Positions 1 to 64,000 of a DNA stretch of 64,000 bases are shown piece after piece. The notes under the pieces were generated by a model. The model was not told the DNA's origin. It did no database searches and saw only the letters and a program-made list of their open reading frames with translations. How positions within the stretch are numbered: position 1 is the stretch's first letter; each line of letters starts with the position of its first letter. Made by a program: the position numbers and the translations under genes. Where the stretch lies: positions 3,658,001 to 3,722,000 of the forward strand of contig OX595987.1 of the NCBI GenBank assembly GCA_951394045.1, written 5' to 3'. The stretch comes from Nitzschia sp. DOCU1. Its lineage: Eukaryota; Bacillariophyta; Bacillariophyceae; Bacillariales; Bacillariaceae.

Positions 1-2
1 AT

Positions 3-731
3 CATCTCTTCACCGCCTACGGACGCCTACCGCCCCAGGAAATCGTCAAGATCCAGGAAGCTATGAAACAACCGTGGGACCCAACGCAACCGTTCGAAGT
101 ACTCATCAATCAGATCGAGGAGGCCGTCGACACGGCCCAAGAGGCCAACCAACCGTTCTCGCCGGAACAGGTTCTGAACATCGCCTATGTGCTAGTCCAC
201 GCCGGGGGCGTGTTAGGCGACGCCTGTCGCGAATGGCGGAAGATTCCAATTGGGCAACAAAATTGGAACAGATTTAAAGACCATTTCACCGAAGCAACTA
301 TCCAGCTACGATTGGACCAAGAGGCCACCAGTGGCCATCATGGCTACGCAAACGCCATGGAGGTCCTCAATCGCCTCTCCGAGGCGGCGGCAGCTGACAA
401 ACTCACTGTTGCAAACCTTACTGCCGCCAACTCCGACCTCACGGCCGCCAACACCACAATGATCGCCCAGTTGCATGATCTGACCAACGAATTGGCCGCG
501 TTGCGCACCGAAGTTCAGACTCTCAAGACCCAGCCCCCCAGGGCCCGAGGCGATTGGCGCCCCCGACGTCAAAATGAACGCAAACCTCACGCCACTGCCT
601 ATTGCTGGTCCCACGGAGCCCTCGTGGGAAACGGCCACACTAGCGCCACCTGCCGCACCCCCAAACCGGGCCACCAAAAGGATGCCACACGCAACAACAA
701 AATGGGTGGTAGCGAAGCCGGCTGCACCTGA
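3..731 (+). CDS. gag: Copia gag fragment with zinc-knuckle-like motif
   Basis: The frame is open from the first bases of the window, so the true start is upstream; the ATG at 63 is internal. The N-terminal part has the helical UBN2/copia gag character (Trp-Arg-containing block near 235-275), the middle (about 410-530) is Ala/Thr/Leu rich and could form a coiled coil, and the C-terminus holds a YCWSHG...HTSATC motif like the Cys/His knuckle of diatom copia gag. The frame ends at a single TGA (729-731) and is open again immediately after it in the same phase, leading into protease. That is either a disabling mutation or a readthrough site regulating the gag to gag-pol ratio. Confidence 0.85.
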   Translation, partial: HLFTAYGRLPPQEIVKIQEAMKQPWDPTQPFEVLINQIEEAVDTAQEANQPFSPEQVLNIAYVLVHAGGVLGDACREWRKIPIGQQNWNRFKDHFTEATIQLRLDQEATSGHHGYANAMEVLNRLSEAAAADKLTVANLTAANSDLTAANTTMIAQLHDLTNELAALRTEVQTLKTQPPRARGDWRPRRQNERKPHATAYCWSHGALVGNGHTSATCRTPKPGHQKDATRNNKMGGSEAGCT

Positions 732-3700
732 TGGTGTGGGGCAACGGTTGAACCTAGTAGTACTCTAACTACTAGCACATCAGTTTCCAACTCGTTCAAT
801 CGTCTCCCCAACCAAGCTCCTAACATTATCGTCGACAGCGCAGCAACCGGTCATTACTTGCGTCTCAACTGTCCGTTGGACAATATTCGTCCTGCCACCA
901 ATCCCATCGTTGTCACACTGCCGGATGGTACCCCAATCAGCTCCACCCATGTCGGCCTACTGCCAATCCCCCACTTGCCCACCGCTGCTCGTACTAGCCA
1001 CGTCTTCCCAGCTCTCAGCGGCCACTCGCTTTTATCGGTCCCTGTCTTATGCGACCATGGATGTCAAGTTTCGTTTGACGGCAGGGCTGTACAAGTTTGG
1101 TTCCAGGATCGTATTCTCCTTGAAGGTAACCGCTTGCCCAATGGACTGTACCAGGTCACGTTGCCCACCTCCGTCCCATCATCTTCCCTAGTCGTCAACA
1201 ACATCTACGAATCGACTACCATCGCTGACACTGTGGCATACTTACACGCAGCGGCCTTCAGTCCCGTCATGTCCACGTTCATCGCGGCGATCCAAAAAGG
1301 CTTCTTTGCCACCTGGCCAGGCCTCAGCGCCAACAACGTTCGGACGCACTTGCCCAAATCCGTCGCAACTGCCCTAGGGCACTTAGATCAACAGCGCAAG
1401 AATCTTAGATCTACGCGACTCGTACCCACGACCCCTAGTCCCGTCATGTCTGCAGAGGACGATGAGCTGGTTGCTGACCCGCAGGGCGACAACACAAACG
1501 ATCGCACGCACTGCGTGTTTGCCGCCATTGCTGACATCGCATCGCCCACAGGCCTCATTTTTTCCGATCAGACCGGTGCTTTTCCCATGACGTCCATTCA
1601 CGGGTCCAAATATCTCATGTTGGTCTACGATTACGATAGCAATGCTATCCTAGTCGAGCCCCTCAAGACGCGACAAGGCTCTGAAATTCTAAAAGCCTTC
1701 ACCAAAATCTACGATTACCTTACGGCAAGAGGCCTACGCCCCCGTCTACAGCGCCTGGACAACGAAATCAGTACAGCATTGAAAAATTTTCTAAAACGAA
1801 ACAACGTCGACTATCAGCTAACTCCCGCCGGCATTCATCGCAGGAACGCCGCGGAGAGAGCCATCCGAACCTTCAAAAAACACTTCATCGCTGGCCTTGC
1901 CTCTACTGACCGCGACTTCCCCCTCCAACTGTGGGACCAACTGCTCGAACAAGCCCAACTCACACTCAATCTACTACGACCATCGCGAATCAACCCGCGC
2001 TTGTCGGCCCATGCGCAACTCAACGGTGCGTTCGACTTCAATCGCACCCCGTTGGCCCCCCCAGGAACAAAAGTCGTCGCCCACGTCAAGGCAGCTAATC
2101 GGACCACTTGGGCACCCCACGGTCTCCGAGGTTGGTATGTCGGACCGGCACCCGAACACTACCGCTGCTATCGTATTTGGATCCCCGACACCAATGCCGA
2201 GAGAATCTGCGACACCGTCGAATTTTTTCCATCGCACGTCCGCATGCCCCAGCTATCGTCCGCCGATGCCGCCATTCGGGCAGCCCGAGACTTAACCTCA
2301 GCATTGGCCAATCCACATCCAGCGGCCCCGTACCTGAATATCGGCGATGAACAATTAGCAGCCATCAGAGAGTTAGTCGAAATTTTTGGAGCCGCTCTTC
2401 CGAGGGTGGATCCCAAAAAACACCCACCGGCTGCTGCCGCCGCCGCACTCACCGAAGCACCATCTCCGAGGGTGCCGATCCCCACTATTCCGACGCAAGC
2501 AATCCCTGACACGCCGTTGGCCACCATGTTTGAAACCCCGGGTCCCATGCTCAATTGGGAAGCGTACGCCGCCCCTATCTTCGACCCCGACACCGGAAAA
2601 CAAATGGAGTACCGCGATCTCCTACAGCATCCCAAATATCGTGACGTTTGGATGATCTCGGCCGCCAACGAATTCGGACGGCTAGCCCAGGGGGTTGGGG
2701 GCAGAGTAAAAGGCACCAACACGATCCGATTCATCCGCAAAGAAGATGTGCCACGAGGAAAAATCCCCACGTATGGTCGCTTTGTCTGCGAATACCGCCC
2801 GCAAAAGTCCGAACCGCATCGCACTTGCCTCACGGTCAGTGGCAATCGAATCGAGTACCCGGGCGACAAACGCACACCAACAGCGGACCTCACCACGTTC
2901 AAACTCCACGTCAACAGCGTCCTTTCCACCCCTGGCGCACGCATGGCCTGCTTCGACATCAAGAATTTTTACCTCGGTACACCACTTCCGGACCCAGAAT
3001 TTATGAAAATCCATCGCTCCTTGATCCCAGACGAAATCATGACAGAGTATGAACTCAACAACAAAGCCGATGAGAAGGGCAACATCTACATACGCATCGA
3101 AAAGGGCATGTACGGCTTACCTCAAGCTGGCATACTTGCCAATCAGCAATTGGAACGCCGCTTGGGCAAACACGGATTCTACCAAAGCCGTCACATGCCA
3201 GGTTTTTGGAAACACACCACCAAACCAATCAGCTTTTGCTTGGTGGTCGACGATTTTGCAGTGAAATATATTGCCAAAGACGATGCCAATCACCTCCTCA
3301 CCCTCTTACAACGCGATTATGAGGCTGTTTCCACCGACTGGGAAGCGAAATTATTTGGCGGCATTACACTCACATGGGATTACGACGCTCGTACCTGCAA
3401 CATGTCCATGCCCGACTATATCAAGTCTGCCCTTGAGAAATACGGTCACCCCGCCCCGACCAAACCCCAACATGCCCCGCATCGATATGCAGAACCGCAA
3501 TACGGCAAAAAAGTCCAAACGGTGGCCCCACCTGACCTCATGCCACGACTTACCAAAGAAGAGGTCACCTGCATTCAGCAGATTGTGGGCACCAACCTTT
3601 TCTACTCGCGAGGCGTCGACCCCACCATGCTCATGACCCTTAGTGAAATCGCCTCCCAACAGGCCAATGCCACCGAACAAACAAAAGCCGATGTCAAACA

Positions 3701-3791
3701 ATTCTTGGATTACTGTGCCACGCACCCAGATGCCGTCATCCGTTACAAGGCCAGTGACATGAAACTCAAGGGACACAGTGACGCTACTTGA
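732..3791 (+). CDS. pol: Copia pol: protease, integrase, reverse transcriptase
   Basis: In phase with gag and without its own ATG before protease: the first residues follow directly on the TGA. Protease active site reads IIVDSAATGHY at 825-857, with Ala in place of the usual Gly of D-S/T-G. A GHLDQQRKN motif near 1377 is the remnant of the integrase zinc region. Integrase catalytic residues fit D,D(35)E: SDQTGAF near 1565, RLDNE near 1755 and NAAERAIRTFK near 1845. Reverse transcriptase (RVT_2 type) has CFDIKNFYLGT near 2950, KGMYGLPQAG near 3103 and the VVDDF catalytic pair near 3245. The frame stops at TGA 3789-3791 just after HSDA, where RNase H should continue in another frame. Confidence 0.9.
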   Translation, partial: WCGATVEPSSTLTTSTSVSNSFNRLPNQAPNIIVDSAATGHYLRLNCPLDNIRPATNPIVVTLPDGTPISSTHVGLLPIPHLPTAARTSHVFPALSGHSLLSVPVLCDHGCQVSFDGRAVQVWFQDRILLEGNRLPNGLYQVTLPTSVPSSSLVVNNIYESTTIADTVAYLHAAAFSPVMSTFIAAIQKGFFATWPGLSANNVRTHLPKSVATALGHLDQQRKNLRSTRLVPTTPSPVMSAEDDELVADPQGDNTNDRTHCVFAAIADIASPTGLIFSDQTGAFPMTSIHGSKYLMLVYDYDSNAILVEPLKTRQGSEILKAFTKIYDYLTARGLRPRLQRLDNEISTALKNFLKRNNVDYQLTPAGIHRRNAAERAIRTFKKHFIAGLASTDRDFPLQLWDQLLEQAQLTLNLLRPSRINPRLSAHAQLNGAFDFNRTPLAPPGTKVVAHVKAANRTTWAPHGLRGWYVGPAPEHYRCYRIWIPDTNAERICDTVEFFPSHVRMPQLSSADAAIRAARDLTSALANPHPAAPYLNIGDEQLAAIRELVEIFGAALPRVDPKKHPPAAAAAALTEAPSPRVPIPTIPTQAIPDTPLATMFETPGPMLNWEAYAAPIFDPDTGKQMEYRDLLQHPKYRDVWMISAANEFGRLAQGVGGRVKGTNTIRFIRKEDVPRGKIPTYGRFVCEYRPQKSEPHRTCLTVSGNRIEYPGDKRTPTADLTTFKLHVNSVLSTPGARMACFDIKNFYLGTPLPDPEFMKIHRSLIPDEIMTEYELNNKADEKGNIYIRIEKGMYGLPQAGILANQQLERRLGKHGFYQSRHMPGFWKHTTKPISFCLVVDDFAVKYIAKDDANHLLTLLQRDYEAVSTDWEAKLFGGITLTWDYDARTCNMSMPDYIKSALEKYGHPAPTKPQHAPHRYAEPQYGKKVQTVAPPDLMPRLTKEEVTCIQQIVGTNLFYSRGVDPTMLMTLSEIASQQANATEQTKADVKQFLDYCATHPDAVIRYKASDMKLKGHSDAT

Positions 3792-4459
3792 CTTCCCTTG
3801 CCGCCTGCAGCCGAGTAGGCGGCCACTGGTATTTGGGAAAACGTGACGACCCGGATTTCTTCAATGGCCCCGTTCTCAATGTCTTGGGCATTCTGCGCCT
3901 CGTCGCATCGTCGGCCTCGGAAGCAGAGATCGGTGGCCTCTTCGTCAACATGAAGGAGGGCATCATCCTCCGACAAACCCTGGCCGACATGGGACACCCG
4001 CAAACCACCACCCCCATTATTACCGACAACTCCACAGCCAACGGCATCGCCAATGCATCCATCCAGCCCAATCGTTCACGAGCTATCGACATGCGGTACC
4101 ATTGGATCCGCGACCGAGTCACCGAAAAAGACTTCGAAGTCAAATGGGAGCCGGGACAAACCAACTTGGCTGACTATTTCACCAAGCACCATTCTGCAGC
4201 GCATCATCAACGAATGCGACCTTACTATCTTCATTGTCCCCAATCTGAGTTGAAGTTGCACTCAGCCATCAAAGACGTCATCGACTTGCACTGCGAGGGT
4301 GTGTTGAACATCCCGCCGGTCTGCTCACGTCATCCAGTGCAACTCGAGCCGGCCGGCCATGCCGGCGGGCGCGCAAGCCGGCCAACGGTCAACAACGGTC
4401 GCCTGTCGGCCGCCAATGCGCAAAGTACTCACCTCAGTAGCAACCCCTCATTAATTTAG
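3785..4459 (+). pseudogene. Copia RNase H domain, frameshifted from pol
   Basis: Continues the pol protein in the -1 frame. The HSDA of the pol frame (3774-3785) supplies the first RNase H Asp, and the shifted frame supplies RVGGHWYLG, SEAEIGGL (catalytic Glu) and ITDNSTANG (catalytic Asp), then the copia tail motif WEPGQTNLADYFTKHH near 4147. A single-base indel at about 3785-3788 therefore separates two otherwise complete pieces of one polyprotein. No ATG begins this frame. The last 50 codons run into the 3' LTR, as is usual for copia. Copia elements normally do not use a frameshift at this place, so mutation or a sequencing error is more likely than programmed shifting. Confidence 0.8.
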
Positions 4460-4666
4460 TTTGCTCCCCGTTATCGTATCATCACCCCGCACCCGATCTC
4501 ATTGAAGTAGTCGAACTAGTCATAATCAACCAAGAGGAGCGCTCTCTGCGCGCAGCGATAAATGACCGACCGGAATGTAGGTTACCAGGCGATATTGTTT
4601 GTATCTCTACCTTCGGGGATAAACCCACTGCGGCTCCATCAAAATCCTCTATGATAAATCGCCAAC
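4302..4666 (+). repeat. 3' LTR of the copia element (right end uncertain)
   Basis: A purine-rich tract (gcgagggtg, 4293-4301) precedes TGTTGAAC at 4302, the usual start of a copia LTR. A matching inverted terminus CAACA lies at 4662-4666, giving a 365-bp LTR bounded by TGTTG...CAACA. A second CAACA at 4812-4816 would give 515 bp, but 4747-4800 aligns with sequence upstream of the second PS-repeat gene (10335-10400) and so belongs to the host flank. The 5' LTR needed to prove the boundary is outside the window. Confidence 0.6.
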
Positions 4667-4819
4667 AGACCGCCGGGGGGCCGTCTGAAGCGAGGTAGCC
4701 GCGCCCTTGTTGCTCTTCTGTTGAAGCTTGCAGGCGTCACTGTCCGTCGGAACGGAACAAAATCTAAAATATAGATAAGCCTTGCGATTTACCTAAGGGA
4801 ATGAACTTTTGCAACATAG

Positions 4820-5182
4820 GGCAATTCTCACAAATTTCGTGTCGGAAACGATTTGGTCACCCATTTTTCGCGAGTTGTCCAGTCCAGATAAGCTAAGTAG
4901 CCTGTCGACCCATTCATCTGTTTAGGAGTTCTCAATTGAATACATACTATTCGGAACGCTTTATTGCATAATGACGGTTGAGACAATTGCCACCAAACAG
5001 CCCATGGCCTCATATCTCTTGTTGCACGCAAATCCTACGGTCATCGCCAACAGAAGTACCACTGCTGGTCCAGCCCAACAAATTGAACATTTTTTCGGCA
5101 TTCTCACCCTTCAGTGCTGGTACCACAAAGCAACAATTTTGCCTTGGCCGCTACGGTTTAGCAAAGCGACATTGGGATCAAA
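4820..5182 (+). promoter_or_regulatory. Upstream region of the first PS-repeat gene, duplicated at 10410-10780
   Basis: Blocks such as ttcgcgagttgtccagtcc (near 4867 and 10458), catctgtttagga (near 4915 and 10508) and gggatcaaaatgatg next to the start codon are conserved in the same order before both PS-repeat genes. Conservation between paralogues in otherwise non-coding DNA marks a shared promoter and 5' UTR that were duplicated with the gene. I see no unambiguous TATA box. Small open frames here are not supported. Confidence 0.6.
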
Positions 5183-7804
5183 ATGATGCTCCCTACTAGT
5201 ACTAGAAGAACATCTGCCGGTGCTGGTACTAATGGTACGACCGTCCTCACCATCATCTTTGCCTTCTTCGTTTTGGTGGGAAACAGTAGCATCGTGGTCT
5301 CAGCCGACGATCAGCAGCATGATGATAATGATCTGAGGCGCAATGAAATGCTATTTTTGCAGGATGACATTGTGGTGGAAAAAGAAGAAGCTCGTTCGAT
5401 GACACCCTCGGAAAGACTCCGTGCTGCTGTTAGAGTAAATCGAGGAGCCCCCCGGACCTTGTTGGAACAAGGTCAAGAACCCACAATGCCGAAAACAAAG
5501 ATGCTAGTGCAAGAAGGAGAAGTGGACTACACTCCGGGGCGATACATTCGCCACGCACCTGACCGATTGTCAACATTTCTAAGTGGTGGTGCTGGTCTAG
5601 ATAGTAAAGGGACCAAACAACAAGGCACCAAGTCTACGAAACAGGCCTCCACCCCTCCTGATGTAAACGATCCGTGCAAGCCGACGAAGGCCGGCAAGGC
5701 AACTACTAGCAGAGGCAGCAAGATCACGAAAACCACCGGAGGCAAGGCTGGAGGAAACAAGGCTGGTACTCCTCGTTTATTCCAAGTGAACGACATGGTC
5801 AAGGTCAAGCAAAAAAGCACCCAACAGGAGAGTTCATCGGGCTTCTTTGCTTCAGCTCCTGGAGAAGAGAAAGTCAAAGTCGCACAGATTGCCGCCGGCG
5901 AAGAGGGCGCTGATTCCGCACACTACTCTCGAACAAGCATCCGTGCAGGTGAGGATGATGCTGGCTTTGGCAGCCGAGAATACTATCTAGACGCGGCCGC
6001 CAAATCAAGCAAAGGAGCCAAGTCAAGCAAAGGGGCCAAATCGAGTAAAGGTGCAAAGGCCAGTAAATCATCCAAGAGCAAAGGGGACTGTGTTACGTCA
6101 CAGAGCCCCTCCTCGCCCCCTTCTGTCTCAATGATGCCTTCACTGATGCCTTCGGCCATGCCGTCCCCCAAACCGACAGAAGGGCTTGGTGGTGGCGATG
6201 AAAGTGTCAAGCCGTCTTCTGAACCGTCTGAGAAACCTTCGGCATCTCAACCATCTGACCTGCCATCATTGCAGCCTTCGCTTGTCCCTTCGATGATGCC
6301 ATCACCCAAACCGACAGAAGGGCTTGATGGTGGCGATGAACCATCTTCTGAACCATCTTCTGAACCGTCTGAATTGAAATCGGCGCCGCCAAGTACAAAA
6401 CCAAGTTTGAGACCAAGTTCCCAGCCTTCCGAATCCGCAGCCCCGTCATCCGAAACGAGCACTGAGCCTTCAAGGTCTTCAGAACCAAGCACCGAACCCA
6501 GTAGACAGCCAAGTTTGGGGCCTTCCCGCGAGCCGTCCACATTGCCATCGGACGAGCCAAGCTCTGAGCCTTCAAAGTCGTCCAGGCCAAGTAAGAAGCC
6601 GAGTTCGGAACCGTCGTTGGAGCCGAGCGCCGAACCCTCGAAGTCTTCAAGGCCAAGCAGAGAGCCAAGCTTGGAACCTTCCAAAGAGCCTTCTGAAAAG
6701 CCATCCACCGAGCCGAGCGATGAGCCTTCCAAGTCATCAAGGCCAAGTAAGGTGCCGAGTTCGGAACCTTCGTTGGAGCCGAGCGCCGAGCCCTCGAGGT
6801 CTTCAAGGCCAAGCCGAGAGCCAAGCTTGGCGCCTTCCAAGGAGCCTTCCAAAAGGCCATCCACCGAGCCAAGCGCGGAGCCTTCCAAGTCATCAAGGCC
6901 AAGTAGGGAGCCGAGTTCGGAACCTTCGTTGGAGCCGAGCACCGAACCATCGAAGTCTTCAAGGCCAAGCAGAGAGCCAAGTTTGGCGCCTTCGAAGGAG
7001 CCGAGTCGAGAACCATCTCTTGAGCCCTCCAAAATGCCATCCGACGAGCCAAGCAGCAAACCCAGTAGGGAACCAAGTTTGGAGCCTTCCAAGGACCCTT
7101 CTGAAAATCCATCCACCGAGCCGAGCGATGAGCCTTCCAAGTCATCAAGGCCAAGTAGGGAGCCGAGTTCGGAACCTTCGTTGGAGCCGAGCGCCGAACC
7201 ATCGAAGTCTTCAAGGCCAAGCAGAGAGCCAAGTTTGGCGCCTTCCCGGAAGCCGAGTTCGGAACCTTCCCTCGAGCCTTCCAAAAGGCCATCCGACGAG
7301 CCAAGCAGCAAACCAAGTACGGAACCGAGTAAATCCCCGAGTGACAGCCCATCCAAATCGGTAGCTCCCTCTTCGGAGCCAAGCACTATCAATCAAGGCA
7401 TATGCTTTGATCGCTACACGAACCCCACTTTTTTAGATGGAGGTAATAATGCCTGCTCGACGTCGACAGCGCTAACGCCGGGCGGAAATTTTAACAGTTT
7501 TGGCTACGTACAAGGCCAAAAGTGTGGACCAGGTGAGAACGCGACGCCAGGTAGCGGAATCCCAGACTCCAATCCCGACCCAGATGGATTCGATCCCTTC
7601 TGCTGCAGTTGTTGTTGCGTCAGTGTAGGTGGTGGCAGTTCCAATCGGGTTTGCAGCCAGCGAATCGAGAGCAGTCAATGTGGTAGCATCACCGCGAGCA
7701 CCACCACTCGCACCTTTGACAGCACCGATCGACAGCACCACTCGCAGCCTCACCGTTTACTCATGGACGATCAAGAGGAAGTGCCGGAATTTATGAGGTG
7801 GTAG
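5183..7804 (+). CDS. Secreted PSxxPS-repeat protein A with Lys/Ser cluster and Cys-rich C-terminus
   Basis: An 873-aa intronless protein. Residues 1-42 form a signal peptide (hydrophobic [14 protein letters not shown], cleavage near VVSA-DD), so it is secreted. Residues 43-270 are a charged, Gly/Lys/Thr-rich leader. Residues about 272-300 form a lysine/serine cluster built of SSKGAK units, resembling the lysine clusters of silaffin-like silica proteins. Residues about 306-734 are EPS/RPS/KPS repeats with a partial 52-residue higher-order period. Residues about 735-840 are a Cys-rich domain ending [17 protein letters not shown] 1817-aa paralogue starts at 10781. The composition suggests a cell-wall, silica or mucilage role, but this is inference; PSxxPS proteins in diatoms are mostly uncharacterised. 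The first of two ATGs was chosen. Confidence 0.85.
6540..7330 (+). repeat. Coding minisatellite of gene A (156-bp units, 4 imperfect copies)
   Basis: The Ser-Arg-Glu-Pro-Ser-Leu landmark (aagcttgg/aagtttgg) recurs at 6667, 6823 and 6979, exactly 156 bp apart, then at 7231 after a 96-bp interruption. The same unit is present in 22 uninterrupted copies in the paralogue. The copies here are more diverged from one another than those of the paralogue. Confidence 0.85.
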
Positions 7805-8221
7805 TCATGATATCGGTCGATCAAGTCACAATTCATGTCAATAGTATAGTAGCATCATCAACTTGAGTAAGATGATGGAAAATAATATCAATAATAATGC
7901 ATGTCGAATGTTTGCATTTCACGTTCAACGAGAGTTTTCGAGGTGGAATCGTCCCATCGTAACTATTGATGTCATGTGCTTGGTGAGTCCTCGGTGCAAG
8001 CATTTATGAGGGGAAGAAGCTAGTAGTTTCGACGCGACAAACTACCAATAGTAGTCTTGCTACCCCTGTTACCAGGGAGGCAACACGAGGCAAAACCAAT
8101 GGAACCTCCTTGGTGCGCCGGCTGTCATCGATGCCTTTCCAAGGCGAAAGGAGGCAAGAGCAAGAGGTCCAATCATCCGATCTGGGCGGGAAAAACATCC
8201 GATCCGGCTGGCGCGGAGGTG
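7805..8221 (+). repeat. 3' flank of gene A, homologous to 16235-16612 and 9935-10210
   Basis: Non-coding sequence after the stop codon. It contains gttgagtaagatgatggaaaa-like, catttcacgttcaacgaga, cccctgttaccagggaggca and gatccggctggc blocks that reappear in the same order after the second PS-repeat gene. A third, more diverged copy lies at 9935-10210. This is the 3' UTR and downstream part of the duplicated unit. No supported gene lies here. Confidence 0.75.
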
Positions 8222-8737
8222 TTGAAATCTCTCGTAACTCGTGCGTAGCGTTCCTGCTCGACTAACTCGACTGTAGTTGACTAGGTCTCTAGACAATACT
8301 CGTTGGTGGTGCACCAGAAGTTCCTCTCTCAAAGCTTCTCCTAAATATTGTGATTATCTACTAGTGCTAGACGTTCTTTCCGCTTGGTACTCGTAATGAC
8401 CCGATTGATCGTGTTCGATGGTCCCACAGGACCGACTCTGATCGTCATTCCTTCAGTCTACTAGTTCGAAGTATCGGTCATCTACAATGTCCCACTGATC
8501 ATCTTGGATGTCCTCTAGATCATCCCAGCCCTCGTCGTCTTGTCCAAGAGTCTCAGATGAACATCTATGGGATGTCTCTCCATCTGGTCCCATGTCCGAT
8601 CTTACCACTGACATGACCTTCTGTAGTTCCGTTGCCCCGACGACAGTCGTGACGTAGTGTGCAGTCGACACATTCGAATGGCCGGTCTTCAGTCCCGAGT
8701 TGCCAGTCCTGAAAGACCCCATTCCGACACGGCGGTG
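8222..8737. mobile_element. About 515-bp insertion relative to the paralogous 3' flank
   Basis: In the second copy the flank reads ggctggctcgtgtcggtaccc without a break (16600-16620). In this copy the two halves of that sequence are separated by about 515 bp, with a short direct repeat ggtgt at both junctions (about 8217-8221 and 8733-8737), which could be a target-site duplication. The insert has an 89-codon minus-strand frame (8453-8722) with a very acidic end (WDDLEDIQDDQWDIVDD) that I do not recognise. It may be a small non-autonomous element or a solo LTR, but no terminal repeats were proven. Confidence 0.4.
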
Positions 8738-9934
8738 TCGGCACGGGTTTTTTCCGTTGTGGCGCAGTGCAACGCCTGCACCTTATAAATTTGCCCCTTC
8801 TAGTAGTAAGAATGTATACAACTTTGGCAACTATCTACTATGATATCATACGGGATATGGCAGGGCGGTCAAAAGTCAAACCACCTATTGCAAAGGCATT
8901 TGTTGAGACAAGGCAGGGACAAAATTCAAAAGGCCCCAGAAATCTAGATGCCGGGAGCTATTACCGATTGTGGAGACCAAAGAAGGACTAGGTCGTTGAA
9001 CAATAGAGCCATCATCCTCAATCCACTCTTTCTTCATGTGTAGATGAGTAGGTCAACAATATGTTTTTGCTCCAACACAAAAATGTGTCATTTCACAGAT
9101 CAAGTTACTAGGCGCAAGTTGGGTAGAGCTACAACCCAACAAATCACACCAACTGCCATTGAGGTCTCCCAGTTCATTCATCTATGCACCAGCAGGGTCA
9201 ATGAGGTTGGTGCCTGATGCAACATGAGTTCCAAATTTTATTGGAATGATCTTGGCTGGGCGTGATACCAACGTAGCCCTTGAGTTGTTTCACCAAGAGA
9301 CCTTGACGTAGAGTTCGGTACGATACAAGTTCCTTATGACCACAACTCAGACCAAGACACCTCCATGGTACTTCTAACTTCTTCGGCGCCATAAGGGTCG
9401 CGTTGTTTATTTCTCGCTTTGCGTGTCATCGGAAGGATGCAGGCGTGACTTTGATTTTTGGGTACCAGATCGTTCTGGCCTCTTTTTGCAAATCTTCCTT
9501 TTATCTGCATATTGGCAGTCGTCGCTTAGTGCTTTGATGTATTGTAGTACCAAGCAAGCATTGGCCAACGTGTCTGCCGTGGGGTTGTGAATCTAACATG
9601 CTCCTCGTCACATCAGCCATTGATACCAGGCAACAATTAGTAAGAGACATCGATATTCCCGTAACTTCTCTCATCTTGCCGGCTTGGAGCAGTTGTCAGA
9701 CGATGCCATTCTTTGTGCAGTAAACGTATAATGACAACAGGAGGTGCTGGAGAGGTGTGGTGTTGGCGTTGATGATGTTGGTGAGTTGGTGGAGTGATTA
9801 CGCGACGGTGTTGTATGTTGTTCATCTCACATTTTACTGCAACGATGCTGGAACAATATAATAATAATTCACGAGAATCCCACAACGACAGTTTGACTGC
9901 TATTCGACTTGGATGAGTATCAGTGTTATAGCTG
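8738..9934. other. Intergenic, no supported gene
   Basis: About 1.2 kb without a convincing open frame. The minus strand at roughly 8900-9390 reads as stretches of plausible protein interrupted by stops (for example a frame containing MAPKKLEVPWRCLGL from 9392), which suggests decayed coding or transposon sequence, but I could not assign a family. Confidence 0.4.
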
Positions 9935-10210
9935 TTGCAGCAATGTCGAATGATACATTTCACATTCAACGAGACTTTTCGAGATGAAGGAATCGTCCCT
10001 GTGCATACTACATGATGAGGCGAAGTAGCTAGCAGTATCGACGCTGCCAACTACCGATAGAAGCAGGCTACCCCTGCTTACCAGGAAGCACGACATGAGG
10101 CAAACCCAATGGAATCTCGTTCGTGGGCCAATGTCATTGATGCCACGCTGTACGTGCGACACAAAGGGAAGGAAGCCAAAATCCGATGGAAAAAGCGGTT
10201 TGGGGGCGGG
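9935..10210 (+). repeat. Orphan third copy of the PS-repeat gene 3' flank
   Basis: Blocks matching both paralogous 3' flanks occur in the same order: acatttcacattcaacgaga, cagtatcgacgctgccaact, cccctgcttaccaggaagca, gaggcaaacccaatggaa and aaaatccgat. No PS-repeat coding region precedes it. It is the remnant of a third gene copy whose coding part has been lost, so the array once held at least three units. Confidence 0.7.
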
Positions 10211-10334
10211 CCTCGCATGAATTGAATAGCTCCCTGTTTTGGAGGACGTGAGGTCCCCCCAAGTTGGGTCCGCCGTGCTCCTAACAACGGAATTGCCAGA
10301 TATCCGTGAAAATGCAAATAAGAACGCCAGCTCG

Positions 10335-10780
10335 TTGAACGGAAGAAAATCGAAAATAGATAAGCGTTGTAATAGTTAACAACGTTCGCTCCATTTACAT
10401 TGGTAATAAAAAGTCAGAATTTTGTGCGCGCGAAACAAATGCTTTTGGTCACCTATTCTTCGCGAGTTGTCCAGTCCAGATATGCTAAGTAGGTTGCACA
10501 CCCGTCTCATCTGTTTAGGAACCCTTCTTTTGAATATGAGTATACGGAACCATATATTGAAGAACCTTTGAGGCACATGCCACATCGGCACAGCCGCAGA
10601 CCGTGCGTTGCATTGGAGTTAACAGCTCCATCGCATTCGCACGAAATCCTTCATCGCCACAAGACCCAGAAGTAAGCAATTTTTCACTTTTACTCACCTA
10701 CGCAGCGCTGGACACAAAAGCAACACATTTTGCCTTGACGACAGTTTCAGCAAGGCATCATTGCTGGTGGGATCAAAATC
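10335..10780 (+). promoter_or_regulatory. Upstream region of the second PS-repeat gene
   Basis: Homologous to 4750-5182 before the first gene, including the agataagc block (10358), the ttcgcgagttgtccagtcc block and the final gggatcaaaatcatg at the start codon. It is the duplicated promoter and 5' UTR. Confidence 0.6.
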
Positions 10781-13700
10781 ATGATGATGCTCCATGGAAG
10801 AAGGAGTATTACAACTAATACCCTTCTTACCATCCTCCTTTTCTTTCTTTTGGTGGGTAGTAGAGTGGTCGTCGCAGCCGACGAGGACGATTCAATCCAG
10901 GACGAAGAAGGATATCACCATGAGCAGCATGATGCTGATCTGGTGAGGCGCAATGAAATGCTATTTTTGCAGGATGACATTGTGGTGGGACGAAAAGAAG
11001 AAGCTCCTCGTTCGATGACACCCTCGGGAGCCCCCCGGGCCTTGTTGGAAGGTCAAGAGGCCACAATGCCGAAAACAAAGATTCTAGTGCAAGAAGAAGA
11101 AGTGGACGACACTCCGGCGCGATACATTCGCCACTCACCTGGCCGATTGTCAACATTTCTAAGTGGTGCTGGTGCTGGTCTAGATAGTAAAGGGACCAAA
11201 CAACAAGGCACCAAGTCTACGAAACAGGCCTCTACTCCTGGTGATGCAACAGATCCATGCAAGTCGACGAAGGCCGGCAAGGCAGCTAGCAAAGGCAGTA
11301 AGATCGCGAAAACCACCGGAGGCAAGGCTGGAGGAAACAAGGCTGGTACTCCTCGTTTATTCCAAGGGAACGACAGCATGGTAGAGGTCAAGCAAAAAGG
11401 CGCCCCCCAACAGGAGAGTTCATCGGGCTTCTTTGCTTCAGCTCCTGGAGAAGAGAAAGTCAAAGTCAAACAGATTGCCGCCGGCGAAGAGGGCTCTGAT
11501 TCCGCACACTACTCACGGACAAGCATCCGGGCAGCTGAGGATGATGCTGGCTTTGGCAGCCGCGCATACTTTCGAGACGCTACGAAGTCAAGTAAACGAG
11601 CAAGCTCGGCCAAGTCCAGCAAAGGGGCCAAGTCGAGCAAAGGAGCAAAGGCCGGTAAATCATCCAAAAGCAAAGGGGGCTGTGTTACCTCACAGAACCC
11701 CTCCTCGCCCCCTTCTCTCTCAATGATGCCTTCACTGATGCCTTCGGCCATGCCGTCCCCCAAACCGACAGAAGGGCTTGGTGGTGGCGATGAAAGTGTC
11801 AAGCCGTCTTCTGAACCGTCTGAGAAGCCAAGTAAGAAGCCGAGTTCGGAACCGTCGTTGGAGCCGAGCGCCGAACCCTCGAAGTCTTCAAGGCCAAGCA
11901 GAGAGCCAAGCTTGGAACCTTCCAAAGAACCTTCTGAAAAGCCATCCACCGAGCCGAGCGATGAGCCTTCCAAGTCATCAAGGCCAAGTAAGAAGCCGAG
12001 TTCGGAACCGTCGTTGGAGCCGAGCGCCGAACCCTCGAAGTCTTCAAGGCCAAGCAGAGAGCCAAGCTTGGAACCTTCCAAAGAACCTTCTGAAAATCCA
12101 TCCACCGAGCCGAGCGATGAGCCTTCCAAGTCATCAAGGCCAAGTAAGAAGCCGAGTTCGGAACCGTCGGTGGAGCCGAGCGCCGAACCCTCGAAGTCTT
12201 CAAGGCCAAGCAGAGAGCCAAGCTTGGAACCTTCCAAAGAACCTTCTGAAAAGCCATCCACCGAGCCGAGCGATGAGCCTTCCAAGTCATCAAGGCCGAG
12301 TAAGGTGCCGAGTTCGGAACCGTCGTTGGAGCCGAGCGCCGAACCCTCGAAGTCTTCAAGGCCAAGCAGAGAGCCAAGCTTGGAACCTTCCAAAGAACCT
12401 TCTGAAAAGCCATCCACCGAGCCGAGCGATGAGCCTTCCAAGTCATCAAGGCCGAGTAAGGTGCCGAGTTCGGAACCTTCGTTGGAGCCGAGCGCCGAAC
12501 CCTCGAAGTCTTCAAGGCCAAGCAGAGAGCCAAGCTTGGAACCTTCCAAAGAACCTTCTGAAAATCCATCCACCGAGCCGAGCGATGAGCCTTCCAAGTC
12601 ATCAAGGCCAAGTAGGGAGCCGAGTTCGGAACCTTCGTTGGAGCCGAGCGCCGAACCCTCGAAGTCTTCAAGGCCAAGCAGAGAGCCAAGCTTGGAACCT
12701 TCCAAAGAACCTTCTGAAAAGCCATCCACCGAGCCGAGCGATGAGCCTTCCAAGTCATCAAGGCCAAGTAAGGTGCCGAGTTCGGAACCGTCGTTGGAGC
12801 CGAGCGCCGAACCCTCGAAGTCTTCAAGGCCAAGCAGAGAGCCAAGCTTGGAACCTTCCAAAGAACCTTCTGAAAAGCCATCCACCGAGCCGAGCGATGA
12901 GCCTTCCAAGTCATCAAGGCCGAGTAAGGTGCCGAGTTCGGAACCTTCGTTGGAGCCGAGCGCCGAACCCTCGAGGTCTTCAAGGCCAAGCAGAGAGCCA
13001 AGCTTGGAACCTTCCAAAGAACCTTCTGAAAATCCATCCACCGAGCCGAGCGATGAGCCTTCCAAGTCATCAAGGCCAAGTAGGGAGCCGAGTTCGGAAC
13101 CTTCGTTGGAGCCGAGCGCCGAACCCTCGAAGTCTTCAAGGCCAAGCAGAGAGCCAAGCTTGGAACCTTCCAAAGAACCTTCTGAAAAGCCATCCACCGA
13201 GCCGAGCGATGAGCCTTCCAAGTCATCAAGGCCAAGTAAGGTGCCGAGTTCGGAACCGTCGTTGGAGCCGAGCGCCGAACCCTCGAAGTCTTCAAGGCCA
13301 AGCAGAGAGCCAAGCTTGGAACCTTCCAAAGAACCTTCTGAAAAGCCATCCACCGAGCCGAGCGCGGAGCCTTCCAAGTCATCAAGGCCAAGTAGGGAGC
13401 CGAGTTCGAAACCTTCGTTGGAGCCGAGCGCCGAACCATCGAAGTCTTCAAGGCCAAGCAGAGAGCCAAGCTTGGAACCTTCCAAAGAACCTTCTGAAAA
13501 TCCATCCACCGAGCCGAGCGATGAGCCTTCCAAGTCATCAAGGCCGAGTAAGGTGCCGAGTTCGGAACCTTCGTTGGAGCCGAGCGCCGAACCCTCGAAG
13601 TCTTCAAGGCCAAGCAGAGAGCCAAGCTTGGAACCTTCCAAAAAACCTTCTGAAAAGCCATCCACCGAGCCGAGCGATGAGCCTTCCAAGTCATCAAGGC

Positions 13701-16234
13701 CAAGTAAGAAGCCGAGTTCGGAACCGTCGTTGGAGCCGAGCGCCGAACCCTCGAGGTCTTCAAGGCCAAGCAGAGAGCCAAGCTTGGAACCTTCCAAAGA
13801 ACCTTCTGAAAAGCCATCCACCGAGCCGAGCGATGAGCCTTCCAAGTCATCAAGGCCAAGTAAGAAGCCGAGTTCGGAACCTTCGTTGGAGCCGAGCGCC
13901 GAACCCTCGAAGTCTTCAAGGCCAAGCAGAGAGCCAAGCTTGGAACCTTCCAAAGAACCTTCTGAAAAGCCATCCACCGAGCCGAGCGATGAGCCTTCCA
14001 AGTCATCAAGGCCAAGTAAGAAGCCGAGTTCGGAACCGTCGTTGGAGCCGAGCGCCGAACCCTCGAAGTCTTCAAGGCCAAGCAGAGAGCCAAGCTTGGA
14101 ACCTTCCAAAGAACCTTCTGAAAAGCCATCCACCGAGCCGAGCGATGAGCCTTCCAAGTCATCAAGGCCAAGTAAGAAGCCGAGTTCGGAACCTTCGTTG
14201 GAGCCGAGCGCCGAACCCTCGAAGTCTTCAAGGCCAAGCAGAGAGCCAAGCTTGGAACCTTCCAAAGAACCTTCTGAAAAGCCATCCACCGAGCCGAGCG
14301 ATGAGCCTTCCAAGTCATCAAGGCCAAGTAGGGAGCCGAGTTCGGAACCGTCGTTGGAGCCGAGCGCCGAACCCTCGAAGTCTTCAAGGCCAAGCAGAGA
14401 GCCAAGCTTGGAACCTTCCAAAGAACCTTCTGAAAAGCCATCCACCGAGCCGAGCGATGAGCCTTCCAAGTCATCAAGGCCAAGTAAGAAGCCGAGTTCG
14501 GAACCTTCGTTGGAGCCGAGCGCCGAACCCTCGAAGTCTTCAAGGCCAAGCAGAGAGCCAAGCTTGGAACCTTCCAAAGAACCTTCTGAAAAGCCATCCA
14601 CCGAGCCGAGCGATGAGCCTTCCAAGTCATCAAGGCCAAGTAAGAAGCCGAGTTCGGAACCGTCGTTGGAGCCGAGCGCCGAACCCTCGAAGTCTTCAAG
14701 GCCAAGCAGAGAGCCAAGCTTGGAACCTTCCAAAGAACCTTCTGAAAAGCCATCCACCGAGCCGAGCGATGAGCCTTCCAAGTCATCAAGGCCAAGTAAG
14801 AAGCCGAGTTCGGAACCGTCGTTGGAGCCGAGCGCCGAACCCTCGAAGTCTTCAAGGCCAAGCAGAGAGCCAAGCTTGGAACCTTCCAAAGAACCTTCTG
14901 AAAAGCCATCCACCGAGCCGAGCGATGAGCCTTCCAAGTCATCAAGGCCAAGTAAGAAGCCGAGTTCGGAACCTTCGTTGGAGCCGAGCGCCGAACCCTC
15001 GAAGTCTTCAAGGCCAAGCAGAGAGCCAAGCTTGGAACCTTCCAAAGAACCTTCTGAAAAGCCATCCACCGAGCCGAGCGATGAGCCTTCCAAGTCATCA
15101 AGGCCAAGTAGGGAGCCGAGTTCGGAACCTTCGTTGGAGCCGAGCGCCGAACCCTCGAAGTCTTCAAGGCCAAGCAGAGAGCCAAGCTTGGAACCTTCCA
15201 AAAAACCTTCTGAAAAGCCATCCACCGAGCCGAGCGCGGAGCCTTCCAAGTCATCAAGGCCAAGTAGGGAGCCGAGTTCGAAACCTTCGTTGGAGCCGAG
15301 CGCCGAACCATCGAAGTCTTCAAGGCCAAGCAGAGAGCCAAGTTTGGCGCCTTCGAAGGAGCCGAGTCGAGAACCATCTCTTGAGCCCTCTAAAATGCCA
15401 TCCGACGAGCCAAGCAGCAAACCCAGTAGGGAGCCAAGCTTGGAGCCCTCCATGGAGCCTTCTGAAAATCCATCCACCGAGCCGAGCGCGGAGCCTTCCA
15501 AGTCATCAAGGCCAAGTAGGGAGCCGAGTTCGAAACCTTCGTTGGAGCCGAGCGCCGAACCATCGAAGTCTTCAAGGCCAAGCAGAGAGCCAAGCTTGGA
15601 GCCTTCCACGGAGCCGAGTCGAGAACCATCTCTTGAGCCCTCTAAAATGCCATCCGACGAGCCAAGCAGCAAACCCAGTAAAGAGCCAAGTTTGGAGCCT
15701 TCCCGGAAACCAAGTCTGGAACCTTCCCTTAAGCCTTCCACTAGGCCGTCGGACGAGCCAAGCAGCAAACCAAGTAGGGAACCAAGTAAATTCCCGAGTA
15801 CCAGCCCCTCTAAATCGGTATCACCCTCTTTGGAACCAAGCACCACAAGACAAGGCATATGCTATGATCGCTACACGGACCCCATTTTTTTAGCTGATAG
15901 TAATACCTGCACGCCGGGCGGAAGTCCAGGCGGAGGCGGAGGCGGCGGAAAATTTAACAGTTTTGGCTACCTACAAGGTGAAGAGTGTGGAAAAGGTGTG
16001 AAGTCGACGTCAAAATCGATCCCAGACTCCAATCCCGACCCAGATGGATTCGATCCCTTTTGCTGCAGTTGTTGTTGCGTCAGTGTAGGTGGTGGCAGTT
16101 CCAAAAAGGTTTGCAGCAACCGAATCGAGAGCAGTCAATGTGGTGAGATCCTTGACTTGCGCAGACTCGAGGGCGACCATTCGCTCATGGACGACGAAGA
16201 GGGTTTGCCGGCCTTCATGCGTCATTGGTTATGA
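10781..16234 (+). CDS. Secreted PSxxPS-repeat protein B, 1817 aa, with 22 near-identical 52-residue repeats
   Basis: Intronless paralogue of the gene at 5183 with the same architecture. A signal peptide ([13 protein letters not shown], cleavage near VVAA-DE) is followed by a charged leader with blocks shared with gene A ([28 protein letters not shown]). A Lys/Ser cluster of SSKGAK units lies at residues about 268-298. A huge EPS/RPS/KPS repeat region spans about 306-1688, and a Cys-rich domain ends [16 protein letters not shown]. The C-termini of both paralogues carry MDD-E-E-x-P-x-FMR. Repeats are enriched in phosphorylatable Ser and in Glu/Lys/Arg, so the chain is probably extended and polyampholytic. 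Secretion is well supported; a role in silica, wall or adhesive material is inference. Copy number in the assembly may be wrong if reads did not span the array. Confidence 0.85.
11830..15340 (+). repeat. 156-bp in-frame coding minisatellite, 22 copies
   Basis: The landmark aagcttgg recurs at 11908, 12064, 12220 and so on to 15184, every 156 bp without a slip, which gives 22 units of 52 codons. Units differ mainly at a few codons (KKPS, VPS or REPS after RPS; SEKPS or SENPS; SDEPS or SAEPS), and some adjacent pairs repeat as larger blocks, which points to unequal exchange or gene conversion. Because 156 is divisible by 3 and the unit lacks stops in several frames, long open frames appear on both strands; they are not genes. 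Confidence 0.95.
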
Positions 16235-16890
16235 TCTCAATTCATGTCAATAGTAGTAATATCATCAAATTGAGTAAGATGATGGAAAATCATATAAAAA
16301 ATGCACGTCAAATGTTTTCATTTCACGTTCAACGAGATTTTTCGATGTGAAATCGTCCCATCGTAGCCATTGATGTCATGTGCTGGTTGAGTCCTGGGTG
16401 CCTAAATGAGGCGGGCGAAGTAGCTGCTACCCGCAGTATCGACGCTGCAAACTACCGATCGTCGTCTACCCCTGTTACCAGGGAGGCAACACGAGGCAAA
16501 TCCAGTGGAACCTCCTTGGTGCGCCCGATGTCGTCGAAGCCTCTTTCAAAGAGATAGAGGAAGGGATGCCAATCCGATTCTGGGCGGGAAACCTCCGATC
16601 CGGCTGGCTCGTGTCGGTACCCTTTTTTCCGTTGTCTTGATGATGTCTGCTGAGTCAAACGATGATGACATCATCATCATCGCATCGTTCCCATCGTCTG
16701 TCTCGTCCTTCCATCACGATGATGATGCTCGCGTTTGCTTTCGATGGATGCCCTTCATTGATCAAACAAACAACAGCATTAATCATCCAATGGGAGATAA
16801 TGCTGCTACAACGCTAGTCGCAAAAGCGCGTTCTTGACACCCCTCTCTCTTTAGTGGAATGCCCGAGCAACCGACCGTAACGATAAGATA
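16235..16890 (+). other. 3' flank of PS-repeat gene B and intergenic DNA
   Basis: 16235-16640 is the best preserved uninterrupted copy of the shared 3' flank. After it, 16650-16740 holds a gat/atc-rich simple stretch. No supported gene lies before the ATG at 16891. Confidence 0.6.
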
Positions 16891-17496
16891 ATGCTCCAAC
16901 AAGTCTCATCATTTTCAAAGAAGAAAGAAAGAATTTCTTCCCTTTCGCGGCGGCGGCGCACCACCAACACGACTTTCCCGCACTACGCAGTGGCGGTGAC
17001 AGCCGGATTCCTCCTTCTCGCTTCGTCGTCATGGTCATTTTCACCACGGCATCTGGAGTGGAGGAGTCCTTATTGTCGGCGGCAACAAGAGCGCTCGTTT
17101 GTGACGGCGCTATTGCTGTCCCGTGACGACGACAACGATGACAAGACTGCTGCGGGTACCAACGATGAGGATATCATTGACAATGACACTCATTTTTATC
17201 TGGATTTGGACAAGGCCAAAAAGGCCAAATTAGGTGCCGACATTCCCAAACAACAACTCGAAGAATCCGCGGCAGAATCTCAACAAGAATTTTTACAAGC
17301 TTTGAAAGAAGCACGACAAGAATTCCAGGATGCCAAGGAAAAATTAGGTTCCCAAGGAGCCGTCGATTTGTTTTTGGACCGAATTCGAAAGGAAAGTAAT
17401 AGTGAACAAGAGCAACAATCGACAAAGGATGATTGGAACATGGATAGCAGCAACGACAACAACGATGGGGACGAAGGGCTCGGAGAGTTTGAGTGA
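16891..17496 (+). CDS. Small hypothetical protein, probably plastid targeted
   Basis: A 201-aa single-exon protein. After a basic N-terminus there is a hydrophobic signal-peptide core (VAVTAGFLLLASSSWS) followed by FSPRHLEWRS. Phe at +1 with nearby basic and Ser residues fits the ASA-FAP rule for diatom bipartite plastid presequences. The rest is acidic, with a predicted amphipathic coiled-coil helix at about residues 125-165 (ESQQEFLQALKEARQEFQDA) and a low-complexity Asp/Asn tail. I do not recognise a family. The next gene is convergent on the opposite strand. Confidence 0.6.
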   Translation: MLQQVSSFSKKKERISSLSRRRRTTNTTFPHYAVAVTAGFLLLASSSWSFSPRHLEWRSPYCRRQQERSFVTALLLSRDDDNDDKTAAGTNDEDIIDNDTHFYLDLDKAKKAKLGADIPKQQLEESAAESQQEFLQALKEARQEFQDAKEKLGSQGAVDLFLDRIRKESNSEQEQQSTKDDWNMDSSNDNNDGDEGLGEFE

Positions 17497-17859
17497 AGAA
17501 GTCAACGACACACAAAGACCATGGATTGGCTAGTGGGCGAAAGCAAGATAGTTGTGCTTGAAGGGCCTTGTCGCCCACTGTTGCTGGACGATCGAAAAAT
17601 AGGAAGGCGACATTGTCCACCTTTCAAGATACCCGAAGCGTTTTCAAGCAAATGCTATCATGTTCTTTAGATGGTATCGATGGAATCGTGGAAAGTAAAT
17701 CGGCGATCAAATGCATCACTACTGTGCCAATGAAATGCTAGAGCCAAGTCTACTAGCTAACGGTTGGAAGTTGAGCAATGTTGCGGTAGTGCCGTCGTTA
17801 TTTTACATAATTCTGTTTCTTTTTTGTATGCATATTTATGTAGTTTAATGTATTTCCTT
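17497..17859. other. Intergenic between convergent genes
   Basis: About 360 bp separating two convergent stop codons. It presumably contains both 3' UTRs. No open frame, repeat or RNA gene was recognised. Confidence 0.5.
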
Positions 17860-20800
17860 TCAATGGTAGGATTGTGCGTTTCGCTGGTGAAGGCCATACC
17901 CTCCAAGGCAAGGGCCGCAGTAATCTTTCTTGTAGTATCGCATTACATCCGAGTCCGGTTCAGGAACGCAGTAGGTTTGGTATCCATCTTTGGCAGAATA
18001 GTGACAAACATGTACATTGTTGTTGGCATCACAAGGATAGTCGTCAGCCGAACAAAAGTGTTGAGTGCGATGGTCTCGAGATGGCTCTTCAGCAAGACCC
18101 ACCGCAACGTCCTCGGTGCTGTTTGGCTCGGCAACGTCCACCACATCCGGCTTGTCCTTCAGCAACCGTCTGCGCAGCATGGCGGCTGGCATGGCCGAGG
18201 GCTGAGACTCGGTTGTGAGGTGACGAGCAGCAGGGACTTCATCGTCGGGACATTTGGTTTCGCAATAAATCTTGAATGTATATTCAATCACTTCAGGACT
18301 CATTTCCAATGGTGGATGACAACACTCAGGCACTTCCGCATTTGTGTTGAAGCCAGGTTGGCCAGTGACCCAGAGGTTGACAACGGCCAAAGGAACGGCG
18401 TGCAAACAGTAGGCCGTGAACTCCACGTACTCTTCTTGTTGCAAATTTTGAGTTTCGTAACAATCATACCCGCCACTTGGTTTATCTGCAAACTGAGTAA
18501 AGATAGAAGAGACCGTGCTCTCGTAAGTGTTCTTGACAGCGAAACGAACAAACTCGGTACCCTGCTCCAAGATGATGATAGGAAGTTCAGGATATGGCTG
18601 TTCCATATCAGGAATGATCAAGACCACGTCGTCAGGGCAGACAGGCAAGGGAACATCGGTAGGAGCGGGGGTGACGGTAGGGGCAGGGGTAGGCTCGTAT
18701 GTCTGGCTGGGTGGGGCAAATCCAGCGGGAGATGGAGTCGCATCGGCGTCGTGGCAGATACCGAAGTTGGAGATTGCACCGACACCATTAAACTGCACCG
18801 ACACGCTGATGACATCTTCGACGTCCATGCTTCCTGGAAGAAGACCCAAGACGCTGTTCTCGGACATGGAAGGAATGGCGATGAGCTCAGTCGTACCATC
18901 TGACTTTGTGAAAACGACTTCACCACCATCCAAAACGTTGAAAACTGAAAGCTCAAGAATGAGTGCCGGAGCGTCGAAGTCGAAGACAATCTCACCACCT
19001 GCTTGGTTGGGCAACTGGTCGATCGAGTTTGATTCCTGGATAATCAAAACCTTGCCAAGACCTTCACAGTTTGCGGTCTCACCGCCGGCTCCCATTCCGA
19101 TGCCGCCGCATGCCACATTGGGGCTTCCAAAAGTTCCATCCACAAGATTGCCAGTTGAGTTGGTTGTATCCAAAGCCCTTGCCATGTTACCAGGAGTGTA
19201 ACCAGTATCTCCCGCAGCATAGGCATTGACGGTAAAACCATACCCAGCCCAAGACTGAGGATGAATGTAGCCATAAGCAGACCCGGCGGTTGCTCCGGTG
19301 GCTGTGGTCTCGAAATCGATATCCAGATAGTCGCATTCCTCATGCGTTGTTGGCTCGCATTGGGGTTCGCAGCTCATTTCAAAGCTATAGGAGACCATGG
19401 TAGTTGAGTTTGATGCCGCGCCAGCGCAAGCTTCGCATTCTTCTTCCTGGTAATTTTCTCCAATGTAGACGTTAATATCCAATCGGGCAAAATTGTCAAA
19501 GCAGACGAGAGTGTAAGTCAAATCTCGGTTCCCTTCAACCCCAATGTTTTCGTCACAATCGTGAGCCGTCTCTGACTGTTGGTAAAAGACGTTCAAAGCC
19601 CCAACTCCTGTTTGATTCCAGAGTTGTTTGATAACTATTTGCACGGTATCATTGTTCATGCTGACGATCTGCAAAGCACCTTCTGGGAAGTCGACTCCAG
19701 CGCCTTGCAAGGAAATAAAGATTGGGCCTGTTTCGATGCAAGGCCCATGGGGTGCTGCCGTGGGTTCGCCCGGCGCAGTGGTAGGTCCTACTGTTGGACC
19801 AGCTGTAGGCCCTGGGGTCGCCGTTGTTGCAGTTGGGCCGGCTGTGGGCCCTCCAGTGGGTCCAGGAGTTGCGGGCGTAACCGTTGGCCCAGCCGTAGGT
19901 CCTCCAGTCGGTCCAGGAGTCGCTGGTGTGACAGTTGGCCCAGCTGTAGGTCCGGCAGTGGGACCAGTCGTTGGGCTAGGCGTCGGTCCAACAGTTGGAC
20001 CCGCCGTTGGGCCTGCAGTGGGACCTGAAGTGGGCGATGGCGTTGCAACCGTTGGTCCGGCAGTTGGACCAGCAGTTGGACCCGCTGTTGGGCCTGCAGT
20101 GGGACCTGAAGTGGGCGATGGCGTTGCAACAGTTGGCCCAGCAGTTGGTCCAACAGTTGGACCCGCCGTTGGACCTGCAGTGGGACCTGAAGTGGGCGAT
20201 GGCGTGGCAACAGTTGGCCCAGCAGTTGGTCCAACAGTTGGACCCGCCGTTGGGCCACTGGTGGGACCTGAAGTGGGTGATGGTGTGGCAACAGTTGGCC
20301 CGGCCGTGGGTCCAACAGTTGGACCCGCTGTTGGGCCACCGGTGGGACCTGAAGTGGGCGATGGTGTGGCAGCAGTTGGTCCGGCCGTGGGTCCAACGGT
20401 TGGACCCGCCGTTGGGCCACCGGTGGGACCTGAAGTGGGCGATGGTGTGGCAGCAGTTGGTCCGGCCGTGGGTCCAGTAGTCGGTCCCGCCGTTGGGCCA
20501 CCGGTGGGACCTGACGTGGGCGATGGTGTGGCAGCAGTTGGCCCGGCAGTTGGTCCACCAGTCGGCGACGCTGTAGCAGCAGTAGGACCGGTCGTAGGAC
20601 CGGAGGTGGGGCCAGCAGTGGGACTAGTCGTCGGGCCAGTCGTAGGAGCAGATGTTTCCAAAGTGGGTCCACTGGTTGGTCCTGTCGTCGGGCCATCAGT
20701 TGGTCCTGCCGTCGGACCGACTGTAGGTCCTGAGGTCGGGGCCTGACTTGGATAGTAACTACCAGAGGGCGACGCAGAAGGCTCTTCCGTGACGCAATAC

Positions 20801-23800
20801 AAAGTGCATGGAATCTCAAAGTAATACTGCACCTTGCCATCAGCATCATCGGCAGGCGATTCACAGACCTCGCACTCTTCAGCTGGCACCGACTGGGTGT
20901 AGACGAAGATGCTGAACTTGGCAATATTGAACTCACTGTTGCAATAGGCAGTGTAGGTGAGCGTCTCGCCCTGGCTGATCCCCATCTTGGCTTCGCAGTC
21001 GTACGACGAAGCATTGACATCATAATTGACTGCAATAGCTTGAACTCCGGTCCACAAGTTCGTGACGACAACATCGACGTTGTTTCCAGTCAGGTTGGAA
21101 GTCACGATTGCGCCTTCTGGGAAGTTGATGCTCTCGTCTCCAATAACCTCCACTAACATTGGCTCTTCCTTCTCCTTACAGGGGGTCGGCGCTTGGCTGG
21201 CAGTAGGCTCCAATGTGGTCTCAGTTGGCCCCGCTGTAGGACTAGCCGTCGGCCCAGCAGTTGGTCCCGGCGTTGCGGGCGTGAACGTTGGTCCGGCAGT
21301 GGGGCCACCAGTTGGACCAGTTGTAGGGCCTGCTGTTGGTCCAGGAGTTTCAGGAGTAACAGTTGGGCCCGCCGTTGGGCCAGATGTAGGACCTGCAGTG
21401 GGCGATGGCGTTGCAACCGTTGGTCCGGCAGTTGGACCAGCAGTTGGACCCGCTGTTGGGCCTGCAGTGGGACCTGAAGTGGGCGATGGCGTTGCAACAG
21501 TTGGCCCAGCAGTTGGTCCAACAGTTGGACCCGCCGTTGGACCTGCAGTGGGACCTGAAGTGGGCGATGGCGTGGCAACAGTTGGTCCGGCCGTGGGTCC
21601 AACCGTTGGACTCGCCGTTGGGCCACTGGTGGGACCTGAAGTGGGTGATGGGGTGGCAACAGTTGGCCCGGCCGTGGGTCCAACAGTTGGACCCGCTGTT
21701 GGGCCACCGGTGGGACCTGAAGTGGGCGATGGTGTGGCAGCAGTTGGTCCGGCCGTGGGTCCAGTAGTCGGTCCCGCCGTTGGGCCACCGGTGGGACCTG
21801 ACGTGGGCGATGGTGTGGCAGCAGTTGGCCCGGCAGTTGGTCCACCAGTCGGCGACGCTGTAGCAGCAGTAGGACCGGTCGTAGGACCGGAGGTGGGGCC
21901 AGCAGTGGGACTAGTCGTCGGGCCAGTCGTAGGAGCAGATGTTTCCAAAGTGGGTCCACTGGTTGGTCCTGTCGTCGGGCCATCAGTTGGTCCTGCCGTC
22001 GGACCGACTGTAGGTCCTGAGGTGGGGGCCTGACTTGGATAGTAACTACCAGAGGGCGACGCAGAAGGCTCTTCCGTGACGCAATACAAAGTGCATGGAA
22101 TCTCAAAGTAATACTGCACCTTGCCATCAGCATCATCGGCAGGCGATTCACAGACCTCGCACTCTTCAGCTGGCACCGACTGGGTGTAGACGAAGATGCT
22201 GAACTTGGCAATATTGAACTCACTGTTGCAATAGGCAGTGTAGGTGAGCGTCTCGCCCTGGCTGATCCCCATCTTGGCTTCGCAGTCGTACGACGAAGCA
22301 TTGACATCATAGTTGACTGCAATAGCTTGAACTCCGGTCCACAAGTTCGTGACGACAACATCGACGTTGTTTCCAGTCAGGTTGGAAGTCACGATTGCGC
22401 CTTCTGGGAAGTTGATGCTCTCGTCTCCAATAACCTCCACTAACATTGGCTCTTCCTTCTCCTTACAGGGGGTCGGCGCTTGGCTGGCAGTAGGCTCCAA
22501 TGTGGTCTCAGTTGGCCCCGCTGTAGGACTAGCCGTCGGCCCAGCAGTTGGTCCCGGCGTTGCGGGCGTGAACGTTGGTCCGGCAGTGGGGCCACCAGTT
22601 GGACCAGTTGTAGGGCCTGCTGTTGGTCCAGGAGTTTCAGGAGTAACAGTTGGGCCCGCCGTTGGGCCAGATGTAGGACCTGCAGTGGGCGATGGCGTTG
22701 CAACCGTTGGTCCAGCAGTGGGGCCAGACGTAGGTCCTGCTGTTGGTCCAGGGGTGGCAGGTGTCACAGTAGGGCCAGCAGTTGGTCCGGAGGTAGGTTC
22801 AGACGTAGGACCGGAAGTAGGGCCAGCAGTGGGTCCGGCTGTTGGGGCAGGCGTTGCAGGTGTCACAGTAGGGCCAGCGGTTGGACCGGAGGTAGGCTCA
22901 GACGTAGGACCGGAAGTAGGGCCAGCAGTGGGGGTAGGGGTAGCAGGTGTCACAGTAGGGCCAGCGGTTGGTCCGGATGTAGGCTCAGACGTGGGACCGG
23001 AAGTAGGGCCAGCAGTAGGTCCGGCTGTTGGGGCAGGCGTTGCAGGTGTCACAGTCGGGCCAGCGGTGGGTCCGGATGTAGGTTCAGACGTAGGACCCGA
23101 AGTAGGGCCAGCAGTGGGTCCGACTGTGGGGGCAGGGGTAGCAGGTGTCATAGTAGGGCCAGCAGTTGGACCGGAGGTAGGCTTAGAGGTAGGACCGGCA
23201 GTTGGACTGGCAGTGGGTCCGGTTGTGGGGTTAGGGGTGGCAGGTGTTACAGAAGGTCCAGCGGTGGGTCCTGACGTTGGACTGGCAGTGGGTCCTGATG
23301 TTGGGGCAGGGGTAGCTGGAGTTGCAGTAGGGCCGGCAGTAGGCCCTGCGGTGGGACTGCTTGTTGGGGACCCCGAATAACATTCTTTCACCTTTGGGTT
23401 TTCTGGATTTAGCGGCAAAGGGCATGGTGGGTCGAACTCGTAGTTGTGGAACTCGGACCCCAAACCATTATGGAGCACGTCACCGTAAACCATCAAACGG
23501 CCATCTTGACCTGGCCAATGCATGTCAAGACCACCGAATGGAACAATGACGCTTCCGGGCATCTGGAGCCCACCTGCGGGTCCGAGTACTACTTTGGGAG
23601 CAGCATAGAAATTCCACAGCATGGCAGCCTTGAATCTAGGCGGGAACGCGTAGTTGTTGTTGCCTTGGTAGTCCCTCACACTGTAGAGCCCTTGAAGCAC
23701 AACTTCGTTCTTGATGGCGCCATTAGCGTCATACGGCGAAACATTAATGAGGATGGTCTTTCCTTCAAGACTGGCGTCCAATTCCAAAACGCGGAGGTCT

Positions 23801-25623
23801 TGCAACCGCGCATGGTCGAGATAGAAGACTTGCACACACCGCCCATCTACTGCCTTCCAGCGCATGCCTTCCGAAGTCGACTCGATGACCCCATTGGCCT
23901 CCAAGGAGTACCAATACTCGGATTTTTCTTGAAGGTCGGCAAAGACCTCCAAATAAGGGGTCGGGTCGAGAGTCTTTTGGCGAATTGCGGTGACAATGTT
24001 GTTATTGCTATCGCCGTAGTATGGTACAAACATAGAGCCGCAGGCTTTCTGGTCAGAGTATACCCAGCCCGAAGCGCCGGTGGCGTTCCGGGTGTTCTTC
24101 GGAACGCTGATACAGCTGCCACCATATTCAACGCTTGCTCCTTCCATGAACCAAGTTTCTCCGTCTGTCTTTCCACCCTTGAGGTCGCCCCCCACTTGCA
24201 AATGGACACCGGGTACGAAAGGGAAGATTCCACTTCCAACACCGGCATGACCTGCACGTTGAGATCATTGGGCAAAAGAACAAAAGCGGTGACGAGAGCT
24301 GTGAGAATATGGATATGCCGTGGAAGCAAGAATTACTGTTTCTCATGACTCACCAATGCTGTTGACTCCCTTTGCCTCCACCAAGAAATCGCCAAGTACG
24401 ACCACCTTGCCTTCGATCTCCGCCGCAAGCACTGAAGTGTAGGTGCCGCCTATAAGGACGGCAATTGAATCATCGTATCCACGGGCTCCTAGCCCGGTGG
24501 AAGAAAGCACAGGGTATTCATCAGTGAAGTTCGTCCCCTCACTGAAGCCAGGGCCAAGGTTGTTGAGCTCGATACAGAACGAGGCTGAGTTCGTATCGTC
24601 CCAGCTAACGCTGCAAGAGGATCCGCAAGGTATAGTAACCTCATAGAACGCCACCCCCTTGCTTTGCCATCCGGGGCCACACTCCGCCGGTTTCTCCTCG
24701 CTGACGATGCCGTTAAACGACCCATCGTGGACGTAGACGCGAACATTCGCGACTTCGTTTACGCACTCGGCGGTATAAGTCTCCGACTCACCGTACCGGA
24801 CTTCTTCACGCTTGTCTCCTCCTTCAGCTTTGTTGCTACTAGCACAGTAGTAGTCTTGGGTGCCCTTCTTGTAGGTGGGAGTGATCCAACTGATTGAATC
24901 AGTGGTTCCTTCGCCTTTCCAAAGCTGAGTGATGGTGAAGTCAACCGTATCACCGTTGCCGTTGGTGTAGGTGACAGCACCGTCAGGGAAGGGCACAGCA
25001 TCATCTTGAATCAACTCTAGACCACAACCACTGGATGAACCGGATGTGGCAGCAGGAGCCGGCACAGCAGGGGAAGTCGCCGCGCTCACGGAAGCAGTAC
25101 CGCCGCCGGGTAGACTATTATGGTAATAGCCGTTCTTCGGGACACATTTGCCTTGTTTCTTCTCGCAGTTGGCAGTGGGACAATTTGAGGCACCGTACGA
25201 GCCGCAGATCTCAACGGGATGATTACAGTGCCACCACTCCAAGTTGTCAGCCTTAACGTCACAAATGAGGGTTCCACAGCACTTGGAATCATCTGCGGTA
25301 CCATAGTACAGCGAGGGTTTGTTGGAGGGACCAGGCCACCAAATGTTGGCCGTTTGACACCCACCCGTCCATCGAGCGGCACAAGACGCCTCGTTCTCGG
25401 CGCCACCTTGTGGCAACCACAACAACGTATCATCTCCGCCCCAGCAAGCGCCCTTTTCGCAGCTACTGGCACCAGCGTTGCAGGAGGAACCGGTGACATC
25501 GCAGGTCTTGTGATTTTGCGAGCAGCATCCGCTCACGGCCCCAGCAACGAACGCGCCATTCGTCCACACCCAGGCGACCACAAGCCAGCAGAGCGGGCGT
25601 GAAGCACAGGTAGAACGAACCAT
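17860..25623 (-). CDS. Giant secreted protein: choice-of-anchor A-like domain, five Cys-beta domains, GPT-repeat linkers
   Basis: Two exons, 25623-24354 and 24251-17860, joined over a 102-bp GTGAGT..GTGCAG intron, encode 2553 aa. The ATG at 25623 is preferred over an upstream in-frame ATG because it starts a signal peptide (CWLVVAWVWTNGAFVAGA). Order: Cys-rich segment (about 31-170); Cys-beta domain 1 (205-335); choice-of-anchor A-like domain spanning the intron (about 340-715, with IEGKVVVLGDF before the junction and LQVGGDLKGG after it); then GPT-rich linkers alternating with beta domains 2, 3 and 4 (near 1015, 1444 and 1926); a FETTATG...VLIIQES...IVFDF domain (about 2060-2260); beta domain 5 (near 2293); and a Cys-rich tail (VCHYSAKDGYQTYCVPEPDS). 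Choice-of-anchor A domains are known from bacterial surface proteins and diatom extracellular adhesive proteins. A surface or mucilage role is inferred. Confidence 0.8.
20120..22700 (-). repeat. Recent tandem duplication of 1287 bp inside the GPT-repeat gene
   Basis: The block containing a Cys-beta domain and its GPT linker is present twice. The sequence around 20744 recurs at 22031, and 21062 recurs at 22349, both offset by exactly 1287 bp (429 codons), with very few differences. Within the linkers the offset changes by 81 bp (20041 to 21409), showing later loss or gain of GPT units. The reading frame is kept. Confidence 0.85.
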
Positions 25624-26794
25624 TTTCTTGTTTTCTATTTGCTTCAATCGCTCTAGAATCTTCTTGGATACAGAGGGCACTCTTTCTTCTTGCCGATAGC
25701 GGATCGAAATTGTGGGCAAACTAGCAGAGACTGCTTCGATCTTGTTGCTTCCAAGCAGCCGATGTCGTAGGTAGAATATTATGACCCATAGTGAATGAAG
25801 ATCCCGCACGGATCTCAAGACTTGTTCGATATTTTCCAAGTTTTCGTGCAGGTACTACCGCCAGAAGTAGACATGTCAATTATGAGGGATGGAAATCAGC
25901 CCCGGTAGCTAACTGAGATGAAACATATGGTAGCTTTCAGGGTGCCGTTGCCATAGATATTGCCGATCCTATGGCTCACCATACTCGCTAATTAGAGCAT
26001 GGCCCAAGACGAAATGGCGCGAAATCTCGTGTTATCTATGGCATGAAACCGGACAAAGCCCCTGCATCATAAGGTCATCGGGCCCAAACCGCTCCTAATT
26101 GTCCCTGGAATTATTCGCTTTTCGCGCCAGCAGTGCCGATTTCATTTATGGGAGGCTCGAAAGGGTTATTACGCGAAAGTCGAAACGTGTTTGTTGTGCA
26201 GCGAAGCAAACACCACATCGGCACGAGAGCTTGACTTTCGATTCAAGCCAAGTCACGTTCCCCAATCATCACCAAAATTCGAGCCCAAACCGGATGGTTC
26301 GATTCGATTGATTCATTCGTTCGTTCGTTCGATGGATTCCATCGTCTGAAAAATGAAAGCCAAACCTTTTGACTTTCATACGATCATCCTACTATCTGTG
26401 ACCAATCCTTTCTTCCGACATTGTTGTTCTGCAAATGATCGGGCGTCTGAATGTTGCCGCCATGGTTGTCACAAAGCGAAACAACAACAAAAGTGGAAAG
26501 GGTGTCGACGGGCACACGGATTGTTGCTTTGGTGGGAGAGCTGGCGTGACGGGCGCGCCACACCGAACTCTTCAAGATGACGTCATCCAATCCGCACTCA
26601 TTTGTTTGGCGAAATCACGAAATGCGTACGAAATCCACGCTCTGCCGACGACGACGACACACAAAGGATTGGATAGAGAGAGTATCGTTGTCATTGTCGA
26701 GCACTACAGAATCGTTTACTAGTTATTTGTAAAAGTCCAAACTACTATTGAGTCGGTGAGAGCAGTGAGTGCTGGTGAAAAGCGAGCGACAAAT
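25624..26794. promoter_or_regulatory. Divergent intergenic region with a TGACGTCA palindrome
   Basis: About 1.17 kb between two divergent start codons. A perfect CRE-type palindrome TGACGTCA (within 26578-26586) lies about 210 bp before the dehydrogenase ATG. TGACGT motifs are known CO2/cAMP-responsive elements in diatoms. Short open frames here have no support. Confidence 0.4.
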
Positions 26795-28260
26795 ATGAAT
26801 TCACCGACAAGGATGAAATTTCAGCTGCTACGACCCACCTTGAAAAATCGTCGTCCAATGTCTACGTTACTGTTCCTACTATCGCTGCTTGGACTTTTAC
26901 CCTTTATAGCCTCGGGTCTAACTATCCTCCCTCGACGACGATCCAAGACGACACCCACCCAAAAATCCTCCAACGATTATTACAGTTACAAGACCTTCAA
27001 GAGACTGGCCATTCCGGCATTGGCCTATTCAGCCATTGCCAAGACAGCCGTTCGTTTGTTGAACATTCAACCCAAGGGAATTCCATCCAGTCCGAAAACA
27101 AAGCGACGAAAGGTGGCGATTGTGACGGGCAGTAATACTGGTGTAGGATACGAAACTGCCAAGGCCCTAGTGGTGGATCATGGAATGGAAGTCATTATAG
27201 CGTGTCGATCCCTGGAAAAGGGCATTCAAGCCTGTCAGAGTATCAATCTGGAAGCAAAAGGGAGTGGTATGGCTGTCTTTGTGGAACCTATTGATCTTGC
27301 CGATATGGACAGCATCCAGGCCTTTGCCAAGGCCGTGCATCAACAATATGACACCGTTGATGTCTTGGTCAATAATGCCGGTCGAAACTCGGCGGGAACA
27401 ACTGAATCGACAACAACAACATCTTTGGATTTGGTATTTAGTACCAACTTTTTGGGACATTTTCTCTTGACCAACTTGCTGTTGGAGAAATGTCGACGAA
27501 TTGTCAATCTTGCCTCGGTTATGCATCATTTTCCAATATACAAGAGTACATCCGACAGTGACCATGATATTGGACAAGTAGAGTATTGGAAGACTATGGC
27601 CATGGTTCCACCATCCAAAGATGGAGGAGAAACAGCACCTATTCGAAAGACCTATGGTCCGAGCAAACTTGCAGCTCTACTCTTTTCGATTGAACTGAAT
27701 CGACGATATGGTGAAAGCAAGGGGATACGGTCGATTGCTGTCAATCCTGGTGCAGTGTAAGTAACATCTATCGCAAGAAAGGTGCATGAGATGGAACACA
27801 AAAATGGATTCACGCTTTTGCTGGCTTTCTCTTATGTTGTTGTTTTTACTTTTACTTGGCTCGGGTGATGGGGGTCTTTCTTCTTTTCCCGCATTATTAC
27901 AGTTACAGTGACATTTGGCGTAACTATCCAAGAGTCATGCAGTACCTATATCGGCTCTTTTACTTGTCCCCCAAGCAAGGTTCCACCACATCGGTGGCGG
28001 CTTGCGTGTTGGACGATTTGGATCCATCGACGATTTACCTACAGCCCTATCTTCTGCCGGCTCCTGCTGCCAAGAAGAAGAAACCGCCATTTCCACTCTT
28101 TGAAATGCTGGGTGCCTACGTGGGATATGTCGAGACTGTGCCGCGCCTCCCACAAGACGGTGGTCTTGAAGCTTGCCAAAGTTTGTTTCAAGTCTGCGAA
28201 GAGCTAACTGGGTGCAAGTATGACGATGTTGCTACGAATGGGACGACATGCGCTCGCTAA
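26795..28260 (+). CDS. Short-chain dehydrogenase/reductase with N-terminal signal or anchor
   Basis: Two exons, 26795-27756 and 27903-28260, separated by a 146-bp GTAAGT..TTACAG intron, give 439 aa. Joining restores NPGAVYSDIWR, a typical SDR motif. The Rossmann cofactor site is TGSNTGVG, the structural motif is LVNNAG, and the catalytic Tyr/Lys are in TYGPSKLA. The order and length fit the retinol dehydrogenase/protochlorophyllide reductase-like branch of classical SDRs using NAD(P)H; the substrate is unknown. The N-terminus has a hydrophobic stretch (TLLFLLSLLGLLPFIASG) that would insert in the ER or begin a plastid presequence. Start chosen at the first ATG; the open frame begins earlier with GTG. 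Confidence 0.85.
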
Positions 28261-28289
28261 CGCAGCTCGACTGTAAAATCCCTTCATCA

Positions 28290-30538
28290 TTATTTCTTTT
28301 GTTTGCTGGCACGCTTTTTCATTCGTTCTCGTAAGCTCAACTGGCGCTTCACTTTGTTTTTCTTCTCGCCTTCCGCTTTGGCTTGTGTCTGTTCCAACTC
28401 CCGTTGTTCTGCCAGCGCTTCGTTCTGACATCGACTGCAGAGCCGGGCTTCTCCGGACCGTCGATCTTCATAACACTTTGTGTCGGGCTTGCTCAATTTG
28501 GGAGGATTTGTAGCTGGCGGAGGAGGTGACCACCATTTGGGTGGTTCAATTTGACGCTTGGCAATATGCTTGGTGACCATTTCGACGTAATCCAGTAGAG
28601 CGCTCCGGGCCACGTACTTCTCGTAGAACTTGAGACAATTAGCGGCGATTTCGCGGCACTTGTCGTCATTGTTGCGGCACCAACGGATCTTTTCTTCCAA
28701 ATCGCTGAGATCGGCCTCCACGGGGACGTGATCGACCCACGGCTGCAGAAGGGGGAAATACCACATGCGGTCCGCCACTTGGCGCGGTGCCACTTTCAAA
28801 ATGACGGAGCCTAGGCGCATCATGAACCCATAACGACAGGCAGCGCAATGTCCATCCACATACACCAAATATTTGAACTTGCTTTGTTGATAAATGGGCG
28901 TAAAGTGATGTTTTCCAGCGGTAAACTCGAACTCTTTGGCGCGCAAAAACGTCATGGGATGATCGGCAGTCTTCTTATCGCGCAAATTCCATCCGACAAT
29001 GGCGGCATTCAAAAAGGGCTCCTCGCCGCCCTTTTCTGGATCGTCCTTCCATAAATGTGATAAGTATGCTACTTTCAAGCGTTGATTGTTCTCAATGGTA
29101 GTTCCACCGCCCGTAGCTGTCCCACGAAAGAAGGCCGTGGCAACGCGGTTTTCATCCCAGCCGCGTTCGAATTTGCGAAAGTTGGCTTCGGTAAATAAAT
29201 CACGGGGATTGCCAAATATGGGATAGCCTTCGTTGTCCTTCTCGAAAGAAATAAAGGTCTGGGGAAATACCAAACCACAAGCTCCCTCCCAATCTTCGGA
29301 ACTTGGTATTGGCAAGGAATTCACGAACGAAGGCGTTAGGGATCCCGGCTCATCGGCCAAAGAAGAAACAAAAGATGGAGTGCCTTACCTGGGCCAGGGA
29401 ATGTCCGTGAATCGATCTTCTGGTCCTGCATAAAAGCTCACAATCGGCGCGTACGTCTTGAACTTGTGTTCCGGCGCTAGATCCACATCTTGAGCGGGGT
29501 CTCGATCGTCCTTATCGAAAATAAATCCATATGGTTCTACCGGTTCTCCTCGCTCGACATTGACCTTGAGTTGTGGATAATCGCGTTTGTTGAGAAAGAA
29601 CTCACAATCTGGAATCTGCCGTTGATTGCAAGCTTCTGCCAAGGCATCTCGAAGTGGACTTAGGAATTGATCGCCCCAGTGTTGGAGTTTACTTGTATCC
29701 TGATCTTTTGAAAGCTCATTACAGATAATATTTCCATTAGCCCACCATTTACTCATGTCTGGCTCGACGTTTTCTTCTCGGTACAGACCCGCTTTCTGCG
29801 TATAGTAGGTATTCAGGGAGCCATCTCCTTCTATCGTTAGAGCCTGACTCCAGGTGTTGCGATAGTCCGAATTGGTAAAAGGGCAAAAGATACGGAGTTT
29901 GCCGTTCCGAATCATGACATAAATTCCACATTTCATGTGAAAAAAGAGATACTTCATTGTATTCAATACTGAAACTGGAGTTGTGCACTTGTGAAAGAGA
30001 AAGAATCAAATTGAGTTCGAGGTGGGAGATCATGGCGGTGGAGACCAGCACGACGACGGACCTTGTGAAAGGGCTGATTGAGCCTAAAGTTGATGGCATC
30101 CACCACTGGCTTGGCTGCCGTCTGCTCGTACATGTTTTTGGATGAATCGTCTGGCATAACACCATAAGATTGCGGGATCTTCGTTGCCGAGCTGGGCTCT
30201 TTTCGTGCTTGTTCGATCGCAGGAAGGAGAATCCGCTGGATTTGATCCCACGAAATCAATGTGGTAAAGATATGCCGCAAGTGTGGAAATTCTGGATTCG
30301 ATCCCCCATGAAACGCGTTGTACTCCCTCATGAATTTAAGACACTCATCTCGGGTTTCAAAACGTGGAACTCCATTCGGAAACTTGCTCGTGGCATCGAG
30401 CCAGGCCAAACTATCGCCTTTGGGACCAAAGATACCGCGAAACTCAGGAGGAGGATCGGTGGGAGGTGGGCGCCTGATGGAAACACCGTCGTCGTCGTCG
30501 TTCATGGTAGTATGATCTGCTGATGGAAATGAGACCAT
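28290..30538 (-). CDS. GT90/CAP10-type glycosyltransferase, three exons
   Basis: Exons 30538-30062, 29987-29389 and 29301-28290 sum to 695 codons plus stop, with all phases matching. The first intron is 74 bp (GTCCGT..CACAAG), the second 87 bp (GTAAGG..ACCAAG). Joining restores TDIPWPSSEDWEGA, characteristic of the CAP10/KDELC/POGLUT family. Further family features are the FFRGTATGGGT loop, PMTFLRAKEFEF, and the KYLVYVDGHCAACRYGFMMRLGSV core that binds the sugar nucleotide. The C-terminus is long, basic and Lys/Arg-rich, with CxxC-like Cys pairs. No signal peptide is visible from this start, so an upstream exon may be missing. Family members O-glycosylate secreted proteins or polysaccharides. 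The second intron nearly duplicates one in the next gene (30996-31088). Confidence 0.8.
29302..29388 (-). repeat. Introner-like intron copy 1 (in the glycosyltransferase)
   Basis: This 87-bp intron starts GTAAGGCACTCC and ends TTGCCAATACCAAG. From the 5' splice site through AATACC it matches the intron at 30996-31088 with only two substitutions and a one-base length difference in a T run. Flanking exons are unrelated. The ends form an imperfect inverted repeat: GTAAGGCA at the 5' side and TGCCAATAC at the 3' side. Confidence 0.85.
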
Positions 30539-30795
30539 GTTGCCGATGCTTTTGAGGATTTTTTGCACAACCCTGCGAGATACGCATACGCACTTGTGTA
30601 TGTAGTCTGCATAGGTATTTAATGAATATATGACGGCGCGATCAACTGATTAATTCGACTAGTCAAATTTACTTTCCCAGTGAAAAAATATTCTTGTAGC
30701 CGAAGTTCCCCCGCCAGATAGCTAGCGAGGGGGCAACTAGTAGTAGCAGAGAGGCACTACTACCAGGTAGGACCAAATTCATGAAATCATACCTT
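30539..30795. other. Short intergenic region
   Basis: About 260 bp between the CRAL-TRIO-like gene and the glycosyltransferase, both on the minus strand. It must contain the promoter of the glycosyltransferase. No clear motif was seen. Confidence 0.4.
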
Positions 30796-32183
30796 TTAAG
30801 AAGCTACTAATGAGTGGTCTTCACCGATCATGTGATAATCGCCCTCTCGTTTTTGCCGCTTGCGCGAGCCCTCTTCCTCCAAGCACTTTTCTATCCAGTT
30901 CAAGCGCTGCGTCATATCCTTAGTGCCGTCTTCTCTCATAGGGAAGGGGTGAATGCCCAAGCACGCTAGTTGATACATACACTCCTGGTAGGACCCTGTT
31001 AGAGGTATTGGCAAGGAATTCACGAACGAAGGCGTTAGGGATCCCGGCTCCTCGGCCAACGAAGAAACAAAAAGATGGAGTGCCTTACCTGTTAAAAAGC
31101 GTGTGCGCACAAGAACAGAACGACTTATAAACTTCAAGAACGCATTCACTCCTGCCTCCCACCATCTATCTGGTTCAAACACAAAATAGAAAGCCGAAAA
31201 TCGAATCGGTAGGATTTGTTCCAACTGGGCAATCTTCTGGCAAACCGGTAGGTTAAAGAGTTTAAGCTTCCCAACCAGCGTCGTGCTGGCCAGACCAATG
31301 TTCAGGAAATATCCTAAACGCACAAGGCCCATCTTTTGAACGTCTTCGTCCTCCTCTAGGGTTTTCATGACCATGTACCAATTAGCCCGAAGCTGCCATA
31401 CAAAAGCAAGAGAAACGCATCGTGAGGCACCCAAACATTCCTCTCCCCGGCGAACAAGTCTTCACCCTCACTTACGAGAGATCTAGCCTTACTGACCCAC
31501 CCCAGTGCGCCTGCGTTGGTCAAGTATACTCGTCTACCACACGAATCCATACCTGGCAGAATGGAGTGGGGGCCGCTTTTTAGGCACTCCAGATCCGTTT
31601 CGTTGAGATCCTGGATTGTAATGCGGCGACCCAAACAGTCTTCTCCCCACAGCAATCTCTTTTCTTCAAAGTACCTCATCATTCTCTTCGTTGCCTCTTT
31701 GGCATTGAATCGTTCACAACGCAGAAATTGTATTCGAAATGACGCACTGTTGACGTACGAGGGATGTTTTTGTTCCACTTGTCGCAGCAGAGTAAATGTT
31801 GGCAGCCTTTGAATCTCTTGCTCAAGCTCTCTCATGGCACGCTCTACATTCTCTGGAGACTCTTTGATGTTGTCCGTGGGCTCATGATAAAATGCACTTC
31901 CTTTCCGATTCCCTGAAAGGTCTGCCCACACCAGTTCTCTGTTTTCTCTCGACATGTCCTGAAGCTCCCTAGAAATCAACGGATGATCTGGACTGCACCA
32001 AATCTGAAAGCATGTCGAGTACTTTGTTGACGCATCCATGGATAGGCCGCCACTAGCATCGTCCAAGTGAGAGTCACCCAACGTAGATCCCGCCGTCGAT
32101 GACTCGTCGTCTTCAGAGTCATTCGATACCGATACGGAGCGTCGATGATGAGCGAGTGCCTCTTGATTGATTCCTTCCATCAT
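30796..32183 (-). CDS. CRAL-TRIO/Sec14-like protein, copy 1
   Basis: Exons 32183-31476, 31392-31089 and 30995-30796 encode 403 aa, with introns of 83 and 93 bp. The N-terminal half has a disordered Ser/Asp-rich start, then FQIWCSPDHP and RELVWADLSGNR blocks, and the CRAL-TRIO N-terminal signature FLRCERFNAKEATKRMMRYFEEK followed by ITIQDLNETDLECLKSG. The C-terminal half (RANWYMVMKTLEEDE, LPIRFSAFYFVFE, GSYQECMYQLACLGI) corresponds to the lipid-binding CRAL-TRIO fold. Such proteins bind phosphoinositides or other hydrophobic ligands; this diatom subfamily is uncharacterised. A tandem paralogue lies at 37067-38508 with both introns at identical positions. Its second intron carries the sequence shared with the glycosyltransferase. 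Confidence 0.8.
30996..31088 (-). repeat. Introner-like intron copy 2 (in CRAL-TRIO gene 1)
   Basis: This 93-bp intron starts GTAAGGCACTCC and ends AATACCTCTAACAG. The hexamer TAACAG occurs both as the last bases of the upstream exon and as the last bases of the intron, forming a direct repeat around the shared core like a target-site duplication that supplies the 3' splice site. The paralogue at 37252-37367 has an intron at the same position with unrelated sequence. Confidence 0.85.
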
Positions 32184-32849
32184 TGATTGCTACAACTTAG
32201 GGCCAGTTGACTGTTTTGGTACCTGCTTCTTCCGAGTTGTGTCATCGTCAAATGCTACCGCGTCGGGCAACAATGATGATGAGCTCTATCAAAGGCATGA
32301 AGGTTTCTGACCCCACTGCCTTTTTCGCTTAGCGATACTGGGGTGTGTCTGTACAGAAAGTGCGTGGGAGTGGTGATGGAAGTGATTTCCATGGTTGAAG
32401 GGCATGAGGCCTACTTAGGGTCGATCTCGGTTTCCCCCTTGGGAATTCGGGCGTATTCAAATTAAGACGAGTCAACATAGGGAAATAATATGCCTTATCG
32501 AACGAAAGGCGAGAATTCGCGACATTTGGCCTATCGGCCTCTCGATGGTGAGCGACTACAGTATCGTACTTTGGGGGTTATTAAGAGGTCTTATTTTTTA
32601 ACGCTGCCGCTCCGATCGCATCGGCAAGCCAATACGTCGGTCGACCCGCGTTCCCGGCGGATCGGAATCCGCGAGGACTATCTACTGTCCGCCCCATTAT
32701 TTTTATTTGATGTTCGGGGGTTGTTTTCTTGGCAATTTTCTAGTACCTGTGGCCGAGAAAAAAGGGGAGGGAAAAAAGGAAATTTAAGAAGGGGACGCGT
32801 GAGGGGACGCCATTTGCAGCACTAAAACTCCATAGCGACAGACAGTAGG
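32184..32849. other. Intergenic with dispersed short repeats
   Basis: Holds the promoter of the CRAL-TRIO gene. The blocks gcatgaggcctactta (32402) and cgactacagtatcgtac (32552) recur at 35350 and 35214 beyond the decayed retroelement fragment. An open frame at 32490-32825 has no recognisable content. Confidence 0.4.
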
Positions 32850-33420
32850 GCTAGTAATAGTACCTACGCCGCTCACCAGACACCTGGTGTTAGTAGTAGT
32901 AGTGGCTAGTAGCTGCTGTGACGACCTACTATTACTACTACTAGAGATAGCCAGTAGTAGTCATCATATGCCGTGCTGTTACTAGCACTACTACTAGTAC
33001 TAGTACTAGTAGTGCCTATGACTGCCACCGTCGCAGGTAGGACGATGCACCGCCGAAGGCTTCCGTGGTGCTTTCCAGTCCTCGTGGCAGTAAAAGTACT
33101 ACTAGTTGTAGCTGCAGCAGGCCATTAGCTGCCTTTCTACTAGCGCTAGTACAACAACAAGAAAAGCATAGTACTACTAGTACTAGCTAGGAGTGCTGGT
33201 AGTAGTACGCTTAGCTAGTAGTTGAAGGAGTACCTCGCCAGGGGTTGTACTACTACTAGGTATCATAGCACCAGCACTGGTCCTCCTCCTCGTTTGATAC
33301 GTGTCGTGGTCGTCCTCGTCCTCTTGCTGCCAGCAAAATCACTAGTAGTACTACTACTAGTAGTAGCTAGTAGTAGCAGTATACTAGCTATTGTTAGTTG
33401 AGCCACTGCTACTTTCCCAC
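32850..33420. repeat. Degenerate CTA/TAG trinucleotide-rich region
   Basis: Many short runs of (tag)n, (cta)n and actagt across about 570 bp, none long and perfect. It looks like an old, decayed microsatellite. Open frames within it are composition artefacts. Confidence 0.8.
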
Positions 33421-33729
33421 CTATTAGTATGTAAAAGGAGAGAAGAGTAGCTATCGTATGACTATCGCATTGACGGAGTACTGTAAGGGCAACCGCGCCC
33501 TCTTGCTTCCACGTGGAGAAGAGGATGGCTTTCGCTCTTGTTTGATAAGCCCTTGCGATAACCACGATAACCATTTAGCTAAGTTTTCGTCAGAGTGGGC
33601 GACGTTTTTAATAGGTTATGTTGTCTATTTTGGCTTGCGATAACCGGCCACAGCGTTGAGAAGATTGCCGTTTTCTTGGTGTTTTTGTTCGTTTGGTGGA
33701 TTGCTCCTTTTCTTTCTTTTTCTGATTTA

Positions 33730-35255
33730 TCGTTTCTTTTCTAGGGTGGCGTTGGCGGTGGTGGTGGGTTGGCTTCTCTTGCACGAATGCTGCGACGGAT
33801 AGCTGGCTAATTGAGATTGATCCAGTTCTGCAAAGGTAGGTTGTCATCAGGCGTTGTGGCCAGGTGTGCTTCCACTGATGGAAGGAAGATGTATCTGTCG
33901 ACGTCCCGCATGTTCGGTCTTTGCACGTATAGTAGGTTGAGTTCACGATGAATCTGACGGCATTGTCATTCCTTAATATCAGCTGGAGTGCTTCCAAATC
34001 TGACCTCGTTCCGAGATTTCCAAATTTTTAACCACCATGTGACGCCGTGTGTTGCGAGTGATTTGGACCATGCGTGTCCTGAGGTTCCTGTCCCCGTGCT
34101 GTTGGTTGTTGATAGGTGATCTTGTTGAAGACGGCTCCAGCGGGCTGAGAGGCGTCCACGGAGTGGCTGATCCCATCCCATTTCATTTTGTTCCCGAACC
34201 AATTGGTGGTATTTCTCAGGATACAGAGCGGGAGGTAGAGGGGCGCCGATCTCGATAAGCCATTGTTCCATGCCTTCTTTCATGATCTTAATAAGCCACT
34301 GGTTGCTTGATAATCGAGGGACGGATAGGATGTCTTCGATGCTCTTGAGGTAGTCCGTATGCCATGTGGCAGCCGTGTTTCCAGGGCACCTCACGATATG
34401 ATTGTTGTCTTCCATTTCAGCATTGCAGGAGAAACACGATGGGTCTTTCCTCTTATCGTTATGGTGTGCAATGTGACCTGTCGGTGCGTGGCGGAACAGA
34501 TGTTTTACCAAAGTTGACTGATGGGTGCAGTGGGCCGAGAGGGCGCCACTGTGGGCGGCCCAGTCGACGCTGTCGGCCAGGTATGGGTCCCAATCGAATC
34601 GTCGGCTGAGGTAGGATTTCAAATAGGGCCATGTCGCGGCGTCTTGAATTTCTGTCTTGAAGTTAGCGGAGATGGTTCCTTGTTTGCTGTCCAAGGTGGC
34701 CCCAGTGGAAGGAAAGTGATAAGCTGTGGGGACTGGGTCCAGGTTCTCGTGGAGATATTGGAGGGCTAGAGCACGGGATGCTGTGTTGATTTGTGCAGGG
34801 ACAGAGATGGGTCCTGGTGGTTGCGTGTCGGTTGTGTGGAAGATGCTGTGGCATGCCCGGATACGACCCCGAACCCCTTTGAGGGAGAAATGGAGGGCGT
34901 TGGTCACATCCCAATCTGGCCACAGAGTGTTGCTTGGGACTTCATACGAGTGCCTGTGCAGGTTGAATACCACTCTCGGAGTTCTTGAAGGGAGAATGGT
35001 GTTTCCAAGTGAGAGAGGAGATGGCGTTCCCATGGGGCCATGGCGGCAACGACGGCATGCAGATCGGTGGGTAGTGGAACGGCGTTGTTCGCTGGAGGGA
35101 CAATAGGCGTCCAGTGATCCAGGCGTAGTGTTGTGGACGGGAATGCTATTCAAGTGATGGATGCGGGGACACTGTCGTCGGGTAGGTGGTTGCACGGCGT
35201 TCCAGCTATGGTGTGCGACTACAGTATCGTACAGTACAGCATATACCGTCGGCAA
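33730..35255 (-). pseudogene. Decayed non-LTR retroelement-type fragment (C-terminal part)
   Basis: A 429-codon minus-strand frame (35255-33966) continues in another frame to about 33730, so it is frameshifted near 33980. It contains CFSCNAEMEDNNHIVRCPG, a Cys/His arrangement like the zinc-binding motif after the reverse transcriptase of LINE-type ORF2 proteins, then an EQNEMGWDQPLRGRLSARW block and WWLKIWKSRNEVRFG. I associate this combination with the C-terminal end of LINE-like polyproteins in diatoms, from family knowledge only. No reverse transcriptase domain is present, so it is a fragment. Confidence 0.45.
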
Positions 35256-35533
35256 CTAGACGACCAATTGGATTCAACGTTCTTAACAGACAGGCTCAAC
35301 CAAAAGGCATATCAAGAACCATTCATTGTGATAATGCTTTTGGTAAATCGGCATGAGGCCTACTTAAGGTCGATCCTCTAGGGTTAACAACTATGGAGTC
35401 CTTTGGAATACGGGCCTATCATGCGCTATTCCACCGTATTTTCCTCCTTCTTCGCGCCGTGCGAGGCAATTGTGCAAACAATGCATGCAGCATGGCAAAT
35501 TTTCCACACTGACGGATGAGATTTTGATTAGCT

Positions 35534-35558
35534 CGATTCCGCGCGAAGCGCGGAATCG
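35534..35558. repeat. Perfect 11-bp inverted repeat with 3-nt loop
   Basis: CGATTCCGCGC, loop gaa, GCGCGGAATCG. A hairpin of this length and GC content is unlikely by chance in this region, but no function is evident. Confidence 0.8.
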
Positions 35559-35919
35559 CTTTCTGGTAAACTAAGATCCTTGCTACTCTTCTTGCCGAGA
35601 CAGCCACGAGGATTGCTTTGGATCTCTCTGAAAGATCTGCAAGCTGCATGCTCCTCGAGCTGTATGACTACATTCACTCAACGAATAACACCACTACTCT
35701 AGCTAGCTAGATCTGCGAGAGCAATAGCGATCATGCCAGCCACATCACTGCTAATGTTCTTGCTCTGTCTTGTTATGTTACTTTATGACTATAGCGGCGG
35801 CGGGGGCGTCGGCGTCAACGACGCCAGTGCTAGCCGGAGCATTATCATTAACATTACGCTACTTCACGGCCCCAGTAGGCGACGACGCAAGTACTATCGG
35901 TAGCTAGTAGAGCACGCGC

Positions 35920-36185
35920 TTTCGTCACCCTAGATTTCGCAATGCACGCTTTTCGGAACACAATATTTCGTAAGACGCGATTTCGCACCACTCGCTTTCG
36001 TAACACTACGCGATTTCCTAAGACTTCACAAGACGCAATTTCGTACAACAAGATTTCATAAGAAGCCCTTTCGCACCACAACGCGATTTCGCAAGACGCG
36101 CTTTCGTAACTCCAGTGATTTCCCGAGATTTCACAACACGCAGTTTCGTAACACACTATTTTGCAACCACGCGATTTCGGAACAG
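35920..36185. repeat. Degenerate short tandem array with core (g/c)(a/c)tttcg(t/c)aa
   Basis: About 17 occurrences of atttcg, ctttcg or close variants in some 270 bp at irregular 12-25 bp spacing, often followed by taac, caag or cacc. The minus-strand open frame over it (35854-36204) only reflects this repetition. Confidence 0.75.
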
Positions 36186-36262
36186 CCGCGTCCGCGTTCG
36201 CCACTCTTTGGTTATTGTTGTGTTATTGTGCGTGGTTCCGAAGCAACGCGATGCGCGGGTGA

Positions 36263-36375
36263 AGCTAAATTCGTAGCTCTGCGTACATACTTATGCTAAA
36301 TTTGAAGCTCTGCGTGGAATACTTATGCTAAATTTGAAGCTCTGCGTAGAATACTTATGCTAAGTTCCAAGCACT
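36263..36375. repeat. 32-bp tandem repeat, about 3.5 copies
   Basis: The motif acttatgcta recurs at 36289 and 36321, and acttatgc again at 36353, each 32 bp apart, with the intervening aatttgaagctctgcgt conserved and the last copy diverged. Confidence 0.85.
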
Positions 36376-37066
36376 GCGCGCCGAATCGACTTCGACCTCC
36401 ATAGTATTTTTCATTTCCCCATCCGTCATTGTGGCAAGTTACCCTGCAGCATGTTGCGGCCATCGCTTGGATTTCGCCGTTTCCATTTGGATATGGTGCT
36501 ATTACATGATGGTCAATCGCGTTCCTTCCGAAATGCACTCCTACTACCGGTAGTAGAAAAACTCCGCCTGACCCGATAGGGACACCAGCACCAGCAAGGA
36601 AATACAGGACAGGCTGAAACATGATGAGTAGTAGCATCTTTGCAACCTACCGCTACCAGCACTTGTCCGCGCTGGTACTACTACTAGTATGCTTGTTGTT
36701 GTTGCAACCCTGCTGCTAGCTAGCACCAGTTTAGGCCAGCAGAACAACAAGCCCGCCCTAGTAGTATCGTACTAGAAGAAGAAGGTTGTTCAGCAGCATT
36801 CAGGTGCCAGCCTTGATTGATCATACTAATTTGACGGAATCCAGAAGAATAGGGTAGCGACACTCGAGATGGTTGGGCTGCAAGGGAACAAACAAGGGCG
36901 TGCACGAGGTTTGCTTTGGTGGTAAAAACGCCAAAAAACCTACTATCTTCCTCAGCGAGCGTGATGCACCGCAACAAGAACGACATCGACAGTGTAGGTC
37001 GTGATGCACATCCAGCACCACTACTACCATCCTGACAAGAAATAGTCGTCGTGCACAACCAATCCT

Positions 37067-38508
37067 CTACGCCGACGAGATTTCCATCCGCGCATCCTCC
37101 CTTCGTTGACGTTTGCGTGATCGTCCCTCTGCCTCACAACAAGATTCCACCCAGGCCAAATGCTCCGTCATGTCCATGGTACCGTCTTCCCCGATAGGGA
37201 AATCGACGATTCCCAGACACGCTAGTTGATATCTGCACTCTTGGTACGATCCTAGAAGACCCGGTGAAAAGAGAGAAACGTCATTGGCGCGTGTGTTGGC
37301 TAACATAGAAGAAGCGAGCCAGGGAAATTCGCTGCTGGCTGGTGGTGATAAAGAAGCATGAACCTACCTGACAATAGACGCGTGCGGACCCTGACGGCGC
37401 TGCTGAGAAGCGCCAAAAAAACATTGATGGCAGAGTCGAACAATCTGGGCTCGGATACGATGTACACCGCTGAAAAGCGTATCGGAAGAATGTTGCTGAA
37501 TTGAGAGAGCTTTCGGAAAATCCCGGGGTCGAGGAGATCGCCACTACCCGGACTTGGCTTATAATTCAATAGATAACCAAGGCGAATCACGCCCATCGTT
37601 TGAACGTTTTCATCGTCCTCAAGTGTTTTCATGATCATGTACCAATTTGCTCGGATCTAGTGTCGATACAACAGGGATCCTTCATGATTAGCAAAACATG
37701 GATCAACAATAGCAACCTTGCACGGCCTTCACTCGCTACTTACGATCGACGTTGGATTAGAGCATTTCATGGCTCCGCGGTTTGTCAGATATATTCGCCT
37801 ACCACCACTGTCGACGTTCGGGGTAATAGAATGCGCTCCTGATCTAAGGTAGGCGACGTCTTCCTCATCAAGATCCAGCATTGAAATCTCGCGGCCCAAA
37901 CATTCTTCTCCCCACAGCAAATTCTTTTCTTCAAAATATCTCATCATTCTTTTCATAGCCTCCTTTGCATTGAAACGCTCGCAACGCAGAAATTTCAATC
38001 GAAATGAAACATTGTTGACGTACTCCGGGTGCTGAAGCTGAACTTTTCGTAGCAATGTAAAGGTTGGCAAGCGCGAAATTTCAACTTCCAGCTCTTGCAT
38101 TGCACGTTCCACATTGGTTGGAGTCTCCCTGATACTTTCCGCAAGTTCTTGATAGTACATGGAGTCCCTCCTGTTGCCTGACAGGTCCGACCAGACCAGT
38201 TCTCGGTTTTCTCTTGACATTGTCTGTAAATCATTTGCAATCATCGGATGACCTGGGTTACACCAAATCTGGAACGACGTCAGGTATTTTTGCGATTCGT
38301 CTTCGACCGAAGTAAAATTTTCGGAAGAACGTGATGCCTTGGTCTCTTTTGCGACGACGGCATCAGACGTTTTGGCGCTCTCTACCTGATCGACCTGATC
38401 GTAATTGAGGCGTGCGGAAATCCTTTGGTCCTCCATTCTTCCCGAAACTTGTTCTGGTTCGGTAATAACAACGTTTGCTGGGGGGTCGCTGGCTCTTCCG
38501 CCATCCAT
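37067..38508 (-). CDS. CRAL-TRIO/Sec14-like protein, copy 2
   Basis: Exons 38508-37744, 37656-37368 and 37251-37067 encode 412 aa, with introns of 87 and 116 bp. The same blocks as copy 1 are present: FQIWCNPGHP, RELVWSDLSGNR, FLRCERFNAKEAMKRMMRYFEEK, IRANWYMIMKTLEDDENV, LPIRFSAVYIVSEP and GSYQECRYQLACLGI. Both introns interrupt the same codons as in copy 1 but have unrelated sequence. The N-terminal 80 residues are diverged and hydrophilic. A basic C-terminal stretch (RSRKRQRRED) resembles that of copy 1 (GSRKRQKREG). The ligand is unknown; a lipid-binding role is inferred from the family. Confidence 0.8.
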
Positions 38509-39099
38509 GATGATGGTTTGATTGAAGCAATGGCTTCGGAAACAAAACCGCTAACTATACGTATACCAGGTACTTGATTTATGAGCAAAGCTGAAATGGA
38601 GATCACCACCCACAAGATTCAAGCAAACAAGTAAATAGAATCATCAATTCGAATGGTGAAATGGGCAAGTGTGTACACCATGGGTGCAGAGAAATGACGC
38701 ATCATCACGAGCAAAGGAGAAGGGAGGACTTTGCGCAGACAATCTTGGAATGATAATTTAAAGTATCATGCCGAGTGTCCGCGAACGGTTCTTCGCGAAA
38801 TTGCCCCGCTCCTAAGTAGCCATCATAATGGCCTTCTGTTTTAGAACCCTTACACAATATATTGAAAATGAAAAACTTCAATGGAGCGTTCGCTCGATTG
38901 TTCATTCTATGGAATCGCATTGGGACCTTTCGTAACAACTCTGGTCCGATGAGAATGTGTCGATCGATTTTGCTATCGTTGATAGCGCGCAAGAAAACAA
39001 AAAGCTAGACAGACAAAAGACAACGAACTAAACTCTATTACCACCAAATCGTTCCACGACAAGAAAATCTTTGAGTGTTATCCAAGAAGTAGTTATTCA
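38509..39099. other. Intergenic, no supported gene
   Basis: About 590 bp with a minus-strand open frame of 95 codons (38705-38992) that shows no recognisable motif. It should contain the promoter of CRAL-TRIO copy 2 and the 3' UTR of the dehydrogenase gene. Confidence 0.4.
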
Positions 39100-40307
39100 T
39101 TATTTAGCAAATTCCACTACCGATTTGATGGCCTCGTAGTTCTTGAAGGCGTCAGGAATGTAATACTTTTCAAAAACCAGCGGAAAGGGTGTATCGTAGC
39201 CACAGACTCGTTGAATTGGTGCCTCCAAATGTAGGAAGCAATCTTGTTGCATACTAGCCACAATTTCTGCTCCAAATCCACAAGTAATAGGAGCTTCGTG
39301 ACTGACTACTAGCTTGCCCGTCTTTTGAACACTTTGTCGAATACAATCTTTATCCCAAGGCACAATCGTTTGCAAATCAATCAATTCACATTCGATACCA
39401 TCTGCTTGTGCCTTATCACAAGCAGCTTCTAGAACTCGCAAATGGCCACCCCAGCCCACGACCGTGACATCGGATCCTGTCCGCAATATTTCCGCCTGAC
39501 CGAGAGGAATTTCGTAATCCTCTACAGGGACATCTTCCACAGCAGCACGATACAAGGCTTTGGGTTCTAAAAAGATAACAGGATCTTTGGATCGAATAGA
39601 ACTCAATAGGAGGCCCTTGAAAGAAGAAGAAGAGACGTGTTAGTGCCACTGCTAGCTAGAATCACGCCCTCGCGAACAATAATTATACTCACTTTGGCGG
39701 CCTTGGGTCCCCTGGGCATCACTACTACCAGACCAGGAGTATGCGCGAGATACGCTTCTGGACTTTGTGAGTGGTAATGACCTCCATGTCCCACAGCTCC
39801 ACAAGGACTTCGCAACGTGACACCTCCACAATTCCATTGATTCCCACTCCTGTATCGAAACTTTGCCATTTCATTAACAATCTGATCAAAAGCGGGAAAA
39901 ATGTAGTCGGCAAACTGAATTTCACCAATAGCCGTTCCTCCCATACTAGCATAGCCAATGGCAAATCCGGCAATACCATTCTCGGAAAGCGGAGTATTAA
40001 AGACCCGATCTTCTCCAAATTGTTCTTTGAGAGTTTGTGTACAACGAAAGACTCCTCCAAAGGCGACGTCTTCGCCAAAGACAACGGCAGTGTCGTCTGT
40101 CTTGAGTGCAATAGCCATGGCATTATTGATGGCGGTAAATAGATTCATGCGTTCCGTCGTCGACGATACTTCGTTTCGGTCGGCGCTGGCGGCGACAGAT
40201 GAAAACCGAGCCGAAGAAAACGCCGGTCTTGCTAGCAGCCGTCGGGAGAGAGCCGCCGATCTCCGCATCATGGTCAATGTACTGCTACTAACGGAAACAG
40301 GAAACAT
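39100..40307 (-). CDS. BCKDHB: Branched-chain 2-oxoacid dehydrogenase E1 component, beta subunit (mitochondrial)
   Basis: Exons 40307-39693 and 39615-39100, with a 77-bp GTGAGT..TTCAAG intron, give 376 aa. It is the beta subunit of the thiamine-diphosphate enzyme that decarboxylates the 2-oxoacids of Leu, Ile and Val. Family landmarks are [96 protein letters not shown] and [10 protein letters not shown]. These match branched-chain more closely than pyruvate E1 beta. The N-terminus ([19 protein letters not shown]) is an amphipathic mitochondrial presequence; initiation may be at 40307 or the internal ATGs near 40271. Length is typical. The partner E1 alpha is not in the window. Confidence 0.93.
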
Positions 40308-40887
40308 CGTCGTTGAAAGAGATTGCTTTGAATGATGATGGTGTGGTGGAGTATTGCAGAGTTCGCAAGACCAAGGAAACCAGCCATCACCGTGTCATTG
40401 TTGGTGCCATGCCAAATTCTGGGAATTCTTCTGTCGCGGAAGAAAAGGCAGCCAGTTGGTGATGTCGTCGCACGGCGAGAGAACAGCATCACTTTTGATG
40501 GACTGCGATTGGATCCTTTGCGCGCCGGCAAAGCCTCAACTGGGTGTGGGCTTGGGCGACGCGGGTTTCACGAAAGGCATATCTCGGGGGGAATCTTCCC
40601 AGAGAAAACCGCGCGTGACCGCGCGTCAATGTTTCGATCGTCGCTTTCGCGATCTTTTTTTTCATTTTGTTCTTTTTCGTCGCGAGGCGCCGTATCTCGA
40701 TGACTGCTGGCACCTTTTGTTTCTATTCCACTCACCTTTGCTCCTCCAACAGCAAGGTCTAATACTTTCCTAGCCATTCTCACCATCTTGAAAATTTGCT
40801 CGTCGTGCTACCTGCGACAGATAATACGCGCTACCCATCACTCCCAAACGACGAGCCGCTCCCATAACGAAAGAGACGTGCGTCAAA

Positions 40888-41682
40888 ATGACTGATGGGA
40901 GTGTCACCCAAATGGAAGACGACATTTCATGGCTCAATGTTGAAGATGATGAGTCCTTTCCACATGTTCCCAATGTCTACAAGAATGACTCCACGGTTTC
41001 TTCGTGGGATCATGTTGGCAAAGAAGAATCATCGTTTCGGAACTTTTCCCGGTTGAGACCCGAGGAGTGGGACACAACGAGACCCGAGGATCCGTCACAA
41101 GACGGTTCCGTGGTAATTGTCACGAAGGATTCCGTTGTGGAACGCAGCGACTACGTCTTATTGTCAGAGTAGTCGTACAACTCTACTACTCAAAATCCCC
41201 TGGTTGTGGACAACGAAGACTGGCAAGAGGATGATTGTCATTCCGAGGTCGAATCCATTTTGACGTTGCACAGTGCATTCGAGGCGGCGACGGGAAAGGA
41301 CGATATTTTGAAGAATATCCGGTTTTCGTACAAGGACGTGCTGCTGCGTGCCATTGCCAGGGAGGAAGAAGAAGAGGCCAAACGGCGACTGGAAGAATCG
41401 CATTCTCATTCGTCGTCGCCTTGTAGTTTTCTCCGCTTGATAAAACTTCCAAATATTCCGGAACTATCCCTACTCGGAGACGCAGAAACGGATGATCCGG
41501 TTGAAAGTGAATCATTGTGCCAACAAAGGGATTACATCTACAATCGAATGAAGTATCGGAAGCGGCCTAGGTGGCATCCACCACCTGGCGCAACCAAGGT
41601 GCGCAACAGGCTTTCGAGTAGAGTGTTGACGGCCAGAACAGGAATGCACACTGGGCGGCACCAAGATGCAAACGAATGGTAA
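40888..41682 (+). pseudogene. Hypothetical protein frame interrupted by one TAG
   Basis: The frame from ATG 40888 stays open to 41682 except for a TAG at 41170-41172. The N-terminal 94 residues are acidic and polar (DDISWLNVEDDES), the part after TAG is also acidic and then basic. Either this is a broken gene or the TAG lies in an unrecognised intron; GTAATTGTC at 41113 with an AG at 41228-41229 would keep phase but has a weak acceptor. The last codons (GAATG|GTAAAG) offer a donor that joins in phase to the frame at 41893. No family recognised. Confidence 0.35.
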
Positions 41683-41892
41683 AGGGAAGTTCCCTTGCTG
41701 CTCTTGCGTTTGTTACGTGTCTTGACAGGGGCGAATGGCTGGACCAGTAGTATGGCGGGTCTGACAAAACGTGTTCGGGCTCTATTACCCTTGGTGCGGG
41801 TTTGAAATGGCCTCGGGATTCATGGCACGTCCCAGTCAAACGTTGAGATGCCCTTTCATAGAATGACAGAGACATCAAATCATTCATCACAG

Positions 41893-42904
41893 TGAACCAA
41901 GAACATCAACAATGAGCGCTTGGGAAACGAAATTGCAGCAGACCAGCAAAACCAGCGATATTACACTACTTGGGGGAGGGTTGGATAGCGCCATATTAAA
42001 TGCTGCGAAGCAGTCCAAGTCAATCGGCAGGAGCTCGTCGTCTGATCATCTACTTCTCACATATTTGAAAAAAGGGTGGGTCACCCGTGATTGTGCCTTT
42101 GTCCACCTGGTTGACCTGTTTTTCGAGGTACCTTGGGGAATGCCGCCTCTTCAACGGGGAACGAACAGAAAAGTATGCGACAACGGTAACAAAATGATGC
42201 CCATCCAGCATGCCGCAGCTGGTGGACAAACAAGGCTTGTGGAAGTTTTTCTCGCGTTGCTGGTCATTCGAAGTATTCTGAAAGAGAACTCTAATAGCAA
42301 ACAGAGGCGAATCCTGTCCAAGACCCGAGCTCACAAGCTTCGCAGTTTTCCCGAATGGCTCAAGCATGTGAGATACTTTAGACGAACCAATTTCAATGAG
42401 AAGCAGTATGAGGAATGGGCCTACGCGTCTTTGGACGAGGCGACTTGGAATATCTTTACCACTAAAGAGTACTCTCTTGGCACCCTTGTCAAACTGCTTT
42501 CGGATCCCAGTACTCCCATCCATCGATTCTGTACCGAGCCAAAGTTTTTGTCTGGAACTTTTTGTCTTCTAAAACCAAAGACCAGTGCGCGCGGCGGGGT
42601 TGTACTAACGTCGTCCATGCTGGAATTTGATGGTAGTTACGACCCGCGAACGGCTTCAGTTGCGACAGAAAACGTCGTGAGAGGGGCAGGGGGTGAGGCG
42701 ATCGAGGGCCAATTGAAGCCAGAAATTATACATGAGACTTCGGAAGCTCACATCTCATGGAGCAAACCTTCAGCTGAAGGAGACGAATCGTCCATGGGAT
42801 CGCTAGTGCTGGAATCTTCTTCCTGCAATCAATCGCTACTTCTTGAAGAAGATTACGATTGGGAATCTATCTCTGGTGACGATCTCGAATACATCATGCT
42901 ATAG
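41893..42904 (+). CDS. Hypothetical protein, possibly the 3' exon of the preceding frame
   Basis: A 330-codon frame begins at ATG 41912 and extends upstream to a 3' splice site (catcacag, ending 41892) that is in phase with a donor at 41679, giving a 214-bp intron. The protein has a basic middle (PEWLKHVRYFRRTNFNEKQY) and an acidic C-terminus (LEEDYDWESISGDDLEYI), and I see no known catalytic motif, signal peptide or membrane segment. The acidic WESISGDDLEY ending is reminiscent of the style of the preceding frame. Function unknown. Confidence 0.5.
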
Positions 42905-43262
42905 TGGTAAATTTAATAGATTCGGCAACATGTTAGTGGGAATCAATCCTAGTAGGTCTCAAGGATCTGTTGCCAGCATCATAGTTTTCCATACCACTCA
43001 CCCGACGGCAGGCCCAGGAAAAGTTCGGTCAATTTGGTCGAAATGATCTCGCAACAACCACCGCGCGGTGCGTGCGCATGATGGCTTTCCCGCCATTTTC
43101 TTCTCTCTGACGTCATTTTGTCACTACCACTATCACTGTCTTGCCTTTACGATTTCTTACTTCTGATGACCATGACGTGAACCTCCAACCATCCATCACA
43201 TTTCCTTGGAGGCTATTGTCCCACTCGTTCTGTCTATAATATTGCCGGGGATAGTAGTACAA
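42905..43262 (+). promoter_or_regulatory. Aldo-keto reductase upstream region with two TGACGT motifs
   Basis: TGACGTCAT at 43108-43116 and TGACGT at 43173-43178 lie 147 and 85 bp before the start codon of the reductase. In diatoms TGACGT elements bound by bZIP factors mediate CO2/cAMP control of plastid genes. No other gene is visible in this stretch. Confidence 0.45.
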
Positions 43263-44690
43263 ATGAAACTTACCGTAGCTATCCTGCTCGCTGTCGTGGA
43301 GGCCTCATTTGGCTTCTACATGACGACAAGACCCGATCTTTCGACGAGGAGACGGGCCTTGCTGCAAGCAGGGGGTCTCTTGGGCCTTCCTCTCTTTGGG
43401 GAGGAAGAGGCGGGTGCTATTTACCGCAGAGAGCCGCCAGCAGTGCCATATGTGTCGAATGGACCAACCAACGAAGTAGGAAAAGTCGTCAATGGAATGA
43501 AGCGTCGTCGCCTCGGAGGCTCCGATATTTTTGTCAGCGAATTGGGCTTGGGCACTCAGCGATGGGTATCTGCCGATTTCAATGCTCCGTCCAAGGATCT
43601 CTGCTATCAGTTTATGGATGAAGCCATTCTAGAGCGTGGCGTCAACTTAATCGATACAGCCGAACAGTACCCAATCCCGAGTAACGGACGCACGGCGTTT
43701 GAGGGCGACACTGAGAAAGTGATTGGGGACTGGATGAAGGATCGACGAGTGCCCCGAAGTGATGTAGTTATTGCTACCAAGATTACAGGAGGAAAGAATG
43801 TTACCCCTCTCAATATTCGAAAGGATTGTGAGGAAAGTTTGAAGAGACTCCAAACCGATTACATTGATGTGTACTTGTTGCACTGGCCGCAGCGTTACTC
43901 CCCTCAAAGTAACTGGGGGCAGTCCCTCAAGTACAATGTCGAGGAAGATTCGAGTCCTTACTGGAGAATGAATGGTGGGCCAACTTCCTTTGAAGATTTA
44001 TGCCTTTCTTTTCAATCCCTCATAGATGAGGGGAAAATAAGAGGCTGGGGACTGTGCAATGACAATGCGTATGGCTTGACGGCCTGTACGACGACAGCCA
44101 AGTATCTAGGCACCACTCCACCCTGCACAATGCAAGGCGACTTTAGCATCCTTGACCGGAAGAGCGAAGAAAACGGCGTGGCTGAAGCCGCTTCTCCGTT
44201 CAATGAGAATGTGGGGTTCATGTCGTACAATGCTCTAGCGGGAGGCATGCTGACCGGCAAGTACTTGGACATCCCTGCAGCCCTAGATGACCCAAACCGC
44301 GATCGAGCAATCGCCTCGTTGGAAAAGCCCCGGGGGCGCATGGATACTAAGGGATGGGGTGGCACCTTGTACCGCTACCGAACGGATGCTGCACAAGACG
44401 CGATCAAGGAGTACAACAAGTTGGCAAAAGCGAACGGAATGTCATTGACAGAGTTGAGCCTACGTTGGAACAGGCAACGGGATATGATCACCACCACACT
44501 TCTCGGTCATACCAGCCTTGATCAGTTACGCGAAACTTTGGCTATCTTCACAAAGAAGGATCCTTTGCCCACCTCCCTTATGTGGGAGATCGATAGAATC
44601 CACATGCGCAATCGCCTGCCTCTCTTCAGCAGCAATCGCGTTGGTAAAGACTGGTTGGGGGAAGGAGAAATCGGGGAGCCTATTCCTTAG
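43263..44690 (+). CDS. Aldo-keto reductase, probably plastid, perhaps lumenal
   Basis: A 475-aa single-exon protein. The ATG at 43263 is preferred over upstream non-ATG extension because it begins a signal peptide (LTVAILLAVVEASFGF). The ASFGF junction fits the diatom plastid rule. It is followed by STRRRALLQAGGLLGLPLF...AGA, which resembles a twin-arginine thylakoid-lumen signal. The AKR barrel follows: LGLGTQRW, the catalytic Asp and Tyr in LIDTAEQYP, Lys in VIATKITGG and His in YLLHWPQ. NVGFMSYNALAGGMLTGKY lies near the end of the barrel and resembles the Tas/YdhF-like branch. The reaction is NADPH-dependent carbonyl reduction; the substrate is unknown. Its stop codon is 130 bp from the convergent globin gene. 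Confidence 0.88.
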   Translation: MKLTVAILLAVVEASFGFYMTTRPDLSTRRRALLQAGGLLGLPLFGEEEAGAIYRREPPAVPYVSNGPTNEVGKVVNGMKRRRLGGSDIFVSELGLGTQRWVSADFNAPSKDLCYQFMDEAILERGVNLIDTAEQYPIPSNGRTAFEGDTEKVIGDWMKDRRVPRSDVVIATKITGGKNVTPLNIRKDCEESLKRLQTDYIDVYLLHWPQRYSPQSNWGQSLKYNVEEDSSPYWRMNGGPTSFEDLCLSFQSLIDEGKIRGWGLCNDNAYGLTACTTTAKYLGTTPPCTMQGDFSILDRKSEENGVAEAASPFNENVGFMSYNALAGGMLTGKYLDIPAALDDPNRDRAIASLEKPRGRMDTKGWGGTLYRYRTDAAQDAIKEYNKLAKANGMSLTELSLRWNRQRDMITTTLLGHTSLDQLRETLAIFTKKDPLPTSLMWEIDRIHMRNRLPLFSSNRVGKDWLGEGEIGEPIP

Positions 44691-44820
44691 TTCCTTTCCA
44701 CCAGGACGGGGTCTATTTTACGGGAAAGAATATCTCTGCAGTGTTGCTCTATGTAATCTTTATAATCTGTTGCATGATTCTTAGCATATTGGTAGACATT
44801 CTATCGCCGTTCGTAGCCAA

Positions 44821-45432
44821 TTATCTCGGTATTGAAGGCTCCGTCGCTTCCTCTCGCTGCTCCTGACGGCGCTTCCACCTCTCGTCCGCTGCTTCGTCTG
44901 CTGCTGCCTCGCCAGCATCTGCCATCACCTTGCCGATCAAAGTGAGAACCCATTCCCAAGCATCGGTCACTTCAAAAAGCCAATTGATGGCGTTGTTGTT
45001 GGGCATTTGTGACAGTATGTAGGAGTTAAGCGTCCAAATAAAGCATTCTGTTACAGCCTCGTAGTGCGCCCGCACGACTCCATAGCCAGCATGGGCTGCC
45101 CCCAGCTTCGCCAGTACGGGAACGAGATTGTCCAAATCATCCAAACAATCGACCGCCAGCGACACGGCTGAAAAGAGTTTATTGTACTGAACTTTCATGT
45201 CATCTTTGAACATGGGCCTGACCATGGGGAATTCGTCGAAAAGTCGCTCGTAGAAAATCTGCGTTGCCTTTACATCCAAACCGAACTTCACTGCGCGCCA
45301 ACTTGTTTTAATGAGATGAATCCTGCGCTTTGCGAGCTCCTTTTGGTATTCATCTTCATCGTGAACCGTGCTTGCAGCAATCGTAGCCCCCAGTGGTGAG
45401 TTTGTACTCTCCATAACGCAGGATTGGTCCAT
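44821..45432 (-). CDS. Globin-domain protein
   Basis: A 203-aa single-exon protein with a globin fold at about residues 35-165. HLIKTSWRAVKF corresponds to helix A, FYERLFDEFPMVRPMF ends with the conserved CD1 Phe, and LAKLGAAHAGYGV contains the proximal F8 His. Helices G and H follow (AVTECFIWTLNSYI, AWEWVLTLIGKVM). The style is that of flavohaemoglobin-type or cytoglobin-like single domains, with no reductase domain. The distal E7 position is not clearly His or Gln. The C-terminus is an Ala/Glu/Arg-rich helix. Haem binding and O2 or NO chemistry are expected from the family; no targeting peptide is visible, so it may be cytosolic. Confidence 0.85.
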   Translation of the reverse strand: MDQSCVMESTNSPLGATIAASTVHDEDEYQKELAKRRIHLIKTSWRAVKFGLDVKATQIFYERLFDEFPMVRPMFKDDMKVQYNKLFSAVSLAVDCLDDLDNLVPVLAKLGAAHAGYGVVRAHYEAVTECFIWTLNSYILSQMPNNNAINWLFEVTDAWEWVLTLIGKVMADAGEAAADEAADERWKRRQEQREEATEPSIPR

Positions 45433-46524
45433 TATCGTTTTTTTATCTGATGCACAAATTTTGTAAGCCTTTGATGTTGTGGATGATGTGAAGTAGGAGA
45501 GCCTTCTTCATATTGCCGGTAGTTCCAGTGGTGGCGGGTTTTTGGCTGGGGTTCGCTATGTTCTGCAAGGAACACAATAGTTTCGAAAGAGGCCAAAAGG
45601 TTTGGTTGGTTGAAATCGGCGAAACAGATGGACCGACGGTTCCTTAATAGTTCTTTGATGCTTTCGCTGGATTCTTACATTTATGAGCATTAAATATGCC
45701 GATGACTTTTCGATTGCGTCATTCTGAGAAGCCACGGAGTTAAGCACAGTTAAATGTACAGTGGCATTCGAAGAGCGCGAAGCCCATAGATAAAATAATA
45801 CACGAATTAATTCTGACGATCGTCATAGTGGCATATACAATCACAAGGTGCGGCTCTTAAACAAAGATTCAGTGACATTTTGGTGGTCCTGCACGCTGAC
45901 GCCGAAGTGCTCACCCACGGAATCCAGCATAGTCCACATCTACCGGCATTTTGACTCCTCTGTCCTTGTCAGCTTGATGACGCTATCTCTATTATCTTCA
46001 AGCCGACTGACTCAATAGACAGTATTGTAGTTTTCATTGGTAGGTACCTACGGTAGTTCGCAAAGCGTTCGATACTACCGTACATAGCCGTGTCTTCTCA
46101 AGAATAGTTATCATTCTTCCTGCTTGTTTGGCCCTCTATCAATGCGTTTGGAGATGCTTCTTGAAAAAGGCTACGGAATAAAGACGCTGGCGTCGTTATG
46201 AAATCCAAGCTAGCAGCGTGTTCTGGGTAGTCCTTCGCGGCCCATAGACTCTACTCTGGAAAGAACACAATTCAAAAAGATAGGGGTCCATGTTCGTCTG
46301 TTTCTGCGCCGAGCTCAAGAAGAAACAGTAGAGTGCTCGTCGCCATTGTCAGCCAGGGATATTCCAGGGTTTTAGAGCGGAGAGCAGATCATGGGACACG
46401 TAATCCAACGGTCAGACCCGGCGAGTGAGAGAATAGTGTCACTGTAATCAGATAAAACAAGACTTCGTCTGACTTTCTTTCCTTTGAATTGATACGTGGC
46501 GGGTATCCGCATTCGCTATTCCGA
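45433..46524. other. Intergenic, about 1.1 kb
   Basis: Lies between the 5' end of the globin gene and the 3' end of the phosphoesterase gene. It contains a 9-bp inverted repeat TACGGTAGT/ACTACCGTA (46049-46057 and 46074-46082). No supported gene. Confidence 0.4.
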
Positions 46525-47952
46525 CTATAGTTTGCCGTTGCCCATCATACGTTTCTGGAAAAAGTCCATGAATATAGGAACGACTTGTTTTCGGCTAGCC
46601 TTGGCATTTCCTTGCTCCATTGTCACAGTCCATAGTTTCGTTTCCGCGTCGCGACCCCACTCGATTCTTGCGAGCTGCAAGGAGCCTTCTTGCACAAAAA
46701 ATTCCACTAGAGATTGCAACAAGGATTCGTCGGGGCTGATCATCATCATTTGTCTCTGGGGTACATCATCCACGACTGTCATGAACATGATACCAAAGAA
46801 TTCCAGCTGGGGAAAATAATGTTCGGCCAAGCTTTTGCAAATGCCGGGTTTTTGTAAGAATTCAGGCATTGACTGGAGTATCGACGATACACCAAAGGTT
46901 ACCAAAGTCGTACTGCCTTGCCTTTCCACCATAAACGACTTGTAATCTAGCTGGAGAGCTTGCAAGGCTGTCAATCCGTTCCAAAATTCTGGTTGAAATT
47001 TCTGATTTTGAAGCGTATCAAAGAGTTTGGTATTGTCAGGCGTACCGCCCACCTTGCCGTCAGAGCATATGTCTGCTGGTAATGCAAGTGCCTTCCAATC
47101 CGTATGTCGATGTAACGTTTCCACTGCCCACTGATCACGTTCCGTCCCTTTACCCGCTTTGACGGAAAGATTAATCGAGTCCAACAATATTACTCCCAGT
47201 AATAAAATGGATAGAGTAGGAGGAAAGTTCACTGGTCCACCCGTCAAAGACGTTGGGGCATAATTTCTCCACTGTTCAACCACAATGGTGCACGTACTAG
47301 CCACCAACGCCATCGACGATGTGACATCAAAGGCCACCCTTCGATCTTCTCCTTGACAGGTATCCATGTGTGCACCTTGATCCATGTGATGATCCAAAAT
47401 TTCGCCAACCGTCCATCCTTCCCGCGACAACATGAGCTGATTATGATCCACCAAGGTCACTATCGCTTCTTGTGGTAATGATGGATTATCGACGGCAATT
47501 AGTCGATCCAAATCCTGAATGCCCCCCAGCGACAAGAGATATTTCGTTTCAGGTCGCAACGTTTTCAGGTCTTGCAATGGAATGGAAACGATTGGTAGGG
47601 TGGGCTTTTGTCGCAAGGTGGTGTCGACATAGGCGGCACCGATTGCACTAATGATACTATCGGCATCCCCGGCGGGATTGCCAATGGCCAGTCGAGGATA
47701 CGGGTCTTTCACAAGCAAAGAAATTTGTTGAAGAAAGTCGGCGACGGATGGAAAGCCAGTCTCAGAACCCGACGACGACGACATGCTTCGTGCACTCGAC
47801 GAAACGCGAATCGATACACTCGGTGATAATGCCGATGAGTCAACGAATGACCTTGTCCTTCGTCTCGCAGTCGTTGAAGAAAATCCAAAAACGGTACCAC
47901 GTTTCGTACAAACGCCAGAAATCAATACCAAGGATACGAGTCGCGACTTCAT
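46525..47952 (-). CDS. DHH-family phosphoesterase, PPX1/prune-like exopolyphosphatase
   Basis: 475 aa from the ATG at 47952; the frame is open to an upstream ATG at 48087 that would add a His-rich start. The DHH motifs are GNPAGDADSIISAIG (motif I), AVDNP and LVDHNQL (motif II), EILDHHMDQG (motif III) and LLGVILLDSINLS (motif IV), in the order of yeast PPX1 and prune. The DHHA2-type C-terminal domain includes LQALQLDYKSF and FGIMFMTVVDD. The enzyme is expected to hydrolyse polyphosphate or pyrophosphate with divalent metals. From the second ATG the N-terminus (SRLVSLVLISGVCTKRGTVFGF) looks like a signal peptide followed by an aromatic residue, which would send it to the plastid; from the first ATG it would not. 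Confidence 0.88.
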   Translation of the reverse strand: MKSRLVSLVLISGVCTKRGTVFGFSSTTARRRTRSFVDSSALSPSVSIRVSSSARSMSSSSGSETGFPSVADFLQQISLLVKDPYPRLAIGNPAGDADSIISAIGAAYVDTTLRQKPTLPIVSIPLQDLKTLRPETKYLLSLGGIQDLDRLIAVDNPSLPQEAIVTLVDHNQLMLSREGWTVGEILDHHMDQGAHMDTCQGEDRRVAFDVTSSMALVASTCTIVVEQWRNYAPTSLTGGPVNFPPTLSILLLGVILLDSINLSVKAGKGTERDQWAVETLHRHTDWKALALPADICSDGKVGGTPDNTKLFDTLQNQKFQPEFWNGLTALQALQLDYKSFMVERQGSTTLVTFGVSSILQSMPEFLQKPGICKSLAEHYFPQLEFFGIMFMTVVDDVPQRQMMMISPDESLLQSLVEFFVQEGSLQLARIEWGRDAETKLWTVTMEQGNAKASRKQVVPIFMDFFQKRMMGNGKL

Positions 47953-48301
47953 GTAATGACAAAAAATACCCCCACCGCACTCACAGCTCTCGTCGACTTC
48001 TTCTCTTGTCAGCTTGGGGGATACAAGATCAGCAAACGACAAGTGCAATCTATGGTCATGGTCAATATGGTGGTGATGAAGATTCATTCGTGTCTCGCGT
48101 AGTGTGATGCAAGCAGGGCGGCCGGCGCGGCGGCAGATTGACAGGTTCGACCCCTACGATTAGAAGGAATCTTAGCGGAAAAAGCGAAGAAGATGTTCCG
48201 TGGTGCATGTGGTGCTGCTGCTTGCATCAAAGTTTGGAGTGGAACCATGTCTCTCATTACCATTTTCATCATCCAAACTTGCTCGATTACAACCCAACAC
48301 A

Positions 48302-48994
48302 ATGGCGGAAACGATAAAAGAAGAAGAAACGAAGAAAGAGACGATTTCGTTGATTGTCACCGCCTTTGGTCCGTTTAAAGACGTGGACGAAAATCCTACC
48401 AACACTATGCTAGGCGAACTTCTTCCGTTTTTAGACACGGGTGCCGGGTCCTGGAAGGCCCTGGTCATGCGCCGCATCCAAGATTTGATCATTGTGGAAA
48501 CGTCTGCCGATGGAGCAAAAGAAGCCTTGGAGGGTATAGCGTCTGATCTTACGAATCATCCAAATGGAAAAGTGGTCTTGTTACATTTGGGCGTTGATAT
48601 CTTTGGAAGTGAATTTCATGTGGAAGAGTGTGCCTACAATACTGCCAGCTTTCGGGTTCCCGATGAGCGGGACTATCAACCAACCGATGTTCCCATTCGT
48701 TCGGACGTTCCCTTGGAGACACCGCTGCAGACTCGATGCAATGTAGCTGATCTTGTGGAGCATCTTTCCAAAGCCTTTCCGGCAGTGGAAACCAATGTCA
48801 GTACCGATCCTGGTCGATTTGTATGCAATTATCTCTACTATACTAGTTTGCATAAACTCCAGGATGAGCTACCCAAGACTGTTGAGGCGAGCTTGTTCCT
48901 ACATGTTCCACCGTTTGACAAAGTTCCAAAAGAAATACAAATGGAGTATTTGGCAGAAGTAATGCGAGTCCTAACAAAAGTAGAACTGAGCTAA
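48302..48994 (+). CDS. Pyroglutamyl-peptidase I (C15 family)
   Basis: 230 aa from the ATG at 48302, which has a good context; the open frame extends upstream without an ATG. The C15 cysteine peptidase motifs are all present: LIVTAFGPFKDVDENPTN at the N-terminus, catalytic Glu in the HVEECAYNTASFRVPDE block, the Cys in DPGRFVCNYLYYTSL and the His in LFLHVPPFD. The enzyme removes N-terminal pyroglutamate from peptides in the cytosol. The gene is divergent from the PPX-like gene (350 bp between starts) and convergent with the hydrolase gene, 55 bp from its stop. Confidence 0.92.
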   Translation: MAETIKEEETKKETISLIVTAFGPFKDVDENPTNTMLGELLPFLDTGAGSWKALVMRRIQDLIIVETSADGAKEALEGIASDLTNHPNGKVVLLHLGVDIFGSEFHVEECAYNTASFRVPDERDYQPTDVPIRSDVPLETPLQTRCNVADLVEHLSKAFPAVETNVSTDPGRFVCNYLYYTSLHKLQDELPKTVEASLFLHVPPFDKVPKEIQMEYLAEVMRVLTKVELS

Positions 48995-49049
48995 TAACAA
49001 CAACTAGAAATTTTTGTTTTAAGTATGAATTTATAATGCCAGTCTTTCA

Positions 49050-50468
49050 CTACTGTACCGGTACGGCACTCTTTCCAACAAACGGCCACGTGAAGAGGCC
49101 ACCAAACGAAGATCCGGTGACTGCTGCCTCGTCCCCTTCGTACGCAAGAACAACATCTTCCAGCCACTGCACCATAAATCCATTGCAGTCGGGAATTTCG
49201 TCAAAGGGAATGTGACCGCCTTCTACGATACTGACGGAAACGGGTCCCTTGGGATTCTTCACCAAGTCCAGATAGAATTGACCCACCGGACCTTGCAGAG
49301 GTGTTACTTGGTCTTCAGTTCCCCACACCAAATGTAAAGGAACCTTGTTCAAAAGAGCACCGTACTCTTCGTGTAGTTCCATGGGTGTTTTACCGGCATC
49401 ATTGGTGTAAATTTGATTCAATGCTTCCACAGAGCCCTTGTCTTTGGCCGGCAAATAAAAGCTGTCCACCAAGGCCTCATCCACTCGGCTTTCGGGGTCT
49501 GGTGAGCATCGATACAGCCCCAAAAGTGCATTGCGAAGCAAATCCTTGGTCACCACATCATCCAAGAGGTACGTCAACAACGGAACATTGTCAAAAATTA
49601 GCTTGTCCAGTGTATCAAATAAAAAGGTAAACAGTGTCCGTTGAAAGGCATTCAAATTGGGATCTTTGAGTAGATTTCGGCTGTTCATACCGACACCGCA
49701 ATTGAACATGCCAATGCCTTGAATACGAGATGGCAAGGTGGCGGCCCTTCCTTTGGTTTGTCCCACTGCGTGATCTCCCGTGGCTGCCGACAAGGCCACG
49801 ACGCTGCCCAACGAATTTCCAATGACTACCACTCGGTTCTGAGAGGGAATAAATTTCCGAGTGTAGTCTTCCACCATGTTCGCCCACAAATCAATAGAAT
49901 ATTCCACATTATCAGCCCTTCCTGGTTTTGCAGACTTGCCTTGCCCCAACAAATCCAAAGCATGAACGGTATATCCAGCCTTGGTCAATGCATTTCGGGT
50001 TTCTCGCCAATACACTGTGGAACATCCAAATCCATGAATCAAGACAATCTCGGGTCGTTTGGTTCCGCGACTTGTGGTCGTGGATGCTGAAAATTTCCCG
50101 TAGCTTTGAAGTACTTCGGCAGCCTCTCCGCCAAACAAAAATCGACCCGCTGCTTCGGAGGGTGTACGAGGTCGAAAGGCCGAGACATCTGGATACGCCA
50201 CTTCTGAGTAGCATTGGTGACCTTGAAAGTCCCAATATTGAGGAGTCACGGCTTTAGTGGGGGCAGCGGCTGTTGTCGACGTTGTCGTGTCCTTCGACCC
50301 ATTGAGAAAGGAAGGGTTGCTGGAAAATCGGGCAACTCGATTTCGAAAGTTGGAGCTGGAAGCTGGAGTGTAGGCTGTTGCGCTGGGGAAACATCCTATC
50401 GATAGGAGGAGCAAAATGCTGCTCCAAAGAGGAAAGAAAGCCCGTGTGCAAGATTGTCGCGACGTCAT
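49050..50468 (-). CDS. Alpha/beta hydrolase, pheophytinase-like, plastid targeted
   Basis: A 472-aa single-exon protein. The N-terminus (FFPLWSSILLLLSIGC) is a signal peptide with SATA-YTPASSS at the expected cleavage site and Tyr at +1, followed by a Ser-rich transit-like stretch. The hydrolase core has the oxyanion segment LIHGFGCSTVYWRE, LDLLGQGKSAKP, nucleophile Ser in VIGNSLGSVVAL, the acid in WGTEDQVTP and His in VEGGHIPFDE. YSIDLWANMVEDYTRKFI before the nucleophile is closest, to my knowledge, to plant pheophytinase and chlorophyll dephytylase. A role in removing phytol during chlorophyll turnover is therefore likely but not proven. Confidence 0.8.
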   Translation of the reverse strand: MTSRQSCTRAFFPLWSSILLLLSIGCFPSATAYTPASSSNFRNRVARFSSNPSFLNGSKDTTTSTTAAAPTKAVTPQYWDFQGHQCYSEVAYPDVSAFRPRTPSEAAGRFLFGGEAAEVLQSYGKFSASTTTSRGTKRPEIVLIHGFGCSTVYWRETRNALTKAGYTVHALDLLGQGKSAKPGRADNVEYSIDLWANMVEDYTRKFIPSQNRVVVIGNSLGSVVALSAATGDHAVGQTKGRAATLPSRIQGIGMFNCGVGMNSRNLLKDPNLNAFQRTLFTFLFDTLDKLIFDNVPLLTYLLDDVVTKDLLRNALLGLYRCSPDPESRVDEALVDSFYLPAKDKGSVEALNQIYTNDAGKTPMELHEEYGALLNKVPLHLVWGTEDQVTPLQGPVGQFYLDLVKNPKGPVSVSIVEGGHIPFDEIPDCNGFMVQWLEDVVLAYEGDEAAVTGSSFGGLFTWPFVGKSAVPVQ

Positions 50469-51218
50469 GGCTGGACTATGACGCAGTCAGTCGCTCTCGT
50501 TTGACGATTATTCTAGGAAGCGATATTAGTGTCATCTCTTTGCCTCCCTCGTCGGGGCAAGCTGTTTTCGCTTCCTTGCTGCGTCGGAGGCAAGTCCTAT
50601 TTGCTATCCTTGGGTTTTTACCAGCTGGTAGGCAGGATGACGTCAGGACGGGGATGACGGATGGGATTCATTCCCAACGTTCAACCTGGTGCGCGGCGTC
50701 GTGCGAGTAGCTATGGAATGACTACATCGACTTCATTAAACAGTGATGCGCCTTGCGTCCAAATTTTGAATCCTGCCTCTTCTTCGGAACAAAGACGATC
50801 ATTCGGTAGACAACCGTACGACTGAATTTCAATGCTGAGGCTTATGACATTGGATGTCGTCGAGCATGTCGGAGGCACTATTGATGCGCCATGCCCAAAT
50901 GACAGTATGCGCCAATCGAAGGTACAGTAACTGGAAAACGATCGCATGAGATGGATGTGAGGCGAGATGCATCGCTTCTCATTTCAGCGGTAGAAAATTC
51001 TAGTACATTTGCAGAGCGGCAGTTTTCACATATTCAGCATTGTGAACGTTCCAAACTTGCCCCCCTTCTGTGTTGCAGATTGCTTTCTAATCGCAACAGC
51101 ATAGAGAGATTGTATTGGAGACGTGCGTGGTGTTTCAAGAGCACATCGGTCATCCCACAAAACGAGATAATCCAAAAGTGTAAATCATATCTTTTTGGTT
51201 TTGCGAATCATTTCCATC
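50469..51218. promoter_or_regulatory. Divergent intergenic region with a TGACGTCA palindrome
   Basis: 750 bp between the starts of the hydrolase and ABC transporter genes. A perfect TGACGTCA lies at 50638-50645, about 170 bp before the hydrolase start. Short open frames are not supported. Confidence 0.4.
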
Positions 51219-54200
51219 ATGACAACAAAAGGTAATCCTCCCACGGGCGGTGTCGAAAAACCCCTGCCGTCTCCTGGTGAGGAATCAACGAAAGGTGACG
51301 GTGAAGGAGCCAAGCCCGCCGATCCCCTAGCAACGTTGTCCGAAGTCTTTAGTTTTATACCCGATCTCAAGACCAAGGTGTATTTTGGCTGTGGTGTCTT
51401 TTGTGCCACCATCTCGGGCTGCATCTTTCCTGCCATGGCCTTCTTGTTTTCCAACAGTTTTGAGGACTTGTCGGGAGCGACCAGTAAGTACAGAAGAGTA
51501 TCCTTGTTTGTTGTGTTGAGGGCGCCCTGTATCTTATCTGTGCCATAAAACTATTTCATTTCCTTGACTTATTTAGGCGAGGATTCTTACCTCGCAACGA
51601 TTCGAGAGCTGGCCTATTCCTTCTTGGTCCTTGGGTAAGTCGTCGGATGTTACCGCTTTGAACGGAATGGCTACGCACGTTTCGTATTCACACATTCCCC
51701 CTTCACAACAGAGCTGTTGCCTTTGTCTTCATGACTGCTCAGGCAACCTTCCTGGAAATGTCAGCCATGCACATGACGAACAATTTCAAGATGAAATGGT
51801 TCCGAGCCTTATTGCGCCAAGACATGGCATATTATGATTTGCGTGATATTTCTGGTACAGCTACTCTGGTTTCTTCCAATGCGATCAAATTCAAACGAGG
51901 CGTGGGCAAAAGGCTAGGTGATGGAATCCAGTTTTTCTTTACAGTCCTCTTGGGTCTGATTTATGGCTTTTGGAGTTCCTGGCAAGTCTCTCTATTGGTT
52001 TTGGCGGTTGTCCCATTTATGGCGGCTAGTGCTACCTATCTGATCAAACTTACGACTTCGAAAACCCAGAGAGCCAACTCGTCCTATGCACAGGCGGGAT
52101 CCATTGTCTACACTACCGTCTCGTCCATTCGTACCATTCTATCCTTGAATGCGGTGGAAAGCATGATTAAGAAGTATTTGGCTGCTACACAGGAGGCCTA
52201 CGAGGGCGCCACAGAGCAAGTGATGAAACTGGGGTTCGGAAACGGATGCATCTTGTCGTCGTTCCTCTTGTCGTACGTTCCGGTGGTCCTCTATGGAGCC
52301 TTTCTTCTCTATAGCAATGTCCAAGAGACTGGCTGTGATCCTTCTGGATCTTCGCTTGACAACCCGACGTGCGAACCTGTATCAGCTGTGGGTGTCTTTG
52401 GTGCCATGTTTGGTATTACCTTTGCTGGTTCTGTCATGCCACAAATTACTGCCGCTTCGGAGGCCTTTATGGAAGCCCAGTCAGCTGCCTATCCCGCTTT
52501 GGAAGCGATCTACCGAAACACTCACACAGACAAGGAAAAGGCGGCCGAGTTGGATGAAAAATCTCAAGCTCTGCAACGCCGAGGATCTTCCGTCGCCTTA
52601 CCCAAGTATGCGATTGACTCGTCGTCGCCCGAAGGACAAAAACTTAAGGAAGTGAAGGGCGAAATTGAGTTTCATGACGTTCATTTCGCTTACCCTTCTC
52701 GTCTCGAAGTGGAAGTATTTCAGGGCATGTCTTTGAAAGTACCGGCCGGAAAAACTGTGGCTCTTGTGGGAGCCAGTGGTGGAGGTAAGTGGTCTATGGC
52801 ACGAGCCGCCAGGCGTAGCATTTAGGATTTTTTGCTGACATGATTTGGCTTTGCTTCAGGCAAAAGTACCACTGTTCACTTGTTGGAGCGCTTCTACGAT
52901 GTCCGCAGCGGAGTAATCACTTTGGATGGTGTCGACCTGCGCAGTTTGAATTTGAAATGGCTACGTGAACAGATTGGCTTGGTCAGTCAAGAGCCGAAGT
53001 TGTTCGCCCAGTCGATCCGGAACAACATTGCAATTGGTTTACCCGGCGCCACTCAAGAGCAGATTGAAGAAGCGGCTCGAAAGGCAAACGCCCATGATTT
53101 CATTGTGAGCTTCCCCAATGGGTATGATACCCAAGTTGGAGATGAAGGTGAGCGCAACATCCTGTTCTTTTCGCCGCCGGTAGTTGTAATTAAAGACTAA
53201 CTCTGGCGCATTCTGCACTGCACGGTTCAGGTGCTCAACTCAGTGGAGGCCAAAAACAACGCATTGCCATTGCTCGTGTGCTCATCAAGAAACCCAAGAT
53301 CTTGTTGTTAGATGAAGCAACCAGTGCGTTGGATAGTGAATCAGAGGCCGTTGTCCAGGAAGCATTGGATGTGTTGATGGGAGAGGGAAATCAGACAGTC
53401 ATTGTAATTGCCCATCGCCTGTCGACGATTCGGAATGCCGACATGATTGCTGTCATTAACGAAGGTCGTGTTGTTGAGACGGGAAGCCACGATGAGTTGA
53501 TGGAGAAGCGCGGCGCCTACTTTGATCTTGTGGAAGCTCAAACCCGAGGCCGAAGCAGTAGCAAGAAGGAAGATTCGACAGTTGCTACTAGTTCAGCCTC
53601 ATCTCAAACAAGCAGTAACCCACCATCCCGATCAAGCAGTTTTGTGGACGCATCGGAACTCTTAAACCAGGAAATGGTCGAAGGCGTCGAAGGTATAGAA
53701 GTGGATGTAGGTGACGCAGTCCCAGTAATTCGATTCCGCAATGTTCACTTTCACTATCCAAGTCGGCCCGAGAACCGAATCTTTCGAGGACTCAATTTGG
53801 CTGTAAGGGAAGGAGAAACATTGGCTATTGTTGGTCCTTCAGGCCAAGGAAAGGTAAATTTCAATGGCCGCGACCTCTGACGCTCTTCTAAACGCGACTC
53901 ACTAATTCCTTCCATCGTAGTCTACTTTGATTCAGTTGATCGAAGCCTTTTATCGCCCCACCAAGGGTGCCGTGGAATTCCAAGGCGTCAACATGGAAGA
54001 ACTGAATGTTCGTTGGGTCCGCGATCAATTATCTCTCGTAAGTCAAGAGCCAGTTCTATTCGATTCCACTATTCGCGAAAACATTCGATTTGGAAGTGCA
54101 GGAGCCAGCCAAGAAGAAATCGAATGGGCGGCGAAGGAGGCCAATGCTCACGACTTTATCATGGGCTTTCCGGATGGATACGATACTCAAGTTGGCGCGG

Positions 54201-55838
54201 GATCATCAACGCAAGTATCTGGAGGTCAGAAACAGCGCATTGCGATTGCTCGAGCATTGCTTCGAAAACCCAAGGTACTTCTCTTGGATGAAGCAACTTC
54301 TGGTAAGTGATCGACTTGAGCAGTTTGATTGATTTCATCGCCCCATGTCTAATTTTCAATTTTCTTGATTTCAAGCTTTGGATAGTGAATCCGAGCAAGT
54401 TGTACAAGAAGCCTTGGACAAAATCATGGCGGATATGACCCAAACTACCATTGTGATCGCCCATCGGCTCTCCACAATCCGAAACGCCGATCGCATCGCT
54501 GTGATTGATCATGGAAGGCTTCGAGAACTTGGCAGCCACGATGAGCTCATGGCGTTGCCCAATGGAAAGTACAAGCGTCTACACGATCTTCAGAATCTAG
54601 ACATGATTGCGAAAAAGGACAAGAAGGACGACAAGGAAGAGGACAAACATGATCACGAGCACGATGGAGAGCACAAGGACGAAGTCGACGCGGACGACTC
54701 CGAAACCAAGCTGAGCAAAGAAGAAGAAAAGAAGTACGCGGAACGTGCCCGCCTCTTGGCCAAAGGCGATGGCTACTATTTCCTGGTAGGGTCCTTTGGC
54801 GCCGTGTTGGCTGGTCTAATGTTTCCGGCATGGGGTTTCATCTTTGCCTACATGGTGCAAGTCTTATACTATCGCGTTGACGGCTGCGACGATAGCCAAG
54901 TCCCCCCCATTGCGTCGTACCCTGAGTTTGAGACTTGTCAGGACTATTGGGACGACGTCGCTGACTATATGAAAGACTTATCCTTCAAGGTTTTTTATGG
55001 TTTGCTATGCCTCATGGGCTCGTCAATGATTGGCAACGTTTTGATGTTCTACGGATTCGGAACCGCCACGGAACGTATGAATAAGCGCGTTCGTGATGCG
55101 GCGTTTTCAAACTTGATTCGGCAAGAAGTCTCTTATTTCGATGTTCGATCCATTGGTACCATTACCTCCCAGCTGGCAGATGACGCTGCGTTGATCCATT
55201 CGTTCTCTGGTCAGCCTATCCGCATGTTCGTCATGAACATGTCAAGCGTACTTGTTGGAATCGTTGTGGCATTTGTATACATGTGGCCCTTTGCGCTTCT
55301 CTCCTTTGGATTGCTACCCTTTATGAGTATTGGCAAGATGCTGGAAATCCAAACATTTATGGGTGACGAGATGAAGTCACACCAAAGTTCCAATCCGGAT
55401 GATTTGCCTCCCAACTCTTCTGGCGGTATCATGGTGGAATCCTTGCTGAACATTCGCACTGTCGCCTCCTTGACGATTGAGGAGGAACGCGTGGAGGAAT
55501 TCCAGGTCGCGTTGGACCGTGAGGAACCCCACCCTGTCCGACAGAACATGATCAAGGGAAGCACAGGTGGTATTTCCCAGCTGGTTCAAATGTGGGGCAT
55601 TGGTTTAATGTTTTGGTTTGGCGGCTGGCTTTTGTTCCGATTCCCCGAAGACTACGATTTCAATGATATGCTGATTTCCATGTTCGGTCTCATGTTTGGC
55701 TTGACGGGCATTGGCATTGCCATGGCCGACTTGGCGGATAGCGAAAAGGCCAAGGCAGCGGCGCATCGCATCTTTGATTTGATTGATCGCGAATCCAAGA
55801 TTGATCCGTTGAGTGATGCGGGAAAGAAGTTGAATTAG
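51219..55838 (+). CDS. ABC-B (MDR-type) transporter with order TMD-NBD-NBD-TMD
   Basis: Seven exons (51219-51483, 51577-51634, 51712-52784, 52860-53147, 53231-53853, 53921-54302, 54376-55838) sum to 4152 bp, 1383 aa, and every junction restores a known motif. TMD1 spans roughly residues 45-430. NBD1 has [38 protein letters not shown] and the [10 protein letters not shown]-loop. A Ser-rich linker leads directly to NBD2: [38 protein letters not shown] and [12 protein letters not shown]2 follows, ending [23 protein letters not shown] and stop, exactly where another NBD normally begins. Full-length MDR proteins are TMD-NBD-TMD-NBD. Both ATPase sites look intact. Introns are 93, 77, 75, 83, 67 and 73 bp. 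Substrate unknown; membrane location certain from the segments. Confidence 0.85.
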
Positions 55839-56144
55839 CAAATTCATGATTTGTGTGATACTCCTCGCTTTCTTCCCTATTAGTCGTAGAATTAAGACTA
55901 CAGCGCTCAGGACACAACAACCCTCATCGTGACCCGTTGACTTTTTGTACATCCAAGAGCTCAGTACGACTCCATTGTTATAAGGTCGAGTTTATTTCTC
56001 TAATTTGGCAACGGATGGTGTGTAGTAGGCTCTAATTTAAGAGACGTAGGTTTACATGAGTCGCTCATACGCAATTCATCAACTATATGACTGCCGCCTT
56101 TGCACGTCATCACTGCTCAACTGTTCTGCCTAGTGGCCCAAAGA
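55839..56144. other. Intergenic between convergent genes
   Basis: 306 bp containing the 3' ends of the ABC transporter and BTB genes. No NBD coding sequence is present here on either strand, so the transporter does not continue. Confidence 0.6.
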
Positions 56145-57299
56145 TTATTCGGATTCATCCGCATCGTTTTCATACCTGATTCTGGGACTTGTTCCAGGAA
56201 ACGAAAAATGTGGTAGATCCACCCTATCGTTCTTGGCGGGAATCCAGCCATCTTTTGGCGGTAGACGCATCTGCTGTGACTTTGGCGCAACCCACATTGG
56301 GTATTCAATCTCCTCTCCCGAGTTTTGTGCCCCGAGGATGATCGTCCAACAATCTCTGGCTTCTGCCGACTCAAACTCGTTGTGTCTTTTCATGATAACT
56401 GCCGCAAGAAACGAGACGCCATCACCACCAGGTCCCATCTCTTCGGGAAGGGGCACTTGCGAAGAAGCCCAGAAAACGCGTCCATAATCCCTCATGGTCG
56501 TCTTTTTGTATTTGCCGTCAAAGTACCCCGTTTCACGGAACAAGCCTTGAACCCAGACAGCACTTACTGCTTCCTCTAGTAGAGCCGATGCTTTCCATAG
56601 CTCCCATTGCTTCACAAATAACCTGGGAAACAGAGGATTATCGACATCTTCTTCTGTCCAATCCGAAAAGAAGCTCTCACGATGAATGGAGTGAATAGAA
56701 CGCTCCGCACTCTGCAACAGGGGTACAAGGTGCTCTACCTGGTCACTCGACAGCAATCGATCGCAAGCTACCAATGGCTCCTTCACAAACGGTCTGATGA
56801 ATTCCAACACAGATTCAACTGTCGAAGAGCACAGACCCCCTGCATCGATGGCTTCGAATACTTGAATCAACAACTCAATGTCCTCCTGGGAAAGGTCGTC
56901 GGGGCACACAGACTTTTTGTTGAATGTTTCTGTTACCATTTTTTCGCACAATTCTAAAGCTTGACGAAATTCATACTTGTTGTACATAGGAAGCAGCTCG
57001 ACAGCGTCCCTTAGTGTCATTTTCTGGCAGTTTGTCAGTTCCAAAAACTTCATCATGCGGTCCCAGTCTTCGGGTGCCAAGTCAGGAAGTTTGATCTCCC
57101 CAGACATTGATTCTTTCATGGAACTTGAAAGCATTGTATCAATGAAGTGACTCTGAGAGGCAATGATTTGAGAGTAGTACCAGTAGTCACATTGGTCCGC
57201 GCCTTCTCCCACGACGATCTTCAAGTCCGGATCCGAAGATCGCAACTTCTTTCCCGAACGCCCGTCTTCAGAATCCTCGTTGTGAACTAAGTTCTCCAT
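56145..57299 (-). CDS. BTB/POZ domain protein
   Basis: A 384-aa single-exon protein. The BTB fold covers about residues 20-135: SDPDLKIVVG, YYSQIIASQSHFIDTMLSSSMKES, GEIKLPDLAPEDWDRMMKFLEL and LLPMYNKYEFRQALELCEKMV. The C-terminal two thirds hold WELWKASALLEEAVSAVWVQG and a region ending PHFSFPGTSPRIRYEN that I do not recognise. BTB domains mediate homodimerisation and can link substrates to CUL3 ubiquitin ligases; the diatom proteins with this architecture form a large family of unknown role. Convergent with the ABC gene, divergent from the membrane protein gene. Confidence 0.82.
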   Translation of the reverse strand: MENLVHNEDSEDGRSGKKLRSSDPDLKIVVGEGADQCDYWYYSQIIASQSHFIDTMLSSSMKESMSGEIKLPDLAPEDWDRMMKFLELTNCQKMTLRDAVELLPMYNKYEFRQALELCEKMVTETFNKKSVCPDDLSQEDIELLIQVFEAIDAGGLCSSTVESVLEFIRPFVKEPLVACDRLLSSDQVEHLVPLLQSAERSIHSIHRESFFSDWTEEDVDNPLFPRLFVKQWELWKASALLEEAVSAVWVQGLFRETGYFDGKYKKTTMRDYGRVFWASSQVPLPEEMGPGGDGVSFLAAVIMKRHNEFESAEARDCWTIILGAQNSGEEIEYPMWVAPKSQQMRLPPKDGWIPAKNDRVDLPHFSFPGTSPRIRYENDADESE

Positions 57300-57935
57300 G
57301 GCCAGGTAATAAGTTTCCTTATCCTCAGCTTCATTCAGCCTGCAATGTGATAGCGACCTACTTTTAAGAGATCATTCACAGCAAAGGATACCCTTTAAAC
57401 TTGTAAGCGAATGAGAAATCCAACACGGCTCGACGGAAGAGGCATCAAGACAAAACTAAAACGTTCGAAACGTGAAAAGTGCTGGCGTTGAATTTTGCGT
57501 CTGTGCGACGTGGGTGGGTGGACGACTACCATCGCTCTCCCAATACAATGCTACATTCGCAAAGGCCAATGAGAGAAGAACTTGCAACATCGATTCGTTT
57601 TCAGAACTCTAGCCCCTATTACAAGAAGGAAGCTCGATGACATTGCTCTTTCATGAGTATGAGAGTAGACGATGGCTTTTACTACGGCATTTTGCGACTA
57701 CAATGTCAAATATATGTACATGCATATGTATTCATCTCAGGGTACTCAATCCTTTTGAGTCTCACACAAGATTCATTCCAAATTTCAAATCTTTCGCCCC
57801 ACGTAGCTTTTTGTACTGCCACAACGCAAAGAGGAACCCCCGTCGTCTGCATCATCGAGAAGGGACAGACCAGGCCGAGTTGCTTCATTTTGACAAAGGT
57901 ACAAATAGTCCTCTGATGACAACAGCAGCAACAAC
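57300..57935. other. Divergent intergenic region
   Basis: 636 bp between two divergent starts. Open frames in 57637-57930 overlap the likely 5' UTR of the membrane protein and show no family. No clear promoter motif seen. Confidence 0.4.
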
Positions 57936-59864
57936 ATGTTCTTTCGAGGGATTAACCTGCACGTGGACACGACGACCGATTCCGAGAATCATGTGACGTC
58001 TTCTGGCCCCACCACTGAGAATACTAGCAACGATGGTACCGGACTACCGGTAGGAGGGGCCACCATGCCATCGTCCTCTGAAGAGTCATCTATGGAACAC
58101 GTCAAGGCAACCACCGATGCCACGACAACCGAGAAATCGGCAGCAGAGCTTACCGATGGAGAAAGTGGTAGTAAACCTCAAACCCCACCTGTGGTTACCC
58201 CCCTTTCGGATGCTGCAGCTGCTGCTCGAGACTCTGATGATGCTGATGAGTCCCCTGACAATACCAATGAGGCGGATACTACTACACCGGCATCCGCATT
58301 ATCATCACCACCACCCAAGCCTCCGCCCGCCTTGTACAAATCCCGTCGCTTCAAGGGTTACTTGACCGTCTTTTTAGCTTCGATTATCAATTTCAATGCG
58401 GCCAAATTGTCCGATGTTCCCATTGACAAGTCGGCCGTACCCGCCAACCATGCCCAAAGAGCCTATGCACAAGCCGTGGCGTTATTGTCCGCTATCATCA
58501 CCGGCTTGCTGGTACTCATTCATTTGGATCGGTATTCTCCCCTCGAGGAATCCTTCTGGCGGCCAGCCTTTTCCTCGCCGGACGCCAAATTTGAAACTTT
58601 GTTGATTTCCTTTCTGGTCATCTGGTGGGGTGTGGCCGCTGTTGTTCAGACGTCCGTGCGTGGCATTGCCGGAGACGGCAAGGAACAATACAACATGTAT
58701 TATTCCACATGGGTTTGTTGTTGGACGTGTTTGTGGATTGCCGAACGTAAATTGGTCGATAAGGGATATCCTACTCTCAAGAGTTTTGTCACCAGCTGGC
58801 CCTATCGAGCTCCAGGGTGGATCGCCATTTTTTGCTTGGACTTTTTTACTCTTTGGTGGTATGTGGACTTGTGGAACAACACGAAACAACATCCTGAACG
58901 CGTGCCTGAGCAACAAGTGCCCTTTTATGAAGATATTCCTCGCTCTCAATATCAATGGTTATTATTTGTGGCAGCCTTTACCTTGTTGCCCAGTGCGATT
59001 TTTATCATTGTGGAAATTTTACGAGGAGCTGCCGAAGAAGAAACGACTGTACAACAAGCCACAAGCCCCACAACTACGCGTCGGAATCGTGCGGAATCGA
59101 CTTCTTCCTTCAAGTCGTCGTCTAGCAACAATGCCGCTATGGTGATTCGTCAACACTCGCAATCTCGACAACCCGAAAAAAAGAGTGGTGAAACCATCTT
59201 GGAAGGTTTTTGCTTGCTGTGTTTAACATTGGGTTGGATTCCAAGTGTCATTGTCGCTACGACACCCGGTGGTTTTGCCAGTCTAGTGGGCAATGCCTAC
59301 TTTAGTACTTGGGCCACTACGGTTTTCGTGTTGGAAACCTTTTTGTGGTTTATTCATGATTGGCGTCAAGGTGTTCATACCGCTTTAAAAGAAAAGGAAT
59401 GGGAATATCGACAGCATCAACGACAGGTATTGGAAGAAACCTTGCAAAAAGTACATGGACGAACCTCTTTGACGGACGAAATTGATGATGACGATGAAGA
59501 AGAATACAATGAACCACCCTCTCATGTACTAGGAAGAGGAGAATACTACAATGACGATGAGGATGAGGAACGTAGCGAGCTCCATCATGAAGATTACAAT
59601 GATCTTTCGGAATATAGCGACCCCGAGTTTGATCGACGACAAGGCCACAACCTTATAACGACACCTCCCAAAACTCGGTCTTTGGCCACGGAAACGCCCA
59701 TTGTCAACTTGTTTGGTGGTGGCGACGGCGACGATGAATTGCCTCCAGAACATAATCTTCGTTTTGATCTGGGAGACGATGAGGATGATGCGGCTCGTGA
59801 ACTGCGATTGAAACAAGCCAATGAAAAGGCGTACTTTGATGACTTGGACGATATATTGGAGTAG
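57936..59864 (+). CDS. Polytopic membrane protein, about eight TM segments, function unknown
   Basis: A 642-aa single-exon protein. Residues 1-130 are disordered, Thr/Ser/Pro/Glu rich, ending in a poly-Pro run. Hydrophobic segments occur near residues 137-155, 176-197, 217-238, 258-275, 293-314, 338-361, 414-440 and 448-467, for example FETLLISFLVIWWGVAAVV and FCLLCLTLGWIPSVIVATT. A Ser/Arg-rich loop lies between the sixth and seventh. The C-terminus is cytosolic-type, very acidic and Tyr-rich (DDDDEEEYNEPPS). I recognise no transporter or enzyme family. The Trp-rich segments with conserved acidic ends are unusual and may mark a stramenopile-specific family. Confidence 0.75.
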   Translation: MFFRGINLHVDTTTDSENHVTSSGPTTENTSNDGTGLPVGGATMPSSSEESSMEHVKATTDATTTEKSAAELTDGESGSKPQTPPVVTPLSDAAAAARDSDDADESPDNTNEADTTTPASALSSPPPKPPPALYKSRRFKGYLTVFLASIINFNAAKLSDVPIDKSAVPANHAQRAYAQAVALLSAIITGLLVLIHLDRYSPLEESFWRPAFSSPDAKFETLLISFLVIWWGVAAVVQTSVRGIAGDGKEQYNMYYSTWVCCWTCLWIAERKLVDKGYPTLKSFVTSWPYRAPGWIAIFCLDFFTLWWYVDLWNNTKQHPERVPEQQVPFYEDIPRSQYQWLLFVAAFTLLPSAIFIIVEILRGAAEEETTVQQATSPTTTRRNRAESTSSFKSSSSNNAAMVIRQHSQSRQPEKKSGETILEGFCLLCLTLGWIPSVIVATTPGGFASLVGNAYFSTWATTVFVLETFLWFIHDWRQGVHTALKEKEWEYRQHQRQVLEETLQKVHGRTSLTDEIDDDDEEEYNEPPSHVLGRGEYYNDDEDEERSELHHEDYNDLSEYSDPEFDRRQGHNLITTPPKTRSLATETPIVNLFGGGDGDDELPPEHNLRFDLGDDEDDAARELRLKQANEKAYFDDLDDILE

Positions 59865-60650
59865 CACTATTAGCTACTAGAATCCAAAGAAAATTGCTTC
59901 TAGGCCGGGTAATGTTGACAGTACTGGCCTGGGGACACTGGATCCCTCCTGGAATCATACTATCATCAGGCAGTACATACACAGATAGCTGCTCTTGCTA
60001 TCTGAGAATGACAGGTGACCCATAACGTATCCAGTGGAGAGAGATGCATCTAAGAAAAAGGGAGGGGGCGAAATATGTACGTCGTTGTCAAGAAGCTAAC
60101 CGAACACGACAAACAAACATGGCCAGGCACCCGACGCGGACGCTACTGTAGCAAAAGGACAAACTACTGGCATGCATGATGATACTACCGATCGAGATGG
60201 CGAGTCACCCTTATATCTAGTAGATAGGTAGTACCCACATGAATGATATGCGCCGCCCTTCATTTTTCTTGTCGCTGGCGATACCGGTAGTGTGTACGTC
60301 GTCTTACGTCACCCTACGTCATTAAAAAACATATATAAGTGATGGACACGCGTCTCGGTTCATCAAGAAGTAACTTTCTTGTACCCGGGACTAATCAATT
60401 GACCGTGGCTATAATAATTTGGATGAGGCGAAATGGTTATCAATACAATAGCAGCGCGAACTGGTTCACTGCTTAACGACCCTTCGAAGTACACACGACA
60501 CCTGAGGTACCGGTAGTTGTCTTCGTGATACATGGCAGCCCAAACCCAGCTCAAGACGACCACCCGAATGTTTACATTTTGGGACCACAAATTCGAGTTT
60601 ATAGTACCAGGAGGTCCATCCGAGCTACTCCTTGTCGTCAAAGGCAAAGA
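59865..60650. other. Intergenic and 5' leader of the HSF gene
   Basis: About 780 bp. The first half shows nothing recognisable. A TATA/CRE promoter candidate at 60305-60338 and an upstream open reading frame at 60532-60654 are listed separately. Confidence 0.5.
60305..60338 (+). promoter_or_regulatory. Candidate core promoter: two ACGTCA motifs and a TATATAA box
   Basis: TACGTCA occurs at 60305-60311 and 60315-60321, and atatataag follows at about 60331-60338. A further tacgtc lies at 60295. Spacing and orientation fit a promoter for transcription to the right, toward the HSF gene, with a start near 60360 and a 5' leader of about 290 nt. Confidence 0.5.
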
Positions 60651-60654
60651 ATGA
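60532..60654 (+). CDS. Upstream open reading frame whose stop overlaps the HSF start (ATGA)
   Basis: ATG at 60532 opens a 40-codon frame (MAAQTQLKTTTRMF...) ending at TGA 60652-60654. The proposed HSF start ATG is 60651-60653, so start and stop share the sequence ATGA. This arrangement would let ribosomes terminate and reinitiate, coupling the two. Whether the peptide is made, or whether the HSF start is really here, is not known. Confidence 0.35.
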   Translation: MAAQTQLKTTTRMFTFWDHKFEFIVPGGPSELLLVVKGKE

Positions 60655-62420
60655 CGATGATGGGCACTAACAGGAACACCCAAAAGGCAGTAGACGAAGT
60701 GCCTGCCACAAACACGACGGCGTGCGGGAGCAGCTGGAGGACCCACGAAACAAGCCTTGCAGAAGGGGCTCTTAGAGGTGCTGTTGAAGACGATACCCCT
60801 TCCATCGTTAGTATTTTTGAAACTATGAGGCGCAGTACCAGCACCTCAGTCCCCTTTTCCCATTGTTGGGTTCAATCGCATAGTAGTACTAGGGTAAGCA
60901 ACGATGTCGGACGTGCATCCCAGCGAGAGTTTTAGCCTCAATCACAAAGTTATGATGTTAGACATCATCGCCATTATGACGTGTTATGCTGGCTCCTTCT
61001 TGTTGATAATTCCGCTGCCATACTCTTGCTGGTTCCCCCCTGCTTTCTTACCCCTTGTTGACCCTATTATCATCTTTCTTGTTCTCTCTTACTAGCACCA
61101 CCACGTTGGTTGTTATAATTCTTGTACTACCGAGGATTCGCTCTGGTGCGAGAGCAGCAACAACAACGACCAATTATGTCCCGCCGTGTTTGCGCCAAAG
61201 CTCGACTTCCCCGTCAAGTTGCATCTCCTTCTGGAGGATGCAGCCAACAAGGTGCGGAGGACATCGTATCCTGGCTCCCAGACGGAAAAGGATTTAAGGT
61301 CCACGCCAAGGAATTGTTTGAGACTGAGATTATTCGTCGCTACTTCACGAGCACCGCTGGAAGTCCAAAATATCGCAGCTTTCAGCGTCAACTGGCCATC
61401 TATGGCTTTGTAATGGAAAGGACTCGACTTGGTGCATACCGCCATCCGCTCTTTGTGCGAGGAAACCCCGGCCTCTGTGTTGGCATGAAAAGGCGGACAG
61501 TCAAGAACACAACCACAAGAGTGAAGACCCCGGGAATAGCATTGGACCGCCAGTTAGGAAATGAGGGATGCAACAAATCGATCCCATTCCCAGCAACAAG
61601 TGAAGAAAAGTGCAAGAGTTTCCTCCAGGAGTTCGAGGCTACAGCAGGCACGACAGCGGATGATGGAGGAGGCCTTTGCAATCAAGAGGAACACCATGTT
61701 GTGTTCTTTGCTCCTCACCACAGCTACTCGTCGTGTCCTGATCTCGCTGGTCAAATGATCGATGCTCATTCTTCTTCTTCTGTCGTCACCTCCATTGGCA
61801 CTACCACGAGCACTGCTGTCGTATGTGGTAGCGAAGAACTGCAAGACTATCAGCCGCGCCTCCTCCAGACGAATCGTGAGGATGATTTTCTATTGCGGTT
61901 TGCAATTGAATCTAATCAGTTCTTGTCGAAATACTCGGCGATTCCAGCACACCAGGAACAACAACATTCAACTACAATCGAGTCTTCCATGCGTCCTTCT
62001 TCGCGCTGGGACCTGTTTGTGGAAGCACAGCAGTGGCATCAGAGCAGGGCAGCCTCATTCACCCCGATGGAACAAGTCTATCAACAGCAGCAGGAGCAGC
62101 AGCGGCGCCGCCTCGAGAAGAATCGTGGCGATGATGTTTTGTTGTGGTTTGCGATTGAATCCAATCAGTTCTTGACCGAATGCTCGTCTTCGGAGATTCC
62201 ACCGCACCACCAGCGGCACTCTTCATCCTCCACACTCGAGTCTTCCATGCGTCGTCCTTCTTCCAACGACACTTTTCTTTTGGACGCACAGCAACAGCAG
62301 AAGCAGAAGAACCAGGCGGCCCCAAACGCCACGTCTAGTCCTCATGAGATGGGGACGAGAAGCAATGGCGACTCACTCTTTACCCTCCTGGCAAAAGGAG
62401 ACCAGGGTGACGAGTGGTAA
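60651..62420 (+). CDS. HSF-type transcription factor with a one-base frameshift in the DNA-binding domain
   Basis: Exon 1 (60651-60893) ends at a strong donor (AGG|GTAAGC), the intron is 202 bp with a pyrimidine-rich acceptor (CTCTCTTACTAG), and exon 2 begins at 61096 in phase. Exon 2 first encodes FAPKLDFPVKLHLLLEDAANK, the start of an HSF domain, in one frame. Near 61251 the frame must shift by -1 to continue GAEDIVSWLPDGKGFKVH, FFTS-like YFTSTAGSPKYRSFQRQL and AIYGFVMERTRLGAYRHPLF. One missing G would explain it. Downstream are Gln-rich stretches and two copies of an FAIESNQFL-containing segment (about 61875 and 62135), an internal duplication. HSFs are the largest transcription factor family in diatoms. 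The target genes are unknown. Confidence 0.7.
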
Positions 62421-63561
62421 AAAGGCAGGCAAAGAAGCAAGCAAGCAGCAGGGCTGCTGCTGCATCACGGACCACACAGGCGGGGCGTATTGTGTGGTGT
62501 AAAGTCCGACAAAAATGACAGGTCCAATCGACGATGATCGTTCTTCAGGGTAGTAACCACGGCATGCAGGTCCTGGTTTGCACTTGAGTGCCTACAGGAT
62601 CATCCAACGATAGTGTCTTGGGATACGATAGGATATAGGCAATTAATCGATTCATAGAGGGGAAACATTTTTGTTTGTTGTTGTTGTGTTGTTGAAAAGA
62701 CAGAGCAACAAAAATGAAACAAAATCTTGGCTCGCGTGCTTCTCATCGTAGTAGGCGATGGTACCAGAAATACGTAGAGTAAAGTATGACAGACGGACGG
62801 ATGGTCATCGCTGACGTAAGCGTGTGCCGATTGGGCGAACGGGCCGGAGGGCGCGATGAACCCGTTGCTTTTGGTTTTTGCTGCCGCCGACGTCACACTT
62901 TGAGACAATCAACGGATCTGTCACCCCCAAACTTGTGATTTCTTAATCACGAGATTCGGACGAATTTTAATCTTAAGATTAAATTCTGATTGCCACGTCA
63001 GCACCAAGCGTCTCATCCGACAAGATAGGAGACACTCAGCAGACACTCCCCGATAGGGGTGGCATCTCAATCACGACTTCCAGACGTCCCTGAAATGACC
63101 AAAAACACATGATCGGCTGCTCTTGCTATGACCCGAAACATGTGATTGAACGCTATCACTATTCTATTCAATGCTAAAATGACCTTTATCAATACTGCCC
63201 TGTGCCCCCTGGAGTGGTCGTGGGGGGAGGTTGGGGGGTGAGTTTGACTAGAGGAATATGAGCAGTTGCGATATCCTTGTGACAAATAGTCCGACAAAAG
63301 AAAATGGCGGGAACGGTCCCTTTGATCAGATGACCTTGGCGATCACGAGTTTCCGGTTCAACATCTTGTGATTATTCAGATTCTTCTGATTAGGGGTAAC
63401 AGATCTCTCCCTCCTCTCCTCATCATCGACATCCACTTTTCTTCCTTGGCTTCCCATAGTTCTATCGTGGCTTTCATTTCCTTGGAACCTCTTCCACACA
63501 GATTCAAAAAGGGGAAGAGTATTGATTGAATCATTTTTCGGAAGTTATTTTCAGACCAAGA
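62421..63561. other. Intergenic, about 1.1 kb
   Basis: No supported gene. It contains a perfect 18-bp palindrome TTTAATCTTAAGATTAAA at 62967-62984 and several cacgtca/acgtca motifs (near 62889 and 62995). A 102-codon minus-strand frame at 62600-62908 shows no family and is probably spurious. Confidence 0.45.
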
Positions 63562-64000
63562 ATGTTGTCGGTTGCCTCTCGTCGACTCTTCTCTGCTGCA
63601 CCTCCTGAGCTAAGGCACTTGCCGCGTGCTTATATTAGTGCTGGTACTAATCTTCATTCATTGTCGCCGCGATGTTGGGCTGCCGTGTCCTGGACAACGA
63701 CTCGTCACGTATCGTCTGGTTCTTCGTCTGCGGCCAAACCTCCCATTGCTGACGTCGTCATTGATGTCCCCACCGAAGGAGAATGGGCCGGTTGTCGTCG
63801 TGACTTTATGGCACCCATTCATATTCCCGTCCGCGGCAGTGAAGTTCTAACAAATCCCTTGTACAACAAGGGCACGGCGTTCAAATCCGGGGAACGAGAT
63901 CGTTTACGATTTCGTGGGTTGCTACCCCATCGCGTCATGAATATTCACAAACAAAAAGAAAGATTCTTGTTGGCACTCCGAGATTTGGATTCGAATATTC
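63562..64000 (+). CDS. Malic enzyme, mitochondrial, N-terminal part (runs off the window)
   Basis: ATG at 63562 opens a frame that is still open at base 64000 (146 codons). The N-terminus (LSVASRRLFSAAPPELRHLPRAY) is Arg/Ser/Ala rich and amphipathic, as in mitochondrial presequences. From about residue 100 it reads LTNPLYNKGTAFKSGERDRL, then RFRGLLPHRVMNIHKQKERF, the conserved N-terminal malic enzyme segment (N-K-G-x-A-F, E-R-x-x-L, R-G-L-L-P). The enzyme oxidatively decarboxylates malate to pyruvate with NAD(P)+. The cofactor-binding and catalytic residues lie beyond the window, so NAD or NADP preference cannot be told. An unusual insert, EWAGCRRDFMAPIHIPVRGS, precedes the conserved part. 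Confidence 0.82.
   Translation, partial: MLSVASRRLFSAAPPELRHLPRAYISAGTNLHSLSPRCWAAVSWTTTRHVSSGSSSAAKPPIADVVIDVPTEGEWAGCRRDFMAPIHIPVRGSEVLTNPLYNKGTAFKSGERDRLRFRGLLPHRVMNIHKQKERFLLALRDLDSNI

Follow-up and report, generated by a model that had tools for sequence, protein, structure and literature searches.

Genes and introns at the locus

The window analyzed here is a 64,000-nt stretch of contig OX595987.1 of the diatom Nitzschia sp. DOCU1 (positions 3,658,001 to 3,722,000), in which three minus-strand genes are of interest. The first had been labeled a glycosyltransferase in an earlier note on this DNA; its predicted 695-aa protein matches PF05686 (E 3.4e-18), and the gene is hence referred to as GT90. 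Our model of GT90 comprises exon 1 (30062..30538), exon 2 (29389..29987), and exon 3 to the stop codon (28290..29301), with predicted intron 1 (29988..30061; 74 nt, phase 0) and intron 2 (29302..29388; 87 nt, phase 2, containing an in-frame TAA) between them. An intron 1 end at 29952 was rejected, because homologues have 12 more residues at this point (HKCTTPVSV...), which places the end at 29988. The protein of an early model (683 aa) was used for homologue retrieval, with the intron-2 site being unaffected, and the corrected 695-aa protein was used for the Pfam and homologue insertion tests.

The second gene, CRAL-TRIO 1 (30796..32180, ends set by eye), encodes 402 aa in three predicted exons (32180-31476, 31392-31089, and 30995-30796). 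Its intron 2 (30996..31088; 93 nt, phase 1) is the probable donor of the sequence discussed below. The third gene, CRAL-TRIO 2 (37067..38508, ends likewise by eye), lies 6 kb from CRAL-TRIO 1 and is its tandem paralogue, with a longest DNA match of 73% over 420 nt. Intron 2 of CRAL-TRIO 2 (37252..37367; 116 nt) interrupts the homologous codon in the same phase, between VRTRFLT and GSYQEC, as compared with VRTRLLS and GSYQEC in CRAL-TRIO 1, and the paralogue was used to date this intron position. No Pfam match at E<=1e-3 was obtained for the CRAL-TRIO assignment, and the name is therefore kept merely as the label of the earlier reader. Stable RNA structure, a feature given for fungal introner-like elements in a 2012 review (PMC3443670), was sought in three introns and not found (z = 0.67, 0.65, and -0.64).

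An intron sequence common to two unrelated neighboring genes

The earlier note had described the same sequence as intron 2 of both GT90 and CRAL-TRIO 1, and its coordinates, minus-strand orientation, and reported similarity proved correct: 88 nt are common to the two, with 2 substitutions and 1 one-base indel (genome-wide E = 2.6e-32). The local match reads CAG, then, across the exon-intron border, GTAAGGCA, and continues to TTGCCAATACC, with the 5' edge of the shared segment lying 3 nt within the exon in both genes (29305..29391 in GT90, from the exon 2 CAG up to AATACC; 31004..31091 in CRAL-TRIO 1). At the other end, the match stops short of the 3' splice sites, as the note had also observed, by 3 nt in GT90, where the copy ends in AATACC plus AAG, and by 8 nt in CRAL-TRIO 1. 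The two genes share a strand, with 1.7 kb between the intron copies, and their exons are indeed unrelated, in that the next-best similarity between them has a bit score of 23.8, which is noise, against 142 for the intron match.

The note had taken one intron sequence in two unrelated adjacent genes as a pointer to intron gain, and the homologues of GT90 bear this out. Among 216 retrieved homologues, the intron-2 site lay outside 56, and all of the 160 that cover it showed no net insertion. Both GT90 intron sites were continuous in 17/17 rows of lgn, ena, or jgi source among P0001-P0067 that lie on contigs of 10 kb or more; P0001-P0007 are GT90 relatives at 80-87%. The name of the Nitz4 entry holds the numbers 5902 and 7917, which, if they are gene ends, give 2016 nt, that is, 671 codons plus a stop in one exon. 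Proteins of 'lgn' source can be unspliced open reading frames, as illustrated by P0121 (96% to CRAL-TRIO 1), which runs into intron 1. A more distant GT90 homologue, P0130 (70% identical), starts with LSIFKLINH followed by SEDWE, resembling intron read-through about one codon from the GT90 intron-2 site, and so may have an intron there, which counts against a recent gain in GT90; P0141 and P0165 have similar starts 8-10 residues further on. When GT90 exon 3 with read-through intron was used as the query, the best 120 of 293 matches contained no near-identical one; among these 120, the top match reached 82% across 93% of the query, and the highest identity was 89% over 46% (P0089). GT90 intron 2 looks like a recent gain, as judged from the homologous proteins. 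Its borders, CCCAG before and CCAAG after, match at 4/5 positions.

Splicing of both copies is predicted from reading frames and homologues. A different reading is that the insertions are not introns: GT90 would be a gene in decay into which DNA was inserted twice, or else the segment in CRAL-TRIO 1 would encode an in-frame peptide. CRAL-TRIO 1 intron 2 is a multiple of three and free of stop codons in frame, and a 221-aa open frame was reported for the matches flanking it. However, removal of the introns from GT90 leaves a 695-aa frame that aligns insertion-free to homologues at both sites, GT-AG borders are present, and the paralogue intron at the same codon is 116 nt long, which is not a multiple of three. 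We consider this reading highly improbable.

A second apparently new intron in GT90

GT90 intron 1 also appears to be new, since all 111 homologues that cover its site (105 others do not reach it) showed no net insertion. Moving its end to 29988 exposed an exact 10-bp direct repeat, CTTTCACAAG, with one copy at the exon 1 end (30062..30071) and the other at the intron 1 end (29988..29997). Such a repeat exceeds chance (approximately 1.5e-5 given the shared AG), and in a control in which exon ends and intron ends of six introns were exchanged, 30/30 pairs matched at no more than 4 nt. The intron body (30001..30056; 56 bp) is 86% identical to C6:3128832-3128887 on another contig (E 4.5e-11), a position antisense within a 642-aa ORF with helicase-associated domains. 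Wider queries from the GT90 intron 1 and C6 sides found only each other, and the direction of this match can be read either way, which counts against the explanation that we favor below.

Tests for a mobile introner family

The earlier note had proposed an introner-like mobile family with inverted terminal repeats (TIRs) and target-site duplications (TSDs). A published introner survey retained only families in which 4 or more similar introns occur in genes whose proteins are not similar (PMC9860276); here, the genome search that the note had suggested yielded two copies in the whole assembly, with no third copy found across the 52.08-Mb genome. The proposed inverted repeat, GTAAGGCA/TGCCAATAC, was matched or beaten by 2380/20000 shuffles, and by 3546/20000 when GTAAG was held fixed. 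Exact repetition of the 6 nt TAACAG on both sides of CRAL-TRIO 1 intron 2 was confirmed (approximately 0.4% by chance given the shared AG), but its value as a sign of fresh insertion is weak, because the paralogue has an intron at this position as well. Two extra matches to the 3' 21-mer with 2 mismatches, on C5 and C36, were found against none in the control; they represent one common sequence, and on C5 the match spans 25 nt, within a frame that, by eye, we take to be superoxide-dismutase-like.

An intron common to two unrelated genes, the weak symmetry of its ends, the TAACAG repeat, and the extra 21-mer matches are what would be expected of an introner-like DNA transposon. In the same survey, TIR evidence was given for 72/177 and TSD evidence for 49/130 families (PMC9860276). 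The copy number in this assembly nevertheless contradicts a family, the inverted repeat is not significant, the borders of the new site match at 4/5 positions, short of a clean TSD, and the extra matches share one sequence, of which the copy that was read is part of a putative enzyme frame. We therefore regard a mobile family as scarcely credible, and local copying between the neighboring genes, which the note had given as its alternative, is favored.

Direction of copying

The copying may have run the other way: the GT90 intron came from elsewhere and then overwrote a pre-existing CRAL-TRIO 1 intron 2. No similarity between introns 2 of CRAL-TRIO 1 and 2 was detectable, with shuffled sequences scoring as high in 1131/2000 global and 1618/2000 local alignments, and TAACAG stands on both sides of the CRAL-TRIO 1 copy, a possible sign that an insertion or replacement had affected this intron too. 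In addition, the 2012 review states that in one study, which dealt with 95 homologous introns, only 11-24% may be in novel positions (PMC3443670). However, introns 1 of the two paralogues, for which no replacement is suspected, were also unalignable (278/2000 global, 1008/2000 local), and a mismatched control pair scored better than both CRAL-TRIO pairs (44 and 25 of 2000). The test is thus noisy, and the missing similarity carries no weight. Because this order of events also requires two events, not one, we judge it quite unlikely.

Three genome queries served as controls, and the introns available for comparison are accordingly very few. When CRAL-TRIO 2 was searched together with both of its introns, it found itself and three CRAL-TRIO 1 stretches at exon positions; a region of 1.75 kb in which two introns are predicted had long matches to paralogous genes, which are uninformative on intron copies; and with a query of 20 kb, dispersed repeats swamped the result, with 37/204 candidates scored.

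Probable copying from the neighbor during DNA repair

That GT90 has twice received DNA that looks copied points to the repair of breaks, in which the copied filler happened by chance to be spliceable. The inserts have traceable matches in the CRAL-TRIO 1 intron and antisense in the C6 ORF, and we infer the direction of copying, its DNA-level nature, and splicing of the product. GT90 intron 2 is probably a recently gained spliceosomal intron that arose as a DNA-level copy of the neighbor's intron during repair. Most of CRAL-TRIO 1 intron 2 would have been copied into a CAG/T site of the GT90 exon, most likely at the DNA level, as a templated insertion during repair of a break or a stalled fork. 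The repair would have entered the donor at the shared CAG and left it near the shared CC. The copied piece would have supplied the 5' splice site CAG/GTAAGG, the branch-point-like CCTAAC, and the pyrimidine stretch, whereas the target itself would have contributed the final AAG. GT90 intron 1 would have arisen earlier in a similar way, its filler being the piece that matches the C6 ORF and its 10-bp repeat the trace of a staggered break.

The CAG common to donor and target supports this explanation. Against it, the GT90 copy lacks the 8 nt with which the donor intron ends, AAG instead of CAG demands a substitution or an untemplated base, and the 5' border of the copy lies exactly at the splice site, as an RNA route would also predict. 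Furthermore, repeats at intron borders do not set new introns apart in every organism: in Drosophila, repeats of at least 5 bp were given for 25% of the gained introns and 26% of the conserved ones (PMC3443670), and another study described 213 introns, all of which had repeats at their borders or close to them (PMC11782384).

In such an RNA route, the spliced CRAL-TRIO 1 intron would have been reverse-spliced into GT90 mRNA, reverse transcribed, and recombined into the gene, followed by a small 3' deletion. The shared segment starts exactly at the 5' splice site, both copies are introns, and both lie on one strand; according to the 2012 review, moreover, reverse splicing is the model most often invoked where one intron is homologous to another (PMC3443670). 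A sharp 5' edge is, however, also expected from microhomology, given the CAG common to donor and target. A full 3' end would be expected of the RNA route, and the intron was not transferred whole with both its ends, although a later deletion is possible. GT90 intron 1, with its 10-bp repeat and non-intron body, fits break repair better, and we hold the RNA route to be unlikely.

Relation to known routes of intron gain

Templated repair from the neighbor resembles gains attributed to double-strand break repair, in which relatives lack the intron, short direct repeats mark the borders, and the insert can come from elsewhere (PMC3443670, PMC4202315). It differs in that one insert is most of the adjacent gene's working (predicted) intron, and in that two inserts with traceable matches occur in one diatom gene. 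Intron transposition likewise yields a new intron with the sequence of another, unrelated gene's intron, and GT90 intron 2 is homologous to an intron of another gene at a previously intronless site, with P0130 as the caveat; here, in contrast, the 3' end was not transferred, donor and recipient are neighbors, and the junctions suggest DNA-level copying rather than reverse splicing. Introners share near-identical introns in unrelated genes (PMC9860276), yet only two copies were found here, with no significant TIR and, at the new site, borders that match at 4/5 positions and so give no clean TSD. Transfer of introns from one paralogue to another also moves intron sequence between genes (PMC3443670), but GT90 and CRAL-TRIO 1 are not paralogues, and their exon similarity is at noise level. 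Tandem genomic duplication would leave a duplicate of the gene's own adjacent exon; the matches here lie in another gene and another contig, and within GT90 intron 1 duplicated adjacent exon sequence is limited to the 10-bp border.

Significance

High lineage-specific intron gain is known for diatoms. Recent intron gains with a traceable source are rare: among unambiguous gains, the 2012 review counts 14 intron transpositions, in Mycosphaerella and Oikopleura, and 5 break-repair gains (PMC3443670). The introner survey does not use the word 'diatom' anywhere in its main text (PMC9860276), and no such diatom case was evident from title or abstract start among the matches listed in open-licence literature. 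GT90 offers two apparently recent gains in one gene, for both of which a likely source can be named and the junctions can be read, and hence a concrete test of how diatom introns originate becomes possible. We tentatively raise the possibility, which we think doubtful at present, that faulty break repair in this diatom lineage regularly pastes copied bits of the genome into exons, among them the greater part of a ready-made intron of a gene nearby, and that the copies that carry splice signals persist as introns. If true, such regular pasting during repair would generate new introns without the help of a mobile element or of reverse splicing.

Intron Sequence Shared by Adjacent Genes

GT90, a glycosyltransferase gene of 695 aa (minus strand; exons 30538-30062, 29987-29389 and 29301-28290; PF05686, E 3.4e-18), adjoins the gene that the earlier note named CRAL-TRIO 1 (402 aa, minus strand, 30796-32180) in a source genome that we infer to be that of a diatom near Nitzschia. 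The earlier note had claimed that the predicted second introns of these unrelated genes (GT90, 29388-29302; CRAL-TRIO 1, 31088-30996; both minus strand) are one sequence, and this was borne out: an 88-nt stretch (CAG/GTAAGG...CCAATACC) is common to both, with two substitutions and one 1-base indel in the alignment, and gene-to-gene alignment detected no similarity above noise beyond it. The same note had proposed an introner-like mobile family, for which high copy number is required; the introner survey PMC9860276 retained families with at least four introns. Such copy number was not found by DNA and pattern searches of the genome (52,080,636 bases, 63 contigs), and the proposal did not hold up, the DNA search giving at least two matches rather than many copies. 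Patterns for the 5′ part, middle and 3′ part were searched separately with up to three mismatches, each against a control. The 5′ part gave two exact sites, and 16 sites at three mismatches versus 22 in the control; the middle gave two sites versus none; and the 3′ part gave two exact and two two-mismatch sites versus none. The two-mismatch sites are one sequence, on contigs C5 and C36, and that on C5 is a 25-nt match within a superoxide-dismutase-like reading frame.

Origin of the GT90 Introns

On comparison of the sequences, we consider it fairly probable that both GT90 introns were gained during break repair, with intron 2 copied from CRAL-TRIO 1, because two inserts of apparently copied DNA are accompanied by a 10-bp repeat of the staggered-break type and both are absent in the closest relatives retrieved. 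Intron gain by break repair is a model described in PMC3443670 and PMC4202315. At the left junction of intron 2, the donor has CAG in common with the intron-free target (...TGGCCCAG/TTCCG...); at the right junction, the copy ends with ACC and then AAG, versus CCCAG in the target, a 4/5 repeat. These would represent microhomology on the left and a short imperfect repeat on the right at the repair junctions. Since an insertion in an exon would persist only if it can be spliced out, selection would explain the retention of an insert that came with its own 5′ splice site and branch site. That the GT90 copy begins exactly at the splice site counts against break repair and would also be expected from reverse splicing of the CRAL-TRIO 1 intron into GT90. 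Reverse splicing should carry over the donor's complete 3′ end, yet this end is absent from the copy; a later small deletion could have hidden its transfer. CRAL-TRIO 1 intron 2 also has no in-frame stop and a length that is a multiple of three, which speaks against the break-repair reading, and the set of introns that served as controls is tiny.

For intron 1 (74 nt, 30061-29988, minus strand; gene model corrected against homologues), CTTTCACAAG at the end of exon 1 is repeated at the intron end as an exact 10-bp direct repeat (intron with repeat, 29988-30071). Exact border repeats in the six introns of GT90, CRAL-TRIO 1 and CRAL-TRIO 2 are 10, 2, 0, 6, 2 and 0 nt, and 30 exchanged border pairs of the same introns gave at most 4 nt. 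Border repeats are a counterpoint to break repair because conserved introns have them too: PMC3443670 gives 26% of conserved versus 25% of gained Drosophila introns, and PMC11782384 reports that every one of 213 introns had repeats at its borders or close to them. In the intron 1 body, 56 nt match C6:3128832-3128887 at 86% (48/56; E 4.5e-11, chance being judged by E-value), a stretch that lies inside, and antisense to, an ORF of 642 aa carrying helicase-associated domains. Queries with longer stretches of GT90 and of C6 recovered only each other.

Age of the CRAL-TRIO Intron Position

CRAL-TRIO 2 (38508-37067, minus strand), the tandem paralogue, has introns at both positions homologous to those of CRAL-TRIO 1, and its second intron shares both the codon and the phase (1), so the intron-2 position predates the duplication, unless both copies gained an intron there separately. 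TAACAG borders the CRAL-TRIO 1 copy on both sides, as the earlier note had seen. Such a repeat has a probability of ~0.4% by chance given a shared AG, so that replacement or re-insertion there is possible, a point against our reading; the position shared with the paralogue weakens the note's reading of it as a target-site duplication. The CRAL-TRIO 1 protein has at least 107 genome matches including its own exons (103 of 183 candidates scored) yet no Pfam family at E<=1e-3; CRAL-TRIO 1 and 2 belong to a large family of genes that have diverged.

Several repeats were also observed in the window. Between the two paralogues lies a dispersed repeat (33670-34951, parts at 32570-32732 and 34951-35211) with copies of 89-95% on C1, C2, C6, C9, C11 and C27. 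A CTA/GTA-rich stretch of 536 bp (32931-33466) matches units on C2, C6 and C9 (in tandem, spacing ~827) and on C8 at 98% identity. A ~950-bp unit (35494-36445) has copies of 87-98% across many contigs; those at C1:1898520-1905150 form a tandem array with a spacing of 948. Arrays of 156-bp period form two blocks ~4.7 kb apart (6430-7293 and 11671-15654), most units of the second being 96-100% alike; 19823-23367 holds two related 81-bp-period arrays and a third with units near 99 bp. Gene region 52700-54450 has two diverged copies (76%) on C3, at C3:3529021-3530754 and at C3:3542757-3544489, and C2, C7, C12 and C16 hold more distant relatives.

Absence of the GT90 Introns in Homologues

The 216 homologous proteins (120 of 368 and 120 of 293 matches, overlapping) showed no net insertion in alignments at the intron-2 site in 160/160 covering it (157 at 0, three at -2) or at the intron-1 site in 111/111 (110 at 0, one at -3), some being annotated or transcript-derived, so that a spliced intron could be hidden in them; the 56 and 105 left out, respectively, start downstream of or too near the site. 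Among the matches listed, the closest reach 87% identity, and named ones include Nitzschia sp. Nitz4 (80%) and Nitzschia inconspicua (77%); if the two numbers in the name of the Nitz4 homologue mark the ends of its gene, they are consistent with a single exon. Introns can be read through in lgn proteins, P0121 continuing into CRAL-TRIO 1 intron 1, and P0124 from ena seems to do likewise. All 17 of the lgn/ena/jgi proteins among P0001-P0067 on contigs >=10 kb run uninterrupted across the two sites. Three of the 56, P0130, P0141 and P0165, start within ~10 residues of the intron-2 site with 4-10 unmatched residues, as would be expected if they had been read out of an intron. P0130 (70% identity over 92% of the query) starts LSIFKLINH/SEDWE, ~1 codon from intron 2, and the apparent read-out of P0141 and P0165 lies 8-10 codons further on; these are possibly independent intron gains in one short stretch. 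We read the apparent P0130 intron as a separate gain, because better-matching homologues (P0001, P0002, P0003 and P0005; 81-87%) are continuous there; P0130 lowered our confidence in the break-repair reading slightly.

Break repair and intron transposition are both already-known routes of intron gain, and no description of a diatom case of such gain was found among the open-licence papers listed. GT90 represents a new, unusually legible case of intron gain in a diatom.
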